Shown here piece by piece: positions 1 through 64,000 of a stretch of DNA of 64,000 nt. Below the pieces are notes generated by a model. That model saw only the letters and a program-made list of their open reading frames with translations. It made no database searches and was not told the DNA's origin. This stretch comes from Agromyces sp. Root81. GTDB taxonomy: Bacteria; Actinomycetota; Actinomycetes; Actinomycetales; Microbacteriaceae. The DNA lies in assembly GCF_001429165.1 (NCBI RefSeq), contig NZ_LMIR01000004.1, positions 310,001-374,000 on the forward strand, written 5' to 3'. Each line of letters begins with the position of its first letter. Position 1 is the first letter of the stretch. A program made the position numbers and the translations under genes.

Positions 1-167
1 AGAACTCCATGCCGCCACGCTACCGCCGAGCCGCCGTCGGCGCGCGGGTGCTCTCGGCCGCGTTGTGGGGATTAGGCTGGGAGGCGGTGATTCGTCATGC
101 CCGCGCGTGTGGCGACACCACCGAAGCAGGTAAATCCAGTATCAATGGAGAGAGTGGGCGAGAGGCT

Positions 168-3100
168 GTGTCGAGCCAATTGACCGGGTCGGGATCCGAC
201 GAGACGACGTCGGGCGAATACGGAGCCAACGAATGGCTCGTCGACGAGATGTACGAGAAGTTCCTCGTCGATCCCCAATCGGTCGACAAGACCTGGTGGC
301 CGGTGCTCGAGCACTACCGCCAGGTGAAGACCGAGGGCGGCGAACTCCCGGTCACCGCCCCGGCGACGGATGCCGCGCCATCCGCCCCACCCGCAGGCGC
401 CGCCGCACCGGCAGCGCCCGCCGCGCCATCCGCGCCCGCGACTGAGGCCGCAGCGCCTGCCGCGACGGCCGCCGAGCCGGCCCGGCCTGCCACCGCACCC
501 GTGCCCGTCATCGGGCAGACCCCCGCCGCCCGCACGACCTCGGTGGCACCGCGCACGCAGCCCGTGCCGGCCGACGTGCCGGTCACGAGCCCGCAGCCCG
601 TCGTCGCCGACGCCCCGAAGGAAGACGAGGTCGTCACCCTCAAGGGCATGCCGAAGGCCCTCGCGGCCAACATGGACGCCTCGCTCACCGTGCCGACCGC
701 CACGAGCGTCCGCACGATCCCCGCGAAGCTCATGATCGACAACCGCATCGTGATCAACAACCACCTGCGGCGTTCCCGCGGCGGCAAGATCTCGTTCACC
801 CACCTCATCGGGTGGGCGCTCATCCAGGCGCTCAAGGAGTTCCCGAGCCAGAACGTCTACTACTCGGAGCCCGACGGCAAACCGAGCCTCGTCAAGCCCG
901 CGCACATCGGCCTCGGCATCGCGATCGACATCCCGAAGCCCGACGGCACTCGGGCCCTCCTCGTCCCCGCGATCAAGCGTGCAGAGACGATGTCGTTCAA
1001 CGAGTACCTCGCGGCCTACGAGGACCTCGTGCAGCGCGCCCGCCAGAACAAGCTGAAGGCAGACGACTTCGCCGGCGCCACGATCTCGCTCACGAACCCT
1101 GGCGGTATCGGCACGGTGCACTCCGTGCCCCGCCTCATGAAGGGGCAGGGCTGCATCATCGGTGCTGGTGCCCTCGAGTACCCCGCCGAGTTCCAGGGCG
1201 CCTCCGAGAAGACGCTCTCGAACCTCGCGATCGGCAAGACGATCACGCTGACCTCGACCTACGACCACCGCGTGATCCAGGGCGCCGGCTCGGGCGAGTT
1301 CCTGAAGAAGGTGCACGAGCTGCTCATCGGCCAGCGCGGCTTCTACGAGAACCTGTTCGCCGCGCTCCGCCTCCCCTACGAGCCGATCCGCTGGGCGCCC
1401 GACATCTCGGTCGACATCGCGAGCGCGATCGACAAGACCGCCCGCGTCCAGGAGCTCATCAACGCGTTCCGCGTGCGCGGCCACCTGATGGCCGACATCG
1501 ACCCGCTCGAGTACGTGCAGCGCTCGCACCCCGACCTCGACATCGCGACCCACGGCCTGACCTTCTGGGACCTCGACCGCGAGTTCGTCACCGGCGGCTT
1601 CGGCGAGAAGCGCACCGCCCAGCTCCGCGACATCCTCGGCGTGCTCCGCGACTCCTACTGCCGCACCATCGGCATCGAGTACATGCACATCCAGGACCCC
1701 GTGCAGCGCAAGTGGATCCAGAACGAGGTCGAGCGCTCGTACGAGAAGCCGACGCACGACGAGCAGATGCGCATCCTCGGCAAGCTCAACCAGGCCGAGG
1801 CGTTCGAGACGTTCCTGCAGACGAAGTACGTCGGCCAGAAGCGCTTCAGCCTCGAGGGCGGCGAGTCCGTCATCCCGCTCCTCGACGAGATCCTGCAGGG
1901 CGCGGCGAAGGAGGGCCTCGACGAGGTCGCCATCGGCATGGCGCACCGCGGCCGCCTCAACGTGCTCACGAACATCGCGGGCAAGACCTACGGCCAGGTG
2001 TTCCGCGAGTTCGAGGGCACCCAGCAGCAGTCGAAGGGCTTCTCCGGCTCGGGCGACGTCAAGTACCACCTCGGCACGCAGGGCACGTTCACCGCCGATG
2101 ACGGGCACCAGGTCCCCGTCTCGCTCGCTGCCAACCCCTCGCACCTCGAGGCCGTCGACGGCGTGCTCGAGGGCATCGTGCGCGCCAAGCAGGACCGGAA
2201 GCCGATCGGCACGTTCTCGACGCTGCCGATCCTCGTGCACGGCGACGCCGCAATGGCCGGGCAGGGCGTCGTGCTCGAGACGATGCAGATGTCGCAGCTG
2301 CGCGGCTACCGCACGGGCGGCACCATCCACGTCAACATCAACAACCAGGTCGGCTTCACGACGGTGCCGGGCGACGCCCGCTCGTCGATCTACTCGACGG
2401 ATGTCGCGAAGACGATCCAGGCCCCGATCTTCCACGTGAACGGCGACGACCCCGAGGCCGTCGTGCGGGTGGCTGAGCTCGCGTTCCGCTACCGCCAGGA
2501 GTTCAAGCGCGACGTCGTCATCGACCTCGTCTGCTTCCGCCGTCGCGGCCACAACGAGGGCGACGACCCCTCGATGACCCAGCCGCTCATGTACAACCTC
2601 ATCGAGGCGAAGCGCTCGGTGCGCAAGCTCTACACCGAAGCGCTCGTCGGCCGCGGCGACATCACCGAGGCCGAGTACGAAGAGGCGCACCGCGACTTCC
2701 AGGACCGCCTGGAGCGCGCCTTCGCCGAGACGCATGCCGCGCAGACCGGGGCCATCCCGATCATCGGGGCGACCGAGTCGGCCAGGCCCGAGGAGCCCGT
2801 CTCCGGCGAGCTCGAGACCACCGGGGTCTCGACCGAGGTCGTGCAGGCCATCGGCGATGCCTTCAACAACAAGCCCGCCGGCTTCACGGTGCACCCGAAG
2901 ATCCAGCAGCTCCTGACGAAGCGCCTCGACATGAGCCGGAACGGCAAGGTCGACTGGGGCTTCGGCGAGCTCCTCGCACTCGGCTCCCTCCTCCTCGAGG
3001 GCACGCCAGTGCGCCTCGCCGGCCAGGATGCGCGCCGAGGCACCTTCGTACAGCGCCACGCGGTGCTGCACGACCGGGCGAACGGCCAGGAGTGGCTGCC

Positions 3101-3968
3101 ATTGCAGAACCTCTCCGAGAACCAGGCCCGCTTCTGGATCTACGACTCGCTGCTCTCGGAGTACGCGGCGATGGGCTTCGAGTACGGCTACTCCGTCGAG
3201 CGCGCCGACGCCCTCGTCATGTGGGAGGCGCAGTTCGGCGACTTCGCGAACGGCGCGCAGACCATCATCGACGAGTTCATCTCCTCGGCCGAGCAGAAGT
3301 GGGGCCAGCGCTCGAGCGTCGTGCTCCTGCTCCCCCACGGCTACGAGGGTCAGGGCCCCGACCACTCGAGCGCCCGCATCGAGCGGTACCTGCAGCTCTG
3401 CGCCGAGAACAACATGACGGTCGCACGGCCCTCGACGCCCGCGTCGTACTTCCACCTGCTGCGCCGTCAGGCCTACGCGCGCCCGCGCCGGCCCCTGATC
3501 GTCTTCACCCCGAAGGCGATGCTGCGGCTCCGCGGTGCGACGAGCGAGGTCGCCGACTTCACGAGCGGCCGCTTCGAGCCGGTCATCGACGACGGCCGCA
3601 TCACCGACAAGGCCGCGGTCAAGCGCGTCGTGTTCGTCTCGGGCAAGATCTACTACGACGTGATCGCCGAGCTCGACAAGCAGCAGAACACCGAGGTCGC
3701 GGTCGTGCGCCTCGAGCAGCTCTACCCGCTGCCCGCCGGTGAGCTGAAGGCCGTCGCGGAGTCGTACCCGAACGCCGAGCTGGTGTGGGCGCAGGACGAG
3801 CCCGAGAACCAGGGCGCCTGGCCGTACTTCATCATCGAGACGAACAAGCTCGGTGCGCGTCCCGTCCGGGTCATCGCCCGAACCGCAGCGGCATCGCCCG
3901 CCACGGGTTCCGCGAAGCGGCACGCGACCGAGCAGGCCGAGCTCGTGCGCAACGCGACCACGCTCTAG
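168..3968 (+). CDS. kgd: Multifunctional 2-oxoglutarate decarboxylase/dehydrogenase (E1 fused to E2 domain)
   Basis: TCA-cycle enzyme that decarboxylates 2-oxoglutarate with thiamine diphosphate and feeds succinyl transfer. The protein has about 1266 residues, close to mycobacterial Kgd/OdhA. The N-terminus ([15 protein letters not shown]) is the conserved E1 segment, followed by an Ala/Pro linker, an E2-type acyltransferase domain with the DHRVIQG active-site motif (H367) and the E1 dehydrogenase domain ([18 protein letters not shown] at G692-D693). I chose the GTG at 168 because family homology begins there; an upstream in-frame ATG at 9 would add 53 residues without family resemblance. In the family, activity is controlled by an FHA protein (GarA/OdhI); none is in this window. 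Single gene closed by a strong hairpin. Confidence 0.96.
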
Positions 3969-3985
3969 CCGAAGCGGCGCGACGA

Positions 3986-4025
3986 ACGAAGCGAGCGGAT
4001 GCCCCGGGGCATCCGCTCGCTTCGT
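3986..4025. terminator. Bidirectional terminator hairpin between kgd and the MMPL gene
   Basis: Perfect inverted repeat with 20-bp arms meeting at CCCC/GGGG and no loop. It lies between two convergent genes and probably ends transcription from both. The arms contain GCGGATGCC, which recurs across the window. Confidence 0.8.
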
Positions 4026-4040
4026 CGTTCCAGCCGCCCG

Positions 4041-6290
4041 TCAGCGCGGCTCGCGGGCGCCCCGGGGCTCGCGGGCGAGGCGGCTCGGCCACCAGATGGC
4101 CGGGCCGATGTCGTACGCGAGCGCGGGGATGAGGAGCGAGCGCACGATGAAGGTGTCGAGCAGCACGCCGAACGCGACGATGAACGCGATCTGCACGAGG
4201 AAGAGGATCGGCAGGACTCCGAGCGCCGCGAAGGTCGCCGCGAGCACGAGGCCGGCCGAGGTGATGACCCCGCCCGTGGCGACGAGGCCGCGGAGGATGC
4301 CGGCGCGGGTGCCGTGCGCGAGCGTCTCCTCGCGAACCCGGCTCATCAGGAAGATGTTGTAGTCGACGCCGAGCGCGACGAGGAAGACGAAGCCGTAGAG
4401 CGGCACCGTCGGATCCGCGCCGGGGAAGCCGAAGACGTTGTCGAAGACGATCGAGGAGACGCCGAGCGCCGCGGCGAACGACAGCACGACGCTCGCGACG
4501 AGCAGGAGCGGCGCGACGATCGAGCGCAGGAGCAGCATGAGGATCACGAAGATCACCACGAGCACGAGCGGCATCACGAGGTTGCGGTCGTGCACGGCCG
4601 CTGCTGCTGTGTCGAGCGCGATCGCCGACGTGCCGCCGACGAGCACCGTCTCGTCGATCGCGTCGAGGCCGCTGCGCAGCTCGGTCACGACCGCCTCGGC
4701 CTCGATCGAGTCGCCCGCGTAGTCGAGCGTGGCCTGCAGCATGACCTCGCCGTCGCGCACCGTCGGCGCCGCCTCGACGCCGGGCACCCGCGACGGCGCC
4801 ACCCCGTCGGCCGTGACCACGAGCGAACCGCCCGGCGCATCGTTCGCGACCACCGTGAGGGCGGTCACACCGTCGGTGTCGAGGATGACACCGGCGACCT
4901 CGTCGATCTCACCTTCGGGCGCGATGATGACCGCGGGCGTGCCGGATCCGGCCGGGAAGTGCTCGCCGAGCACCTGCTGACCGTCGCGGGCCTCGGAGGC
5001 GCCGAGCACGAACTCGCTCTGCGGCACGCCGTCGGCGTCGAGCTGGGTGAGTCCGAGCGCCATCACGCCGAGCAGCAGCGTCGAGGTGATCCAGACGATG
5101 CGGGGCCGGCGCTTCACGAGACGCGCGACGGCGGGCCAGAGGCCCCGCCGGGTCGTGACGTCGTCAGCCGCGTCCGCCGTGACGTCGGCCGCGGCATCCG
5201 CCGACGCCGCAACGGGGCGACGCGGCCAGAACGCCGCGCGCCCGGCCCACAGCATGAGCGCCGGCAGCAGCGTGAGCGACGCCGCGACGGCGCACGCGAT
5301 GCCGATGGCCGCGACGGGCCCGAGCGCCTTGTTCGAGTTGAGGGCGCTGAACAGGAGCATCAAGAGGCCGGCGATGACGGTGCCGCCCGAGGCGAGGATC
5401 GGCTCCCACGAACCCTTCAACGCCGCCCAGGTGGCGTCCCACTTCCGCTCGTACCGGGCGAGCGCCTCGCGGTACCTGGCGATGTAGAGGAGCGAGTAGT
5501 CGGTCGCGGCACCGATGACGAGGATGAACAGGATGCCCTGCGTCTGCCCGGTCAGCAGCACAACATCGGCCTTCGCGAGGGCGACCGTCGCGAGCACGGC
5601 GACCGTGAGGGCGGCCATGCTCGTGCCGAGCACGATCACCGGCAGCAGCGGCGAGCGGTAGACGATCACGAGGATCAGGAGCACCGCGGCGAGCGCGGTG
5701 AGCAGCAGGATGCCGTCGATGCCGGAGAACGCGCCGCCGATGTCGGCAGCGAGACCGGCCGGCCCGGTCACCGCCACGGTCAGCCCGGAAGCCGCGGCGC
5801 CGCTCAGCCCGTCATCGAGGGTCGATCGGAGTTCACCGACGGTCTTGCTCGCCTTCACCTCGGTGTCGAGCGAGACGAACACCTCTGCGGCTTCGCCGTC
5901 CTCCGAGACGATGGCCGGCGAGACGCCGTCGTCCACGACGCCAGGGACGGCCTGGAGTTCGGCACCGATGTCGTCGAGCAGGGCGAGGTCGTCGTCGGTC
6001 AGCCCGCCGTCGCGCTCGACGACCACGATCGCCGGGACCACGTCGTCGCCGCGGAACTCCGCCTGCAGATCCTGCACACGAGTCGCCTCCGACTCGGCGG
6101 GGAGGAACTGCGACTGGTCGTTGGTCGCCACCTGCGACACCTGCCCGAACGCCGAACCGCCGGCACCGAACAGCGCGAACCACACGAGGATGAGGACGGC
6201 GGGGATGAGGACGCGGACCCAGGTCGGCGGGCGGTTCGACCGCTTCGGCGGAGCTGGGGCGTCGGAGGTGCGGGCAGGAGTCTCGATCAC
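4041..6290 (-). CDS. MMPL/RND-family membrane transporter
   Basis: Inner-membrane transporter of the MMPL branch of the RND superfamily, about 749 residues. One TM segment near residues 25-45 is followed by an extracytoplasmic domain, a block of five TMs, a second extracytoplasmic domain and another TM block, which is the usual duplicated RND layout. GAATDYSLLYIARYRE and GVDYNIFLMSRVREE are the conserved TM4/TM10-type motifs of MMPL proteins with buried Asp/Tyr for proton relay. Substrate is unknown; actinobacterial relatives export lipids or drugs. GTG at 6290 is preferred because TAGCGT lies 7 nt upstream; an ATG at 6326 is the alternative. Stands alone, convergent with kgd. Confidence 0.9.
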   Translation of the reverse strand: MIETPARTSDAPAPPKRSNRPPTWVRVLIPAVLILVWFALFGAGGSAFGQVSQVATNDQSQFLPAESEATRVQDLQAEFRGDDVVPAIVVVERDGGLTDDDLALLDDIGAELQAVPGVVDDGVSPAIVSEDGEAAEVFVSLDTEVKASKTVGELRSTLDDGLSGAAASGLTVAVTGPAGLAADIGGAFSGIDGILLLTALAAVLLILVIVYRSPLLPVIVLGTSMAALTVAVLATVALAKADVVLLTGQTQGILFILVIGAATDYSLLYIARYREALARYERKWDATWAALKGSWEPILASGGTVIAGLLMLLFSALNSNKALGPVAAIGIACAVAASLTLLPALMLWAGRAAFWPRRPVAASADAAADVTADAADDVTTRRGLWPAVARLVKRRPRIVWITSTLLLGVMALGLTQLDADGVPQSEFVLGASEARDGQQVLGEHFPAGSGTPAVIIAPEGEIDEVAGVILDTDGVTALTVVANDAPGGSLVVTADGVAPSRVPGVEAAPTVRDGEVMLQATLDYAGDSIEAEAVVTELRSGLDAIDETVLVGGTSAIALDTAAAAVHDRNLVMPLVLVVIFVILMLLLRSIVAPLLLVASVVLSFAAALGVSSIVFDNVFGFPGADPTVPLYGFVFLVALGVDYNIFLMSRVREETLAHGTRAGILRGLVATGGVITSAGLVLAATFAALGVLPILFLVQIAFIVAFGVLLDTFIVRSLLIPALAYDIGPAIWWPSRLAREPRGAREPR

Positions 6291-6297
6291 ACCGTCG

Positions 6298-6303
6298 ACG
6301 CTA
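6298..6303 (-). promoter_or_regulatory. Putative -10 (TAGCGT) for the MMPL gene
   Basis: TAGCGT lies 7 nt upstream of the chosen GTG, the spacing expected of a leaderless transcript. No convincing -35 is visible. Confidence 0.35.
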
Positions 6304-6387
6304 CGGACGCGCCGAGCGGCGCACATCGAACGAACGATTGACGTGCGGCGATCCGGTCACCCGCCCGGCATCGTCACCGCCGAACGG

Positions 6388-6639
6388 TCAGGCGACGGTG
6401 TGGGTCGACTGGTACAGCCGGATCTGGGTGAGCACCTGCACCCGCAGCTGCTCCGGAGCGCTCTCGCGGCACGCGCGCTGCACGACCTCGGTGATCGCCA
6501 CGCCGACGCGCAGCTCGGCCTGGCAGTCGGCGCAGTTCGCGACGTGGTCGCGGATGTCGGATGCATCCGCCGCCCGCAGCTCGTTGTGCAGGTACTCCTC
6601 GAGTTCGGCTCTGGCCTTGTCGCAGCCGCAGTCGGTCAT
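6388..6639 (-). CDS. rsrA: Zinc-binding anti-sigma factor, RsrA family
   Basis: An 83-residue zinc-containing anti-sigma factor that should bind and silence the sigma factor encoded just upstream and release it on thiol oxidation. It has the HxxxCxxC signature (H32, C36, C39) and an N-terminal Cys pair (C4, C6) where RsrA/RshA proteins carry metal-ligand or redox residues. Its ATG overlaps the TGA of the sigma gene (ATGA), so the two are translationally coupled, as is usual for SigR/RsrA and SigH/RshA pairs. Confidence 0.9.
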
Positions 6640-7349
6640 CGTGGGCTCCTCGGCATGCTCTGACTCTTCGGCATCTTCTGCCTCCTGGTGGGTGCGGTCG
6701 CCTTCTCGCCCGCTGCGAATCCTTGCTCGCGGGCGTAGTCGGCGAGGGATTCGCGAAGCAGACGCCTGCCACGGTGCAGACGGCTCATCACGGTCCCGAT
6801 GGGGGTGTTCATCATGTCGGCGATCTCCTGGTAGGAGAAGCCCTCGACGTCGGCGAAGTACACGGCGAGCCGGAAGTCCTCGGGCAGCGCCTGCAGCGCG
6901 TCCTTGACGGCGCTGTCGGGCAGGTGGTCGATCGCCTCGGCCTCGGCCGATCGGCTCGACCGCGCAGTCGTCGACTCGGCGCCGCCGAGCTGCCAGTCCT
7001 CGAGGTCGTCGATCGTGCCCTGGTACGGCTCGCGCTGCTTCTTGCGGTAGCTGTTGATGAAGGTGTTCGTGAGGATCCGGTACAGCCACGCCTTCAGGTT
7101 CGTGCCCTGGGTGAACTGCCCGAACGCGGCGAACGCCTTGACGAACGTCTCCTGCACGAGGTCCTGCGCGTCGGCCGGGTTCTTCGTCATGCGAAGGGCG
7201 GCCGCGTACAACTGGTCGATGAACGGCAGTGCCTGTTCCTCGAAGAGCTCGCCGAGCGGGCGGGCGGCCTCCTCGGCCCCGGAGCCCTCGGCCCCGGAGT
7301 CAGCGGGCACAGCGTCGTTCGGCGTCGCGTCGATCTGGTCGGCAGTCAT
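6636..7349 (-). CDS. sigH: ECF RNA polymerase sigma factor, SigH/SigR type
   Basis: Group-4 sigma factor of about 237 residues for thiol-oxidative and heat stress. Region 2 is seen in [14 protein letters not shown] and region 4 in [27 protein letters not shown] linked RsrA-type anti-sigma gene overlaps its 3' end. The ATG at 7349 is preceded by AGGATGG at ribosome-binding distance; the same stretch contains TAGGAT and could also act as a -10. Family members transcribe their own operon and thioredoxin genes. An in-frame ATG at 7421 would add 24 residues that look non-conserved. Confidence 0.93.
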
Positions 7350-7461
7350 CACCGGCCATCCTAGATCGTCCACCCCGACGACAGCCGGGCGTTCGAGCAC
7401 TCCCATCGACATGCGCAACACCGTCTCCTTCCGCGTTTCCGGACGCTACTGTTGATAACCG

Positions 7462-8829
7462 ATGCAGATTTCGAGGTATTCCGCACCCGAGTTCGATCCG
7501 TACGGCGAAGCGAGGCAGACCGAGACGGATGACGGGTGGCGCGCGCCGCTCGCCATCGCGCCGCTGTCCTCGGTGCTGGCCCTGCCGGGGTCGAAGTCGC
7601 TCACCAATCGCGAGCTCGTGCTCGCGGCCCTCTCCGACGGGCCGTCGACGCTCCACGCTCCCCTCTGGTCGCGTGACAGCGAACTCATGATCGAGGGGCT
7701 CCGTGCCCTCGGCACCGGCTTCGAGCGGATGCCCGGGCGCGGCGGCTTCGGCGACGACCTGCGCGTCATCCCCGCCGAGGAACTGCTCGGCTCGACGACC
7801 ATCGACTGCGGGCTCGCGGGCACGGTCATGCGATTCCTGCCGCCGGTCGCCGCGCTCGCGCTCGGCCCCACGACCTTCGACGGCGACGAGTACGCCCGCC
7901 GCCGCCCCATGGCCGGGGTGATCCACGGGCTGCAGGGCCTCGGGGTCGACCTCGACGACGACGGGCGCGGCACGCTGCCCTTCACGGTGCACGGCACCGG
8001 CACGGTCGGCGGCGGACCGCTCGAGATCGACGCCTCGGCGTCCAGCCAGTTCGTCTCGGCCCTGTTGCTGTCCGCCGCGCGCTTCGAGCACGGCATCGAC
8101 CTGCGGCACACGGGCGAACGGCTGCCGAGCCTGCCCCACATCGAGATGACGATCGAGACGCTCCGGGCACGCGGCGTCGAGGTCGCCGGCCCCGAGCCCG
8201 GCCGGTGGATCGTCGAACCCGGCGCCATCCGAGCGATCGACGTCGACATCGAACCCGACCTCTCGAACGCCGCGCCGTTCCTCGTCGCGGCGCTCGTCGC
8301 GGGCGGCTCCGTCACGATCACCGGCTGGCCGGCCGAGACGACGCAGGTGGGGGCGCAGCTCGCCGGCATCCTGCCGCTGTTCGGCGCTCGCGTCGAAGTG
8401 GAGGCGGACCGGCTCACGGTGCACGCGCCCGCTCGGAGCGACGACGGCCGAGGCATCCGCGGCGTCGAGCTCGACCTCTCGGAGGCCGGCGAGCTCGCAC
8501 CGAACCTCGTGGCGCTCGCGGCCCTCGCCGACGAGCCGTCGACGATCCTCGGCATCGGCCACATCCGCCATCACGAGACCGACCGTCTCGCGGCCCTCGC
8601 CGCCGAGATCAACGGCCTCGGCGGCAAGGTCACCGAACTCGACGACGGCCTGCGCATCGAACCCGCCCCGCTCCACGGCGGTCCGTGGCGTGCCTACGCC
8701 GACCACCGCATCGCCACGAGCGGTGCGATCATCGGCCTCGCCGTGCCGGGCGTCGTCGTCGACGACATCGCATCGACGGGCAAGACACTCCCCCAGTTCA
8801 CCGCGCTCTGGGAGCAGATGCTGGCATGA
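7462..8829 (+). CDS. aroA: 3-phosphoshikimate 1-carboxyvinyltransferase (EPSP synthase)
   Basis: Sixth step of the shikimate pathway: transfers enolpyruvate from PEP to shikimate-3-phosphate. 455 residues, full length. LPGSKSLTNRELVLAAL near residue 41 is the conserved N-terminal substrate loop; GLAGTVMRF, RRRPM and the C-terminal GKTLPQF are further family signatures. Divergent from sigH across about 110 bp. Its TGA overlaps the ATG of rsgA (ATGA), so the two are co-translated; aroA-rsgA is a recurrent actinobacterial pair. Confidence 0.96.
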   Translation: MQISRYSAPEFDPYGEARQTETDDGWRAPLAIAPLSSVLALPGSKSLTNRELVLAALSDGPSTLHAPLWSRDSELMIEGLRALGTGFERMPGRGGFGDDLRVIPAEELLGSTTIDCGLAGTVMRFLPPVAALALGPTTFDGDEYARRRPMAGVIHGLQGLGVDLDDDGRGTLPFTVHGTGTVGGGPLEIDASASSQFVSALLLSAARFEHGIDLRHTGERLPSLPHIEMTIETLRARGVEVAGPEPGRWIVEPGAIRAIDVDIEPDLSNAAPFLVAALVAGGSVTITGWPAETTQVGAQLAGILPLFGARVEVEADRLTVHAPARSDDGRGIRGVELDLSEAGELAPNLVALAALADEPSTILGIGHIRHHETDRLAALAAEINGLGGKVTELDDGLRIEPAPLHGGPWRAYADHRIATSGAIIGLAVPGVVVDDIASTGKTLPQFTALWEQMLA

Positions 8830-9914
8830 CCTGGTGGAGCACCGACGACGACGAGGACGACGAGCCGGAGTTCGACGAGTCCGATGTGCGTGTGCGGCCG
8901 AGCCGCCGGGGCAGCCGCCCTCGAACCAAACAGCGCCCCGAGCACGCCGATGCCGTCGTCGGCATGGTGATCGGGGTCGACCGCGGACGCTACAGCGTGC
9001 TGATCGACGAGAACGGGCCCGACGAACGGGTCATCACGGCCGCGCGAGCGAGCGAGCTGCGCCGCAAGTCCGTCGTCACGGGCGATCATGTCGATCTCGT
9101 CGGCGACACGACCGGCGATCCCGGCACCCTCTCCCGCATCGTGCGGGTCGGTGAGCGCACCACGCTGCTCCGTCGAAGTGCCGACGACACCGACGAGGTC
9201 GAACGCGTCATCGTCGCCAACGCCGACCAGATGCTCATCGTGGTGGCCGCGGCGAACCCCGAGCCCCGCATCCGCCTGCTCGACCGCTACCTCGTCGCGG
9301 CGTTCGACGCCGGCATCCGGCCGCTCCTCGTCATCACCAAGACCGACCTGGCCGACCCCGAGGAGTTCCTCCGCAACTTCGCCGGGCTCGACCTGACGGT
9401 GTTCCTGAGCGGCGAGGACGAGATGCCGCTCGACGAGATCGCCGGCGTGCTCGTCGGCCACCGCACCGTCTTCGTCGGCCACTCGGGCGTCGGCAAGTCC
9501 ACGCTCGTGAACGCGCTCGTGCCGAGCGCGAAGCGCGCCACCGGCCACGTCAACGTCGTCACCGGCCGGGGCCGCCACACCTCATCGTCGACGGTGTGGC
9601 TGCGCTTCGACGCCGCCGATCTGCCGGGCGCCGACCTGCCTGGGGCCGAGACCGGCACCGGCTGGGTCATCGACACCCCGGGCGTGCGCTCGTTCGGGCT
9701 CGGCCACGTCGACCGCGCGAACATCCTGCGCTCCTTCACCGACCTCGACCGCCTCGCAGAACGCTGCCCGCGCGGGTGCACGCACCTGCCCGACGCGCCC
9801 GACTGCGCCATCGTCGAGGCCGTCGAGGCCGGCGAGCTCGGCGAGACCGGCCCGGCCCGTCTCGAGTCCCTGCAGCGCCTGCTCACGACCTTCGCGGGCG
9901 GCGCGGCGGTCTGA
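8826..9914 (+). CDS. rsgA: Ribosome small-subunit GTPase RsgA
   Basis: Circularly permuted GTPase that acts late in 30S subunit maturation. 362 residues: an acidic N-terminal tail, an OB-fold, then G motifs in permuted order: G4 (TKTD), G1 P-loop (GHSGVGKST) and G3 (DTPG). A C-terminal zinc knuckle has the pattern CxxxCxH(x6)C, one residue shorter than the CxxxxCxH of E. coli RsgA. The start overlaps the aroA stop. Confidence 0.95.
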   Translation: MTWWSTDDDEDDEPEFDESDVRVRPSRRGSRPRTKQRPEHADAVVGMVIGVDRGRYSVLIDENGPDERVITAARASELRRKSVVTGDHVDLVGDTTGDPGTLSRIVRVGERTTLLRRSADDTDEVERVIVANADQMLIVVAAANPEPRIRLLDRYLVAAFDAGIRPLLVITKTDLADPEEFLRNFAGLDLTVFLSGEDEMPLDEIAGVLVGHRTVFVGHSGVGKSTLVNALVPSAKRATGHVNVVTGRGRHTSSSTVWLRFDAADLPGADLPGAETGTGWVIDTPGVRSFGLGHVDRANILRSFTDLDRLAERCPRGCTHLPDAPDCAIVEAVEAGELGETGPARLESLQRLLTTFAGGAAV

Positions 9915-9943
9915 CACGGCCCACCGGCATCCGTCGACCTGCC

Positions 9944-9949
9944 TACCAT
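9944..9949 (+). promoter_or_regulatory. Putative -10 (TACCAT) for bcp, leaderless spacing
   Basis: TACCAT ends 6 nt before the ATG. The GGAGGT between them abuts the ATG directly, too close for ribosome binding, so a leaderless transcript is more plausible. Confidence 0.4.
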
Positions 9950-9955
9950 GGAGGT

Positions 9956-10432
9956 ATGACCGATGCACGACTCGCCCCCGGCGACCTCGCTCCAGATTTC
10001 ACCCTGCTCGACCAGAACGGCGAACCGGTCACCCTCTCGGCCCTGCGGGGCTCGAAGGCGGTGCTGTACTTCTACCCCGAGGCGATGACCCCGGGCTGCA
10101 CGACTGAGGCGTGCGACTTCCGCGACAACCTGAACTCGTTCGCGAGCGCGGGCATCCGCGTCCTGGGCGTCTCGAAGGACGACGTCGCCAAGCTCGCGAA
10201 GTTCGCCGAGCGCGACCGCCTGACCTACACGCTGCTCTCCGACACCGACCTCGCCGTGCAGCAGGCGTACGGCGTCTGGGGCGAGAAGTCGCTCTACGGC
10301 AAGATCGTCGTCGGGTCCATCAGGTCGACCTTCGTGATCGCCGAGGACGGCCGCATCGAGCGCGCCTTCTACAACGTGAAGGCCACGGGCCACGTGGCGC
10401 GCCTGCGCCGCGAGCTCGGCCTCGACGGCTGA
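9956..10432 (+). CDS. bcp: Thioredoxin-dependent peroxiredoxin, Bcp/PrxQ family
   Basis: 158-residue thiol peroxidase that reduces hydrogen peroxide and organic peroxides using thioredoxin. The peroxidatic Cys is C48 in TPGCTTEAC and the resolving Cys is C53, the five-residue spacing of atypical 2-Cys PrxQ enzymes. The thioredoxin-fold motif GDLAPDFTLLDQNG is at the N-terminus. It stands alone after aroA-rsgA. Confidence 0.94.
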   Translation: MTDARLAPGDLAPDFTLLDQNGEPVTLSALRGSKAVLYFYPEAMTPGCTTEACDFRDNLNSFASAGIRVLGVSKDDVAKLAKFAERDRLTYTLLSDTDLAVQQAYGVWGEKSLYGKIVVGSIRSTFVIAEDGRIERAFYNVKATGHVARLRRELGLDG

Positions 10433-10475
10433 CGCCGACCCTACGCAGGACCCGGAATCCACTCGCCCCCGGGGG

Positions 10476-10943
10476 TCACGCCGTGGCGTGATCCTCGGGT
10501 CGGGTGTACGCCAGGCGCACGGGCGTCCACAGCAGGAGGCCGATGACCGTGATCGCCGGCACCAGCAGCGCCCAGCCCACGTCAGGGCGCGCGAACAGGC
10601 CCTGGAACGCACCGACCGCGACCGACACCTGCAGGATCTGCCAGACGATGGCCGCGGCCCTCGACCACGGCGCCTGTCGGAGCGAGCCGAACGCGACCGT
10701 CACGACCCAGATCGCACCGATCGCGACGAGCACGAGCAGTGCGATCGCCGTGGCGTACGACGACGGTTCCAGCGAGAACAGGTCGATGAGGAGCCAGATC
10801 ACGAGGGCGACCATCGCCGCCGCCTCGAGGAAGAGCAGCACGCTCACGACGACGAGCGCACCGCGCACACCGGACCGGGCGGCGGGAACCTCCGGCACCG
10901 ACTCGTCGTTCGCATCGATGGGGGCGTCATCGCGCCGATTCAC
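10476..10943 (-). CDS. Hypothetical four-TM membrane protein
   Basis: 155 residues with an acidic, Pro-containing cytoplasmic N-terminus (about 25 residues) and four predicted TM helices, the first being GALVVVSVLLFLEAAAMVALVIW-like. There is no catalytic motif and I do not recognise the family. GTG start. Converges on bcp with about 40 bp between and diverges from whiB1. Confidence 0.75.
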   Translation of the reverse strand: MNRRDDAPIDANDESVPEVPAARSGVRGALVVVSVLLFLEAAAMVALVIWLLIDLFSLEPSSYATAIALLVLVAIGAIWVVTVAFGSLRQAPWSRAAAIVWQILQVSVAVGAFQGLFARPDVGWALLVPAITVIGLLLWTPVRLAYTRPEDHATA

Positions 10944-11012
10944 AGGGTTATCCCATACACAGCTATTGATTCGATCTCTCCGCTATGCGACCATTTATGA
11001 GGCCGAATTGAT

Positions 11013-11046
11013 GCTCACAGGGACGTGAGCCGATCAGTCACTGATC
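11013..11046. promoter_or_regulatory. Two adjacent inverted repeats upstream of whiB1
   Basis: GCTCAC-6 nt-GTGAGC is followed directly by GATCAG-3 nt-CTGATC. They lie about 100 bp before the whiB1 start in a 204-bp divergent intergenic region and could be regulator sites. The binding protein is unknown. Confidence 0.3.
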
Positions 11047-11147
11047 CTACTTCCCGAGATTCGGCTTTCCCCCTGCAGCAGCCGGTTTCGGCAAGCGCAA
11101 TCGTGCGCGTCTGCGATCGAAGTACACCCCGCAAGGAGCATCCCCAT

Positions 11148-11396
11148 ATGGATTGGCGCGACAAGGCCGCCTGCCTCACCGCAGACCCGGAACTCTTCTT
11201 CCCGGTCGGCAACACGGGTCCTGCCGTCGACCAGATCGAGAAGGCGAAGACCGTCTGCGGTCGCTGCACCGTCACCGAGATCTGCCTGCAGTACGCCCTC
11301 GAGACCGGCCAGGACTCGGGCGTGTGGGGTGGCCTCAGCGAAGACGAGCGCCGCGCCCTCAAGCGCCGCGCCGCCCGCGCCCGCCGCGCCTCCTAG
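11148..11396 (+). CDS. whiB1: WhiB1-type [4Fe-4S] transcriptional regulator
   Basis: 82 residues. The four cluster ligands are C9, C37, C40 and C46 (C-27-CxxC-5-C), followed by the GVWGG turn and a basic C-terminal tail ([13 protein letters not shown]) for DNA contact. Sequence and length match mycobacterial WhiB1, an essential NO-responsive protein that binds the housekeeping sigma factor. The start ATG has AAGGAG 9 nt upstream. Single gene with its own long upstream region. Confidence 0.93.
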   Translation: MDWRDKAACLTADPELFFPVGNTGPAVDQIEKAKTVCGRCTVTEICLQYALETGQDSGVWGGLSEDERRALKRRAARARRAS

Positions 11397-11500
11397 CGCG
11401 CCCGGCGGCCGGAGACGCGGCCGCCGATCCGCTCGCCATCTTCACACGGCCGACGACCCTGCCCGTCGCCGGTGCTCCGCGACCCCGACGACTCCACGAC

Positions 11501-12112
11501 TCACTGCGCCGCGGTGATCCGCTCGAGCTCGGGGATGAGCGCCGCGAACGCGCGGGACCGATGGCTGTGCGCGTTCTTCACCTCGGGCGCGAGCTCTGCC
11601 GCAGAGACCTCGAACCCCTCGGGCACGAAGATCGGGTCGTACCCGAATCCGTGCGCGCCCGACTCCTCGAGGGCGATGCGCCCAGGCCACAGCCCCACGG
11701 CCGCGTACTCGTGCTGCCTGCCGGCGGCCTCGGGCACGACGAGTGCGATGGTGCAGTGGAAGCGGGCGGTGCGGTCCGGGTCGCGGATGTCGCCGAGCTG
11801 GGCGAGCAGCAGGTCGAGGTTGGCCTGCGCCCCCTTGCCGGGCCCCGCCCACCGGGCCGAGAAGATGCCGGGCGAACCGCCCATGACGTCGACCGCGATT
11901 CCGGAGTCGTCGGCAAGGGCGATGCGACCGGTGTGCGCCGCCGCGGCGCGCGCCTTGATGAACGCGTTCGCCTCGAACGACGTGCCGTCCTCGACGGGTT
12001 CGGGGCCGTCGTAGGCGAGCACCGTGAGTCCGGGCATCCGCTCGCCCAGGATCTTCTGGAACTCGTCGACCTTGTGCTGGTTGTGCGTCGCCAGCACGAT
12101 CTCGAGGCTCAT
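11501..12112 (-). CDS. rdgB: RdgB/HAM1 non-canonical purine NTP pyrophosphatase
   Basis: 203 residues. Hydrolyses dITP, ITP and XTP to monophosphates to keep deaminated purines out of DNA and RNA. ATHNQHKVDE at the N-terminus is the nucleotide-binding motif; ADDSGI (about residue 69) and GFGYDPIF are the catalytic and base-specificity signatures. Third gene of a murI-rph-rdgB operon, starting 5 nt after the rph stop. Confidence 0.95.
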   Translation of the reverse strand: MSLEIVLATHNQHKVDEFQKILGERMPGLTVLAYDGPEPVEDGTSFEANAFIKARAAAAHTGRIALADDSGIAVDVMGGSPGIFSARWAGPGKGAQANLDLLLAQLGDIRDPDRTARFHCTIALVVPEAAGRQHEYAAVGLWPGRIALEESGAHGFGYDPIFVPEGFEVSAAELAPEVKNAHSHRSRAFAALIPELERITAAQ

Positions 12113-12117
12113 CGGCG

Positions 12118-12891
12118 TCACTTCCCGGCTGCGGCGATCGCCTCGGCGAGCACGCGCTGCTGGATGAGCGTGAGCTCGGCGGTGCCGGCGAGGGCGAGGT
12201 CGAGCAGCGAGTCGAGCTCCCGGCGGTCGAAGGGCGCACCCTCCGCGGTGCCCTGCACCTCGACGAAGAGCCCGCGGCCGGTCGCCACGACGTTCATGTC
12301 GGTCTCGGCACGCACGTCCTCGACGTACGCGAGGTCGAGCATCGGCGTGCCGTCGATGATGCCGACCGAGACCGCGGAGACCGTGTCGATGAGCGGACGG
12401 GCGCGCTGGCCGATGAACTTCTTGTCGCGGGCCCACTCGATCGCGTCGGCGAGCGCCACGTAGGCGCCCGTGATCGCCGCCGTGCGGGTGCCGCCGTCGG
12501 CCTGCAGCACGTCGCAGTCGATCTGGATCGTGTTCTCGCCGAGGCCCTTGGTGTCGACGACCGCGCGCAGGCTCCGGCCGATGAGGCGGCTGATCTCGTG
12601 GGTGCGGCCGCCGATGCGGCCCTTGACGGCCTCGCGGTCGTTGCGCGTGTTCGTGGCGCGGGGCAGCATCGAGTACTCGGCCGTGACCCAGCCCTTGCCC
12701 TTGCCGTTCATCCAGCGGGGCACGCCGTTCGTGAACGATGCGGTGCAGAGCACCTTGGTCTTGCCGAACGAGATGAGCGCACTGCCCTCGGCATGCTCGC
12801 TCCAGCCGCGCTCGATGGTCACCTCGCGCAACTGGTCGGCGGTGCGTCCGTCGGCGCGGATGATGGTGGTGGGCTCGGATGCCTCGGTCAT
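12118..12891 (-). CDS. rph: Ribonuclease PH
   Basis: 257-residue phosphorolytic 3'-5' exoribonuclease that trims tRNA 3' ends. [30 protein letters not shown] and [18 protein letters not shown] are family signatures, the last containing the phosphate and metal-binding region. Its ATG overlaps the murI TGA (ATGA). Confidence 0.96.
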
Positions 12892-13733
12892 GCGTTCTCC
12901 TGTCGAAGCCGTACGTGGTCTGGAATCGTGACGGCACCGGTCTGCACGAGCTCGACGCTCGGGATCTCGGGGCCGATGAGGCGGTGGGCGAGGTCGAGGA
13001 ACGCGCTCGTGGAGCGTCCGGTGGCCTCGTAGCGGTAGCTGGGCGGGGTCGCGGCGCGGCGCTCGGTGCCGGTGCCGACGAGCACCCGGTAGACGTCGTT
13101 CGCCGTCTCGACGTCGCTCGAGACGAGGGAGACCTCCTCGCCCATGACGTAGGAGATCGCGCCCTTCAGGAACGGGTAGTGCGTGCAGCCGAGCACGAGC
13201 GTGTCGATCCCGGCGTGCTTCAGCGGCGCGAGGTACTCCTCGGTGATCGCGAGCAGTTCGTCGCCGGTGGTCACACCGGCCTCGACGAACTCGACGAACC
13301 TCGGGCAGGCCCGCGAGAAGAGATCGAGGTGCGGAGCCGCGGCGAACGCGTCGTCGTAGGCGCGCGAGGCGATGGTGCCCGCCGTGCCGATGACGCCCAC
13401 CCGACCGGTCTTGGTCGTCGCGACGGCGCGGCGCACCGCCGGCTGGATCACCTCGACGACCGGCACGTCGTAGCGCTCCCGGGCGTCGCGGAGCATCGCG
13501 GCCGAGGCCGTGTTGCAGGCGATCACGAGCATCTTCACGCCCTGCGCCACGAGGTCGTCGAGCACGGCGAGCGCATAGCCGCGCACGTCGGCGATCTTCT
13601 TCGGGCCGTAGGGCGAGTGCTCGAGGTCGCCGATGTAGAGGATCGACTCGTTGGGCAGTTGGTCTTTCACGGCCCGGGCGACGGTGAGCCCGCCGACCCC
13701 GGAGTCGAAGATCCCGATCGGTGCATCCGTCAC
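12888..13733 (-). CDS. murI: Glutamate racemase
   Basis: 281 residues; makes D-glutamate for peptidoglycan. The two catalytic cysteines are visible in ACNTASA and GCTHYP, and the substrate loop [11 protein letters not shown] is at the N-terminus. GTG at 13733 is chosen because the family begins here; an upstream in-frame ATG would overlap pncB. First gene of the murI-rph-rdgB operon; TACGCT lies 8 nt before the start and is a possible -10. Confidence 0.95.
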
Positions 13734-13776
13734 GACATGCAAGCGTAGCGCTCCACGCTGAACGCGCCCTCCTCGA

Positions 13777-13782
13777 TAGGCT
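13777..13782 (+). promoter_or_regulatory. Putative -10 (TAGGCT) for pncB, leaderless spacing
   Basis: TAGGCT ends 6 nt before the GTG of pncB, within only 55 bp separating the divergent murI and pncB starts. Confidence 0.4.
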
Positions 13783-13788
13783 GGGCGG

Positions 13789-15108
13789 GTGACCGGGTCT
13801 GCTGCGCTCTTCACCGATCGATACGAACTGACGATGGTGGATGCCGCGTTGCTCGACGGCACCGCCCATCGCGAGAGCCTCTTCGAGGCCTTCGCAAGGC
13901 GCCTGCCCGACGGCCGGCGATACGGCGTCGTCGCAGGCACGGGGCGCCTGCTCGAGCTGATCCGGCGCTTCCGCTTCGACGAGGCCGACCTCGAATGGCT
14001 GCGCGAGCACGAGGTCGTACGACCGGCGACCCTCAACTGGCTCGCCGACTACCGGTTCACGGGCGACATCTGGGGCTACCGCGAGGGCGAGGCGTACTTC
14101 CCCGGCTCGCCGCTGCTCACGATCCAGGCGACGTTCGCCGAAGCCGTCATGCTCGAGACCGTCGTGCTCTCGACCCTCAACTACGACTCCTCAGTCGCGA
14201 GCGCCGCCGCTCGCATGGTCTCCGTCGCCCTCGGCCGGCCGATCGCCGAGATGGGTTCGCGGCGCACGAGCGAGCGAGCGGCCGTCGCCGCGGCCCGTGC
14301 CGCGTACATCGCGGGCTTCGACGCCACCTCGAACCTCGAGGCCGGGCGCACCTGGGGCATCCCGACCATGGGCACGGCAGCACACGCCTTCACGCTGCTG
14401 CACGACACCGAGGAGGCGGCGTTCCACGCCCAGGTCGAGGCCTTCGGGCCGAAGACGACCCTGCTCGTCGACACCTACGACATCACGAAGGGCGTCGAGC
14501 TCGCCGTGAAGGTCGCCGGCCCCGAACTCGGCGCCGTGCGCATCGACTCGGGCGACCTGCCGACCGTCGTCGCCGCCGTGCGCGAGCAGCTCGACGCCCT
14601 CGGTGCCGTCGACACGCGCATCACCGTGACCAGCGACCTCGACGAGTTCACGATCGCCGGTCTCTCGGGCGCTCCAGTCGACGCCTACGGCGTGGGCACC
14701 GCCGTCGTCACGGGTTCGGGTTTCCCCGCCGCCGGCATGGTGTTCAAGCTCGTCGCCCGCCGCGACGACGCCGGCGAGTGGGTGTCGGTGGCGAAGGCGT
14801 CGACGCAGAAGGCGAGCGTCGGCGGTCGCAAGAACGCCGCACGCCGACTCGACTCGACCCTCACCGCGCGCGAGGAGCTCGTCTTCGTCGGCGACGGTCC
14901 GGGCGGCGAGGCGGAGTACGAGGCGGGCAGCCAGTTGCGCCCGCTCATGGTGCAGCTGATGTCGGGCGGCGAGGCCGACCCCGCGTTCCTCGGGGCGGCG
15001 GGCACCGAGGCCGCACGCTCGCACCGCGCCACGGTCATGCAGGAGCTGCCGATCGAGGCGTTCCGCCTGGGTCGCGGCGAACCGGTGATCCCCACGACGT
15101 ACCACTGA
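13789..15108 (+). CDS. pncB: Nicotinate phosphoribosyltransferase
   Basis: 439 residues. Joins nicotinate and PRPP to give nicotinate mononucleotide in the Preiss-Handler NAD salvage route. FTDRYELTM at the N-terminus, EMGSRRTSE (PRPP/phosphate loop), [10 protein letters not shown] and RIDSGDL are family motifs. GTG start, probably leaderless. Diverges from murI. Confidence 0.95.
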
Positions 15109-15163
15109 GCGGAGGCGGGGCGCGCCCGGTGATGCCGGCCGCGCACTCGCGGTTGGCGAGCCG

Positions 15164-15451
15164 CTATTCGGCCTTCATCTTCTCGTAGATCTCCTTGCAG
15201 GTGGGGCAGACGGGGAACTTCTCGGGGTCGCGCCCCGGGGTCCACTTCTTGCCGCACAGCGCCTTCACGGGCTTGCCCGTGAGCGCCGACTGCAGGATCT
15301 TGTCCTTCTGCACGTAGTGCGAGAAGCGCTCGTGGTCGCCGGGCTCGATGGCCTCGTCTTGCAGGAGCTTCTCGAGTTCGCGGTCGAGGACGTCGGTGCC
15401 ACCGCCGGGCGTACCGGGGTCGGCGATGCTCGCGCGCACGAAGGAGATCAT
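15164..15451 (-). CDS. DUF3039 zinc-ribbon-like small protein
   Basis: 95 residues, matching the actinobacterial DUF3039 family by GGGTDVLDRELEKL and a C-terminal CGKKW...CPTC pattern that could hold a metal ion. Function unknown. The ATG at 15451 lies 7 nt after TAGAAT, a near-perfect -10 that overlaps the stop codon of the upstream permease gene, so it can be transcribed independently as a leaderless mRNA. Confidence 0.85.
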   Translation of the reverse strand: MISFVRASIADPGTPGGGTDVLDRELEKLLQDEAIEPGDHERFSHYVQKDKILQSALTGKPVKALCGKKWTPGRDPEKFPVCPTCKEIYEKMKAE

Positions 15452-15458
15452 GCGTTCG

Positions 15459-15464
15459 ATTCTA
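15459..15464 (-). promoter_or_regulatory. Putative -10 (TAGAAT) for the DUF3039 gene
   Basis: Five of six match to TATAAT, ending 7 nt before the ATG and overlapping the terminal codons of the permease gene. Confidence 0.45.
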
Positions 15465-17036
15465 CGCGCGGATCGAGGCACCGAGGATCTCGGGGCCGCG
15501 GGCGTCGAACACCTTGCCGCCCGCGATCACGCCGATCACGAGCACGGCGAGACCCAGCCCGATGCCGCAGGCGAAGGATGCCGCGTGCCACGCCGGGTCG
15601 ACGAGGATGCCGAGCGCCGCGAACACCACGGCGGGCAGCGCGATGAGGAGCGAGCCGAGCATCGTGATGGACTGCACGAGCGCCGTGATGGTGCCGGTGG
15701 CCTGCGGCTGCTGGAAGGGGCTGTCGCCCGGCTTGACGGCCGGGTAGGGGAATCGGGCCGAGGTGATCGATCCGACGCCGAGCCCGGCCAACAGGAGCGC
15801 GGTGCTCACGCCGAGCAGCGACGGCAGCAGCCGCCAGTCGTTCAGCACGAAGACCGTGACGGCGCTGCCGAGGCCGATGACGAGCACGCCCGCGATGAGC
15901 ACCGGCACGAGCCGGCCGATGCGGTCGGACGCGCCGCGCACACCTGAGACGACGTGCAGCCAGACGGCGGTGGAGTCGTAGGCGGTGTCGTTGTGCAGGC
16001 TCCAGCCGAGGAAGAGGCACATGAGCGGCACCGGGATGAGCCAGAGGTAGTCGGTCGGCACGCCGGCGAGGCTGAGCGGCACCAGCACGATGACGGGCAC
16101 GATCGGCACCATGACGAGCGAGACCCAGTAGCGGGCGTCGCGGAACCAGTACGTGAAGCTGCGCGCTGCGATGGCCCCCGCGACGCCGTGCGGCAGCCGG
16201 TCGAACCATCCGAGTCCGCGGTAGCTCTTGGCCGAGGCCTCACGGCCCGGCGTCACGAGCATCCGGGCGACGAGAGACTGCCAGCCGAACCAGATGACCA
16301 CGAGGGTCGCGGCTGCGATGAGGAGCTTCAGGACTGCGGGGCCCCATTGACCGCTCGCCGCGTCGCCCGGAATCGCGAAGACGGCGCCGAGCGGCGTCCA
16401 CGAGAGCACGCCGGCGAGCGACTCCAGGACCTGCACACCGGAGCTCGCCCAGTCGACCGAGACGAGCACGACGATGAGCGGCGAGGCCATGACGATGAGC
16501 AGCAGGCCGAGCACTCCGCTGAGTTCGCGGGCACGCCGGGTCGCGAGCAGCAGCGAGGCGAGCCCGGTCGAGACTCGCGCCAGCAGCAGGCAGGTGGCGA
16601 ACGCCATCGCCGCTGCGATGAGCGCGAGCAGGGTCTCCCCGACGCCGCGCGACCAGGTGACCACCGTGCCGAGGAGCACGATCGCGAGCACGAGCGCGGG
16701 GATGCCGACGACGGCGGCGACCGCGAGGCCGATCGCGAGCGAGCGGTCGGGCAGGCCGAAGAGCGAGAAGCGCCGGGGATCCATCGTGTCGTCGACGCCG
16801 AAGATCAGCGGCACGATGATGAAGCCGAGCACGGTGACCGCACCGGCGACGACGAAGGCGTCGCGGATGAGCTCCACGTCAGGGGCGAAGCGCAGGCCCA
16901 CGAGCGAGGCGAACAGCAGCGCTGCCAGCCCCAGTCCGTAGATCAGCCCGATGACGATGCCGACGACCTGCCAGGGGCTGCGTCGGAAAATGTTCCCGAG
17001 CAAGCGCAGTTTCAGTCGGAGAAACTGTGCTGTCAT
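15462..17036 (-). CDS. ABC-2 exporter permease, separated from its ATPase gene by an inserted element
   Basis: 524 residues with about 12 hydrophobic segments and an N-terminal QFLRLKLRLLGN amphipathic stretch typical of ABC-2 permeases that pair with single-domain ATPases. Its natural partner is the ATPase gene ending at 28309: the last 16 bases of that gene and codons 3-8 of this one are the same DNA. The first two codons (ATG ACA) and the GGGGAG ribosome site come from the inserted element; before insertion the gene would have begun MVAQFLRL inside the end of the ATPase gene. No clear promoter is visible between the element border and the start. Substrate unknown. Confidence 0.88.
   Translation of the reverse strand: MTAQFLRLKLRLLGNIFRRSPWQVVGIVIGLIYGLGLAALLFASLVGLRFAPDVELIRDAFVVAGAVTVLGFIIVPLIFGVDDTMDPRRFSLFGLPDRSLAIGLAVAAVVGIPALVLAIVLLGTVVTWSRGVGETLLALIAAAMAFATCLLLARVSTGLASLLLATRRARELSGVLGLLLIVMASPLIVVLVSVDWASSGVQVLESLAGVLSWTPLGAVFAIPGDAASGQWGPAVLKLLIAAATLVVIWFGWQSLVARMLVTPGREASAKSYRGLGWFDRLPHGVAGAIAARSFTYWFRDARYWVSLVMVPIVPVIVLVPLSLAGVPTDYLWLIPVPLMCLFLGWSLHNDTAYDSTAVWLHVVSGVRGASDRIGRLVPVLIAGVLVIGLGSAVTVFVLNDWRLLPSLLGVSTALLLAGLGVGSITSARFPYPAVKPGDSPFQQPQATGTITALVQSITMLGSLLIALPAVVFAALGILVDPAWHAASFACGIGLGLAVLVIGVIAGGKVFDARGPEILGASIRA
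17012..17030. repeat. attL core direct repeat
   Basis: TCAGTCGGAGAAACTGTGC, identical to the copy at the other end. Here it sits in a fuller core: AGTTTC (17008-17013), a 7-bp centre AGTCGGA, GAAACT (17021-17026). This is the inverted-arm, 7-bp-overlap design of tyrosine recombinase crossover sites. It encodes codons 3-8 of the permease. Confidence 0.85.
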
Positions 17037-17089
17037 ACCCCGACTCCCCAGTGTTTACTGGGCTGTTCGGTCAGTGTCGCCTGTGTCAT

Positions 17090-17108
17090 CCCCGCGAAAA
17101 CCCCGCGC
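17090..17108. repeat. Left subterminal repeat, putative integrase arm site
   Basis: CCCCGCGAAAACCCCGCGC, two CCCCGCG units 11 bp apart. It matches 18 of 19 bases of a repeat near the right end in the same orientation. Confidence 0.5.
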
Positions 17109-17276
17109 TCCCCTTGTCGGTTGTTGCTCCGGTGAGTCTAGTCTCTACGCCTCGTTCCACGAGCGCGGATGTACCCAGTTCGAGGGCAGTGAAGACTTTA
17201 AACACCACGACAATCGCCGTCCGCGTCGGACGTGCACCCTAGGATCTGGCTAGGGAAGCCCATCGAAGGGAATGCA

Positions 17277-19244
17277 GTGAAGCTACGCGCAGTGACGATT
17301 CAGCGGTTCAGGAATTTCGTGGAACCCCAGCGAATCGAGATCGAGGAAGACGTTACAGCGCTGGTCGGGAAGAACGAGTCCGGTAAGACGACCATCCTGA
17401 AGGCACTTCATCGACTGAACCCCGCCAACGGGGAATCCCGTCGATTCGATCTCGTGACCGAGTACCCGCGGTGGCGGTTGGCTAGGGATCGGCGGAACGA
17501 CGCCAACCTAGAGTCCACCTGTCCGGTCAGTGGCGAGTTCCTAGTCGAGCAGTCAGACATCGACGCTCTCGATGGCAAGCTCTCGGCGCCGTTGCTTCCC
17601 ACGAGCAAGGTGATTGCTGAGCGGTCGTACTCCAACAACTACTACGTGTGGATCGAGACTGATCTCGCGGATGTGATCGCCGCAGCTGCGACCGAGGCCT
17701 CGGTCGATGAGGACGACGTCGCTGAGCTTGTCAAGGAACCGACCCTCGATGCCGCCATCGCAAAGGCGAAGGAGCTGGCGAAGACCCTGAAAAGTTCCGA
17801 AGCTGCACGATCGAAAGCCGTCGGATCGTTCCCGGCCGCAGCCGAGAAGTACCGCTACCACTTCGGCTCGGGGGCTCCTATCGAGCAGGAGCAGCGGGAG
17901 GCAATCGCCAGATTGATTCCGAAATTCTTCTACTTCTCCAACTACAGCGTTCTGCCCGGCGAGACCGATCTGACCGAGCTCTCTCGCAAGCTAGACGCCG
18001 GTGAAGAGCTACACGAGCAGGAGCAGACAGTCGTGTCGCTCCTCGCGCATGCGGGCGTGGCGCCGGAAGACTTCTTGGATTCGAACTACGACAGCCGAAA
18101 GGCCGAACTTCAAGCAGCTGCGGGAGACCTCAGCAGCGAGGTATTCAAGTACTGGAAGGTCAACACAGACCTCGCGGTGGTCTTCGGGGACGACAACGTA
18201 TCCGTGCTAAACCCGGCAACGAACACGCCTGAGAATCACCGCATACTGAAGATCGAGCTTCGCGACGCGCGGCATGGTGACGTCGAAACGAACTTCTCGA
18301 CTCGGTCTACCGGGTTCCAGTGGTTCTTCTCGTTCTTCGCCGCGTTCAGCGAGTATCTCCACACGGACAACCCCGTGATTGTGCTGTTGGACGAGCCGGG
18401 TACGAGCCTCCACGGCGAGGCACAAAAGGATTTCGTCGACTATATCTTCAACGAGCTCGGGGCATCAAAGCAAACGCTCTACACAACCCACTCACAGTTC
18501 ATGATCGACCCTGAGGTGTACGAAAAGCTGCGGGCCGTTCACGACAAGGCAACTCGCGAAGACAAGGAGGGAGGCGTCGCCGTGACGCACGTCAGCTTGT
18601 CCGCTGACCGCGACACGATCCTGCCAGTCGAGTCAGCACTGGGCTACACGATTAGCCAGCACCTGTTCCTCGGCTCTGGCCCACACCTCGCAGTCGAGGG
18701 CAGCAGCGACTTCATCTATCTCATGCGGCTTAGCGCGTACATGGAGCAGAACGGCAAGACTCCGCTTAGCCCCAAGCTCGCGATCATCCCGGTCGGCGGC
18801 ATCTCGAATATGCCAGCGTTCGTCGCCCTGATGGGCCGTCGGCTGAAAGTCTCGGCACTAGTCGACGGTGCGACTACGGCCGCCATCGTCGCACGGTCGC
18901 GCAAGGCAGCCGTGGAGAACGGCGTCGACCCGAAGACGATCGTCACGATCGGAGACATCGACTCGACATTACCCGCGACGGCGGACATCGAGGATTTGTT
19001 CGCGCCGTCTGATTATCTGCGTCTGTACAACTGGGCCTTTGGCCGCAGCGTGAAGGAATCAGACCTCCCGGCGACTCCGGTGCCGATCATCAAGAAACTC
19101 CTCGATCTGCACGGCGCGTTCGATCACGCGCTTCCGGCTCATGCCCTGACTGACAATCAGCCCGAGTTCTTCGCGTCGATCAGCTCCGACACGGTCGAAC
19201 GATTCGAGAAGGCGTTCTTGAAGTTGAACGAGGCCATCGAGTAG
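17277..19244 (+). CDS. OLD-family ATPase/TOPRIM nuclease
   Basis: 655 residues. N-terminal ABC-type ATPase with Walker A GKNESGKT (residues 31-38), Walker B LLDEP (D372-E373), a D-loop GTSLHGE and switch THSQF near 404. The C-terminal TOPRIM domain has VEGSSD (E474), LVDG (D530) and DIEDLF (E572), the acidic residues expected of an OLD nuclease. These proteins cut DNA and act in phage interference (P2 Old, GajA of Gabija). There is no UvrD-like GajB next to it; instead a small HEPN-motif gene starts 4 nt after its stop. GTG start with AAGGGA upstream. Coding from the left end of the element is consistent with a cargo defence gene; activity is not shown here. Confidence 0.88.
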   Translation: MKLRAVTIQRFRNFVEPQRIEIEEDVTALVGKNESGKTTILKALHRLNPANGESRRFDLVTEYPRWRLARDRRNDANLESTCPVSGEFLVEQSDIDALDGKLSAPLLPTSKVIAERSYSNNYYVWIETDLADVIAAAATEASVDEDDVAELVKEPTLDAAIAKAKELAKTLKSSEAARSKAVGSFPAAAEKYRYHFGSGAPIEQEQREAIARLIPKFFYFSNYSVLPGETDLTELSRKLDAGEELHEQEQTVVSLLAHAGVAPEDFLDSNYDSRKAELQAAAGDLSSEVFKYWKVNTDLAVVFGDDNVSVLNPATNTPENHRILKIELRDARHGDVETNFSTRSTGFQWFFSFFAAFSEYLHTDNPVIVLLDEPGTSLHGEAQKDFVDYIFNELGASKQTLYTTHSQFMIDPEVYEKLRAVHDKATREDKEGGVAVTHVSLSADRDTILPVESALGYTISQHLFLGSGPHLAVEGSSDFIYLMRLSAYMEQNGKTPLSPKLAIIPVGGISNMPAFVALMGRRLKVSALVDGATTAAIVARSRKAAVENGVDPKTIVTIGDIDSTLPATADIEDLFAPSDYLRLYNWAFGRSVKESDLPATPVPIIKKLLDLHGAFDHALPAHALTDNQPEFFASISSDTVERFEKAFLKLNEAIE

Positions 19245-19248
19245 CCCG

Positions 19249-19815
19249 GTGGAAGAGCCGATCGGCTCGCCGGAGTTAGAGCGCGAGCTTCTGGTCATGC
19301 GTGAAGACGACCTCGACGACGCGGACTACCAAGTGCGAGAGGTCTACGCGCAGTACGGCCTGACCAACTACTCGTCTCAGGTGTTGGAGAAGGGGATCCT
19401 CAACACGCTTGTGTTGAAGGCCAATTCCGAGTCGCCCACGCCAACCGCGCAGAACTTCGACGTGCTCTTTGCGAAGTATGCGCGGCTGCCCTTCGGTCAA
19501 TTGCTTGCCTCATTCCAGAAGGCGCTGCCGGCGGAGACCGAGGCCTACGACGTACTCGCACGCGCTTTGCCCTTGCGAAACTTCATCGCTCACACCTTCT
19601 TCTGGGATCGTGCGGTGGACTTCCACTCGTTCTCAGGGCGTGAGGCGATGTTGTCCGAGTTGATGAAAGCTCGCGAGGTGTTCGAGTCTGCAGATGCTCT
19701 CGTAAATCAGGTCACGCGACGCGTTGCCGCTGCCGCTGGCATCGATGCCGACACCTTCGATCGCAGGCTTGCAGAGGCAACCGACGACCTGCACGCTCGC
19801 ATCCCAACCGACTAG
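19249..19815 (+). CDS. HEPN-motif partner of the OLD nuclease
   Basis: 188 residues, mostly helical by composition, no membrane segment. RNFIAH at 110-115 fits the R-x4-H signature of HEPN ribonucleases with the common Asn after Arg, so an RNA-cleaving or nucleotide-modifying role is possible. It begins 4 nt after the OLD gene and must be co-translated with it. Its TAG overlaps the convergent integrase stop by 4 bases. I do not recognise a named family. It could alternatively be a non-catalytic adaptor, since RNxxxH also occurs in inert HEPN-fold proteins. Confidence 0.7.
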   Translation: MEEPIGSPELERELLVMREDDLDDADYQVREVYAQYGLTNYSSQVLEKGILNTLVLKANSESPTPTAQNFDVLFAKYARLPFGQLLASFQKALPAETEAYDVLARALPLRNFIAHTFFWDRAVDFHSFSGREAMLSELMKAREVFESADALVNQVTRRVAAAAGIDADTFDRRLAEATDDLHARIPTD

Positions 19816-20969
19816 CCTTCGGCGGCGAACGCCTCGAACATCTCGATCTGCGTGGCGTAGTCGCTCGGGTACAGGTGCGCGTAGATCGTGTCTGTAGTCG
19901 AGACGTTCGCGTGGCCCATCCAGCGCGACACCTTCCACGGCTGGAAGCCTGCGGCGAGCATGAGGCTCGCGAAGGTGTGGCGGAGGTCGTGAAAGCGCAT
20001 GTGCGGCGTGACCCCGAGTCGCTTGGCTGCGGGGACAAGGTGGCCCATCCGAACCGCCGTCGTGGACACCGGGCGAGAGAAGTCGAGCGGGCTGCTGTCG
20101 GCGGGGTGCGGTCCGAACCGGAGCCCTGCCCAGAACAGAGCGTCGGGGTCGCCGCTCTTGGGGTGCTGCACGAGGTAGAGCCTCAGGTCTGCCGTCAAGC
20201 TGCGCGACAGTAGCGGCACGTCTCGCGACGACCGGGCAGACTTCGGCGGAACCACGGTCCACTCCCCCGCGATCCGCTTGAGCGTCCGGCGAACCTCCAC
20301 ATGGCCGGCTGACAGGTTGAGGTCGCGAATCCGCAGACCTGCGATCTCGGCTGCGCGGAGCCCGGTGTTCGCGGCGAAGCGGATGAGCAGCCCGTACTGC
20401 GAGCCGGGCGCGTGGCGGTCGACCTCGGCAGCGACAGCCTCCACCTCAGCGATGGTCAGGAAGACCGGCTTGAAGCTCTCCCGGTGGACCATCCGGGGCA
20501 GGATGACTGCGGGAGACGGGTTGTGCGCGATGATGCGATGCTTCACGGCGAACGTGAACACCTTGTTCACTGCGATGTAGTGGTTCCGGATGGTATTCGG
20601 GGCGAGCCCTTCTCCGGCGAGCGCGGCCACCCACGCCTGAACGCTGGCGGAGTCCACCCGCGCGATCCGCTGCCCACCGAAGGTGTCGTAGATGCGCCCG
20701 TTGTAGAGCGCCTCGTACTGGAGAAGCGTGCCGCGCTTGAGGCGAGGAGCCTGCGCCGCAAGCATGGCCTCTGCGACCTCGCGGAACGTCTTGCCGCGCG
20801 TCAGCGCCTCGGTTGTCGCGCCGGTCTCCTTTGCAGTCTCGACCTTGTGCGCGTGCCGCTCAGCGTCGCGCTTCGCGGTGAAGGTGCGCTGCCGGTCCTT
20901 GCCGCCCTCACGCCAACGCACTTCGTAGGCTTTGCCGCCCTTCCGCGTGACCTCGCGAACGTGTGCCAT
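19812..20969 (-). CDS. int: Tyrosine integrase of the element
   Basis: 385 residues. N-terminal arm-binding region, SAM-like core-binding domain (about 70-160) and catalytic domain with R (TGLRAAEI), HxxR (HDLRH), GH (MGHANVS) and the nucleophile Tyr in TDTIYAHLYP. Should catalyse integration at the 7-bp overlap core at the element ends. The ATG at 20969 shares its A with the stop of a 37-codon ORF (TGATG), which supports this start over the GTG at 20996. Last gene of a leftward cassette with that ORF and the serine recombinase. Confidence 0.93.
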   Translation of the reverse strand: MAHVREVTRKGGKAYEVRWREGGKDRQRTFTAKRDAERHAHKVETAKETGATTEALTRGKTFREVAEAMLAAQAPRLKRGTLLQYEALYNGRIYDTFGGQRIARVDSASVQAWVAALAGEGLAPNTIRNHYIAVNKVFTFAVKHRIIAHNPSPAVILPRMVHRESFKPVFLTIAEVEAVAAEVDRHAPGSQYGLLIRFAANTGLRAAEIAGLRIRDLNLSAGHVEVRRTLKRIAGEWTVVPPKSARSSRDVPLLSRSLTADLRLYLVQHPKSGDPDALFWAGLRFGPHPADSSPLDFSRPVSTTAVRMGHLVPAAKRLGVTPHMRFHDLRHTFASLMLAAGFQPWKVSRWMGHANVSTTDTIYAHLYPSDYATQIEMFEAFAAEG

Positions 20970-21082
20970 CAGCGGTTCGCCACTCGGAAGCCGCACTGCA
21001 CGAGAATGACGGCGATCTGCCGGTTCGTGTATCCGGCGCGCTCCATGATCCGGATGATGTCGCCGGGCGTCATGGCGGTCAT
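20969..21082 (-). CDS. 37-residue ORF locked between two recombinase genes
   Basis: Begins MTAMTPGDIIRIME and ends VQCGFRVANR. Its ATG overlaps the stop of the serine recombinase (ATGA) and its TGA overlaps the integrase ATG (TGATG), so it is read by coupled translation if the cassette is expressed. The TNRQIAVILVQCGF stretch could form a short helix-turn-helix. No family recognised; it may be a regulator, a structural coupling peptide or a relic. Confidence 0.55.
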   Translation of the reverse strand: MTAMTPGDIIRIMERAGYTNRQIAVILVQCGFRVANR

Positions 21083-21738
21083 GCCGCGACCCCTTCCCAC
21101 CGGCGGACTACGCCACCGACGACAGTGTGCGTCCATCTCCCGGAGCCGCTCACGGTCGGCACCCCCTCGCTCTCCAGCCGCCGGGCGATGGCCGAGTACG
21201 AGAGTCCCGCCCTGTGGTGTTGCAGGATCGCGGCCTGCACGTCGGCGCTGATCTGGGAGGGCTTGCCGAGTTGAATACCTTCGGCCTTCCGAACAGCGAG
21301 GGCTGCTGAGGTGCGCTCACCGATGACCTCGCGCTCGAACTGAGCGAACTGCATCATCACCCCAGCGAGCATCCGGCCGACCGCGGTGCCCGTGTCGAGG
21401 TCGAAGTCCAGCACGGCGATTGCCCACCGGTGGCGACGGGACACGTCGAGAAGCTCTCCGAAGTCGATGACCGAACGTGAGAGCCGGTCGAGCTTCGCCA
21501 CGACGAGACCGTCCGCTGTGCGGCGCTTCCGGGTGCGTAGCTCTCGGAGCGCTCCTGCGAGGCCCGGACGGTTCGTGTCCTTGCCGGAGAGTCCATCGTC
21601 CTCGTACCAGCCGACGATTTCCCAGCCCTTCGCGATTGCGGCGGCCGTGATCGCTTCTCGCTGCGCCTCGATGCCGAGCGAGGTCTCTCGGTTCCGATCA
21701 GCGCGGCTGACTCTGAGGTAGGCGAGCATCCTCGTCAT
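21079..21738 (-). CDS. Small serine recombinase (resolvase/invertase)
   Basis: 219 residues. N-terminal resolvase domain with YLRVS (catalytic Ser 11), DGLSGKDTNRPGL, and KLDRLSRS carrying the conserved Arg residues, then a C-terminal Hin-type HTH (GLSYSAIARRLESEGVPTVSG). Size and domain order match Tn3-resolvase/DNA-invertase enzymes rather than large phage integrases. GGAGAC precedes the ATG. Overlaps the next ORF by ATGA. Possible roles are resolving dimers of the excised circle or inverting a segment; no inverted repeat pair of res type was recognised. Confidence 0.92.
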   Translation of the reverse strand: MTRMLAYLRVSRADRNRETSLGIEAQREAITAAAIAKGWEIVGWYEDDGLSGKDTNRPGLAGALRELRTRKRRTADGLVVAKLDRLSRSVIDFGELLDVSRRHRWAIAVLDFDLDTGTAVGRMLAGVMMQFAQFEREVIGERTSAALAVRKAEGIQLGKPSQISADVQAAILQHHRAGLSYSAIARRLESEGVPTVSGSGRWTHTVVGGVVRRWEGVAA

Positions 21739-21931
21739 CGTGTCTCCTTTGGTCGTTTCGGATCGGTGTCGGACGTCACCGCTCGGGAAAGCGAACCCTG
21801 ACAACAGCTGCATCACTACTCGTCGCGGCGAATCAGAGCTGCTGGCGATGTAGGGCCGTATCGCGCGGTACGCCAGCCCCGCGCCTGCCTTCCTGCCGTA
21901 CTCGCCGCAGATCGCCAGCAGATCGCAGCCG

Positions 21932-22510
21932 TCATCGCTGCCTCGCTCGATCCGGGCGTAGGGGCTTCAGCCGGCTCGGGTTCGGCTCGTACCAGGCCGG
22001 TGCCTCGCTGCCCTCGGAGGGGAGCGTCGGGGCCTGGCCCTGCCGCTTGAGGCGGGCGCGGGCCGCGTCCCGTTCAATGGCTGCGTCGTCGCGGGCGGGA
22101 TCGTCTTCCACAACCTCGGCGTCAACGATGTCGGCGGGGTCAGGATCCTCGACAGTGATGTACTCGATCATCCCGGTGGCTTCGAGAGCGAGCTCCCATG
22201 CGGGCTTCACGCCGACCTCGATAGCGACCTGCTGAGTGCCGACGATATTCGCCCGGTCGAGCAGGTCACGTGCGGCGGCGAGTTGGACGTTGTAGGGCAC
22301 TTTCTTGTCTTGCATGATCTGCACCAGACGAGCCGCCGCGCGGTCGCTCGCTTCAAGAATCCGCACCTGAGCAGCCGCCCGAACCTGAGGCGCTGCCCCT
22401 CCATGCATCCTGCAAACCATCGAGCCCGTCATCGGCGGATTCCGACATGGCTCACCGTCAGACCTCCTCCGTGCCTTGCATAGGGTCGGGTCTTGCATCA
22501 GCTCATTCAT
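21932..22510 (-). CDS. Phage-type zinc protein, possible terminase small-subunit-like
   Basis: 192 residues. The N-terminus has a zinc-binding-like set C11, C22, C33, H36 followed by GGAAPQVRAAA, a pattern common in actinophage and prophage proteins (C-x10-C-x10-CRMHGG). A helical middle region and an acidic, Pro-rich tail follow. In phage genomes such proteins often lie near packaging or DNA-metabolism genes; a TerS role would fit a satellite that hijacks packaging, but this is inference. Divides the recombinase cassette from the replication gene, with gaps of about 190 and 110 bp. Confidence 0.6.
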   Translation of the reverse strand: MNELMQDPTLCKARRRSDGEPCRNPPMTGSMVCRMHGGAAPQVRAAAQVRILEASDRAAARLVQIMQDKKVPYNVQLAAARDLLDRANIVGTQQVAIEVGVKPAWELALEATGMIEYITVEDPDPADIVDAEVVEDDPARDDAAIERDAARARLKRQGQAPTLPSEGSEAPAWYEPNPSRLKPLRPDRARQR

Positions 22511-22623
22511 CTACTTCTCCACTTCTGTCGTTCTTGTTCTGGACGGTGAACCCAGCCGAGCAACACGACGCCGACACGTCGTACCAAGTGATGTCGCTCG
22601 GCTGGGGGCTTGTGGGACGGGGC

Positions 22624-24666
22624 TCACGATGGGACCCCGTCAGGTTCGGCCTTCCGCCGATTCCGTCTCTTGATAACGTGCTCGCCCGAAGAAGTCGCGA
22701 AGGCCTCCGTGTTCAAAATTCCGACTTCTTCGGTGTTTCCGCGGAATTCTTCGGCACGGTCGATTTCTTCGGAGACCCACTCCCAGCCGCCGCCCATGCC
22801 GGTCTTCACGGACTGAATCGGAGGGCGGCTCTTCCGCCTTGCGCGGGTCAGCTGGGACTCGGTGAACCCCGCCTGCTTCCCGGCCTCGATTCCGTCGGTG
22901 GCGGCCACACGACCGCCCGATGCACGCATGAAGTCCGCCAGCCACTCCGCCACCTCGTTGGTTTCGCCGAGGGGTCGGTTGATGATCTGCGCGACGGTGG
23001 TGGTCGTCTCGCCGATGATGCGAACGCGGGCGACGTGCCCGATGTCGCCGTCATCGAGCTCTACGACGGTGTCCACGAGTTCGTACGCGAGAGAGTGCTC
23101 GATCTCGCGGGAGTAGTTGCCCTTGTCCTGTGACATGACGATCTCGCCGCTGTCGTCGTCGCGGGCGAACAGCAACACGGCGCGCGCGGCGTCTCGGTAG
23201 GCGTGGCTACCGGAGAGCTTGTCGGAGGCGTTACCGGCGCCCTTGTTGAAGTGCATGATGCCGACGACAACGGCGTCTGTTTCACCGGCGATCTTCGCGA
23301 GCGGGTCGAGAACCATTCGTACGATCTCGCGCTTGTGGTCGTCGCCTTGGATCGTGGAAGTGATCGGATCGAGGATGACGAGCACAGGGGCGGTCTGCTG
23401 CTGAATCGCATCAAGGATCAGCGGTGCGTCTTCGGGCAGGTTTGGCACGCGCTCGCCGGTCTCCGCGTCTTCGGTGAACCCGATGGAGAGTTGATAGAAC
23501 CGCGTCATGTCCGCGCCCGCCGCGATGAGGCGAGGCTTCATCTGGGTCTCCCAGTGATCCTCGACGCTGACGTAAAGCACGACAACTCGCTCGCCTTTGA
23601 GGTCACCGTCGAGACGACCATGCTGGGCCTCCACAGCCAGCCAGATCGCGAAGCTCGACTTTCCGACACCGCCACGCCCAGCGAAAAGGGTGATCGCGCC
23701 GAGCGGGATTCGATCTGTCCAGAGGAACTTCTGGCGCCGCGAAATGATGTCGGCGGCGGCCCGAAGCACCACCCGACCCGGCGCCGAAGAATTCCGCGTG
23801 TTCTCGGAAGAAGTCGCCTTTGTGAGCGCGGCGTTCTTGGCGACGTCTTCGGCGGCGTTCTTCAGGTCGGTCAGCGCACTCACGGACGCCGGAATGAACT
23901 CGTCCATGCCGTGGTCACCGACATGGTCGGCGGCATCCTTCCCAGCCGCAGGCAGACACAGCTCAACCTCAACTCCGACGTCGCGAACTGAGTCGTAGAC
24001 CTTGATGGCGTGCTTGTATCCAGCAAGGTCACGGTCGGCCACGATCCGGATCGTGCCCACGAATCCGGCGAGATGAGCGGAGTGCTCCGAGGTCCACTTG
24101 CCTGCGCCGCCGTGGTTGCACGTCGCAACAGTGAACGGACCGTAGGCGGCGCGCATCGCCTGGCAATCCTTCTCGCCCTCAACGATCCAGATCACATCGT
24201 CGGCCCTACCGTGAGCTACCAGCTCGGCAACGTCCGGCAGGTTGTATGGCACTGGCTTGATGCCCTGCATGTTCTTGATGCGCCGCTCGGGATGCCTCGG
24301 GTCGGGCCGCTGCTGGTAGAAGCTCTTTGGATCGGTTCGGACAACCTCGTAGAGCAAGAGCCCGTCTTCGTCCTCGTACCTGTAGGTATCAACGATGGTG
24401 CGCGGCTGTTCGAGGTCTTTCCATGTCAGATCAAGCGCGGCGAGCACGTCGACCGAGTCGCATCCGGCGTGGCACTTCAGGATGACTCTGCTGTCGCCCC
24501 AGCCGACGGAGAGCGACGGGTTGTCGTCGTCGTGTGCAGGGCAGGGAATTGTGTACTGGTCGCCAACGCCTTCAATGACTCGATAGCGATGGTGATTTGG
24601 CAACATGACACGCTCGGCGGTCATGAGGAACAGTGCCAGTGGGCGTGGCACTTCACGCGCAGTCAC
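22624..24666 (-). CDS. Primase-helicase (zinc finger, TOPRIM, RecA-like ATPase)
   Basis: 680 residues, probable replication initiator of the element. A DnaG-like zinc finger (CPAHDDDNPSL, CHAGC) lies at about 42-70, a TOPRIM domain with VEGEKD and VADRD at about 165-220, a RepA/AAA_25-type ATPase with Walker A GRGGVGKSS near 335, Walker B VLVILDP and a later DNA-binding region. This order is typical of plasmid, phage and satellite primase-helicases. GTG start 9 nt after the HTH gene stop, with TAGGCGA upstream; an internal ATG 14 codons later is possible. Confidence 0.87.
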   Translation of the reverse strand: MTAREVPRPLALFLMTAERVMLPNHHRYRVIEGVGDQYTIPCPAHDDDNPSLSVGWGDSRVILKCHAGCDSVDVLAALDLTWKDLEQPRTIVDTYRYEDEDGLLLYEVVRTDPKSFYQQRPDPRHPERRIKNMQGIKPVPYNLPDVAELVAHGRADDVIWIVEGEKDCQAMRAAYGPFTVATCNHGGAGKWTSEHSAHLAGFVGTIRIVADRDLAGYKHAIKVYDSVRDVGVEVELCLPAAGKDAADHVGDHGMDEFIPASVSALTDLKNAAEDVAKNAALTKATSSENTRNSSAPGRVVLRAAADIISRRQKFLWTDRIPLGAITLFAGRGGVGKSSFAIWLAVEAQHGRLDGDLKGERVVVLYVSVEDHWETQMKPRLIAAGADMTRFYQLSIGFTEDAETGERVPNLPEDAPLILDAIQQQTAPVLVILDPITSTIQGDDHKREIVRMVLDPLAKIAGETDAVVVGIMHFNKGAGNASDKLSGSHAYRDAARAVLLFARDDDSGEIVMSQDKGNYSREIEHSLAYELVDTVVELDDGDIGHVARVRIIGETTTTVAQIINRPLGETNEVAEWLADFMRASGGRVAATDGIEAGKQAGFTESQLTRARRKSRPPIQSVKTGMGGGWEWVSEEIDRAEEFRGNTEEVGILNTEAFATSSGEHVIKRRNRRKAEPDGVPS

Positions 24667-24674
24667 AGAATCGC

Positions 24675-24890
24675 CTACCGAACTGCGCGGAAGGTGGAGC
24701 GCTCAAGGAATTCGCGAAGGTGCTCGTCGCTGAACTGGACCTTGCCGGCGAGCTTGATGCCCGAGAGCTTGCCCTGTTCACGAGCACGGCGCAATTGGCG
24801 ATCTGTAACGCCGAGCCCTCGTAGAATCGGCGAATCTGGCGCGGTGTAGTAGTCCCAGTATTGCGGGGTACTGGGGTGCTCGATGGACAT
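24675..24890 (-). CDS. Excisionase/MerR-type HTH DNA-binding protein
   Basis: 71 residues. LRGLGVTDRQLRRAREQGKLSGIKLAGKVQF has the winged-helix shape of HTH_17 excisionase-type proteins (read as LGVTDRQLRRAREQG plus the KLAGKVQF wing). GAGGAGA lies at good distance before the ATG. Translated just ahead of the primase gene in a leader-controlled operon. Could serve as excisionase, as replication-gene regulator, or both. Confidence 0.75.
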   Translation of the reverse strand: MSIEHPSTPQYWDYYTAPDSPILRGLGVTDRQLRRAREQGKLSGIKLAGKVQFSDEHLREFLERSTFRAVR

Positions 24891-24934
24891 TCGGTTCTCC
24901 TCTCGGTGAGGAGGACGAAACGCTCGGAGGCAAC

Positions 24935-24989
24935 AAAAAAGACCTCGAAACGTACCGCCCTCTTCGGGTGGTCTTCACGTTTCGGGGTC
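24935..24989 (-). terminator. Intrinsic terminator/attenuator in the leader of the HTH-primase operon
   Basis: Arms 24941-24953 and 24977-24989 pair at 12 of 13 positions, with an inner ACCGCCC/GGGTGGT stem, followed on the minus strand by six T residues. It lies between the promoter and the HTH gene start, so it would end most transcripts early unless antitermination occurs. Confidence 0.75.
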
Positions 24990-25003
24990 CTTCCCCTAGC
25001 TCT

Positions 25004-25019
25004 CCGTAGCGCGCTACGG
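25004..25019. promoter_or_regulatory. Perfect 16-bp palindrome in the HTH-primase leader
   Basis: CCGTAGCGCGCTACGG, 25 bp downstream of the predicted transcription start and just before the attenuator. It may be an operator, or an RNA hairpin that affects attenuation. Confidence 0.5.
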
Positions 25020-25050
25020 CCCAAGCACTTCTGTTCAGTTGTGTGATGCG

Positions 25051-25079
25051 AAGCTACGCACCGGTTCGCTCTGTGTCAA
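25051..25079 (-). promoter_or_regulatory. Sigma-70-type promoter for the HTH-primase operon
   Basis: Minus-strand TTGACA (25079-25074), 17-bp spacer, TAGCTT (25056-25051). Predicted start near 25044, giving a leader of about 150 nt that holds the palindrome and the terminator. Confidence 0.65.
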
Positions 25080-25123
25080 CTCGGGCCGTTGGCGCTCGCC
25101 GGAGTTGAGCGGGCGAATTAGAG

Positions 25124-25642
25124 CTATCGGATTTCACTTACGCGCCGCTCAGCGTGCGAATTTCCAAACTCTGCACATCGCGCGGCGAGCCTCATTCGCC
25201 GGTAGCGTCCGAGCGGTTCGGTTGGCTCACCCGAGATCCAGACGTTGGTGCCGAGGTCGGCGGCGTCCAGCGCTCGGAGCAGTTCCCACCCGACCAAAGC
25301 GCGCACCTGAGCGAACGGGTGACGGCTGCCGAAAACCGACTCCAGTTGCCGAGCGATGTAGTGCCCGCTCGAATGCGGCAGGACGCCTCGGCTGCGGAAC
25401 AGTGCAAGGCGCACGGTCGCCTCGTAGAGAATGCCGGAGCCTTGCGGGCAGTCGAAGGGCTCGGGTGCGTCGATGCGGACGGTGGCGCGCTCAGTGTTGG
25501 TGAGCAGTCGAGTCGGCGTCTCATGACGGGACAGGAGCTCAGCCGGCTCATGTGGATAGTTCAGGCTGCGCTCCCAGTAGGTGGGCAGCGAGTCGTCCGG
25601 ATAGCGGTTCAGCGTAGCGTTGAGCTCGTTGATGATGGGCAT
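25124..25642 (-). CDS. Hypothetical element protein, 172 residues
   Basis: Soluble, Arg- and Glu-rich protein with no recognised motif and no membrane segment. GGAGG at ideal distance before the ATG supports expression. Part of a leftward series of small genes between the ribbon-helix-helix regulator and the primase operon, in the place where phages and satellites keep accessory genes. Confidence 0.65.
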   Translation of the reverse strand: MPIINELNATLNRYPDDSLPTYWERSLNYPHEPAELLSRHETPTRLLTNTERATVRIDAPEPFDCPQGSGILYEATVRLALFRSRGVLPHSSGHYIARQLESVFGSRHPFAQVRALVGWELLRALDAADLGTNVWISGEPTEPLGRYRRMRLAARCAEFGNSHAERRVSEIR

Positions 25643-25706
25643 GTGGTTCCTCCTTCAGGCGGGCGGGTAGCGAGTAGGGCTCCCGCCCGCTGTCCATGTT
25701 CAGGCG

Positions 25707-26141
25707 TCAGATCGGCAGAGTTGGACGGATCAGCGGCCAGTTCGTCATGAGCGCTGAGTAGGCGGCGTGCGGGTCTGCTGCGCGAGCCTGATGCCATTCC
25801 GCCTCGGCTTCTGCGCTTTCGAGAGCAGCGATCGCGTGCTCGGCGTGGCGTCGGAGCGCTTCATACCGGGCCGCGAGCTCTGGGGTAGGGCGAGCGCCGT
25901 CCTTCAGTGGGTATCGGATCTCTTCTGCGAGCGCGTCCACGATCTCCGTGGCCGCCTCGGTGTGGATCGCGCTTGAGTCAAGGAACTGCTGCGCAGTGGC
26001 GACGATCTGTCCTTCGTAGCGCCTGATCCCGTCCATGACGGCGGCGTCCACTGCCGAGACGGCCTCTCGTTCGGCCTCCGTATTCGGAAAGCTCTGCTGG
26101 CGCACGATCTCCCGCGCTTCGTCCGGGTGAATCTTGTCCAT
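25707..26141 (-). CDS. Hypothetical helical element protein, 144 residues
   Basis: Begins MDKIHPDEAREIVRQ. Rich in Ala, Glu and Arg with long predicted helices (AEREAVSAVDAAVMDGIRR) and a Pro-rich C-terminal end. No family recognised. The ATG at 26141 has GGAG 8 nt upstream; an earlier ATG at 26243 would overlap the upstream gene. Confidence 0.65.
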   Translation of the reverse strand: MDKIHPDEAREIVRQQSFPNTEAEREAVSAVDAAVMDGIRRYEGQIVATAQQFLDSSAIHTEAATEIVDALAEEIRYPLKDGARPTPELAARYEALRRHAEHAIAALESAEAEAEWHQARAADPHAAYSALMTNWPLIRPTLPI

Positions 26142-26151
26142 TTCATTGCTC

Positions 26152-26361
26152 CTATCGGGTGCGCTTCTGCGCGAGTTCAGCGACACGGTCACGGGCGGTC
26201 TGGCGCTTGTCGTCCTCGGCGAACGCCTCGGCCCACACTTCATCGAGCTTCGCGAGGGTGTCGCGCAGGGCGTCGGCCTTGGCGCGGTACTGGCCGCGCT
26301 GGCGGTCCAGCCTGGTGGCCATGACCGGCCCCGAGCTGGCCGGGAACTTCGGAAGGGTCAC
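26152..26361 (-). CDS. Hypothetical small basic protein, 69 residues
   Basis: Charged, helical (RLDRQRGQYRAKADALRDTL), probably a coiled coil. The GTG start overlaps the TGA of the ribbon-helix-helix gene by 4 bases (GTGA), with AGGAAT upstream, so the two are coupled. It does not resemble a known toxin. Confidence 0.6.
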   Translation of the reverse strand: MTLPKFPASSGPVMATRLDRQRGQYRAKADALRDTLAKLDEVWAEAFAEDDKRQTARDRVAELAQKRTR

Positions 26362-26591
26362 TGGGATTCCTTTCTCTTCGACGCCGCGAGGCGTCCTCTT
26401 GTGGGAGTGGGTTCAACGCGTGACGTGCTGGCCGGCAGGACGCCCTTCGCGACGAGATAGCCGCGCAGAGCGTCCGTCACGAGCGCCTTCTTCGAGACGC
26501 CCGACATCCGCACAAGACGGGTGAGCGCCCGATCAATGTCGTCGGGGATCAGCTGGTCGAGCCGACTCCCCGGCATTGCGTTAGTTGACAT
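26358..26591 (-). CDS. Ribbon-helix-helix-like DNA-binding regulator
   Basis: 77 residues. LDQLIPDDIDRALTRLVRMSGVSKKALVTDALRGYL fits the strand-helix-helix pattern of CopG/Arc-type proteins (key part RLVRMSGVSKKALVTDAL), with a Pro/Lys-rich tail. A perfect palindrome covers its start codon and TAAAGT lies 6 nt upstream of the ATG, so it is probably a leaderless, self-repressed gene. It may also control the divergent small gene to its right. Confidence 0.7.
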   Translation of the reverse strand: MSTNAMPGSRLDQLIPDDIDRALTRLVRMSGVSKKALVTDALRGYLVAKGVLPASTSRVEPTPTRGRLAASKRKESQ

Positions 26592-26600
26592 AAGTCAACT
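26583..26600. promoter_or_regulatory. Palindromic operator over the ribbon-helix-helix gene start
   Basis: AGTTGAC-ATAA-GTCAACT, perfect 7-bp arms. It covers the ATG and reaches into the TAAAGT -10 (26603-26598). A GTTGAC half-site recurs at 26697-26702, before the divergent gene. Confidence 0.6.
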
Positions 26601-26723
26601 TTACCGGGCGGTCGGCTACCGCCGCTGGAGGCACGAATCGAGGTCTGATCTGGGCGTTATGGACATCCTTGCCGCGCGTGCGGAGAGCGGATCGAGGTTG
26701 ACTTGAGCGCAGGAGGAACCATC

Positions 26724-26933
26724 ATGCGCAAGCGCCCTGAAGACTTTCAACCGTTCGACCCGAACCAGCCCGGCGAGTACTCGTCTCCCGAGTTCGGCCG
26801 CGATCCGATGGGCAACCGTCGACCACTCACCGGCAAGGAGCAGCTACAGGTCATCCGCTCATCCCGCGCCCGGGATCAGTCCCGCGCCCAGGTCGTCCGC
26901 GACATGACCCGAAGGCGCTACCCGAACGGCTGA
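26724..26933 (+). CDS. Hypothetical small protein, 69 residues, divergent from the regulator
   Basis: Very polar; begins MRKRPEDFQPFDPNQPGEYS and is rich in Arg, Pro and Gln, likely disordered with a basic C-terminus. AGGAGG about 7 nt before the ATG is one of the best ribosome sites in the element. One of three genes in the element, besides the OLD-HEPN pair, that reads rightward. Confidence 0.6.
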   Translation: MRKRPEDFQPFDPNQPGEYSSPEFGRDPMGNRRPLTGKEQLQVIRSSRARDQSRAQVVRDMTRRRYPNG

Positions 26934-27069
26934 CCGACTACACGCCGCTGTAAGGCGACGGGGAGGCCAACGCTCGCCGGGCTACCGACCCGCGCCGTTC
27001 GCCACGCAGCGACCGTGCAGCCGACAGAGGAGGCCGGGGGGTTCGGCCCTCCCGGCCTCCGTGCTGCGA

Positions 27070-27297
27070 TCAGAACGGCGTCTCGTCCGAGTACCGAGCC
27101 TCTGGCACGTTCAACCCATCGCCCGGAGGATCCGGGAAATAGTTGCACTTGAACGTCTGGTACGCCTCTTCAAAGAAGACTTCGAACGATGGGCGCGCCT
27201 CCATCGCCTGCCACTGCGTGAACACCACATAGTGCATCGAATCCATGGCATCCGTCACGTGGCCCTGGTACTCGTCCTTGGTGAGCTTGATCTTCAT
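27070..27297 (-). CDS. Hypothetical small acidic protein, 75 residues
   Basis: Begins MKIKLTKDEYQGHVTDAMDS. Acidic and rich in aromatic residues, no membrane segment. AGGGAACC before the ATG supports translation. No family recognised. About 250 bp of apparently non-coding sequence follows to its right, in which I see no clear site. Confidence 0.55.
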   Translation of the reverse strand: MKIKLTKDEYQGHVTDAMDSMHYVVFTQWQAMEARPSFEVFFEEAYQTFKCNYFPDPPGDGLNVPEARYSDETPF

Positions 27298-27550
27298 GCT
27301 GGTTCCCTTCTCGACGCCATGCCCTGTGCGCGGCAGGAGGTAAGACTGCACGCGAAGTCGAGAACTGACAACGAGCCCGAACTGCACCGTTACCGACCGT
27401 CTCTGACTGGCGCGCCACATCCACTGACCGGCGCATCGGTCATCGTCGGTCGGCAGAAGGCGCGCAACGGTTAGCGCCGGGTGGGCGTCGAAAGTCACCT
27501 GCGTTATCGAATCGTTACGGACCGAAAGACGCCCTCGCGACGGGACCAGC

Positions 27551-28078
27551 TCAGGAGAATTGCTTCGCTTTGTGAGCGATTCGATCTTGCTTGACGTCCC
27601 GAAAGAAGGCGTTCGACTGCGGGAGCCAGACGAGCACGATCCCTGCAATCGCCAGAGCCATCACGAGAATGGCGATGCCGTCCAAGATGTACGGCGGAAG
27701 CAGCAAAGCACCGAACAGCACCGTGGCGACGATCCGTGCCCAGTTGAAGCCTCGCCTCAGAAGCAGCGTGAAGGCGACGCGAAGAGCGATCGATATTGCG
27801 CTCACAACAACACCGAAGACGACTGTCGCAATCGCGATCTCCGGCGTCACCTGCAGCTCCTGGCCGTCGCGCTCGAAGCTGTGCACCCACTCCGCCATGT
27901 ACCCGTCCCAGTCGAACACGGCCAGCGACCAGACAACGGTCACCGCCTGAATGATCGACAGGAGCAGCAGAGTCCAGAAGCCCACTTGAACCGCAACGGG
28001 AACCGGGCGGCCGATCTTGAAAGGGTCTGAGGCAGGCCGAAACGCGCGGGCGGGCTTGAGGGCGCTGGAACGTGGCAC
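27551..28078 (-). CDS. Hypothetical four-TM membrane protein near the right end of the element
   Basis: 175 residues with a basic N-terminus, four predicted TM segments (starting near 30, 78, 112 and 132) and a basic tail (RDVKQDRIAHKAKQ). GTG start with TAGCAT 6 nt upstream, suggesting leaderless expression. Its place at the element edge fits a cargo gene or, if paired with other factors, a membrane effector; nothing in the sequence fixes a function. Confidence 0.65.
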   Translation of the reverse strand: MPRSSALKPARAFRPASDPFKIGRPVPVAVQVGFWTLLLLSIIQAVTVVWSLAVFDWDGYMAEWVHSFERDGQELQVTPEIAIATVVFGVVVSAISIALRVAFTLLLRRGFNWARIVATVLFGALLLPPYILDGIAILVMALAIAGIVLVWLPQSNAFFRDVKQDRIAHKAKQFS

Positions 28079-28084
28079 ACACGA

Positions 28085-28090
28085 ATGCTA
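28085..28090 (-). promoter_or_regulatory. Putative -10 (TAGCAT) for the element membrane protein
   Basis: Ends 6 nt before the GTG start. Confidence 0.4.
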
Positions 28091-28140
28091 GTGCGACGAT
28101 TCGATCCGCGCCTCAGGCTGCGCAGTCCCTCGTCAGAAAA

Positions 28141-28159
28141 CCCCGCGAAATCCCCGCGC
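28141..28159. repeat. Right subterminal repeat, putative integrase arm site
   Basis: CCCCGCGAAATCCCCGCGC, one base different from the left subterminal copy and in the same orientation. It lies about 150 bp inside the right att core. Confidence 0.5.
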
Positions 28160-28255
28160 CCGCGCCCCGCTGAGGCGCTCCGGCGCACCCCATCGCCGCC
28201 CGATACGGCCCGGCCTAGAAGGTCCAACTTCCCCGGAATTCCGGGCGAAAGCGGG

Positions 28256-28296
28256 TGACGTGAGGGGTGCTTCGGGCGACGTCGGTTGACGTCAGG
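28256..28296. repeat. Three GACGT repeats next to the right att core
   Basis: GACGT at 28257, 28278 and 28288, spaced 21 and 10 bp, which places them on one DNA face. They are close to the core and could bind the integrase or excisionase. Confidence 0.35.
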
Positions 28297-28308
28297 AAAC
28301 GGCTGCGC

Positions 28309-28327
28309 TCAGTCGGAGAAACTGTGC
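28309..28327. repeat. attR core direct repeat
   Basis: TCAGTCGGAGAAACTGTGC. The first three bases are the stop codon (TGA on the minus strand) of the exporter ATPase, so insertion left that gene complete. The left arm here (GCGCTC) differs from AGTTTC in attL, as expected if it comes from the element. Confidence 0.85.
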
Positions 28328-30042
28328 AACCATTCCATGCCTTCCGCAGCCTTGCGTCCGCCGGCGAGCTCGACGAATCGGTCTTCGAGGGTCTGTCCGG
28401 CCCGTACCTCGTCGAGCGTGCCCGCCGCGAGCACCCGCCCGGCCACGATGATCGCGGCCGAGTCGCAGACGCGCTCGATGAGGTCCATGCCGTGGCTCGA
28501 GAGCACGACCGTGCCGCCGCCCGCGACGTATCGCTCGAGGATCTCGGTGAGGTTCGCCGCCGACACGGGGTCGACCGACTCGAACGGCTCGTCGAGCACG
28601 AGGAGTCGCGGCGAGTGGATCATCGCGCAGGCGAGGGCGATCTTCTTCGTCATGCCGGCCGAGTAGTCGGCGACGAGCCGGTCGACCGCATCGTCGAGGC
28701 CGAATGCCGTGATCAGGTCGGCGCTGCGCTCGCGCACGGTGCGGCTGTCGAGGCCGCGGAGCACGCCCGAGTAGTAGAGGAGCTGCGCACCGGTCAGCCG
28801 GTCGAAGAGCCGCAGCCGGTCGGGCAGCACGCCGGTGGCGTGCTTGGCGGCCTGCGGGTTCGCCCAGGCGTCGATGCCGTGGATGCGCACACTGCCGGCG
28901 TCGGGACGGAGGAGTCCGGTGACCATCGAGAGCGTCGTCGTCTTGCCTGCGCCGTTCGGTCCGACGATGCCGAAGAACGATCCGGCCCGCACGTCGAGGC
29001 TGATGCCGTCGACGGCGGTGTTCTCGCCGAACCGCTTCACGAGTCCCTCGATCGCGAGCACCTTCGGTGCACCGGCCGGCGGAGCCGTGCGCGCAGGTCG
29101 CAGCATGCGCTTCTTGCGCGCTGCCGACTTCTTCGGTGCGGCGATCACCGCGACGGCCTGCGCCGCGCTCCCGGATGCCGCGGGCGCGTCGACGGCCGGA
29201 GCAGCAGGCGCCGACGGGGGCGCAGGGGCCGCCGGCGCTTCGAGCGTGGGCGTCTCGGCGACGGCGGCAGCGCCGGCCGCCACCACGGCGGCGGAGGCCG
29301 CAGCGGCAGCCGCAGCTGGCCGCTTCGGTGCGCGCTCGACGGTGTCCTCGTCGATCTCGGATCGGACCGTGCGGGACTCGGGCGCCACCGGCGGCTCCGA
29401 GACTGTTGCGGCCGAGGTGTCGGGGGCCTTGCGTACCGGGCGCTCGGCCGCGGTCGTCTCCGTGGTCAGCGCGGCGGCGACCCGCTGCGTCTGGCGCTGC
29501 GTCGCCGCGGTCGCGGCCGCTGCGGTGCGTGCGCCGGAGGCGCCAGTGCTCTTCGCCGCGGATGCACGCGGGGTGCGCGCGGTCTTCGCCGCCTCGCCGC
29601 GTGCGGCGGCGGCCTTCGCCGACGCCGTGCGGGATGCGGCCGTGCGCTTGGACGCGGGCGGGCTCTCGAGTGCCTCGCCGTCGGCGGCGGGCTCTGCGGC
29701 CGGCTTCTTCGCCGCGGCGGTCCTGGCTGCTGCGGTCTTCGCGGCGGTCGTCTTGGCCGCGGCCGTCTTGGCCGTCGCCGTCTTCGCGGCGGTGCTCTTC
29801 GCGGCGGTGCTCTTCGCGTCCGTCGTCTTGGCGGCCTCGGTCTTCGCCGCAGCGGTCTTGGCCGCCGTCGTCCTGGCGGCCGGGACCTTCTTCTCCGCGG
29901 TCGTCTTGGGCGCGGTCTTCCGCGCAGGGCGCACGGCCGCCGCCGCCGAGCGCTCCGGCTGGGACTGCGTCGATTCGGACGCCCCCGCGCCGGTGCCTTC
30001 GGCAGTTTCGTCGTCGTGTTCGGAGCGCGAAACAGAAGTCAC
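28309..30042 (-). CDS. ABC exporter ATPase with a long histone H1-like N-terminal extension
   Basis: 577 residues. About residues 333-577 form an ABC ATPase: Walker A GPNGAGKTT (K367), a degenerate signature DYSAGMTKK, Walker B LLVLDEP and switch SSHG. Residues 1-330 are low-complexity: Ala, Lys and Thr repeats (TAAAKT, AAKTTA types) like histone H1 or mycobacterial HupB tails, then Ala/Pro-rich sequence. The partner permease gene now lies 11.3 kb away across the inserted element; before insertion the two overlapped. GTG start 6 nt after TAGGTT. The role of the basic extension is unknown; nucleoid or envelope polymer contact are guesses. Confidence 0.88.
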   Translation of the reverse strand: MTSVSRSEHDDETAEGTGAGASESTQSQPERSAAAAVRPARKTAPKTTAEKKVPAARTTAAKTAAAKTEAAKTTDAKSTAAKSTAAKTATAKTAAAKTTAAKTAAARTAAAKKPAAEPAADGEALESPPASKRTAASRTASAKAAAARGEAAKTARTPRASAAKSTGASGARTAAAATAATQRQTQRVAAALTTETTAAERPVRKAPDTSAATVSEPPVAPESRTVRSEIDEDTVERAPKRPAAAAAAASAAVVAAGAAAVAETPTLEAPAAPAPPSAPAAPAVDAPAASGSAAQAVAVIAAPKKSAARKKRMLRPARTAPPAGAPKVLAIEGLVKRFGENTAVDGISLDVRAGSFFGIVGPNGAGKTTTLSMVTGLLRPDAGSVRIHGIDAWANPQAAKHATGVLPDRLRLFDRLTGAQLLYYSGVLRGLDSRTVRERSADLITAFGLDDAVDRLVADYSAGMTKKIALACAMIHSPRLLVLDEPFESVDPVSAANLTEILERYVAGGGTVVLSSHGMDLIERVCDSAAIIVAGRVLAAGTLDEVRAGQTLEDRFVELAGGRKAAEGMEWLHSFSD

Positions 30043-30048
30043 CCAGAC

Positions 30049-30054
30049 AACCTA
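30049..30054 (-). promoter_or_regulatory. Putative -10 (TAGGTT) for the exporter ATPase gene
   Basis: Ends 6 nt before the GTG; TTCGCG 17 bp upstream is a weak -35 candidate. Confidence 0.4.
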
Positions 30055-30300
30055 TCAACCCGCTCCGCTTCCGCGAACGTCGCCACGTGCGGTTCTCAGG
30101 AGGAAACTGGGTATCGGCTGAGTGTCGTATCACGATCGCACTACGACCTTGTCCCCCGGATGGTGGGCGGCATGGGCCCCCCGATATCCTGAGGATCGGC
30201 ATAACGGCGTGTCCATATGTGAACTTCCGGATGAAATCCGGGCGAATCCTCGGCGACGAGGGCGAGCGCCCGGGGCATCCGACCCACCGAAGGAGATGCA

Positions 30301-30990
30301 GTGACCCAGATCGTGATTCTCGCAGCCGGCATGGGGAGCCGGCTCGGGCGATCCCTCCCCAAGCCCCTCACCGAACTCAGCGACGGCCGCACCATCATGC
30401 GGCAGCAGTTCGACAACATCGAGCACGCGTTCGGCGCGGACGCCAACGTGACGATCGTCGTCGGCTACAAGCTCGAGCACATCATCGAGGCGTTCCCGCA
30501 GGCGTCGTTCGTCTACAACGAGGAGTACGACCAGACGAACACCTCGAAGAGCCTCATGCGCGCCCTCTCGGCGTCGCAGCCCGGCGGCGTGCTGTGGATG
30601 AACGGCGACGTCGTCTTCGACCCCAGCATCCTCGACCGCGCGCTGCCCTACATCGCACGCGACCAGTCCTTCGTGACCGTCAACACCTCGAAGGTGTCCG
30701 ACGAAGAGGTGAAGTACACGACGAGCGCCGAGGGCTACATCAAGGAGCTCTCGAAGACCGTCAGGGGCGGACTCGGCGAGGCCGTCGGCATCAACTACAT
30801 CTCGAGCCGCGACAAGGCCACGTTCCTCGCGCAGCTGCACCGCGTGGGCGACCAGGACTACTTCGAGCGCGGCCTCGAGCTCGCGATCGAGCAGAACGGC
30901 ATCCTCGTCGAGCCGATGGACATCTCCGACCTCTACGCGGTCGAGATCGACTTCGCCGAAGACCTGGAGCGCGCGAACCACTTCGTGTGA
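30301..30990 (+). CDS. Sugar-phosphate/choline-type nucleotidyltransferase (LicC-like)
   Basis: 229 residues, NTP-transferase fold. LAAGMGSRLG at the N-terminus is the nucleotide-binding loop; LPKPL, NGDVV with the metal-binding Asp and a late EIDFAEDL complete the pattern. LicC and TarI relatives make CDP-activated choline, ribitol or other alcohols for envelope polymers, which fits the CDP-glycerol transferase and CDP-alcohol transferase nearby. Exact substrate unknown. GTG start with AGGAGA upstream. Confidence 0.8.
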   Translation: MTQIVILAAGMGSRLGRSLPKPLTELSDGRTIMRQQFDNIEHAFGADANVTIVVGYKLEHIIEAFPQASFVYNEEYDQTNTSKSLMRALSASQPGGVLWMNGDVVFDPSILDRALPYIARDQSFVTVNTSKVSDEEVKYTTSAEGYIKELSKTVRGGLGEAVGINYISSRDKATFLAQLHRVGDQDYFERGLELAIEQNGILVEPMDISDLYAVEIDFAEDLERANHFV

Positions 30991-31016
30991 CCTGCACCAC
31001 AGCGCTGAACGACAGA

Positions 31017-31063
31017 AGAGAAGAGAGCGGATGCCTCGAGGCATCCGCTCTCTTCTCTTTCTT
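31017..31063. terminator. Bidirectional terminator
   Basis: Perfect 19-bp arms (31017-31035, 31040-31058) with a TCGA loop and a T-rich right flank; the mirror A-rich flank serves the other strand. It separates convergent genes. Confidence 0.88.
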
Positions 31064-31077
31064 CGTCTCAGGGGCGC

Positions 31078-31626
31078 TCAGCGCCCCGTCGTGAGAGTGC
31101 GGGCCACGCCCGCCCTGGCCAGCGAGGCGGCGATCACGCGGCCGAGCCAGGTGAAGGCGATGGGGCTGAGTGCGAACATCGCGAGGTAGAGCGACCAGAA
31201 CCAGGGCGCGTAATGCTCGGGGCCGAGGGCGATGAAGGTGCCCGCCGCGAGCAGCAGGCCGGATGCCCCCGCCGCGACGTAGTACAGCCACGGCGACCAG
31301 TTCTTGTACCGGGTGATGAAGAAGGGCAGCTCGAGCAGCGCACCGACCAGGAGGCCGGTGCCAAGGAACCGGAGGATCCAGTGGGGAGCGAACGCCGCAC
31401 CGACGAGACCCGCGATGAAACCGGTGAGTATGCCCACGCCCGGGCGCTTCAGGAGCGCGAGCGCCACGGCGCTCGGGAGGAAGTGCGACCCGATCGTGAT
31501 GCCGTAGAGCATCGGGGCGATGCCGGCGATGAGTCCGGCGGCGTATCCCGCGCCTGCGGCGAACAGGCCGCCGCCGACGCCGATCGCGGCGCAGCTCAGA
31601 ATGACGCGGGTGCTGGTGCGGTGCAC
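31078..31626 (-). CDS. YkoE-like ECF transporter S component
   Basis: 182 residues, about five TM helices. GLIAGIAPMLYGITIGSHFLPSA resembles the substrate-binding subunit of YkoEDC thiamine/HMP transporters (core motif GIAPMLYGIT). No energy-coupling genes lie beside it, so it would need A and T units encoded elsewhere, or it is a related small membrane protein. GGAAGGAG precedes the GTG at 31626. Confidence 0.6.
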   Translation of the reverse strand: MHRTSTRVILSCAAIGVGGGLFAAGAGYAAGLIAGIAPMLYGITIGSHFLPSAVALALLKRPGVGILTGFIAGLVGAAFAPHWILRFLGTGLLVGALLELPFFITRYKNWSPWLYYVAAGASGLLLAAGTFIALGPEHYAPWFWSLYLAMFALSPIAFTWLGRVIAASLARAGVARTLTTGR

Positions 31627-31694
31627 GAGGCTCCTTCCGACTGGGCTCGGCACTTGCCACCCGTCTGCAGACAAATCTACCCCGGTGCGGCATC

Positions 31695-31700
31695 TACGAT
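31695..31700 (+). promoter_or_regulatory. Putative -10 (TACGAT) for the polymer exporter permease
   Basis: Ends 6 nt before the GTG of the downstream permease gene. Confidence 0.4.
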
Positions 31701-31706
31701 GAGAGC

Positions 31707-32522
31707 GTGACGAGCACGGTGCCGAACGCATACGGTGATGCCCATCCGCTGCAGCGGACGCCATGGGCTCGCTACCGCCATTCGCTGTGGCTGCTCACGA
31801 CGCGCGACCTGAAGGTGCGCTACTCGACGTCGGCGCTCGGCTACGTGTGGTCGGTGCTCGACCCGCTCGTGATGGCGGGCATCTACTGGTTCGTCTTCAC
31901 ACAGGTCTTCCAGCGGCCGGTGGGCACCGACCCCTACATCGTGTTCCTCCTGTCGGCGCTGCTCCCGTGGATGTGGTTCAACGGTGCGGTCTCGGATTCG
32001 ACGCGCGCGTTCTTGAAGGACGCGAAGCTCGTGCGCTCGACGATGATCCCGCGGACGATCTGGGTGAACCGCATCGTGCTGTCGAAGGGCATCGAGTTCC
32101 TGCTCGCGCTGCCGGTGCTCGCGCTGTTCGTCGTGATCTTCCATGCGCCCGTCCACTGGGAGCTCGCGCTCTTCCCGCTCGCGATCGTGCTGCAGGCGAT
32201 CCTGACCGCGGGCGTGGCCCTGATCGTCGCGCCGCTCGTGGTCTTCTTCCGCGACCTCGAGCGGGCGGTCAAGCTCGCACTGCGCTTCCTGTTCTACGCC
32301 TCCCCCATCATCTACGGCGTCACCGACCTGCCGCCGGAGCTGCACTTCTGGGCGGCGTTCAACCCGCTCTCGGGCATCTTCGGCATCTACCGCGCCGGGT
32401 TCTTCCCCGAGGAGCTCGACTGGTTCAACATCGCGATCTCCGCACTCATGTCGCTCGCGATCCTCGCGGTCGGCCTGTGGGTGTTCCGCTCGGCCGAGCG
32501 CCAGGTACTGAAGGAGATCTGA
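31707..32522 (+). CDS. ABC-2 polysaccharide/teichoic acid exporter permease (TagG/Wzm-like)
   Basis: 271 residues, six TM helices. RDLKVRYSTSALGYVWSVLDPL is the family N-terminal signature (core KVRYSTSALGYVW). It forms the channel for a lipid-linked glycan or teichoic acid with the ATPase encoded immediately downstream. GTG start, probably leaderless. The downstream gene begins 1 nt after its stop. Confidence 0.9.
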   Translation: MTSTVPNAYGDAHPLQRTPWARYRHSLWLLTTRDLKVRYSTSALGYVWSVLDPLVMAGIYWFVFTQVFQRPVGTDPYIVFLLSALLPWMWFNGAVSDSTRAFLKDAKLVRSTMIPRTIWVNRIVLSKGIEFLLALPVLALFVVIFHAPVHWELALFPLAIVLQAILTAGVALIVAPLVVFFRDLERAVKLALRFLFYASPIIYGVTDLPPELHFWAAFNPLSGIFGIYRAGFFPEELDWFNIAISALMSLAILAVGLWVFRSAERQVLKEI

Positions 32523-32523
32523 T

Positions 32524-33288
32524 TTGGATGCCACGACCGCCGATTCCCCGGCCCCCTTCGCCATTCGCACCACCGGTCTCGGCATCCGCTTCCGGCGCAA
32601 TCGCCGCGGTCGCCGCTCGTTCAAGGACCTCCTCGCCGGCCGCCGCCGTCGCACTCGCCCCGGTGAGTTCTGGGCGCTGCGCGACGTCTCCATCGAGGTT
32701 CGCCCCGGTGAGGCCATCGGAGTCGTCGGTCGCAACGGCCAGGGCAAGTCGACCCTGCTGAAGCTCGTCGCGGGCGTCATGATCGCCGACGAGGGCACCG
32801 TCGAGATCACCGGCGGCGTCGCCCCGCTCATCGAGATCACCGGCGGCTTCGTCGACGACCTCACCGTTCGCGACAACGTCTACCTGACGGCCGGCCTGCA
32901 CGGCATGACGAACGCGCAGATCGATGCGAAGTTCGACGAGATCATCGAGTTCGCCGACATCGGCGATTTTCTCGACACGCCCTACAAGCACCTCTCGAGC
33001 GGCATGAAGGTGCGCATCGCGTTCGCGGTGATCTCGCAGCTCGAGGAGCCGATCATGCTCGTCGACGAGGTGCTCGCCGTGGGCGACAAGGCGTTCCGCG
33101 AGAAGTGCTACCGACGCATCGACGAACTGCTCGCCGGCGGCCGCACGCTGTTCTTCGTCTCGCACAACGAACGAGACCTCCGCCGATTCTGCACCCGCGG
33201 CCTCTACCTCGACAAGGGCGCGCTCGTGCTCGACGGACCGATCGACGAGGTGCTCGCCCGCTACAACGCCGAACACGGCGCCGAGTAG
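32524..33288 (+). CDS. ABC polymer exporter ATPase (TagH/Wzt-like)
   Basis: 254 residues. Walker A GRNGQGKST, a TagH/Wzt-type signature LSSGMKVRIAF, Walker B IMLVDEVLAVGD (family-typical Val instead of Pro) and switch VSHN. No C-terminal carbohydrate-binding domain, so closer to TagH/RfbE short forms. The only plausible start is a rare TTG, with AAGGAG 7 nt upstream, inside the 3' end of the permease gene. Confidence 0.9.
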   Translation: MDATTADSPAPFAIRTTGLGIRFRRNRRGRRSFKDLLAGRRRRTRPGEFWALRDVSIEVRPGEAIGVVGRNGQGKSTLLKLVAGVMIADEGTVEITGGVAPLIEITGGFVDDLTVRDNVYLTAGLHGMTNAQIDAKFDEIIEFADIGDFLDTPYKHLSSGMKVRIAFAVISQLEEPIMLVDEVLAVGDKAFREKCYRRIDELLAGGRTLFFVSHNERDLRRFCTRGLYLDKGALVLDGPIDEVLARYNAEHGAE

Positions 33289-33341
33289 CTGGACCGCGCG
33301 AGCTGAAACGCACGGGCGGGTCTCGTAAGATCGACCCCACT

Positions 33342-34301
33342 ATGGCAGAGCGCGTGCACACGATCACCTCGATGGGGCCCGGCGGTCCGAACGAGCAGAC
33401 GGCCGACCAGGGCCGCGCCCACGGTGTCGAACGCGGCATCGACCGCGTGCTCGCGGTGCAGCGCCCGATCGTGGTCGCCCACCTCCGCGCCATCCGTCGG
33501 CGCTCGCCCGGTGCGAGCCCCGAGCAGATCGTGCGCATCCTCGAACGCCGTTACCTCGCCGCCGTCACGACGGGCGGCGCCGCCGTCGGCGCGACCGCGG
33601 TGATCCCGGGCATCGGCACCGGGGTGACCCTCGCGCTGTCGGGCGTCGAGACGGCCGGCTTCCTCGAGGCGACCGCGCTCTTCGCGCAATCCGTCGCCGA
33701 GGTGCACGGCATCGCCATCGACAACCCCGACCGCGCCCGGGCGCTCGTCATGACCCTCATGCTCGGCAACGAGGGCGTCGACCTCGTGCGCCAGCTCGCC
33801 GGGCAGGCCTCGGGTTCCGGCGCGGCACGCAACGTCTACTGGGGCGAGCTCATCACGAACAGCATGCCCAAGGCGATCATGGGGCCGGTGGCCGACAAGC
33901 TCCGCAGCGTCTTCATCAAGCAGTTCGCGGTGCGCGGCGGCGCGGGCATCATCGGCAAGGCGATCCCGTTCGGCATCGGTGCGGCCATCGGCGGCGGCGG
34001 CAACCACGTGCTCGGACGCCGGGTGCTGAAGCAGTCACGGCTGGCGTTCGGCCAGCCGCCCGCGACGCTGCCGCTCGACCTCGAGCCGCGCGAGGGCGAC
34101 TCCCTCCTGACCTCGGTCGCGTCGCGACTGTCGCGCGCCGGCAACGCCGTCGGTGGCGTGGTGCTTACCGCCGGCCGCGGCATCCAGTCGGCGGGGCAGG
34201 CCGCGGGGCGGGCCGCACGCGGGGCGATCACCCGACGACCCGACGACGGGGCGGCCCCGGAATCCGCCGACAGCACCGGAGAGTCTCCCGACGCCCCGTA
34301 G
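33342..34301 (+). CDS. EcsC-like/unknown Gly- and Ala-rich protein
   Basis: 319 residues. Two amphipathic Gly-rich segments (ATAVIPGIGTGVTLALSG near 85, GIIGKAIPFGIGAAIGGG near 210) surround a helical region, followed by a disordered Pro/Asp tail. The arrangement resembles EcsC-family proteins, whose role is unclear. Begins MAERVHTITSMGP; the ATG is 53 nt after the exporter ATPase. Weak assignment. Confidence 0.6.
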   Translation: MAERVHTITSMGPGGPNEQTADQGRAHGVERGIDRVLAVQRPIVVAHLRAIRRRSPGASPEQIVRILERRYLAAVTTGGAAVGATAVIPGIGTGVTLALSGVETAGFLEATALFAQSVAEVHGIAIDNPDRARALVMTLMLGNEGVDLVRQLAGQASGSGAARNVYWGELITNSMPKAIMGPVADKLRSVFIKQFAVRGGAGIIGKAIPFGIGAAIGGGGNHVLGRRVLKQSRLAFGQPPATLPLDLEPREGDSLLTSVASRLSRAGNAVGGVVLTAGRGIQSAGQAAGRAARGAITRRPDDGAAPESADSTGESPDAP

Positions 34302-34307
34302 TTTCGC

Positions 34308-34328
34308 TATATTCAGAATATGCTGAAT
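34308..34328 (+). promoter_or_regulatory. -10 (TATATT) and palindromic operator over the hydrolase start
   Basis: TATATT (34308-34313) ends 6 nt before the ATG. ATTCAG-6 nt-CTGAAT (34311-34328), matching 16 of 18 positions as a palindrome, covers both the -10 and the start codon: a clear repressor site on a leaderless gene. Confidence 0.6.
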
Positions 34329-35126
34329 CTGGATCGCACCCTCGTCCGCGAGGGCGCGACGCTCCGCTTCGCGATGCTCGACGGTCATCGGCGGCCGGTC
34401 GTGCTCGTCCACGGCGCCGGCATGGATCACTCCATGTTCGATGCACAGGCGATCGCCCTCCATGAGGCCGGCCATTCGGTCGTCGCCTTCGATCAGCGCG
34501 GCCACGGCGGTTCGCACCTCGAACCCGGCACGCCCTTCACCGGGCCGGCCGCGCTCGACGATCTCGCGGCACTCCTCGACCACCTCGCCCTCGACGATCC
34601 CGCCCTCGTGGGACATTCGCTCGGCGGCAACGTCGCGCAGGCGCTCGTGCGCCGGGATCCGGGCCGAGCAGGAGCGCTCATCGTGATCGACTCCACCTGG
34701 AACACGGGACCGCTCACTCGCGGCGAACGCGCCGCGCTCCGGCTCGCCGCCCCCGCATTGTCACTCATTCCCGCGTCGCGACTGCCCGGAATGCTCGCTC
34801 GCGCCTCGGCGGTCACGCCTCGCGCGATCGCGATGACCGAGGCGATGTTCGCGCGCATGCCGAAGCGCGCGTTCCTCGACGTCTGGCGCGCGACGGTCTC
34901 GTTCGTCGAACCCGATGCCGACTACCGCGTGCCCGTCCCGCTCGGCCTCATCCGCGGCGAACTGGATCGCACGGGCAACATCGCGACGGCGATGCACGCG
35001 TGGGCGAGAGCCGAGGGCATCGGCGAGCGGGTGGTCACCGGCGCCGGCCATGTGGTGACGTTCGATGCGCCCGAGGCAACAACGATCGCGATTCGCGACC
35101 TGCTCGCATCGGCCCCCCATGCCTGA
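34320..35126 (+). CDS. Alpha/beta-fold hydrolase
   Basis: 268 residues. VLVHGAGMD oxyanion loop, nucleophile elbow GHSLGG (Ser 100 region), acid residue late in the chain and catalytic His in GAGHVV. Substrate cannot be told from sequence. Overlaps the start of a winged-helix regulator by 8 bases and has a palindrome over its own start, so regulator and enzyme are probably one self-controlled unit. Confidence 0.88.
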   Translation: MLNLDRTLVREGATLRFAMLDGHRRPVVLVHGAGMDHSMFDAQAIALHEAGHSVVAFDQRGHGGSHLEPGTPFTGPAALDDLAALLDHLALDDPALVGHSLGGNVAQALVRRDPGRAGALIVIDSTWNTGPLTRGERAALRLAAPALSLIPASRLPGMLARASAVTPRAIAMTEAMFARMPKRAFLDVWRATVSFVEPDADYRVPVPLGLIRGELDRTGNIATAMHAWARAEGIGERVVTGAGHVVTFDAPEATTIAIRDLLASAPHA

Positions 35127-35580
35127 ACACGACGAGCGCACCGAGTTCATCGAGTCGATCGGCGATGCCCTTGCATCCTGGCATCTCTCCCGCGCGACAG
35201 GGCGCGTGTACGGGTTCCTGCTGCTCAGGACCGGACCGGAGACCCTCGACACCATCGGGGCCGAGCTGAGCCTCAGCACCGGCGGCGTCAGCACCGCGGT
35301 CCGCGAACTCGTGTCGTGGGGGCTCGCACGAACGCTCCCCCAGCCCGGCAGCCGCCGCCTCCGCGTGGAGGCCGTCGGCGGATTCGAGCAACTGCTCGCC
35401 GCGAGTCACGAACGCACGCGAACCTTCATCCGCACGCTGCATTCGGGAGCGGCGCTCACCGAAGGCGAACACGCGCGCGAACGTCTCCGCGCCGTCGTCG
35501 GCCTCTTCGAGGGCTACGTCGACGCGGGTGACCAGATGCTGCGACGGCATCGCGTCGCGGACGGCGATTCGGGGAGCTGA
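35119..35580 (+). CDS. MarR/GbsR-like winged-helix regulator
   Basis: 153 residues. RVYGFLLLRTGPETLDTIGAELSLSTGGVSTAVRELVSWGLA fits GbsR/MarR winged helices (core ELSLSTGGVSTAVREL), followed by a helical dimerisation region. The ATG lies inside the hydrolase gene, so it is co-translated. A likely target is the ATTCAG/CTGAAT palindrome at the hydrolase start. Confidence 0.8.
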   Translation: MPEHDERTEFIESIGDALASWHLSRATGRVYGFLLLRTGPETLDTIGAELSLSTGGVSTAVRELVSWGLARTLPQPGSRRLRVEAVGGFEQLLAASHERTRTFIRTLHSGAALTEGEHARERLRAVVGLFEGYVDAGDQMLRRHRVADGDSGS

Positions 35581-35620
35581 GTCGGCTGGGTGCCATCCCG
35601 ACGTCGAAGGACGTCGAAGA

Positions 35621-36919
35621 CTACGCCTCGATCTCCTCGTCGTCCTGCTCGAGGGCGCGCACGTCGCTCTCGTCGACCTCGCCGTCACCGGCGTGCAGGG
35701 CGGCGAACCGCTCCCACTCGGCCATGAGATGGTCGACCGCGCCGTGGAACCTCGCGGTCGTCACGCCGGGGGTCGTGTCGCCGAAGTACCGCTCGACCCA
35801 GTACTGCAGTCGCTCGAGCGCGGAGTCGTCGTGCGACACCTCGTCGACGCGAGCGACCATCATCGCGGAATCCGCGGCATCGAGCCATTCGCATGCCTGC
35901 AGGTAGCCCGACGCGTCGATCTGCGCCTCGGGGTTGACCGGGCGCGTGACGAGCAGCGGCTTGCCGGCCGCCAGCCGGTCGTAGACCATCGCCGAGATGT
36001 CGACGATGGCGACGTCGGCGGCGGCGAGCTGCCAGCCGAGCTTCGGACCGTTGTCGAAGAAGTGCCGGGCCGTCGGATCGGCGGCATTCGCCGCCTCGAT
36101 CGCGGCGATGATCGCTCGGTTCGCGGCGCCGTACTCGTGGTCGACGACGCCCGAGCGCGGGTGCGGCCGGTAGATGACCCGATGCCGCCCGGTCGCGAGC
36201 AGCCCCTGCACGAGGGCGACGCCGTGCGACGCGATCGAGCCGTAGGCCGCTGCGTCCCGGTCGCCCTCCCAGGTGGGCGCGTAGAGCACGACCTCGCGCT
36301 CGTCGGGCGTGTACGGCAGCGTCGTGCCGTCGAGGTAGTGGTCGGCCTGCGGGCGCCCGATCGGAATCGCGCGCTTGTCGAAGTCGTAGTCCCAGAGCAC
36401 CTTCTCGAGCCGCGCCCTGGCCGCGTCGCCCGCGATCAGGGAGTAGTCGTAGGCCTTGAACTGGTTGGTGGTCATGTACATCTTGTCGGACTCGCCGTGA
36501 TTGATGAACACGTGCCACCGGCGGCCGTACCGCATCATCTGGAAGTTCTTCGCGTTCTGGTTCACGTAGAAGATCAGGTGCAGGTCCTGCTCGGCGATCA
36601 CCCGCTCGAGGTCGGCGACGCGGCGCACGTAGGCGACCGGAACCGGCGACTCGTCGAGCAGCTTGAGCGCGGCACCCGACGCGCGGCTCAGGATCAGCAC
36701 GGGGTGGCGCTCAGCCAGTTCGGCGAGCGGGGCGTACCACTGCCGCAGCTGGTAGAGGTTGACCTTGCCGTCGGCGAAGTAGACGCCGATGCGGAATCGG
36801 TGCGCCGGCAACGGCTCCTGCTCGGCCAGCTTCACGCCGAGCGAGCGCTGCGCACGTCGGGACCACATGATGTCCTTGGCCAGTTTGACGGCGCGTCGCG
36901 CGTCTTTCCTCAATCCCAC
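35621..36919 (-). CDS. CDP-glycerol glycerophosphotransferase family protein (TagF/TagB-like)
   Basis: 432 residues. Peripheral membrane enzyme of the family that adds glycerol- or ribitol-phosphate units to lipid-linked teichoic acids. VFINHGESDKM, LYAPTWEGDRD, YRPHP and DVAIVDISAM are the conserved stretches; the two catalytic histidines of the family lie in NHGES and RPHPRSG. A basic N-terminus (RKDARRAVKLAK) suits membrane contact; the acidic tail (EQDDEEIEA) is unusual. GTG start 6 nt after TACCCT. Confidence 0.87.
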   Translation of the reverse strand: MGLRKDARRAVKLAKDIMWSRRAQRSLGVKLAEQEPLPAHRFRIGVYFADGKVNLYQLRQWYAPLAELAERHPVLILSRASGAALKLLDESPVPVAYVRRVADLERVIAEQDLHLIFYVNQNAKNFQMMRYGRRWHVFINHGESDKMYMTTNQFKAYDYSLIAGDAARARLEKVLWDYDFDKRAIPIGRPQADHYLDGTTLPYTPDEREVVLYAPTWEGDRDAAAYGSIASHGVALVQGLLATGRHRVIYRPHPRSGVVDHEYGAANRAIIAAIEAANAADPTARHFFDNGPKLGWQLAAADVAIVDISAMVYDRLAAGKPLLVTRPVNPEAQIDASGYLQACEWLDAADSAMMVARVDEVSHDDSALERLQYWVERYFGDTTPGVTTARFHGAVDHLMAEWERFAALHAGDGEVDESDVRALEQDDEEIEA

Positions 36920-36925
36920 TGTCCA

Positions 36926-36931
36926 AGGGTA
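36926..36931 (-). promoter_or_regulatory. Putative -10 (TACCCT) for the TagF-like gene
   Basis: Ends 6 nt before the GTG. Confidence 0.35.
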
Positions 36932-37000
36932 GCGAGGCCGGGCTGAGCGGATGCTCCGTTCCCGGTGCCGCGGCAGCACCGAGAGCCGATCGTTACCGGG

Positions 37001-37906
37001 TCACACGACGGGCGGGCGACCGGCGAGGGTCATCCGCCAGACGGTACGCCAGCGCATCGGGCGCCGCTCCCCCGGGTGCTCGCGCCATCCGGCGCGCCAT
37101 CCGGCGAACCATGCCTTCAGCGCCGCGGGCTGCCTCGCCCACCGCAGCACCTGGATCGCGGTCCACGAGCCGACGTAGAACGGCACGAGCACGGCCGGCA
37201 GGTTGCGGCGTGCGAGCCAGACGCGGTTCCTGGCGTTCAGCCGGTAGTAGTACGCGTGGCGAGCGGGGTCGATGACCGGATGCCCCGCCTCGAGGTCGCC
37301 GGCGTACCACGCGACGTGCCCGGTGTCCCAGACCCGCCAGGCCAGCTCGATGCCCTCGTGCGCGTAGAAGAACGGGTCGGCCCAGCCACCGGTCGCGTCG
37401 AACACGGCACGCGGCATGAGCACGGCGCCCTCCCAGCACGAGAAGACGTTGCTCGAGTGCGCCGGGTCGCCCTTGCGGATCCGCGGGATCCACCGGCGCG
37501 GAGAGACACTGCCGGTCGGGTCGACGACGCGCGGCTGGAGGAGGCCGATCTCGGGCCGCTCGGCGAGCGTGCGGCATCCGTCGGCGAGGAAGGTCTCGCT
37601 CGGCAGGAAGGCGTCGTCGTCGAGGAAGAAGAGGGCCTCGCCCGTCACGAGCGGCACCCCGCGGTTGCGACCGGCCGGGATGCCGAGGTTCTCGGGAAGG
37701 TGCAGCGTCTTCACGCCCGCAGGCAGCGACGGCGCGGCGGTGGCCGGGTCCCAGCCGTTGCCGACGCAGACGACGTCGGTGACGACGCCCTGCTGGTCGA
37801 GGATGCTTCGGATGCCTCGTGCCAGGTCGTCGGGCCTGGTGCCCATGGTGAGCACGACCACGCCGACGCGCGGCGGAGCGGAGCGTGCCGCGTCAGGACC
37901 GGACAC
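37001..37906 (-). CDS. Family-2 glycosyltransferase
   Basis: 301 residues, GT-A fold: VGVVVLTMGTRPDDL nucleotide-binding start, NLGIPAGRNRG, metal-binding FFLDDDAF (DDD) and a late WEGAVLMPR / HEGIELAWR acceptor region with the probable catalytic base. No strong TM segment; a hydrophobic patch near 250. GTG start lying 14 bases inside the CDP-alcohol transferase gene, so it is co-translated. Probably adds a sugar in the same envelope pathway. Confidence 0.87.
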   Translation of the reverse strand: MSGPDAARSAPPRVGVVVLTMGTRPDDLARGIRSILDQQGVVTDVVCVGNGWDPATAAPSLPAGVKTLHLPENLGIPAGRNRGVPLVTGEALFFLDDDAFLPSETFLADGCRTLAERPEIGLLQPRVVDPTGSVSPRRWIPRIRKGDPAHSSNVFSCWEGAVLMPRAVFDATGGWADPFFYAHEGIELAWRVWDTGHVAWYAGDLEAGHPVIDPARHAYYYRLNARNRVWLARRNLPAVLVPFYVGSWTAIQVLRWARQPAALKAWFAGWRAGWREHPGERRPMRWRTVWRMTLAGRPPVV

Positions 37907-38705
37907 GACGAGAGGCCATGATCGCGACGAAGTGCCCGATCAGGGAGAGCAGGGCGAGCGGCAGCAGCACGGCGAGCACGACGCGGTCGGTGATCGGCTG
38001 GCCGACGAACAACCCGACGATCGCCGCGGCGAACACGATGAGCGTGAGCTCGACCGAGTGGTACAGGCGGTGGAACGGCAGGAATCGGGCCGCCTTGCGG
38101 AGCTTGGCCACGAGTCCGCCGCGCGGCGCCGTCTCGCCGTGCGTGTCGGCGAGCTTCGCGAGTCCGGCGTTCGCCCGGGCGACGTGCACCATGTCGTTGA
38201 GCGCCTTGTTGAGCACGATCACGAGCGCGAGGAGCGCCGCGATCGTCGTCCACAGGAAGTCGGCGGGGAACTCGAGCGGGTAGGCGGCCGCACGGATGCC
38301 GAGCGCGAGCGGGATGAGCGCCTCGGTCGAGTAGTGACCGACTTTGTCGAGGAAGACCCCGGCGGGCGACGAGGTGCGCCGCCAGCGCGCCACCTCGCCG
38401 TCGCAGCAGTCGACGAGCATCTGCAGTTGGCCGAGCACGACCGCGAGCAGGGCACCCCAGATGCCGGGGATCAGGAGCGCCGCGGCCGTCGACCAGCCGA
38501 CGAGGATCATGAGCCCCGTCACGCCGTTGGCCGAGATGGAGGTCTTCAGCAGCATCCACGTCAGGTACGGCGAGAGATTGCGCAGGTACAGCGACGCGGT
38601 CCAGTGCTCGGCGTTGCGACGACCGCGCACCTCGGGAGGCTGGGTCACCTCGCGCAGCTCGGCGATGCTCGTGGGTCTCGTGGTGTACGGACCGGTCTGT
38701 GACAT
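37893..38705 (-). CDS. CDP-alcohol phosphatidyltransferase with altered fourth Asp
   Basis: 270 residues, several TM helices. The CDP-OH-P motif is present: D99, D102-G103, A106-R107, G116, D120; the fourth Asp position (124) is His, in LDKVGHY. In the family that Asp is the proposed general base, so catalysis or substrate differs from classical enzymes. AAGGTGA precedes the ATG at 38705. Encoded between two glycosyltransferases, which suggests formation of a lipid-linked acceptor or phosphodiester for an envelope glycan. Confidence 0.85.
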   Translation of the reverse strand: MSQTGPYTTRPTSIAELREVTQPPEVRGRRNAEHWTASLYLRNLSPYLTWMLLKTSISANGVTGLMILVGWSTAAALLIPGIWGALLAVVLGQLQMLVDCCDGEVARWRRTSSPAGVFLDKVGHYSTEALIPLALGIRAAAYPLEFPADFLWTTIAALLALVIVLNKALNDMVHVARANAGLAKLADTHGETAPRGGLVAKLRKAARFLPFHRLYHSVELTLIVFAAAIVGLFVGQPITDRVVLAVLLPLALLSLIGHFVAIMASRRVRS

Positions 38706-38710
38706 CCGCG

Positions 38711-39766
38711 TCACCTTCCCGTGTGCCTGGCGATGTTGCTCGTCAGCGAGAGGTACCCGAGCACGAAGCCCATCCCCCACGAGACGTGTATGCAGGGCAA
38801 CACTACGAGAAACCATGCGGCCGTCGCCGCGCCGCGCCCACGTGCGTAGACGATCATGGCCGCGAGCACGAAGAGCAGGTACACGGCCGGCACGACGAAG
38901 CCGATGAGCAGCCACGGGGTCGCGCCGAACACGGCCTGCAGGATGCCGCAGAGGCCGAGGAGGAGGCCGACCGCGACGCCGACCACCATGGCGGGCGGCA
39001 CGAAGTAGCGGATGCCGTTCGCCGACGGGAACCGACGTGCGAGTTCGCCGCGCCAGAGCCCGGTGGAGAACATCTGGCGTGCGAGCCGGTCGAAGGTCGA
39101 ACGGGGCCGATAGGTCACCGCGAGCCGCGGCGTGAACCAGACGACGCCGCCCGTCTCGCGGAGGCGCCGATTCAGCTCCCAGTCCTGGCCGCGCTTGATG
39201 GACTCGTCGAAGAGGCCGACCCTGAGCAGCGCCGCGCGGCGGAACACTCCCAGGTAGACGGTCTCGGCCGGTCCCTCAGTGCCGCCGACGTGGAACGCGC
39301 TGCCGCCGAGGCCGACCTTGGTCGTGTAGGCGAGGGCGACGGCGCGCTCGAAGGGCGTCTCGCCGCGCGCGTCCATGATGCCGCCGACGTTGTCGGCTCC
39401 GGTGCGCTCGAGCTCCTCGACCGCGATGCGCGCGTAGTCGGGCGGGAGCATCGAGTGGGAGTCGACCCGCACCACGACGGGGTACTGCGCCGCGCGGATG
39501 CCGATGTTCAGCCCGGCGGGCGTCGAGCCGACCTCGTTCTCGAGCACGCGCACGCGGTCGTCGCGCGACGCGAGGTCGGCGACCAGCTCGCCGGTGCCGT
39601 CGATCGACGGGCCGAGGGCGATGAGCACCTCGACGGGCCCCGCGTAGTCCTGCACGAGGATCGACTCGACGGCGGCACGAACGTGCGAGGCATCGTTCAG
39701 CACCGGCATGACGTAGGAGACGCCGAGGAGCGATGCGGGCATCGCTTCAGGGTGGTGCTCGGGCAT
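38711..39766 (-). CDS. Family-2 glycosyltransferase, ExoA-like, with C-terminal TM segments
   Basis: 351 residues. GT-A domain with YVMPVLNDASH, STPAGLNIGIRAA, VRVDSHSMLP (DxD-type metal site), GGIMDARGE and QDWELNRRLRE (catalytic base region), then three or four TM helices (from about 255). Resembles ExoA/succinoglycan-type enzymes acting on lipid-linked substrates. ATG at 39766 has GAGG upstream. First gene of the three-gene unit with the CDP-alcohol transferase and the second glycosyltransferase. Confidence 0.87.
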   Translation of the reverse strand: MPEHHPEAMPASLLGVSYVMPVLNDASHVRAAVESILVQDYAGPVEVLIALGPSIDGTGELVADLASRDDRVRVLENEVGSTPAGLNIGIRAAQYPVVVRVDSHSMLPPDYARIAVEELERTGADNVGGIMDARGETPFERAVALAYTTKVGLGGSAFHVGGTEGPAETVYLGVFRRAALLRVGLFDESIKRGQDWELNRRLRETGGVVWFTPRLAVTYRPRSTFDRLARQMFSTGLWRGELARRFPSANGIRYFVPPAMVVGVAVGLLLGLCGILQAVFGATPWLLIGFVVPAVYLLFVLAAMIVYARGRGAATAAWFLVVLPCIHVSWGMGFVLGYLSLTSNIARHTGR

Positions 39767-39835
39767 GGTCCTCACTCGCCGCTCGGGTCGATCGAGCCTA
39801 GCAGCCGTGCCTCCGAGCAGTCGGCCCGGGCACGG

Positions 39836-39871
39836 CGACGAGCCCGGGTCCTCGCGGACCCGGGCTCGTCG
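39836..39871. terminator. Terminator hairpin after htrA
   Basis: Perfect 16-bp arms (39836-39851, 39856-39871) with a TCGC loop, extended by GCAC/GTGC outside. It lies just past the htrA stop; a T-tract is lacking, which is common at high GC. Confidence 0.7.
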
Positions 39872-39887
39872 TGCGATCGTCGCCTGA

Positions 39888-41609
39888 TCAGCCCTCGAAC
39901 GTTCCGAGGGTGACCGTGACCGTCTGCGACTCGCCGTCGCGGATGAAGGTCAGCTCGGCCTCAGCGCCGCCGGGCAGCGCCCGCACCTGGGCGGTGAGGT
40001 CGGTCTGGTCGGTGATCGGTACGCCGTTGAACTCGGTGACGACGTCGCCCTTCTGCAGGCCCGCTGCGGCAGCCGCGCCCCCCGCGGGGGCCTCGGAGAT
40101 GAGCGCGCCGACGGTGTCGCTCGACCCCTCGGCCTCGGCCGAGGTGACGGTGGCGCCGAGGAGACCGTGGGTGGCTGCGCCGTTCTCGATGATCTCGTCG
40201 GCGATGCGCTTGGCGAGGTTCGACGGCACGGCGAAGCCGACGCCGATGTTGCCGGCCGTCTCGCCCTGCGCCGATCCGCCCGTGGAGAGGATCGCGACGT
40301 TCACGCCGATGAGCTCGCCCTCGGAGTCGAGCAGCGCACCACCGGAGTTGCCCGGGTTGATCGCGGCATCCGTCTGGATGACCGGGAGCGAGACGCGGCC
40401 CGCCGATGCGCTCGGCTGCTGGGGCTCGCCGCCCTCGGGGTCGGGCAGGTCGAAGAAGAAGTCGAACGGGCTGCCTTCGCCGCCCTGGTCGCCTTCGCCC
40501 TGCTCGCCGCCGTCGCTCTGCGAGTCGTCGGGCGTCGCCGGCGCCGCCGAGGAGGCGACGTCGATCGAGCGGTTGAGCGCGCTCACGATGCCGTTGGTGA
40601 CCGTGCCCGCGAGGCCGAGCGGTGCACCGATCGCGATCGCCGTGTCGCCGACGTTGAGCTTGTCGGAGTCGGCGAACTCGAGCGGGGTCAGGCCCGAGGC
40701 GTCCACGAGCTTGATCACCGCGAGGTCGGAGAGCGGGTCGGTGCCGACGAGCTCGGCCGTGTAGAGGTGACCGTCGTTCGTCTTGACCTGGATGGCGGGC
40801 TCACCGGTCGCGCCGTCGAGCGTCACGACGTGCGTGTTCGTGAGCACGTAACCGTCCTCGGACAGGATGATGCCCGAGCCGGTGCCGCCGGACTGGCCGC
40901 CGGACACCGAGATCGTGACCACGCTCGGGCTCGCCTTGGCGGCGACGGCGGTGATCTGGTTGACGGAATCGGTGTCGTTGACGACGATGTTCTGCGCCGA
41001 GTTCGCGCTCTCGCTCGTCGGCGAGCCGTTGTTGTTCGTGAGCAGCGCGTTGATGCCGGCACCTGATGCACCGCCGATCAGGGCAGCGGCAACGATGGCC
41101 GCGGCGACGCCGAGTCCGACTCGACGCTGCTTCGGCGCAGCGGGGGCGGTGCCGTCGGCCGGGACGCCGGCGAGCGGAACGGTCGGCTGCGTCTGGTTCT
41201 GGGGGGCGGCGGGGCCGCCGAAGGCCGGGGGAACCTGGCCGGGTTGTGCGGGGGCAGCGGCGACGGGCTGGGCCGGCTGCTTCGTGTACTGGGGGGCCGA
41301 GTACGGCTGCGGCTCCTGGCCGGGCTCGTAGACCGTGCCGGTCGCCGCGGGTGCAGCTGCGGGAACCGGCGCTGCGGGCGCGACCGGTGCGGTCGGCGCG
41401 GCAGGGGTCGCGGCAGGCGCTGCCGGGGCGGCGGGCGCCGCGGCATCCGGCTCGACGGCGGGGGCCGCGGCCTCGTTCTGCGCCGCCGAGGCGTTCGCAG
41501 CAGCGGAAGTCTCAGGGGTGACGGGCGCAGCGCTCTCGGCGGCCGCGGGCGTCGGCGTGACGTCGTCCTCGCGGGGCTCCCCCGCGGCTCCGTTCGTGGT
41601 GTCGGTCAT
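39888..41609 (-). CDS. htrA: HtrA/DegP-type membrane-anchored serine protease with PDZ domain
   Basis: 573 residues, envelope quality-control protease. Cytoplasmic Ala/Pro-rich N-terminus (about 1-160), one TM (GLGVAAAIVAAALIGGASGAG region), trypsin-like domain with His in TNTHVV, Asp in SDLAVIKL and Ser in NPGNSGGALL, a Glu/Gly-rich insertion between the two barrels (QSDGGEQGEGDQGG) and a C-terminal PDZ (LQKGDVVTEFNGVPI). AGGAG before the ATG. Single gene. PepD/HtrA relatives belong to envelope-stress regulons. Confidence 0.94.
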   Translation of the reverse strand: MTDTTNGAAGEPREDDVTPTPAAAESAAPVTPETSAAANASAAQNEAAAPAVEPDAAAPAAPAAPAATPAAPTAPVAPAAPVPAAAPAATGTVYEPGQEPQPYSAPQYTKQPAQPVAAAPAQPGQVPPAFGGPAAPQNQTQPTVPLAGVPADGTAPAAPKQRRVGLGVAAAIVAAALIGGASGAGINALLTNNNGSPTSESANSAQNIVVNDTDSVNQITAVAAKASPSVVTISVSGGQSGGTGSGIILSEDGYVLTNTHVVTLDGATGEPAIQVKTNDGHLYTAELVGTDPLSDLAVIKLVDASGLTPLEFADSDKLNVGDTAIAIGAPLGLAGTVTNGIVSALNRSIDVASSAAPATPDDSQSDGGEQGEGDQGGEGSPFDFFFDLPDPEGGEPQQPSASAGRVSLPVIQTDAAINPGNSGGALLDSEGELIGVNVAILSTGGSAQGETAGNIGVGFAVPSNLAKRIADEIIENGAATHGLLGATVTSAEAEGSSDTVGALISEAPAGGAAAAAGLQKGDVVTEFNGVPITDQTDLTAQVRALPGGAEAELTFIRDGESQTVTVTLGTFEG

Positions 41610-41811
41610 GGTGTGCTCCTTCCAAGCGATGCCAGCATCCCGAAGCAAGCTGTGTGCCCGATCGGCGGAGTCTATGACTCTGCTATCCCCGGGCCGGGAT
41701 TTCTCCGAATGCTGCCCGGGAGCGTCGCTGCCTGCGCCAGCGTACCGGCTCCACCCGCACGTACGGTGAGAACGGAAGCGATCTTCGCACCGGGCGGCGC
41801 AGCTCCTCGCG

Positions 41812-41817
41812 TACGGT
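41812..41817 (+). promoter_or_regulatory. Putative -10 (TACGGT) for the aminotransferase gene
   Basis: Ends 6 nt before the GTG at 41824. Confidence 0.35.
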
Positions 41818-41823
41818 GTGAGC

Positions 41824-43056
41824 GTGAGCGATTTCTCCCCCGCGTCGGGCCTCGCGCCCTGGCAGCGCACCGCGGCCGGCGCCGGCCTCCTCGCCTCAGA
41901 CGGCACGATCGCCGCGACGATCTTCGCCGAGATGAGCGCCCTCGCCTCGCGCACCGGCGCGATCAACCTCGGCCAGGGATTCCCCGACGAAGACGGGCCC
42001 GTCGAGGTGCTCGAGGCCGCCCGGCAGGCGATCGCCGACGGCGTCAACCAGTACCCGCCCGGCACCGGCATGCCGGTGCTGCGCGAGGCGATCGCCGCCC
42101 ATCAGCGCCGGTGGTACGGCATCGAGCTCGACCCGGCGACCGAGGTGCTCGTGACGGCCGGCGCGACCGAAGCGCTCGCCGCCACCCTGCTCGCCTTCGT
42201 CGACACCGGCGACGAGGTCGTGACGTTCGAGCCCTACTACGACGCCTACGCGGCGATCATCGCCCGAGCCGGCGGCGTGCACCGCACCGTGCCGCTGCGC
42301 TGGTCTCGCGAACTGGGCGCGGCCTGGCGACCCGACCACGACGAACTGCGTGCGGCGGTCACCGACCGCACGCGCGTGATCCTCGTGAACTCCCCGCACA
42401 ACCCCACCGGCGCGGTCCTCGACACCGAGACGCTCTCCCTCATCGTCGAGCTCGCCGAACGTCACGACGCGTTGATCGTGACCGACGAGGTCTACGAGCA
42501 CCTCACGTTCGGCGCCGCGCACACGCCGATCGCGACGCTGCCCGGCGCCCGCCCGCGCACGATCTCGATCTCCTCCGCGGGCAAGACCTTCTCGACCACC
42601 GGCTGGAAGATCGGCTGGGTCACGGCGCCCGCAGAGCTCGTGACGGCGGTGCTCGCCGTCAAGCAGTACCTGACCTACGTGAACGGCGCCCCGTTCCAGC
42701 CGGCGATCGCGACCGGGCTCGGCCTGCCAGACGCCGTCTTCGCGGATGCCGCGGCAGCCCTCTCGGCCAAGCGCGACCTGCTCGCGAGCGGACTCGCAGC
42801 AGCGGGCTTCGCGGTCTCGCTGCCCGAGGCCGGGTACTTCGTCATCGCGGATGCCGCACCGCTCGGGTACTCCGACGGCGCGGCGCTCTGCCGGGAACTG
42901 CCCGGACTCGTCGGCGTCGTGGGGGTACCGGTCGCGGCGTTCGTGCACCCCGACCGGCAGAGCGCGTACTCGAGTCTCGTGCGCTTCGCGTTCTGCAAGC
43001 GGCGCGAGGTGCTCGAGGAGGCCGCTGCTCGGCTCGCCGGGCTCAGCGCGGGGTGA
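41824..43056 (+). CDS. PLP-dependent class I/II aminotransferase
   Basis: About 410 residues. NLGQGFPDEDGP at the N-terminus, NSPHNPTGAVL (PLP/substrate carboxylate), TDEVYEHL and SISSAGKTFSTTGWKIGW with the PLP Lys are class-I hallmarks. The NLGQGFP start is like kynurenine/methionine aminotransferases (YbdL, CCBL) and some DapC. The start is uncertain by two codons: GTG at 41818 or 41824; the TACGGT spacing favours the latter. Overlaps the convergent nitrilase gene by 14 bases. Confidence 0.88.
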   Translation: MSDFSPASGLAPWQRTAAGAGLLASDGTIAATIFAEMSALASRTGAINLGQGFPDEDGPVEVLEAARQAIADGVNQYPPGTGMPVLREAIAAHQRRWYGIELDPATEVLVTAGATEALAATLLAFVDTGDEVVTFEPYYDAYAAIIARAGGVHRTVPLRWSRELGAAWRPDHDELRAAVTDRTRVILVNSPHNPTGAVLDTETLSLIVELAERHDALIVTDEVYEHLTFGAAHTPIATLPGARPRTISISSAGKTFSTTGWKIGWVTAPAELVTAVLAVKQYLTYVNGAPFQPAIATGLGLPDAVFADAAAALSAKRDLLASGLAAAGFAVSLPEAGYFVIADAAPLGYSDGAALCRELPGLVGVVGVPVAAFVHPDRQSAYSSLVRFAFCKRREVLEEAAARLAGLSAG

Positions 43057-43870
43057 CGTCGAAGCGGCGCAGTGCGAGCGCGGGGTTGACCCGGCGCACG
43101 GCCTCGATGCGTTCCTTCGAGACCCAGGCCACCGCGACATCCGTCGTCTCGCCGATCGTGACGAGCTCGACGCCCATGGGGTCGACGATCATGCTGTTGC
43201 CGGCGCTCACCGGCGGTGCGTGGTCGGCCGCGGCGACGTAGACCGTGTTCTCGAGGGCGCGGGCGGTCGTGAGCACGCGCCAGTGCGCCTCCTTCAGCGG
43301 CCCGCGCACCCACTCCGCCGGCATGCAGACGACGTCGGCGCCGGCATCGACGATGCGGCGTGTCACCTCGGGGAACCGCGCGTCGTAGCAGGTCTGCAGG
43401 CCGAAGCGGATGCCGCCGGCCTCGAAGGTCTCGGGCGGCTCGATCGCCCCCGGGGCGACCCAGGCCGACTCCTGCTGCCCGAACGCGTCGTAGAGGTGGA
43501 GCTTGCGATACCGGGCGACGATGCCGTCGCCCGGGGCGACCGCCACGACGGTGTTCGAGACACGCCGCTCATCGCGGGCGAGCCGCTCGATCATGCCGGC
43601 GACGAGGTGCACGCCGAGACGGTCCGCGACCGCGGCCAGGTGGGTCGTGAACCCGCCCTCGAGCGGTTCGGCCGCCGTGAGCCATGCTTCGCCGGGTTCG
43701 GGGGTGAAGTAGCTGGAGTACTCGGGGAACACCACGACACGGGCGCCGCGGCCCGCGGCGAGCGCGGCGAGCCGCTCGATCTCCGCACGGTTGCCGGCGG
43801 CGTCGTCGCTCGGCGCGAACTGCGCGACGGCGACGCCGAGATCGAGGGGCGTCGATGGCACTTCGGACAT
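43043..43870 (-). CDS. Carbon-nitrogen hydrolase (nitrilase superfamily)
   Basis: 275 residues. Catalytic triad: Glu in VVFPEYSS, Lys in YRKLHLYD, Cys in TCYDARFPE. Nit2/omega-amidase-like in length and motifs. Nit2 enzymes remove amide from alpha-keto-glutaramate formed by glutamine transaminases, so the adjacent convergent KAT-like aminotransferase may belong to the same chemistry (inference). ATG 6 nt after TACGCT. Confidence 0.87.
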   Translation of the reverse strand: MSEVPSTPLDLGVAVAQFAPSDDAAGNRAEIERLAALAAGRGARVVVFPEYSSYFTPEPGEAWLTAAEPLEGGFTTHLAAVADRLGVHLVAGMIERLARDERRVSNTVVAVAPGDGIVARYRKLHLYDAFGQQESAWVAPGAIEPPETFEAGGIRFGLQTCYDARFPEVTRRIVDAGADVVCMPAEWVRGPLKEAHWRVLTTARALENTVYVAAADHAPPVSAGNSMIVDPMGVELVTIGETTDVAVAWVSKERIEAVRRVNPALALRRFDVTPR

Positions 43871-43876
43871 GTCGCC

Positions 43877-43882
43877 AGCGTA
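43877..43882 (-). promoter_or_regulatory. Putative -10 (TACGCT) for the nitrilase gene
   Basis: Ends 6 nt before the ATG. Confidence 0.4.
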
Positions 43883-43923
43883 GTCGGGAGCCGACCTGGC
43901 ATCGACAAATGCACCGGAAGGTG

Positions 43924-43952
43924 TTGCGGATCCGGGCGATCGTGATTACAGT
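43924..43952 (+). promoter_or_regulatory. Promoter of the LacI-ECF operon
   Basis: TTGCGG (43924-43929), 17-bp spacer, TACAGT (43947-43952). It ends just before two tandem operators. Confidence 0.55.
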
Positions 43953-43954
43953 CA

Positions 43955-43980
43955 CCAAAGCGGTTTGCCAAAGCGGTTTG
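43955..43980 (+). promoter_or_regulatory. Two tandem LacI-type operators
   Basis: CCAAAGCGGTTTG repeated twice with no gap. Each has the CAAA...TTTG symmetry with the central CG of LacI-family sites. They lie immediately after the -10, at the expected start of transcription, so repressor binding would block the operon. Confidence 0.7.
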
Positions 43981-44036
43981 CGTCTCGAACCCCGGCTGCC
44001 GTCACCACACGGATTTCAATGAGGAAGGGTGGGTCG

Positions 44037-45047
44037 ATGGTCTCGATCTCGGATGTCGCACGGCTGGCCGGAGTCAGCCCCACGACCGTGTCGCACGCGC
44101 TGAGCGGCAAGCGCGCGGTCAGCGACGAGGTTCGCGAGAAGGTGCACCGCGCGATGAACGAGATCGGCTACGTTCCGACGCGTTCGGCGCAGAACCTGGC
44201 ACTCGGCAGCACTCGGATCCTCGCCCTCGTGGTCCCCGACATCGGCATCGAGTACTTCGCCGAGCTCGCCAAGAGCGTCGAACACGCGGCGATGGAGCGC
44301 GGGTACAACCTCATGCTCGCCACGACCACCTTCGAGTCGGAGCGGGAGGCGCGGTACATCGAGATGATCAAGTCACGTGCCGTCGACGGCATCGTGTACG
44401 CCGCCGGCGCGCTCCTCGAAGACCACGAGCGCGATGCGCTGGGCAGCGGCCTGCCACTCGTCCTCGTCGACGAGGAGGTCGCCGGTGTCGACCTTCCGAC
44501 GTTCGTCTCCGACAACGAGGAGGGCGGGCGCCTGGCCGCCGAGCACCTCGCGATGCTCGGCCACCGACGCGCCCTCTTCTTCGGAGCCGACCACTCGCCC
44601 GTCACCGGTCTGCGACGCTCGGCCGGCTTCGTGAAGAGCTGGTCGGCCGTCGACGGCACCACGGTGCACGACCTCACGGGCGATTTCACGGAACCGAGCG
44701 GTCGCGCCATGGTCGCGCGCCATGCGCATCGCTTCACGAGCGGTGAGATCACCGCGGTGTTCGCCTACAACGACCTCATGGCGATCGGAGTCATGAACGG
44801 GCTTCGCGCGCTCGGTCTCTCCGTTCCCGACGACGTCTCCGTCATCGGGTTCGACGACAGCTACGCCGGCACATATTGCTGGCCGACGCTGACCACGCTT
44901 CGGCAGGACGTCGTCGGCATGGGCTCGATGGCCGTGAACACGCTCATCGACTCGCTCGAGTCGAAGGAGCGGCTCACGCCGACCAGCACGTTCCTGCCGG
45001 TCGGCCTCGTCGTCCGCGAGTCCACGGGAAAGGTCCCCACTCCGTGA
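44037..45047 (+). CDS. LacI-family transcriptional regulator
   Basis: 336 residues. N-terminal HTH (SISDVARLAGVSPTTVSHAL) with hinge helix (VGYVPTRSAQNLA-like) and a periplasmic-binding-protein ligand domain ending in NDLMAIGVMNGLRALG and SVIGFDDS. First gene of the operon; GGAAGGG before the ATG. Should repress through the tandem sites upstream and respond to the transported solute or its phosphate. Confidence 0.93.
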   Translation: MVSISDVARLAGVSPTTVSHALSGKRAVSDEVREKVHRAMNEIGYVPTRSAQNLALGSTRILALVVPDIGIEYFAELAKSVEHAAMERGYNLMLATTTFESEREARYIEMIKSRAVDGIVYAAGALLEDHERDALGSGLPLVLVDEEVAGVDLPTFVSDNEEGGRLAAEHLAMLGHRRALFFGADHSPVTGLRRSAGFVKSWSAVDGTTVHDLTGDFTEPSGRAMVARHAHRFTSGEITAVFAYNDLMAIGVMNGLRALGLSVPDDVSVIGFDDSYAGTYCWPTLTTLRQDVVGMGSMAVNTLIDSLESKERLTPTSTFLPVGLVVRESTGKVPTP

Positions 45048-45973
45048 ACACGCCTCGCTACTCCGTCTTCTTCGGCGATGTCGCCCAGGACGAGTACTTC
45101 GCCGCGCCGTACTTCCCGCACGCCGGCGACAAGGTGGTCGTCGAGAGCCTGCCGTCGCAGTTCGGCGGGATGCTCGCCAACGCGGCCTCGATCTTCGCGA
45201 ACTACGGCATGCCCGCTTCGTTCATGTCGCATCTCAATCCCGGACCGCTCAGCCGGAAGCTGCTGGATCAGCTCGCCGGCCTCGGCCTCGGCATCGAGCA
45301 CGTCGTCTTCGACGAGCGGGTTCCCGATTCGCGATGCCTCATCCTGCTGGCCGAGGACCAGCACATCGTGATCATCCCGAACCTGGGCATCACCCACACG
45401 GAGATCACGCCCGCGGCGTTCGAGCACATGGCCGGGGCGGAGTTCGTCGTCACCTCCATGACCGACGCCCAGCCGTGGCGCATGGGCCCGCTCCGCTCCC
45501 TCGAGATCCTCGGGGCGCTGCGCGAACGCGGCGCGAAGGTCGTCATGGACCTCGACACCTTCGACCAGAAGGATCACGCCACCGCCCTGTTCGACCTCTG
45601 CGACATCCTCTTCATGAACAGCCTCGGCGAGCGCCGCTTCGTCGAGAGCGGACGCGACATCCGATCGCTGCTCGACGGAGCCGCGACGGCCGTCGTCGTC
45701 ACCCGCGACAGCGACGGCTGCGAACTGCACACGCGAGACGGCGTGTTCACCGTGCCCGGCTTCCCGGTCGACGTCGTCGACGTCACGGGTGCCGGCGACA
45801 CCTTCTCGAGTTCGTTCCTCTATGCGTACTCGCGAACCGGCGACCCCCGCGAAGCGGCGGAGTTCGCCAACGCGGCGGCGGCACTCTCGGTCGGCAAGGC
45901 CGGCGCCCGGGGCGGGATGACCACCCGCGCCGAGGTCGAGGCGTTCCGCCGAAGCTACATCCGCACCGCCTGA
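45044..45973 (+). CDS. PfkB-family carbohydrate/nucleoside kinase
   Basis: 309 residues. GDVAQDEYF and GGMLANAASIFANYG substrate-binding side; DVVDVTGAGDTFSSSF anion hole and catalytic Asp (key motif TGAGDTF). GTG start overlaps the LacI stop (GTGA). Probably phosphorylates the solute brought in by the ECF transporter encoded next, trapping it in the cell. Which sugar or nucleoside is not readable from the motifs. Confidence 0.9.
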   Translation: MNTPRYSVFFGDVAQDEYFAAPYFPHAGDKVVVESLPSQFGGMLANAASIFANYGMPASFMSHLNPGPLSRKLLDQLAGLGLGIEHVVFDERVPDSRCLILLAEDQHIVIIPNLGITHTEITPAAFEHMAGAEFVVTSMTDAQPWRMGPLRSLEILGALRERGAKVVMDLDTFDQKDHATALFDLCDILFMNSLGERRFVESGRDIRSLLDGAATAVVVTRDSDGCELHTRDGVFTVPGFPVDVVDVTGAGDTFSSSFLYAYSRTGDPREAAEFANAAAALSVGKAGARGGMTTRAEVEAFRRSYIRTA

Positions 45974-46018
45974 ACCCAAGCCGACACCGACGTCGGCTCG
46001 ACGAAAGGATCCACCCCC

Positions 46019-46690
46019 ATGGCCTCCAACGGCTACTTCGCACGGCTGCTCCGCGGCTACGGCAGACTCACGATCTTCATGATCCCGATCGGGATCGCGA
46101 TCAACTTCGTGGGCGGCCAGATCGCGCTCCTCCTCAAGCTCCCGGTCTACCTCGACAGCATCGGCACCATCCTCGTCGGCGCCACCTGCGGCAGCCTGCC
46201 GGGGGCGCTCGTCGGGCTCCTCTCCAATGCGATCAACTCGATCACCTCGCCGCAGACCTTCGCCTACGGCATCCTCAGCGTCATCTTCGGACTCCTCGCG
46301 GGATGGTTCGGCCGCATGGGCTGGTTCCGCAGTTTCTGGCTCTCGCTCCTGAGCGCCATCCCCTTCGCCCTCGTCGGCGGTGTCCTCGGCGCCCTCATCA
46401 CGATCTGGGTGTTCGGAGGCCTCGCCGGCGACGGCACCGGCATCGTGATCGGCACGCTCGTCGCGCTCGGCATGGACCTCACGACGGCAAACTTCGCCGC
46501 ACAGATGCCGATGGACATCCTCGACAAGGTGCCGACCGTGCTCATCGTCTACGCGATCATCCGAGGCATCCCGAAGCGCCTCTTCGTGAAGCTGCCGCTC
46601 GGCTACGTTTACCTCGGAAAGCCCGCCCCGAAGCTCGCCCCGGCCACCGCCCCCGCGACGACCGAGCAGCAGGCGGGTCCGCGCTCATGA
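46019..46690 (+). CDS. ECF transporter substrate-binding membrane protein (S component)
   Basis: 223 residues, six TM helices: GIAINFVGGQIALLLKLPVYLDSIGTILVGATCG carries the S-component style first helices (core KLPVYLDSIGT), with a Pro/Ala tail (APATAPATTEQQ). AAGGA precedes the ATG. Its stop overlaps the T-component start (ATGA). Linked A, A' and T genes follow, so this is a dedicated group-I ECF system; substrate unknown. Confidence 0.85.
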   Translation: MASNGYFARLLRGYGRLTIFMIPIGIAINFVGGQIALLLKLPVYLDSIGTILVGATCGSLPGALVGLLSNAINSITSPQTFAYGILSVIFGLLAGWFGRMGWFRSFWLSLLSAIPFALVGGVLGALITIWVFGGLAGDGTGIVIGTLVALGMDLTTANFAAQMPMDILDKVPTVLIVYAIIRGIPKRLFVKLPLGYVYLGKPAPKLAPATAPATTEQQAGPRS

Positions 46691-47490
46691 GCACCGCCAC
46701 GCTCGCCGAGGTGGCCGAGACGTACCGGCATCCAGAATCCCTCGGCAATTTCCTCCGCGACCGCAACCCCATCACGTTGCTCGTCGCCCTGGTCTCGCTC
46801 GCCGTCGTCGCCGCCGCGGTTCCGGGACTGATCACGCCGTTCGCGGTGTGCGCCGTCTTCGTGCTGCTCGCATTCGCGGGTGGGGTGGGCCCGGCCTACA
46901 CCGCGACCTACCTCAAGCTGTGGGCGGTCGTCGGGTTCATCCTGTTCCTGCTCCGGGCGCTGCTGCTCGACGGAGAACACGTCTACTTCACGTTCGGCAA
47001 CCTCCAGGTCACGGCTGAAGGCGTGTACGAGGGGCTCCGCTTCGCCGCGGTCGTCATGGCGATCTGCGGAGCGGTCACGCTGTTCTTCGCACTGGTCACC
47101 ATGCGGCGGCTGATGCTCGCGCTGGAAATGCGCGGCGTGAGTCCTCGCGCCAGCTACGTGCTGCTCGCGTCGTTCCAGTCCATGACCGATCTCGGTGCGA
47201 CCGCGAAGGTGGTGCTCGATGCGCAGAAGGCGCGCGGCATCGAGACCGAAGGCGGGCTGATCACTCGGGCGAAGGCGTTCTTCCCCGTGCTCGCCCCGGT
47301 GTTCCTCTCGGCGATGACCGCCACGGAGGAGCGTGCGATCGCCCTCGACGCCCGCGCATTCAATTCGCCCGCCGCCCACAGCCACCTCGTGCAGCTCCCC
47401 CGCACAGCCACATGGGAGTGGCTGGCGGCCGGCCTGTTCGCCGCCGTCGCCACGGCATGCGTGATGGGGAGGTTCCTCGGATGGCTCTAG
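46687..47490 (+). CDS. ecfT: ECF transporter transmembrane T component
   Basis: 267 residues, about five to six TM segments. Two Ala-Arg-Gly-type coupling motifs are visible, MRGVSPRA and QKARGIETEGG, which in the family dock into the ATPase grooves. Overlaps the S gene by 4 bases and the first ATPase gene by 10. Confidence 0.88.
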   Translation: MSTATLAEVAETYRHPESLGNFLRDRNPITLLVALVSLAVVAAAVPGLITPFAVCAVFVLLAFAGGVGPAYTATYLKLWAVVGFILFLLRALLLDGEHVYFTFGNLQVTAEGVYEGLRFAAVVMAICGAVTLFFALVTMRRLMLALEMRGVSPRASYVLLASFQSMTDLGATAKVVLDAQKARGIETEGGLITRAKAFFPVLAPVFLSAMTATEERAIALDARAFNSPAAHSHLVQLPRTATWEWLAAGLFAAVATACVMGRFLGWL

Positions 47491-48344
47491 CATCACTGCG
47501 CGACGTGCGCTTCACGTACGCCTACTCCGACCGGCCGGCGCTCGACGGCATCACGCTCGAGATCGAATCGGGCATGGTCCACGGAATCGTCGGACTGAAT
47601 GCAAGCGGCAAGACGACGCTGTGCAGCCTGATCCGCGGCATCGTGCCGCATTTCCACAAGGGCGAGCTCGAGGGCTCGGTGGAGATCCTCGGGCGCGACC
47701 TGCTCGAGTGGGATCCGGCCGAACTCTCCCGCACGATCGGTTGCGTGTTCGACAACCCGTTCACGCAGATCAGCGGCATCAGGGAAACCGTCTTCGAGGA
47801 GATCGCGCTCGGCCTGGAGAACCTCGGCACCCCTCGAGCCGAGATGATCGAACGGGTCGAACGCGTCGTCGAACAACTCGGCATCGAAGCCCTCGTCCGG
47901 AAGAATCCGAACGGCCTCTCCGGCGGCCAGCGGCAGAAGGTCGCATTCGCCTCCATCATCGCGATGGACGCCGACGTGATCGTCATCGATGAGCCCACCT
48001 CGCAGCTCGATCCGGACGCCACCGACGCCGTCTTCGGCATCATCGCCGACCTGAAGGCGCAGGGGAAGTCGATCGTGCTCGTCGAGCACAAGATCGACCT
48101 CCTCGCCGAGTACGCCGATCGGTTGACCGTGCTCCGCGCGGGACGCATCGTGACGACGGGAGCGGCCAGGGACGTGCTCACCTCCGACGAGCTCATCGCC
48201 GCCGAAGTCCCCGTTCCCGAGGTCACCGAGCTGTCCCGGCGACTCGACGCGATCGGACGACCGTTCGTTCGGACCCCCATCACGAGTGCCGAGGCAGCTG
48301 CTGCGGTCTCGGCGAGGATCCAGGAGGCATCCAATGCCCATTGA
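47481..48344 (+). CDS. ecfA1: ECF transporter ATPase 1
   Basis: 287 residues. Walker A GLNASGKTT, Q-loop GCVFDNPFTQISG, intact signature LSGGQRQKVAF, Walker B VIVIDEPTSQLD and switch VEHK. The C-terminal extension (about 235-287) is typical of ECF A units. Begins inside the T gene. This subunit provides the competent signature for the heterodimer with the next gene product. Confidence 0.9.
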   Translation: MALASLRDVRFTYAYSDRPALDGITLEIESGMVHGIVGLNASGKTTLCSLIRGIVPHFHKGELEGSVEILGRDLLEWDPAELSRTIGCVFDNPFTQISGIRETVFEEIALGLENLGTPRAEMIERVERVVEQLGIEALVRKNPNGLSGGQRQKVAFASIIAMDADVIVIDEPTSQLDPDATDAVFGIIADLKAQGKSIVLVEHKIDLLAEYADRLTVLRAGRIVTTGAARDVLTSDELIAAEVPVPEVTELSRRLDAIGRPFVRTPITSAEAAAAVSARIQEASNAH

Positions 48345-49128
48345 GCTGTACCGCGCCGCCTTCGCCTACCCCGATGGTTCGCCGGCGCTCTCCTCGGTCA
48401 CGCTTCGCGTGGGCGATGGCGAGCGACTGGCGATCGTCGGTCAGAACGGCGCGGGCAAAACCACGACCGTCAAGCTGATGAACGGGCTGCTCAAACCGAC
48501 GCATGGAGAAGTGCGTGTCGACGGGGTGCTGACGACCGACCGGACGACCGCGCAGATCGCCCGCATCGTCGGATACGTGTTCCAGAACCCCGACGACCAG
48601 CTCTTCGCGAGCGATGTGCGCACCGAGATCGAGTACCTCCCGAGGCACTTGGGCTGGCCGGATGAGATGCGCACCGAGCGTGTGGAACGGGCGATCGACA
48701 TCACCGGCATCCGCCCCCATCTCGACGCGAATCCCAAGGACCTGCCCATGGCGATCCGCAAGTTCGTGGCGATCGCCGCCGTGCTCGTGGGCGCATGCCG
48801 CTACATCGTGCTCGATGAGCCGACGGCGGGTCTCGACGCTCGAGGCCTCGACCTGCTGCGCAGCATGCTCGACCATCTTCGCGACGATGGCACCGCCGTG
48901 GTGACGATCACGCACGACATGCGATTCGTGATCGACACCTTCGATCGCGTGGTCGCGATGGCCGACGGCACGGTGATCGCCGATGGCCGATGCGCCGACG
49001 TCTTCGCCGACGACGAGGTGCTGCACCGGGCCAGGATCAAACGCCTCATCGTGGCGCAGATTGCCCGCGACCTCGAGCTGAGTCGAACGGCGCTCACCGT
49101 CGACGACGTCGTGGCCCTCGTACCCTGA
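48334..49128 (+). CDS. ecfA2: ECF transporter ATPase 2 with degenerate signature motif
   Basis: 264 residues. Walker A GQNGAGKTT, Q-loop GYVFQNPDDQLF, Walker B YIVLDEPTAGLD and switch ITHD are intact. Where LSGGQ should be, residues 137-143 read LPMAIRK, followed by the expected FVAIAAVL. So one of the two ATP sites of the A1-A2 heterodimer should be non-hydrolytic. AGGAGG before the ATG, which lies inside the previous gene. Confidence 0.9.
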   Translation: MPIELYRAAFAYPDGSPALSSVTLRVGDGERLAIVGQNGAGKTTTVKLMNGLLKPTHGEVRVDGVLTTDRTTAQIARIVGYVFQNPDDQLFASDVRTEIEYLPRHLGWPDEMRTERVERAIDITGIRPHLDANPKDLPMAIRKFVAIAAVLVGACRYIVLDEPTAGLDARGLDLLRSMLDHLRDDGTAVVTITHDMRFVIDTFDRVVAMADGTVIADGRCADVFADDEVLHRARIKRLIVAQIARDLELSRTALTVDDVVALVP

Positions 49129-49157
49129 ACCCCTTCCGAACCAGAACAGGAGCCATC

Positions 49158-49907
49158 GTGCCCGCTTCCCCATTCCTCGAATCCTTCAGCTCCGCTCACC
49201 CGGTCCTCGCCATGCTCCACCTCAAGGGCGAGTCCGCCGCGGACCGGATGGACCGGGCCCGCCGGGAGATCGACCTGCTGTGGTCGAACGGCGTCGACGC
49301 GGTGATCGTCGAGAACTACTTCGGCGACACCGACGACGTGGTCGCCGTCTGCGACTACCTCCGCACCTCACGACCCGAGGTGGTGTTCGGCGTGAACGTG
49401 CTGAACGACGACGCACGCGCATTCGACATCGCGGATGCATTCGGCGCCAGGTTCATGCAGTTCGATTCGGTCGCCGGTCACCTCCCCCTCGATGAGGACG
49501 CCGATTACGCCGCATGGTTGGCCGAGAAGCGCGCCTCCTCCTCCGCGTTCCTGCTCGGCGGTGTGCGATTCAAGTACCAGCCCTACCGCTCGGGGCGCAG
49601 CCTCGAGGAGGACCTGCTCCTCGGCGACGAGCGCAGCGATGCGATCGTGATCACGGGCGACGGGACCGGGCTCGAGACCCCGACGGCCAAGATCGCCGCA
49701 TTCCGCGACATCCTCAGTCCGGATGCCGCACTCATCGTGGGCGCAGGAGTGACGCCCGACTCATGCGCCGCCCAACTCGCCATCGCCGACGGCGTGATCG
49801 TCGGCAGCTATCTCAAGGACACGTACGCGGACACGGGAGATGTGGATCCCCAGCACGCACGGGTGTTCGTCGACGCGGTTCGACAGCTCATTCCCTCGCG
49901 AGCCTGA
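49158..49907 (+). CDS. BtpA/SgcQ-like TIM-barrel protein
   Basis: 249 residues. HPVLAMLHLKGES at the N-terminus, a middle VIVENYFGD strand, IVITGDGTG and VGAGVTP phosphate-binding-type loops and GVIVGSYLK suggest a TIM barrel of the BtpA/SgcQ family (PF03437-like). Chemistry is unknown; in this operon it would act after the kinase on a phosphorylated sugar or nucleoside, perhaps as aldolase or lyase (inference). GTG start with AGGAG upstream. Last gene of the operon. Confidence 0.65.
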   Translation: MPASPFLESFSSAHPVLAMLHLKGESAADRMDRARREIDLLWSNGVDAVIVENYFGDTDDVVAVCDYLRTSRPEVVFGVNVLNDDARAFDIADAFGARFMQFDSVAGHLPLDEDADYAAWLAEKRASSSAFLLGGVRFKYQPYRSGRSLEEDLLLGDERSDAIVITGDGTGLETPTAKIAAFRDILSPDAALIVGAGVTPDSCAAQLAIADGVIVGSYLKDTYADTGDVDPQHARVFVDAVRQLIPSRA

Positions 49908-49929
49908 CCGAGGAGCGGACGCGAACATC

Positions 49930-49957
49930 GGCCCGGAGCCCCCCCCAGCCCCGGGCC
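49930..49957. terminator. Possible terminator hairpin
   Basis: GGCCCGG/CCGGGCC arms with a 14-nt C-rich loop between convergent genes. No T-tract, so weak. Confidence 0.35.
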
Positions 49958-49970
49958 GCTGCTCGTCCGG

Positions 49971-50381
49971 CTAGGAGTTCGCCTGCGCCATCTCCCGGCC
50001 ATGCGCGGTGATCGCGTAGATCACGAGCACGTTGATGCCGATGACGATGATCGACCACCAGGGCTGGGCCGGCACGAGGAAGAGCTGACCGAGTGCGCTC
50101 AGGCACGCCAGGATGATCGCGATGACCCGGGCCCACATGGCTCCCGAGAGCAGGGCGATGCCCGTGAGCACGAGCAGCAGGCCGATGATGAGGTTCCACC
50201 AACCCCATCCGGTGATGTCGAAGAGGAAGAGCCCCTCTTCGGTCACCGTGTAGTACGTGTTGGAGCCGAGCAGCGCGATGAAGGCCTGAAGTGCGCTGAA
50301 CGCCCCGTTCAGGATGAGGATGATGGCTGCGAAGCCGATCCATCCGATCCATCCGGTCTGCTGTGGTGCAGTGCTGCTCAT
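49971..50381 (-). CDS. DUF7144-like four-TM membrane protein
   Basis: 136 residues: four TM helices around GWIGFAAIILILNGAF, WNLIIGLLLVLTGIALLSG, WARVIAIILACLSALGQL and WWSIIVIGINVLVIYAI (shown in part). The repeated GW/W spacing is typical of a small actinobacterial membrane family of unknown function. AGGAGGG before the ATG at 50381. Diverges from the LuxR regulator. Confidence 0.75.
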   Translation of the reverse strand: MSSTAPQQTGWIGWIGFAAIILILNGAFSALQAFIALLGSNTYYTVTEEGLFLFDITGWGWWNLIIGLLLVLTGIALLSGAMWARVIAIILACLSALGQLFLVPAQPWWSIIVIGINVLVIYAITAHGREMAQANS

Positions 50382-50569
50382 GATGGTGATGCCCTCCTGC
50401 TCGGCGCCGCCGACGAGTCGTCGACCTGCGTTTCGGTTGAACATTCGTCAGCGTGGCCCTGTTCAGCACGCCGGTCATCACACAGATCGCATGAATGCCG
50501 CGACGAACGTGCATGAAACCGGAACACGGCGTCTGCTTCGGGAAGAACCGACACACCCCGATATGGGCG

Positions 50570-50598
50570 TTGTCCGCAGCCCTGCCGGTCAATATGCT
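50570..50598 (+). promoter_or_regulatory. Promoter of the LAL regulator, leaderless
   Basis: TTGTCC (50570-50575), 17-bp spacer, TATGCT (50593-50598), then 6 nt to the GTG. Confidence 0.6.
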
Positions 50599-50604
50599 TC
50601 GACC

Positions 50605-52875
50605 GTGCGCGGAGAAGCCGCGGCGTCGGAGACGTCGGACGTCGAGCTCGAACAGCAACTGCTCGACGCGAAGCTGTCCGCCCCGGAGCCGCCGGCCCGG
50701 GGCCACGTCAGTCGCGCCGCCCTGATCGATGACGCCCGAGCGAGCGGCCGTCGATTCGTGGGCGTCATGGCTCCCGCAGGATACGGAAAGTCGAGCCTGC
50801 TCGCGGAATGGGCGCGCCGGGAGAGTCGCCCGGTGGCCTGGGTCTCGCTCGACCGCTACGACGACGATCCGGCCGCGCTGCTGACACTGCTCGCGGCCGC
50901 ATTCGCGCGGATCGAGCCCGGCACGGCCCGACTGCCCCAACGTGTCACCGGGCACGGCGCCGCCCTGCTCGGTCGCGGGGCCCCGTTGCTCGCCGCCGCA
51001 TTGCGGCACGCCGCCTCGCCCTTCGTGCTGATGCTCGACGACCTGCAGGAGGTCCGCGACCCCGCGTGCCACGACGTGCTGAGCGTGGTCTTCGCGGGCA
51101 TCCCCAGCGGCTCGCAACTCGTCGCCGCCAGTCGCGGCGAGCAGCGGCACCTGGCGCGCGCCCGCGCGGCCGGCGACGCCTTCGAGATCACGGCGAGCGA
51201 GCTGGCGCTCGACGCGGCCGGTGCCCAGACCGTCTTCGCGAGCACGCAGCTGCCGCTCTCGCCCGGCGACGCGCTCGAACTCGTCGAACGCACCGAGGGC
51301 TGGCCCGTCGGCGTCGTGCTGGCGGCCGCGATCGCGGGCGACTCAGACCGGGACGGCGGCGAGCCGTCGAGAAGCGTCTCGGGCGACGACCGCTACGTCG
51401 CCGACTACCTCTACCGGGAATCGCTCGTCAACCTGCCGGAACATCAGCAACGATTCCTCCGGCGCACGGCGGTGCTCGACACGCTGTCGGCACCGCTCTG
51501 CGATGCGATCCTCGACACGCACGACGCCCAGCTCGTGCTCAGGGAGTTGGAGGCCTCGAACGTCTTCATCGTGCCGCTCGACCGCAGCCGAGGCTGGTAC
51601 CGCTATCACGCGCTCTTCCGCGAGTTCCTCCTCGGCGAGCTTCGTCGTCTCGAGCCGCAGGCCGTGCCCGGCCTCCAGAGCCGGGCCGCGAGCTGGTTCG
51701 AGACGCACGGGTCTCCGGCCATGGCGATCGAACTCCTGCTCGACCAGCCCGGCGAGCGTGAACGAACGGCACGCCTGGTCGCAGCCACGGCGCTGCCGAG
51801 CTACCAGGCGGGGCAGCTCGCGACCGTGCAGCGCTGGATGACCGCGATCGGCGACCCGGCGATCGAGGCGTATCCGCCGCTCGCCGTGATCGCGGGATGG
51901 GTCATGGCGCTCTCGGGCAGGTCGGCCGAGGCCGGACGGTGGGCGTCGGTGCTCGAACGGGTCTCGTACGAGGATGAGCCCGACGACGGGTCGGCATCAT
52001 TCGAATCCGCGCACGCGATGCTCAGGTCCGTGATGTGCCCCGACGGCCCCGCACAGGCCCTGGCCGACGCGGAGTTCGCCTGCGCGGCCGAGCCGAGCTG
52101 GAGCCCGTGGCGCGATCAGGCGCTGCTCCTCCTGGGGGAGGCACGACTTCTCACCGGCGACACCGCAGGGGCCGTAGGGGCATTGCGCGACAGCATCGCG
52201 GTCGCGGCGGCCCTGGGCAACACCGAAGGGCTGGCGCTCGGCGCGGCCGAGCTCGCGCTGCTGGCGATGGACCAGGGACGGTGGGACGAGGCTTCGGCAC
52301 TGGTGGAGTCCGCGATCGACGCCATCGACGAGCAGCACATGTACGACTACGCGACCGCCGTGCTCGCCTTCACGCAGTCGGCGCGGCTCGGGCTGCACCG
52401 CGGAGATCTCCACGCCACGCGGCGTGAGCTCACCCGCGCGATGCGGGCCCGACCGACCTGCACCCATGCGATCCCGTACCTCGCCGTCCGGGCGCGCCTG
52501 CAGCTCGCCAAGGTGTTCTGGGCCATGACCGACCAGTCGACCGCTCATCACCTCCTGCGCGAGATCGACGACATCCTGCTCGTCCGGCCGGGGCTCGGCA
52601 CCCTCGTCGAGCAGGTCGACGAGTTCCGTCGCGTCGTGACGGCGAGCGAGCAGCAGGGCGAGGGCGGCGGCCCGCCGCTCACCCCCGCGGAGCTGCGCCT
52701 CCTCCCGTACCTGCAGACCCACCTCTCCGTCCGCGAGATCGGCGAGCGGCTCTTCGTCTCGCGCAACACCGTGAGTTCCGAGCTCGGATCGATCTACCGC
52801 AAGCTCGGCGTCTCGGCTCGGAGCGAGGCGGTCGATCGCGCGACGCAGCTCGGGCTGCTCGGCTCGGGGCTCTGA
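50605..52875 (+). CDS. LAL/MalT-type LuxR-family ATP-dependent regulator
   Basis: 756 residues. Walker A APAGYGKSS (56-64), Walker B FVLMLDDLQ, a STAND-type ATPase core, a long TPR-like helical region (about 400-670) and a C-terminal LuxR HTH with LTPAELRLLPYLQTHLSVREIGERLFVSRNTV (key part FVSRNTVSSELGSIYRKLG). GTG at 50605 is chosen because a full promoter ends 6 nt before it; an in-frame ATG 14 codons earlier would lie over the promoter. Target genes are unknown. Converges on the next gene with 11 bp between. Confidence 0.9.
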   Translation: MRGEAAASETSDVELEQQLLDAKLSAPEPPARGHVSRAALIDDARASGRRFVGVMAPAGYGKSSLLAEWARRESRPVAWVSLDRYDDDPAALLTLLAAAFARIEPGTARLPQRVTGHGAALLGRGAPLLAAALRHAASPFVLMLDDLQEVRDPACHDVLSVVFAGIPSGSQLVAASRGEQRHLARARAAGDAFEITASELALDAAGAQTVFASTQLPLSPGDALELVERTEGWPVGVVLAAAIAGDSDRDGGEPSRSVSGDDRYVADYLYRESLVNLPEHQQRFLRRTAVLDTLSAPLCDAILDTHDAQLVLRELEASNVFIVPLDRSRGWYRYHALFREFLLGELRRLEPQAVPGLQSRAASWFETHGSPAMAIELLLDQPGERERTARLVAATALPSYQAGQLATVQRWMTAIGDPAIEAYPPLAVIAGWVMALSGRSAEAGRWASVLERVSYEDEPDDGSASFESAHAMLRSVMCPDGPAQALADAEFACAAEPSWSPWRDQALLLLGEARLLTGDTAGAVGALRDSIAVAAALGNTEGLALGAAELALLAMDQGRWDEASALVESAIDAIDEQHMYDYATAVLAFTQSARLGLHRGDLHATRRELTRAMRARPTCTHAIPYLAVRARLQLAKVFWAMTDQSTAHHLLREIDDILLVRPGLGTLVEQVDEFRRVVTASEQQGEGGGPPLTPAELRLLPYLQTHLSVREIGERLFVSRNTVSSELGSIYRKLGVSARSEAVDRATQLGLLGSGL

Positions 52876-52886
52876 ACTCCGGCTCC

Positions 52887-53231
52887 CTACCGCGGGCCGA
52901 TGTCGCCGAAGACCTCGATGTCGACGTCGTGGCCGAGCGCCAGCGCGATCTTCGGCGCGGCGGCGACGACGCGCGGCAGTCCGATGACGGGAATGACCCC
53001 GACCAGCACGTCGACGATCTGCGCCGGAGTGCTGCCGGCGCTGATCGCCGCGTCCACCTGGGCGCCGAACGACGGCTCCGCCCCGCCGATGGAGACGAGT
53101 GCGGCGATCCTGGCGAGGGCCAGGGCCTTGGGGTCGAGGCGCCCGGGGCCGTCGACGACATCGTCGAAATCGTCGTCGCCGAGACGTTCGTCATTGATCG
53201 CCAGCCTTCGAAGCCGGTCGGTGTAGTCCAT
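52887..53231 (-). CDS. Carboxymuconolactone decarboxylase-family protein
   Basis: 114 residues, all-helical AhpD/CMD fold. LARIAALVSIGGAEPSFGAQVDAAISAGSTPAQIVDVLV (key stretch AAISAGSTPAQIVDVL) is the family core, but there is no CxxC, so it is not an AhpD-type peroxidase. It is not the pathway decarboxylase, which is fused in pcaL. GGGAGG precedes the ATG. Its leader holds a hairpin with T5 and starts at the RAE shared with helR. Confidence 0.82.
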   Translation of the reverse strand: MDYTDRLRRLAINDERLGDDDFDDVVDGPGRLDPKALALARIAALVSIGGAEPSFGAQVDAAISAGSTPAQIVDVLVGVIPVIGLPRVVAAAPKIALALGHDVDIEVFGDIGPR

Positions 53232-53349
53232 GACGTCCGCCCTCCCTGCTGATCGTCGGGGGCATCCGCTGGTCGCCGGAGGCCTCCGGATCACAGGTAA
53301 CCCCGGCGCCGCTCCGGCCGCATCACGCACAACGGATGAATCGCGCATG

Positions 53350-53374
53350 AAAAAGGAGAGCACCCCTGCTCTCC
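53350..53374 (-). terminator. Short intrinsic terminator in the leftward leader from the RAE
   Basis: GGAGAGCA-CCCC-TGCTCTCC, perfect 8-bp arms; on the minus strand five T residues follow. It begins about where a minus-strand transcript from the RAE promoter would start. Confidence 0.6.
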
Positions 53375-53380
53375 ACTCTC

Positions 53381-53411
53381 AGGATATCGGAGGGAGGGGG
53401 CCTTGCCGCAA
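53381..53411 (-). promoter_or_regulatory. Leftward promoter inside the RAE
   Basis: Minus strand: TTGCGG (53411-53406) in the palindrome centre, 19-bp spacer, TATCCT (53386-53381). Confidence 0.45.
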
Positions 53412-53418
53412 GGCCCCC
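53396..53418. promoter_or_regulatory. Rifampicin-associated element (RAE)
   Basis: GGGGGCCTTG-CCG-CAAGGCCCCC, perfect 10-bp arms; the reverse strand reads GGGGCCTTGCGGCAAGGCC, as in RAEs found upstream of helR, rox and arr-type rifampicin genes. It is directly upstream of helR. Confidence 0.9.
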
Positions 53419-53433
53419 TCCCCGGCGCATACT
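53403..53433 (+). promoter_or_regulatory. Rightward promoter of helR inside the RAE
   Basis: TTGCCG (53403-53408), 19-bp spacer, CATACT (53428-53433). Mirror image of the leftward promoter. Confidence 0.6.
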
Positions 53434-53491
53434 GGTCGGCCGGGCGGAGGCATCCGCTCACGACCCCTGAGGAGAAGCCCTGACCACGACC

Positions 53492-55645
53492 GTGTTCGAC
53501 CTGCCCGACCGTCTCGCCGCGAAGACCGACCCTGCGCTCATCGCCGACGACGAAGCACACTTCGCCGCCATCGCGGTGAGCCTCGAGGAGTCGATCGCCG
53601 AGGCATCCGCACGACTCGATCGGGTGCGCCGCCAGCCGGGCGGCAGCGGCCAGGCTGCGCTCGACCGCGACCTCGAGATCCACCGGCTGACCGCGCGGAT
53701 CCGGACCCTCCGCCGCTTCGGCCTCGACCTCTGCCTCGGACGCATCGTGGGTGCGGATGCCCCCAACCCCGTGTACATCGGCCGGCTCGGCCTGACCGAC
53801 GCCGCGGGGCGCCGGCTCCTCGTCGACTGGCGCTCCCCCGCCGCCGAACCGTTCTTCGCCGCCACGCACGGCGATCCGATGGGCCTCGAGAGCCGCCGCA
53901 GGTATCGCTGGACCCGCGGCCGGATCAGCGACTACTGGGACGAGGTCTTCACGCCCGACGGGCTCGAGGGGCGCGCGGCGCTCGACGACCAGTCGGCGTT
54001 CATCGCGAGCCTCGGCAGCTCCCGATCGCCCCGCATGCGCGACGTGCTGAGCACGATCCAGGCCGACCAGGACGCCATCGTCCGCGCGGGATCCCGTGGC
54101 GCCCTCGTCGTGGACGGCGGCCCCGGCACCGGCAAGACCGTGGTCGCCCTGCACCGCGCCGCCTACCTGCTCTACTCCGACCCGCGGCTCGGACACCGCC
54201 GCGGCGGGGTGCTCTTCATCGGTCCGCACCAGCCCTACCTCGACTACGTCGCCGACATCCTGCCGGGTCTCGGCGAGGAGGGCGTCGAGACGTGCACCCT
54301 CCGGGACCTCGTTCCTGAGGGCGCCGGAGCGGCGCCCGAGCCCGACCCGGTCGTGGCGCGCCTCAAGTCCTCCGCCGGGCTCGTCTCCGCGATCGAGGCG
54401 GCCGTGGGCCACTACGAGCGGCCACCCGTGACCGGCATGACCGTCGAGACGAACTGGGCGGAGGTCTGGCTGGACGCCGCGGACTGGGCGGAGGCGTTCG
54501 ATGCACCGGAGCCGGGCACGCCGCACAACGAGGCGCGCGGCGAGGTCTGGGAGGAACTGCTCGGCATCCTCGTGGCGAACCACGACGGGGTCGATGAAGC
54601 ATCGGAGCGGATGATCCGCGCCTCGCTCCAGCAGAATGCGGCGCTGCGCACGGCCTTCAATCGGGCGTGGCCGCTGCTCGATCCGGCCGGGGTCGTCGGC
54701 GACCTGTGGTCGGTGCCCGCCTACCTCCTGGCCTGCGCTCCCTGGCTGAGCGCCGAGGAGGTGCGCAGCCTGCAGCGCCCCGATGCCCGCGCCTGGACCG
54801 TGTCCGACCTGCCGTTCCTCGACGCCGCGCGACTGCGCATCGGCGACCCCGACGCGGCGCTGCAGCGTCGACGGCGCGAGGCGGTCGCCGCAGCGCAGCG
54901 CGAGGAGATGTCCCGGGTGATCGACAACCTGATCGAGGCCCAGGTGCACGATGACGGGGAGGGCGTGATGACGATGCTGCGCGGCCAGGACGTGCGCAAC
55001 TCGCTCTTCGACGAGGCCGGGTTGCCGAAGGCCGAGCCCGACGATCTCGCGGGCCCGTTCGCGCACATCATCGTCGACGAGGCCCAGGAGCTGACGGATG
55101 CCGAGTGGCAGATGCTGCTCGCCCGATGCCCGTCGCGCAGCTTCACCATCGTCGGCGACCGTGCCCAGGCCAGGCACGGGTTCACCGAATCCTGGCGGGA
55201 ACGTCTCGCGCGAATCGGACTCGACCACGTCGCCGTCTCGACGCTGACCATCAACTACCGCACGCCCGAGGAGGTCATGGCGGCGGCCGAGCCCGTCATC
55301 AGGGCGGCCCTGCCCGACGCCAACGTGCCGACCTCGGTCCGCCGGAGCGGCATCCCCGTCGCCAGTGGATCGGTCGCCGAACTCGACGGGATCCTCGAGG
55401 CCTGGCTCGCCGGGCACGCGGAGGGCACCGCGTGCGTCATCGGCACGGGCGGACTCGACGTCGCCTCGTTCGGGCCGCCGTCCCGGGTGCGATCGCTGAC
55501 GCCCGAGCTGTCGAAGGGACTCGAGTTCGACCTCGTGGTGCTCATCGATGCCGACGCGTTCGGCGACGGCATCGAGGGCGCGGTCGACCGCTACGTCGCG
55601 ATGACGAGGGCCACCGGCCGGCTCGTCATGCTCACGAGCCCCTGA
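53492..55645 (+). CDS. helR: HelR, RNA polymerase-recycling motor ATPase (rifampicin tolerance)
   Basis: 717 residues from the GTG. Superfamily-1 helicase-like ATPase of the HelD/HelR type: Walker A GGPGTGKT (K215), motif II VDEAQE, GDRAQARHG, motif V/VI KGLEFDLVVLIDA and YVAMTRA. HelR removes rifampicin-stalled RNA polymerase from DNA. The true start may be CTG at 53480: it gives MTTTVFDLP, lies 5 nt after GGAG, and homologues begin this way; the GTG has no well-spaced ribosome site. The RAE immediately upstream predicts induction by rifampicin. Converges on pcaF. Confidence 0.93.
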   Translation: MFDLPDRLAAKTDPALIADDEAHFAAIAVSLEESIAEASARLDRVRRQPGGSGQAALDRDLEIHRLTARIRTLRRFGLDLCLGRIVGADAPNPVYIGRLGLTDAAGRRLLVDWRSPAAEPFFAATHGDPMGLESRRRYRWTRGRISDYWDEVFTPDGLEGRAALDDQSAFIASLGSSRSPRMRDVLSTIQADQDAIVRAGSRGALVVDGGPGTGKTVVALHRAAYLLYSDPRLGHRRGGVLFIGPHQPYLDYVADILPGLGEEGVETCTLRDLVPEGAGAAPEPDPVVARLKSSAGLVSAIEAAVGHYERPPVTGMTVETNWAEVWLDAADWAEAFDAPEPGTPHNEARGEVWEELLGILVANHDGVDEASERMIRASLQQNAALRTAFNRAWPLLDPAGVVGDLWSVPAYLLACAPWLSAEEVRSLQRPDARAWTVSDLPFLDAARLRIGDPDAALQRRRREAVAAAQREEMSRVIDNLIEAQVHDDGEGVMTMLRGQDVRNSLFDEAGLPKAEPDDLAGPFAHIIVDEAQELTDAEWQMLLARCPSRSFTIVGDRAQARHGFTESWRERLARIGLDHVAVSTLTINYRTPEEVMAAAEPVIRAALPDANVPTSVRRSGIPVASGSVAELDGILEAWLAGHAEGTACVIGTGGLDVASFGPPSRVRSLTPELSKGLEFDLVVLIDADAFGDGIEGAVDRYVAMTRATGRLVMLTSP

Positions 55646-55670
55646 CTTCCGGCGGCGCGCAGCGGCGGCG

Positions 55671-56885
55671 TCAGGCCCGCTCGAACACCGCGGCGAGCGC
55701 CTGGCCGCCGCCGATGCACATGGTCTCGAGGGCGAACCGTCCGCCCAGGGCCGGCAGCTCGTGCGCGAGCGTCGCGAGCATGCGGATGCCGGTTGCGCCG
55801 ATCGGGTGCCCGATCGAGATGCCACTGCCCCTGGGGTTCACCCGCGGGTCCTCGGCGTCGACGCCCCAGTCGGCGAGGCACGCGAGCACCTGCACCGCGA
55901 ACGCCTCGTTGAGCTCGATGAGATCGAGATCCTCGAAGCGGATGCCGGCGCGCTCGAGCGCGAGGTTCGACGCGGGCACGGGCGCGACGCCGAAGCGCAG
56001 CGGGTCGGTGCCCGCGACGGCCCACGACACGAGTCGCAGCATCGGCACGAGACCGAGCTCGGCGGCCCGCTGCGGCGTGGTGACGATGCACGCAGCCGCC
56101 GCGTCGTTCTGCCCGCTCGCGTTACCGGCGGTGACGGTCGCCTCGGCATCGCGGCGTCCGAGGATCGGCCGAAGCCCCCCGAGGGCGGCGAGCGAGGTGT
56201 CGGCGCGCGGGTGTTCGTCGCGATCGACGAGCACCGAGCCGCGACGTCCCGGCACCTCGAGGGGCACGAGTTCGGCGTCGAAGGCCCCCGCCTGCTGGGC
56301 GGCGACGGCCCGCTGGTGCGAACGGAGCGCGAGCGCGTCCTGCGCCTCCCGCGAGATGCCGTACTCGGCGCGCAGCAGTTCGGCCGAGCCGACGTTGCCG
56401 TCCGGCGTCGGGAAGCGCCGGCCGCCGACCGTCTCGCGGCCGCGGGACAGCGCGTCGTGCAGCAGCAGACCGGCGCCGGAGACGCCTCGGCGACCATCGA
56501 CGGTGTAGAGCGGAGCATTCGACATCGACTCGACACCGAGTGCGACGACGGCGTCGGCGACCCCCGTCTGCACCTCCATGGCCGCGTTGAGCACCGCCTG
56601 CAGGCCGGAGCCGCAGCGGCGGTCGAGTTGGTAGCCGGTCGTCTCGACGCCGAACCCGGCGTCGAGGGCGGCGACGCGGCCGATCGCCGGCGCCTCCATC
56701 GTGGGGTAGCCCTGTGCGGCGACGACCCCGTCGATCGCCGCGGCGTCGACCCGGCTGCGTTCGAGCAGCGCGGTCAGCACCGTCGTGGCGAGCTCGAGTG
56801 CCGGCACCGCGGCGAGGGCGCCGCCCATGCGTCCGACGGGGGTGCGCAGCGGCGAGCAGATGACGACCTCGCGCAGTTCGGGCAT
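55671..56885 (-). CDS. pcaF: 3-oxoadipyl-CoA thiolase
   Basis: 404 residues. Cleaves 3-oxoadipyl-CoA to acetyl-CoA and succinyl-CoA, the last beta-ketoadipate step. Nucleophile Cys in RRCGSGLQAV, His in SIGHPIGATG, second Cys in MCIGGGQAL. Its ATG shares one base with the pcaJ stop (TGATG). The operon context separates it from other thiolases. Confidence 0.93.
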   Translation of the reverse strand: MPELREVVICSPLRTPVGRMGGALAAVPALELATTVLTALLERSRVDAAAIDGVVAAQGYPTMEAPAIGRVAALDAGFGVETTGYQLDRRCGSGLQAVLNAAMEVQTGVADAVVALGVESMSNAPLYTVDGRRGVSGAGLLLHDALSRGRETVGGRRFPTPDGNVGSAELLRAEYGISREAQDALALRSHQRAVAAQQAGAFDAELVPLEVPGRRGSVLVDRDEHPRADTSLAALGGLRPILGRRDAEATVTAGNASGQNDAAAACIVTTPQRAAELGLVPMLRLVSWAVAGTDPLRFGVAPVPASNLALERAGIRFEDLDLIELNEAFAVQVLACLADWGVDAEDPRVNPRGSGISIGHPIGATGIRMLATLAHELPALGGRFALETMCIGGGQALAAVFERA

Positions 56886-57583
56886 CAGGCCCCCGCCTCG
56901 GGGGCGACGACGACGCCGGGGGCCGCGACGCCCGTGTCCGCGACGACGGCGTCCGCGACGGTGAACGAGGCGCCCGTGGCATCCGTCACCTGCTCGATCG
57001 TGACACCGGGCGCGAGTTCGACGAGCACGAGCCCGTCGCCGGTGACGTCGAACACGGCGAGGTCGGTGACGATGCGGTCGACGCAGGCCTTGCCCGTCAG
57101 CGGCAGGGTGCACCGTTCGACGATCTTCGGCGAGCCGTCCTTCGCCACGTGCTCCATGACGACGATCACGCGCTCGGCGCCGTTCACGAGGTCCATGGCG
57201 CCGCCCATGCCCTTGACCATCTTGCCGGGCACCGCCCAGTTGGCGATGTCGCCGTGCGCCGAGACCTGCATGGCACCGAGCACCGCGGTCGTGATGCGCC
57301 CGCCGCGGATCATGCCGAAGCTCGCCGCCGAGTCGAAGTACGACGCGCCGGGCAGCACGGTCACGGTCTCCTTGCCTGCGTTGATGAGCTTCGGGTCCTC
57401 CTCGCCCTCCCATGGGTAGGGCCCGACGCCCAGCACGCCGTTCTCGGAGTGCAGCACGACCTCGACGCCCTCTGGCAGGTGGTTCGGGATGAGCGTCGGC
57501 AGGCCGATGCCGAGGTTCACGTAGGTGCCGTCCTCGAGTTCGCGGGCGGCGCGGGCGGCCATCTCGTCGCGGGTGAGCGGCAT
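56885..57583 (-). CDS. pcaJ: 3-oxoadipate CoA-transferase subunit B
   Basis: 232 residues. With PcaI moves CoA from succinyl-CoA to 3-oxoadipate. [14 protein letters not shown] and catalytic Glu in SENGVLG are beta-subunit marks. Overlaps neighbours on both sides by single bases (TGATG), so stoichiometric translation is likely. Confidence 0.93.
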
Positions 57584-58377
57584 CAGCGTTCCGTTCCGGC
57601 GGCCGCGGGCCGGGGCCGCACGGTCACCTTCTCGATGGGCAGGTCGGAGGACTGCACGGGCGTGAGCGCGACCACCCGGTCGACGTGGATGCCCGGCAGG
57701 TGGATGTCGTCGGGGCCGAGCACACCGGGCTCGACGAGCTCGTCGACCTCGGCGATCGTGATGCGGCCGGCCATGCCCGCAAGCGGGTTGAAGTTGCGGG
57801 CCGCCTTCTCGAAGCGGAGGTTGCCGTGCCGGTCGCCGACGGCCGCGCGCACGAGGCCGTAGTCGGTGCGGATGGCGCGCTCGAGCACGTACTCCCGCGG
57901 CGCGCCGAAGACGTCGAACGGCCGCAGCTCCTTGGGATCGCTCGTGATCGCGACCGAGCCGTCGGGGGCGTAGCGCAGCGGCATGCCGCCGTCGGAGACG
58001 GCGGTGCCGGCGCCCGTCGCCGTGTAGAACGCGGGGATGCCGACGCCGCCGGCGCGGAGCCGTTCGGCGAGCGTGCCCTGCGGCGTGAGTTCGACCTCGA
58101 TCTCGCCGGCCAGGTACTGGCGGCCGAACTCCTTGTTCTCGCCGATGTAGCTCGCGATGACGCGGCGGATGCGGCCGGCGGCCAGGAGTTCGCCGAGCCC
58201 CCAGCCGTCGACGCCGCAGTTGTTCGAGACGACCTCGAGCCCGCCGACGCCGAGGTCGAGCAGGGCGCGGATGATCGTGATCGGCACGCCCGACAGCCCG
58301 AAGCCGCCGACGGCCAGCGACGCGCCCTCCGGGATGTCGGCCACCGCCGCGGCGGCGCTCTCGTAACTCTTGTCCAT
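57583..58377 (-). CDS. pcaI: 3-oxoadipate CoA-transferase subunit A
   Basis: 264 residues. The alpha-subunit CoA-binding loop [10 protein letters not shown] and [12 protein letters not shown] are present. GGAGG lies before the ATG; 17 bp separate it from pcaL. Confidence 0.93.
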
Positions 58378-58394
58378 GGAATGGATCCTCCGGG

Positions 58395-59636
58395 TCAGTC
58401 GTTCGGGTCGGGTGCCGCTGCGACATCGCCGGCGGCGGCGTCCGCTTCGGCGGCATCCGCTTCGGCGAACACCTCGCGCGCGATCGCGAACGCCTCGTTC
58501 GACGCCGGCAGCCCCGCGTACAGCGCGGTGTGCAGCAGCACCTCGGCGATCTCGTCGCGGGTGAGGCCGTTGCGGAGGGCCGCGCGCACGTGCATCGCGA
58601 TCTCGCCGTGGTGGCCGCCGGTCGTGAGGCTCGCGAGCGTCGCGATCGACCGTGCGCGACGGGAGAGTCCGGGTCGCTCCCACACCTCGCCCCAGGCGTA
58701 GCGCGTGAGGAAGTCCTGGAACGCGGCGGTCTCGGGCGTCGTGGCGGCGACGGCGCGGTCGACGTGCGCGTCGCCGAGCACACTGCGGCGCACGCGCATG
58801 CCGCGGTCGTGGGCGACGGATGCCGCGGCCGCGCGCTCCGCGAGGGCGAGGTGCTCCGCGATGAGTCCCGCGGCCTGCTGCGGTCGCTCGAGCACGGCGA
58901 GGTGCGATGCATCGTCGAGCGACACGTGCCGCCCGCCGGGGATCGCGTCGGCGAGCGCCTGCATCGAGGCCGGGGCGGTGACCGCGTCGTGCCCGCCGCT
59001 GACGGCGAGCACCGGCACGGCGACCGCGGCGAGGTCGGCCATGCGGTCGAAGGTCGCGAGGGCCTCGGTGCACCGCGCGTACGACTCGTCGTCGACGTCG
59101 ACGAGCGCGGCGAGCGCCCGTGCACCGGCGCCTGTCGCGTCGCGCTCGAGGAATCCATGGACGAACCAGCGCGATGCGCTGCCGGTGACGAGGGAGGCGG
59201 TGCCGCTCGCACGCACCGCAGCCGCACGTTCGAGCCAGCCGTCGTGGGTGCCGATGCGCGCGCCGCTGCAGCTCATCACGAGGCTCAGCACCCGGCCGGG
59301 GCGGGCGAGCGCGAGTTCGAGCGCGACCGCGCCGCCGAGCGAGACGCCCGCGACGTGGAACGCCCCGCCGCCCGCCTCGTCGACGACCGCCAGCACGGCG
59401 TCGGCGAGCTCGGCGATCGTGAACGGCTCGGACGCGGCGGGGCTCGCGCCGTGGCCGGGGAGGTCGATGCGGAGCACGCGGAGCCCGGCGGTGCGCCCGT
59501 CGGCGCGAAGTGCGTCGGTCACGCCCTCCCACAGGGCGGTCGTCGTGCCGAGCGAGGGCAGCAGCACGAGGAGCGGGTTCGACGCTGCGGGTGCGGTGCC
59601 CGGTGCGAACGCCCCGAGCAGTCTGGGAACGGTCAT
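58395..59636 (-). CDS. pcaL: Fused 3-oxoadipate enol-lactonase / 4-carboxymuconolactone decarboxylase
   Basis: 413 residues, two enzymes in one chain. Residues 1 to about 265 are an alpha/beta hydrolase ([15 protein letters not shown] nucleophile Ser, late GGHD acid, ASHLAV His) matching PcaD. From about 280 a CMD domain ([32 protein letters not shown]) matches PcaC. This PcaL fusion is known from actinomycetes. An acidic Ala/Asp tail ends the protein. ATG overlaps the pcaB stop (ATGA). Confidence 0.94.
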
Positions 59637-60814
59637 GCGTGCTGCTCCTGGTCGGCGATGCGGGTGAAGCGGGTGACGGCACGGTCGACGATGCGATCGG
59701 ATGCCGCGACGAGCACGTCGTGCGACGGGCGCTCGCCGGCCGGGCCGGCGTGCTCGAGCAGCTCGGCGGCGCGCTCGCGGTCGAATTCGAGACCGCCGAG
59801 GAGTCGGGCGCCGGCGGCGGAGGCGGATCGCGCGAGTCGCACGAGTCGGCGCTGCGACGCCCACTCGGCGTGCCAGCGGCCGGCGGAGCGCTCGTCGCCG
59901 GCGATCGCGGCGGCGGCGATCACCTGGAGCAGTCCCGGCGTCTCGGTCGCGGCCGCGGTGATCGCGACGGCGTCGACGGGGTTGCGCTTGTGCGGCATCG
60001 CCGACGAGCCGCCGCCGCCGGCGAGGCGGACTTCGCCGATCTCCTCGCGGGAGAGGAAGGCCGCGTCGCCCGCGATGCGACCGAGCACGGCGACCACGGC
60101 GGCCGCGGCCGAGGCGACGGCGAGCACCGGGGTGCGCTCGGTGTGCCAGGAGCGGTCGGGGTCGGCGAGCCCGAGCCGGGCCGCGAGTTCGGCGCGCACC
60201 GCCTCGGAGCCGTCGAGGCGTGCAGCCGCGGCATCCGCTGCCGTGCCGGTGCCGACGGCTCCGCCGAACTGCACGGGGAAGGCGACCGCATCGATCGCGG
60301 CGACGGCCGATGCGAGACCGTCGAGCCAGCCGGCGGCCAGCACGCCGATCGTGCTCGCCTCGGCCTGACGCGCCAGGGAGCGGGCGATCCGCGGGCTGTG
60401 CCGCTCGAGCTGCGCACTCGCCACGAGCCCGCTGCCCGCCTCGACGAGGAGGGCGCGGGCCTCGTGCAGTGCGTCGCGCGCGACGAGCATGAGCGCCGTG
60501 TCGACGATGTCCTGGCTCGTCGCGCCGAGGTGGAGCGGCGCCGTGTCGAGCCCCGCCGCCGAGAGCTGCGCCTGGAGCGCCGGCACGAGGGCGACGACGG
60601 GCACGCCGTCGCGGGCGACGCCGTGCTGCAGCGCAGCCCGGTCGAGGGAGGCGGCATCGAGCGCGGCGGCCGCGTCGTCGAGCGGCTCGCCGAGCACGCT
60701 CCCCCACGCTCGGAGCAGCCCGCGCTCGACCTCGACCATGGCGGCGAGCACCGCATCGTCGTCGGTGCCGGCGCTGTCGGCCGCGCCCGGATCGATGAGT
60801 CCCCAGTCGGTCAT
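59633..60814 (-). CDS. pcaB: 3-carboxy-cis,cis-muconate cycloisomerase
   Basis: 393 residues, fumarase/aspartase superfamily. GSSAMPHKRNPVDA is the superfamily signature with the catalytic Ser loop; HLGATSQDIVDTALML is the second conserved region. Converts 3-carboxymuconate to 4-carboxymuconolactone. Shorter than the 450-residue proteobacterial enzymes, as in other actinobacteria. Coupled to pcaG and pcaL by ATGA overlaps. Confidence 0.94.
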   Translation of the reverse strand: MTDWGLIDPGAADSAGTDDDAVLAAMVEVERGLLRAWGSVLGEPLDDAAAALDAASLDRAALQHGVARDGVPVVALVPALQAQLSAAGLDTAPLHLGATSQDIVDTALMLVARDALHEARALLVEAGSGLVASAQLERHSPRIARSLARQAEASTIGVLAAGWLDGLASAVAAIDAVAFPVQFGGAVGTGTAADAAAARLDGSEAVRAELAARLGLADPDRSWHTERTPVLAVASAAAAVVAVLGRIAGDAAFLSREEIGEVRLAGGGGSSAMPHKRNPVDAVAITAAATETPGLLQVIAAAAIAGDERSAGRWHAEWASQRRLVRLARSASAAGARLLGGLEFDRERAAELLEHAGPAGERPSHDVLVAASDRIVDRAVTRFTRIADQEQHA

Positions 60815-61470
60815 CGCTGCATCCCCTCGCGTCGGCCTTCGTCGCCGTGGTCGAGGACCGCGAAATCGAGGAACACGGTCTCGCCCTCGCCCTGCAGCCG
60901 GATGTCGAATCGGTACGAGGCCGGCCCGTCGGACTCGGCGACGAGGGTGTGCCGCCGCGCCGGGTCGATGGTCGAGAGCAGCGGATCCGTGCCGTTCGCC
61001 GCGGCCTCGTCGTCGAAGTAGGCCCGAGTGAAGAGGTGGTGCAGCACTCCGCGCGCGAAGACGGTCACGAGCAGGTACGGCGCGAGGCCCTCCCGAGTCG
61101 CGCCCGGCTTGATCGTCGTGAACGCGAAGCGGCCGTCGCGGTCGACCGCCGCCCGCCCGAAGCCCGAGAACCCGTGCTGGTCGCGCTCGAGCACGCCGCG
61201 CTCCGTGGAGGGGCGGCCGGCGGCATCCGGGCCCCAGATCTCGACGATCGCGTCGGGGATCGGGTCGCCGGCGCCGTCGAAGACCGTGCCGTGCAGGCGG
61301 ATGGCGTCGGGCTGCCACGCTGCGCGCACCGCCGGGCCCCCGGCGTAGGGCAGGGCGTAGCCGAAGAAGGGGCCGACGGTCTGCGCGGGCGTCTGCAGCG
61401 GCTCGGGCGCCGGCAGGTTCGATTCGTCAGGCGCATTCGCGCGCGCACGCAGCGAAGGCTGGTCAGGCAT
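60811..61470 (-). CDS. pcaG: Protocatechuate 3,4-dioxygenase alpha subunit
   Basis: 219 residues. TPAQTVGPFFGYALPY and GDPIPDAIVEIWGPDAAGR are intradiol dioxygenase marks. The iron ligands of the beta subunit (YVHK, HIH) are absent, as expected for alpha. Starts 8 bases inside pcaH. Confidence 0.94.
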   Translation of the reverse strand: MPDQPSLRARANAPDESNLPAPEPLQTPAQTVGPFFGYALPYAGGPAVRAAWQPDAIRLHGTVFDGAGDPIPDAIVEIWGPDAAGRPSTERGVLERDQHGFSGFGRAAVDRDGRFAFTTIKPGATREGLAPYLLVTVFARGVLHHLFTRAYFDDEAAANGTDPLLSTIDPARRHTLVAESDGPASYRFDIRLQGEGETVFLDFAVLDHGDEGRREGMQR

Positions 61471-62302
61471 GGTCGGCGTCCTCCGGTTCCATCCAGGTCG
61501 ATCTCGGCCCCGTGAGCACCACGTCCCAGCGGTAGCCGAGTGCCCACTCGGGCTCGCTCACGTCGTGATCGTATGTCGCGACCAATCGATCGCGCGCGCG
61601 CTGGTCGGTGATCGACTGGTAGATCGGGTCGAGCGCGAAGAGCGGATCGCCGGGAAAGTACATCTGCGTCACGAGCCGCTGGGTGAACGCGGAGCCGAAG
61701 AACGAGAAGTGGATGTGCGCGGGCCGCCACGCATTGCGGTGGTTCTTCCACGGGTAGGCGCCCGGCTTGATGGTCGTCAGCCGGTACGAGCCGTCGTCGC
61801 CCGTGATGATGCGCCCGACACCCGTGAAGTTCGGGTCGAGCGGCGCCGGGTGCTGGTCGCGCTTGTGCACGTACCGGCCCGAGGCGTTGGCCTGCCAGAT
61901 CTCGACGAGCTGATTTCGGACGGGCCGGCCCTCGCCGTCGAGCACCCGCCCGGTGAGGATGATCCGCTCGCCGAGCGGCTCACCGGTGTGCTGGATCGTC
62001 AGGTCGGCCTCCTCGGCCGCGACATCGGTGTGCCCGAACGCGGGCGAGACGAGCTCGATCTCCTCGGGATCGGCGCGCACGAGCTCGCGCGTCGGATGCC
62101 GCAGCTGCGTGGAGCGGTACGGCGGGAAGTCGCGCGGCGGGTGGGCGGGCACAGGGGCGCCGGATGCCGCGGCCTCCTGTGCTGCGCGGTGGAGCGCCGC
62201 GATCTCGGCGCTGATGCCCTGCTGGGTCTCGCCGGGCTGGGTCTCGCCGGGCTGGGTCGCGTCGGGCTGGGTCTGTTCGGGCTGAGGTGCTGGTCGTGGC
62301 AT
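61463..62302 (-). CDS. pcaH: Protocatechuate 3,4-dioxygenase beta subunit
   Basis: 279 residues, catalytic subunit opening the ring of protocatechuate. Four iron ligands are visible: Tyr in RYVHKRD, Tyr in AYPWKNH and both His in PAHIHFS. The first 30 residues contain QPxxT repeats encoded by four tandem 15-bp units, not typical of the family and probably flexible. Starts 3 bases after pobA stops. Confidence 0.95.
   Translation of the reverse strand: MPRPAPQPEQTQPDATQPGETQPGETQQGISAEIAALHRAAQEAAASGAPVPAHPPRDFPPYRSTQLRHPTRELVRADPEEIELVSPAFGHTDVAAEEADLTIQHTGEPLGERIILTGRVLDGEGRPVRNQLVEIWQANASGRYVHKRDQHPAPLDPNFTGVGRIITGDDGSYRLTTIKPGAYPWKNHRNAWRPAHIHFSFFGSAFTQRLVTQMYFPGDPLFALDPIYQSITDQRARDRLVATYDHDVSEPEWALGYRWDVVLTGPRSTWMEPEDADHA
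62221..62280. repeat. Four tandem 15-bp repeats in the 5' end of pcaH
   Basis: Units begin GCTGGGTC; the first two are identical, the third and fourth differ by 2-3 bases. They code for a five-residue QPxxT repeat and keep frame, so slippage would change length without breaking the gene. Confidence 0.8.
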
Positions 62303-62304
62303 GG

Positions 62305-63495
62305 TCACTCCGTGAAGGGAAGGCCGGTGTACTGCTCGGCGAGGCTCCGGCGGGCGGCGAGGGAACCGGTGAGATGGTCGAGCTGCCCCACCTGGCTGCG
62401 ATAGCGGAAGGCGCGCGCCGAGGCATCCGGAACCGCGTGGTGCACGTGCAGCATCTCGGTCATCCACTGCGAGAAGTGCTGCACCTTCCACTGGCGGGCG
62501 AGGGCGCGATCGCTGTACCGGGCGAGGCCGGTGTCGTCGCCGGCGCGGTGGTCGAGGATCGCCTGCCCGAGCAGTGCCACGTCGGCGAGCGCGGAGTTCA
62601 GCCCCTTCGCACCGGTCGGCGGCACGATGTGACCTGCGTCGCCGGCGAGGAACATGCGGCCGTGCTGCAGTGTCGACGTCACGAAGCTGCGCATCGGCGT
62701 CACCGACTTCTCGGTGATCGGGCCCTCCTGCAGCTGCCAGCCCTCGAGACCGAGCCGCTCGTGCAGCGCATCCCAGATGCGCGCATCGCTCCAGTCGTCG
62801 ATCGACTCGTCGGGCGCGACCTGCACGTAGAGGCGCGAGACCTCGAGCGAGCGCATCGAGTGCATGCCGAAGCCGTGGGGGTGCAGGGCGTAGATCAGGT
62901 CGTCGGTCGACGGCGGAACGTCGGCGAGGATGCCGAGCCAGCCGAACGGGTAGCTGCGTTCGAAGACCTCGATCTCGCCGGCGGGGATGCTGCGGCGGCA
63001 GATGCCGTGGTACCCGTCCGCGCCGACGACGAGGTCGCACTCGATCTCGGCGGTGACGCCGTGGTGCGTGTAGTTCACCGTGGGACGCGGGCCGGTGACG
63101 CCGGCGGGCTGCACGCCATTCGCCTCGAAGACGATCGTCGAGCCGATGCGGTCGTGCTCCGCGAGCAGGTGGGCGACGAGCGCCTGCTGCCCGTAGACGG
63201 TGACGGTGCGCCCGACGAGGTCGAGGAAGTCGATGTGGTGGCGCTGCCCCTCGTACTGCAGGTAGATGCCGTGGTGGGTGAGGCCGCGCTCGCGGAGGTC
63301 GGCGTCGAGACCGTGCTGGGCGAGCAGATCGACCGAACCCTGTTCGAGCACGCCGGCGCGGATGCGTCCGAGCACGTGTTCGCGCGTCTGCGCCTCGAGG
63401 ATGACGAAGGGTACTCCCGCCTGGGCGAGGAGATGGCCGAGCAGGAGGCCCGCCGGGCCCGCGCCGATGATGGCCACTGAGGTGGATGCTGGCAC
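62305..63495 (-). CDS. pobA: 4-hydroxybenzoate 3-monooxygenase
   Basis: 396 residues. FAD enzyme making protocatechuate from 4-hydroxybenzoate with NAD(P)H. GAGPAGLLLG FAD site, DLVVGADGYHG NAD(P)H/FAD motif, GDAGHIVPPTGAKGLNSALAD FAD ribityl motif (given here in part: GDAGHIVPPTGAKG). GTG start. First enzyme gene of the operon, 90 bp downstream of the regulator. Confidence 0.95.
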   Translation of the reverse strand: MPASTSVAIIGAGPAGLLLGHLLAQAGVPFVILEAQTREHVLGRIRAGVLEQGSVDLLAQHGLDADLRERGLTHHGIYLQYEGQRHHIDFLDLVGRTVTVYGQQALVAHLLAEHDRIGSTIVFEANGVQPAGVTGPRPTVNYTHHGVTAEIECDLVVGADGYHGICRRSIPAGEIEVFERSYPFGWLGILADVPPSTDDLIYALHPHGFGMHSMRSLEVSRLYVQVAPDESIDDWSDARIWDALHERLGLEGWQLQEGPITEKSVTPMRSFVTSTLQHGRMFLAGDAGHIVPPTGAKGLNSALADVALLGQAILDHRAGDDTGLARYSDRALARQWKVQHFSQWMTEMLHVHHAVPDASARAFRYRSQVGQLDHLTGSLAARRSLAEQYTGLPFTE

Positions 63496-63585
63496 GTACC
63501 GGCCTCTCGCGTCGTCGGGATGGTCGTGACGAGCTTCGCGCGAACGACCTCGTCGCCGGTACCTCCTTCCACTGGGCGGAAGGAC

Positions 63586-64000
63586 TCAGTCGACGTGCGC
63601 GCGATACCCGAGCGCCGACGAGATGCCCCGCGCGGCCATGCGCACGCCGAGGGAGATCTGCGGCTCGGCCAGCCGTTCGACGTGCGCGACGATCGACACG
63701 GCGGCGAGCACCTCGCCGGTGGCGTCGCGCACCGGGGCGGCGATCGAGAACGCGCCCGGCGTGAGCTCCTCGACCGTGGTCGCGATGCCGGTCGAGCGGA
63801 TCTCGGCCATGCGCCGGCGCAGCCCCCGCTCGTCGGTGATCGTGCCGGGCTGGTACGCGCGCGGCCCCGAGGCGAGCAACTCCTCGAACACCTCGGGCGG
63901 CGCGTACGAGAGGAGCACGAGCCCGACGCCCGTGGCGTGCAGCGGCAGGCGCGAGCCGATGTCGGAGATGGCCGGCACCGCCGCCGGGCCGGAGAGCCGC
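63586..64000 (-). CDS. IclR-family regulator, 5' end beyond the window
   Basis: Only the C-terminal 137 or so residues are present; the gene continues past the window edge. LPLHATGVGLVLLSY, YTP-like YQPGTITDERGLRRR, AIAAPVRD-type FSIAAPVRDATGEVLAAVSI belong to the effector-binding domain of IclR proteins (key stretch ATGVGLVLL). Its place before pobA fits a PobR/PcaU-type regulator that responds to 4-hydroxybenzoate or protocatechuate. Confidence 0.88.
   Translation of the reverse strand, partial: RLSGPAAVPAISDIGSRLPLHATGVGLVLLSYAPPEVFEELLASGPRAYQPGTITDERGLRRRMAEIRSTGIATTVEELTPGAFSIAAPVRDATGEVLAAVSIVAHVERLAEPQISLGVRMAARGISSALGYRAHVD

Follow-up and report, generated by a model that had tools for sequence, protein, structure and literature searches.

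We report that an 11.3-kb element integrated within an ABC exporter operon of Agromyces sp. Root81 is likely, in our estimation, to belong to a lineage of phage satellites that resemble the phage-inducible chromosomal islands (PICIs); its integration is established by comparison with other genomes, and its packaging by a helper phage is predicted from its genes. The element is probably mobile as well as integrated. We describe it as PICI-like and stop short of calling it a true PICI, since a helper, induction and packaging are predictions from its gene content. That it represents an undescribed satellite lineage of the Microbacteriaceae, which would redirect helper packaging by means of a zinc-knuckle small terminase and in one branch would use a dual-coding overlap in place of a tRNA gene, perhaps also controlling the exporter, seems to us an evenly balanced proposition. 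Positions given below are those of the window, the whole 64,000-nucleotide stretch of DNA that was analysed.

The element is bounded by a 19-bp direct repeat, GCACAGTTTCTCCGACTGA in the minus sense, present at the permease end (attL, 17012..17030, minus strand) and in an exact second copy at the ATPase end (attR, 28309..28327, minus strand), where the final codons of the ATPase gene and its stop fall within it. The initial annotation had reported this repeat at both places, and it is confined to those two in the 4.16-Mb genome, since we found no third copy there when up to one mismatch was allowed. Measured from start to start of the repeat, the element is 11,297 bp long, and its G+C content is 63.4%, compared with 70.0-70.6% in the flanks. 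The AGTTTC and GAAACT arms around a 7-bp centre that had been described for the att core are found in the permease-side copy, which reads GCGCAGTTTC-AGTCGGA-GAAACTGTGC (17004-17030) and has 10-bp arms complementary at 9 of 10 positions around a centre at 17014-17020, with 17004-17011 completing the arms; the description fails for the ATPase-side copy, which has a single good arm only. ARAGORN found no tRNA gene in the 64-kb window, in agreement with the earlier placement of the core outside a tRNA. Insertion of the window element into a tRNA gene was considered and rejected, as was a transposon as the identity of the element.

The host gene at the permease end is a presumed permease gene (15462..17036, minus strand), whose ATG start at 17034-17036 is element-derived. 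Since it matches no Pfam family at 0.01, its naming as a permease follows from where it lies and from the hydrophobic character of its sequence. At the other end, the ABC ATPase gene (28309..30042, minus strand; PF00005, 4.7e-26) retains an intact C-terminus and stop and is unchanged because the core holds its last codons. The occupied permease gene has lost its ATG GTT start and gained ATG ACA or ATG ACG from the element, and its N-terminus reads MTAQFLRL in the window, compared with MVAQFLRL at the empty site. The element also supplies an 18-codon leader ORF (MTQATLTEQPSKHWGVGV*; 17033..17089, minus strand), the TGA of which overlaps the permease ATG. The leader, which begins MTQAT, is conserved: it runs in frame into the permease in a sister element of genome G023 (L069) and in a scar in genome G038, both described below, and the window version is one base shorter and hence a separate ORF. 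Inspection by eye revealed a Shine-Dalgarno-like stretch before the new permease start. A sigma-70 consensus scan of 16900-17400 found no promoter, and given this empty scan we can only infer a permease promoter borne by the element. The OLD-like cargo gene between the integrase and permease genes is transcribed in the direction opposite to the permease, so permease expression needs the 195 bp between the OLD start and the permease start, unless it occurs by read-through. As judged from these reading frames, the att core is dual-coding: it preserves the end of the ATPase, and the permease obtains a new start and leader from the element. The precise insertion described in the initial annotation therefore stands, and what that description lacked is the dual-coding junction at which both genes remain readable. 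An overlap of this kind is a neat solution for integrators, as DNA that codes in two frames is conserved and both genes stay readable.

We searched 60 Agromyces genomes with the permease; 59 have it, and the junction was read in all 59. The end of the ATPase overlaps the start of the permease in 55 of them, forming an empty site with the sequence ATGGTTGCACAGTTTCTCCGACTGAAACTGCGC or a variant, in which the ATPase ends in MEWLHSFSD* and the permease begins MVAQFLRLKLR, with a GTG start in some. Of these empty sites, 32 carry the exact 19-mer and 18 a copy with one mismatch; among the other five, three mismatches occur in 3 sites, and four and six mismatches in 1 site each. The other four junctions comprise two that are occupied (the window and G023), one scar and one that holds another gene. 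The scar, in G038, is a 265-nt gap with both element ends. The remaining junction (G042; L089 10950-17408) is split by one 2152-codon gene, which we take to be rhamnosidase-like, without element genes; it was considered as a third occupant and rejected, being a single unrelated gene and no element. No prophage was seen at the ABC junction in the 59 genomes, a survey that covers this junction as opposed to tRNA sites. Thus, the empty site with overlapping ATPase and permease genes that had been anticipated in relatives is found in 55 of the 59, and the contrary outcome that the initial annotation had envisaged, in which all relatives are occupied and no empty allele exists, is not what the genus displays. 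The same site is also occupied in another strain, G023, by a sister element with different cargo. Among 398 genomes of the family, a sample that includes 10 Agromyces and to which G038 does not belong, the occupied type of permease start is confined to the window and G023. The anatomy of the element and the empty sites demonstrate, at the level of sequence, integration at the core by Int, and the site polymorphism lends indirect support to excision. The empty sites, a second occupant with other cargo and the scar likewise support mobility of the element in evolution.

The element belongs to a family with seven end-to-end members of 9.9-11.7 kb in Agromyces and four other genera of the Microbacteriaceae: the window element, L069 in G023, L070 in G033, L115, L116, L119 and L120. 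Three further loci are not counted among the seven, namely L117, which is cut by a contig start, the 5.6-kb L118, and L101 of Demequina, which has matches to the integrase, resolvase, p178 and p77 only. The gene order p77-p69-p178-p172-xis-primase-zinc protein-resolvase-int is common to the members, with small exceptions. By tblastn, L116 has no xis match and weak p77 and p172 matches, and L119 has no p77 match, with a 71-aa gene in its place; the ORF caller joins the xis match of L119 to the primase gene. A primase-helicase is present in 7/7 members. Five of the seven lie in tRNA genes and are bounded by direct repeats of the tRNA tail of 34-45 bp or longer: L070 in tRNA-Tyr (far repeat copy of 34 bp, giving 11.4 kb), L115 in tRNA-Met (40 bp, 9.9 kb), L116 in tRNA-Thr (44 bp, 10.3 kb), L119 in tRNA-Ser (at least 45 bp, 11.4 kb, with a further 84%-alike copy 2 kb beyond) and L120 in tRNA-Tyr (35 bp, 11.7 kb). 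This prevalence of tRNA sites among the relatives had escaped the initial annotation. Directly after the tRNA, we observed GTAAACACTGGG in L115 (8591-8601) and L119 (15881-15891) and, likewise, GCAAGCACTGGG in L116 (4565-4575). This motif occurs in reversed orientation in a palindrome, CCCAGTGTTTACTGGG (17047..17062, unstranded), that adjoins the permease-side core of the window element, 16 bp inside the core copy, and is possibly a recombinase or regulator site.

The proteins of the sister element in G023 are related to those of the window element to differing degrees (integrase 77% identical, Xis 63%, p77 55%, p178 50%, zinc protein 48%, p69 48%, p172 47% and resolvase 39%), and its cargo differs. 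The window primase has no match in G023 at 1e-3, and the G023 primase is likewise of the Toprim and AAA_25 type. The resolvases of L115 and L069 are 84% identical and their integrases 45%, which argues that modules have been exchanged. The window integrase has matches at E 0.001 in 53 of the 60 Agromyces genomes, and close integrases accompanied by backbone genes are found only in G023 (77%) and G033 (45%); matches without the backbone include those in G034 (39% over 192 residues) and G003 (a 92-residue fragment). The G003 match (L071 9916-10173) is a lone integrase C-terminus, 71-74% identical, and is perhaps the trace of a lost element. Scans of viral contigs yielded nothing for p172 or p178, one distant homologue of the zinc protein and two distant integrases, and p178 of L070 had no match among phages at E 0.1. 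One phage portal family, PF04860, is present in only 1/7 host genomes, so a resident helper is not evident. The searched literature, as represented by the portions available, contains no description of this element family. A further integrase element of the window genome lies at a tRNA-Ser (L124, G000:C2:316001-335000, at about 6900-14500). By eye, its genes include ones for HTH proteins, one for a tail-like protein and one for a helicase of the AAA_25 type, which shares 50% identity with the window primase across 335 residues; this element may be the remnant of a prophage or a different satellite.

The backbone genes of the window element lie on the minus strand. A tyrosine integrase (19812..20996; PF00589, 1.6e-21; phrog_1, 6e-62) is adjoined by a serine resolvase/invertase (21079..21816; PF00239, 1.1e-34), an arrangement found in 7/7 end-to-end members, and the resolvase seems to travel as a module of its own. 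Beyond the zinc protein lies an AAA_25 primase-helicase with a Toprim-like region (22624..24666; AAA_25, 3.6e-25; Toprim_3, 7e-4), which is at most 37% identical to primases of Microbacterium phages, its best-listed relatives. The adjacent HTH_17 excisionase/AlpA-like protein (24675..24890) matches PF12728 at 3.9e-4, below the curated cut-off, and the excisionase family phrog_1840 at 0.0018. The next two genes encode proteins that match no Pfam or PHROG family: p172 (25124..25642), which has homologues in L069, L070 and L115-L120 and an uninformative AF2 model (pLDDT 34.5), and p178 (25707..26141, likely start 26141), the profile of which has matches in 8 of the 398 genomes from the family, spread over 7 of 85 genera, and in 3 of 396 genomes at the order level, with the window and G023 among the matches in both samples. 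The small protein p69 (26152..26361) has no Pfam family and one weak PADLOC match (0.0064), and the first gene of the leftward backbone encodes p77 (26358..26591), a ribbon-helix-helix protein whose RHH_1 match, at 8.5e-4, is just below the cut-off. A small divergent gene, p76 (26703..26933, plus strand), belongs to no Pfam family and has matches in L069 (1.8e-6) and L070 (4.3e-5). The only candidates for a regulator are the protein with the weak HTH_17 match and the ribbon-helix-helix protein. No capsid, tail, relaxase or FtsK/Tra family was found among the scanned element proteins (Pfam for these, PHROGs for ten), and we recognised no capsid-size or interference gene in the element. The integrase, primase-helicase, zinc protein and, weakly, the excisionase-like HTH protein named in the initial annotation are thus confirmed by HMM matches, and its statement that capsid, tail and transfer genes are lacking holds among the scanned proteins. 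The PICI-like size and gene set that it proposed are supported. A conjugative element was rejected as an identity, as no Tra was found among the scanned proteins.

The zinc protein (21932..22510, minus strand; NF041373, HGG_STG, 7.9e-9) has a small-terminase-like core, which makes it a candidate TerS. When the seven-member profile A9 was compared with 177,635 PDB sequences, the only matches below E 0.01 were 7joq (3e-6) and 6w7t (8e-5), both phage small terminases, and the alignment spans ..RLKAAQDILDRAGFGAKQK.. of the profile. We take these two entries to be the TerS structures of the Pseudomonas phages PaP3 and NV1. Structures of TerS from both phages are described in the available part of a published report (PMC7672466). 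The window protein alone matches 7joq at E 0.009, no better in effect than its match to LexA at 0.01, and a three-member profile reaches 0.022; homology to small terminases is therefore detected with the seven-member profile and is weak with a single sequence or the three-member profile. Five members match the TerS family phrog_10899, at up to 9.3e-6, over the zinc motif only, and the L119 protein matches a second TerS family, phrog_2538, at 3.9e-5, over the core. Among the PHROGs, the zinc proteins match phrog_3678 best, a family whose label gives no function, and the TerS-labelled PHROGs are weaker. Koji gp1, the product of a gene directly 5' of TerL, falls in phrog_3678 (1e-71) and matches the zinc-family profile with an HHalign probability of 95%. 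In two Mementomorivirus records, a homologue of the zinc protein lies about 5.6 kb from TerL and does not adjoin it. A control profile of p178 had no terminase or TerS match. AF2 modelled the zinc protein poorly (pLDDT 57). By tblastn against phages, the window protein found nothing at 1e-5, and the L070 protein had matches in 55 records with E values no higher than 1, of which the lowest was 5e-11. The earlier suggestion that the zinc protein may be TerS is thus supported by the PDB and PHROG matches.

Cargo genes lie at both ends of the element. At the permease end, an OLD-like AAA ATPase (17232..19244, plus strand) matches AAA_15 (1.9e-21) and, weakly and below the cut-off, OLD-like_TOPRIM (0.0047), as well as the PADLOC models AriA (5e-22) and Old (2.6e-15). 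The match of this ATPase to phrog_800 ('terminase small subunit', 4.5e-4) covers the P-loop only, and we discount it as one that ATPases in general would give. The gene beside it encodes a 188-aa protein (19249..19815, plus strand) that falls in phrog_12893, without a function label, matches no PADLOC family at 0.1 and carries an Rx4H sequence (RNFIAH), presumably a HEPN-type motif; this pair (17232-19815) is possibly a two-gene defence system that has not been described. At the ATPase end lies a 175-aa hydrophobic, presumably membrane, protein (27551..28078, minus strand) with no family over its cut-off. The other members carry DUF6575 (PD-T4-10_B-like, 3e-8) with a UDG-family protein (L069), the SIR2 protein PDC-S25 (L070, 2.6e-127; L119, 5.1e-141), a Ser/Thr kinase resembling PD-T4-6 (L115), a type II methyltransferase (L116) and a cytosine methyltransferase with Vsr (L120). 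PADLOC defence models, as library matches, are thus found in the cargo of 7/7 members.

These genes suggest how the element might operate. Infection by a helper phage would derepress the leftward operon p77-p69-p178-p172-xis-primase-TerS-resolvase-int, upon which Int and the HTH_17 protein would excise the element as a circle. The primase-helicase would replicate the circle and the resolvase would resolve multimers, while the zinc TerS would steer the large terminase of the helper to element DNA for packaging in helper particles. The cargo at the two ends would protect the host from phages. Of these steps, replication, derepression by a helper and TerS-mediated packaging are ones that we infer from the gene content.

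Several other explanations were weighed against a PICI-like satellite. Passive spread of a defence island by generalised transduction or transformation, with int and xis serving integration only and the zinc protein acting as a DNA-binding regulator, would suit the defence-model matches of the cargo in all seven members, the breadth of the HGG_STG domain and the weakness of the single-sequence evidence for TerS. However, the primase-helicase of every member would be superfluous for passive spread, and the PDB and phrog_2538 matches span the TerS core, beyond the zinc motif, so we regard this explanation as unlikely. We are similarly doubtful of a mobilisable integrative element, either a reduced actinomycete AICE or an IME, that would depend on a conjugative helper in trans and use its primase to replicate after transfer. 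No FtsK/Tra, DUF3631 (RepAM), Prim-Pol or relaxase family was found among the scanned element proteins, a search of 72,556 plasmid records with p172 of L070 found nothing at E 0.01 and the TerS-like protein is kept in 7/7 members, although the size, tRNA targeting and int-xis-rep modules recall AICEs and packaging by phages is a prediction here. A decayed prophage that has lost its structural genes would explain the phage-type integrase, primase and TerS-like protein. Decay is nevertheless very improbable as an origin, given that all seven elements share one compact gene set of 10-12 kb while their cargo and, for the most part, their att sites differ, and that actual decay resembles the scar in G038 or the L118 copy of 5.6 kb.

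In our judgement, phage satellites have received much attention in cocci, enterobacteria and vibrios and less in Actinomycetota. PICIs are defined by helper-dependent induction, packaging and interference. In the available sections of a published account, the criteria for a PICI comprise a gene organisation that is conserved and includes an integrase, a replication module and a master regulator, att sites that are never occupied by prophages, orthologues of genes exclusive to known PICIs, and dependence on a phage for induction, interference and packaging into particles (PMC6092414). The element resembles the PICIs and SaPIs described there in its integrase, replication module, HTH candidate regulator or excisionase and TerS-like gene, and in its phage-resistance-like cargo, lack of structural genes and size within the 10-15 kb range; family members of 9.9-11.7 kb are slightly smaller than the typical PICI of about 12-15 kb (PMC6092414). 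Compared by description as opposed to orthologue sets, it differs in that no Stl/Rpr pair is among its HMM matches, and in having a zinc-type TerS, a conserved serine resolvase, and p172 and p178 without a known family. The PICMIs of Vibrionaceae, in the excerpts available, share the core of int, AlpA and primase, and their AlpA model includes PF12728, which is weakly matched here; the prototype has six genes, whereas our element has more genes, a TerS-like gene and another primase type, and differs in hosts and att sites (PMC10803314).

The AICEs are similar in tRNA targeting, in their int/xis/rep modules and in their actinobacterial hosts, but the FtsK/SpoIIIE-type Tra by which an AICE is recognised, like DUF3631 and Prim-Pol, is unmatched in the scanned element proteins. 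Like the element as we interpret it, MulchRoom and MiniFlayer of Streptomyces are satellites of actinobacterial phages; unlike it, they have genes for a capsid, a portal and the two terminase subunits and are parasites of virulent phages, according to the available part of their description, which also mentions predicted Actinomycetota PICIs with a portal gene and homologues of the satellites (PMC10690885). One survey, as represented by its available part, assumes that many small prophage-like elements of actinobacteria may be satellites (PMC10023795). With its ends defined, a TerS candidate and defence-like cargo that can be exchanged, the seven-member family allows this assumption to be tested in soil bacteria, from whose relatives many phages have been isolated. 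As the nearest literature concerns predicted satellites of Actinomycetota, what is new here is the lineage and its unusual attachment site, and not the kind of system.
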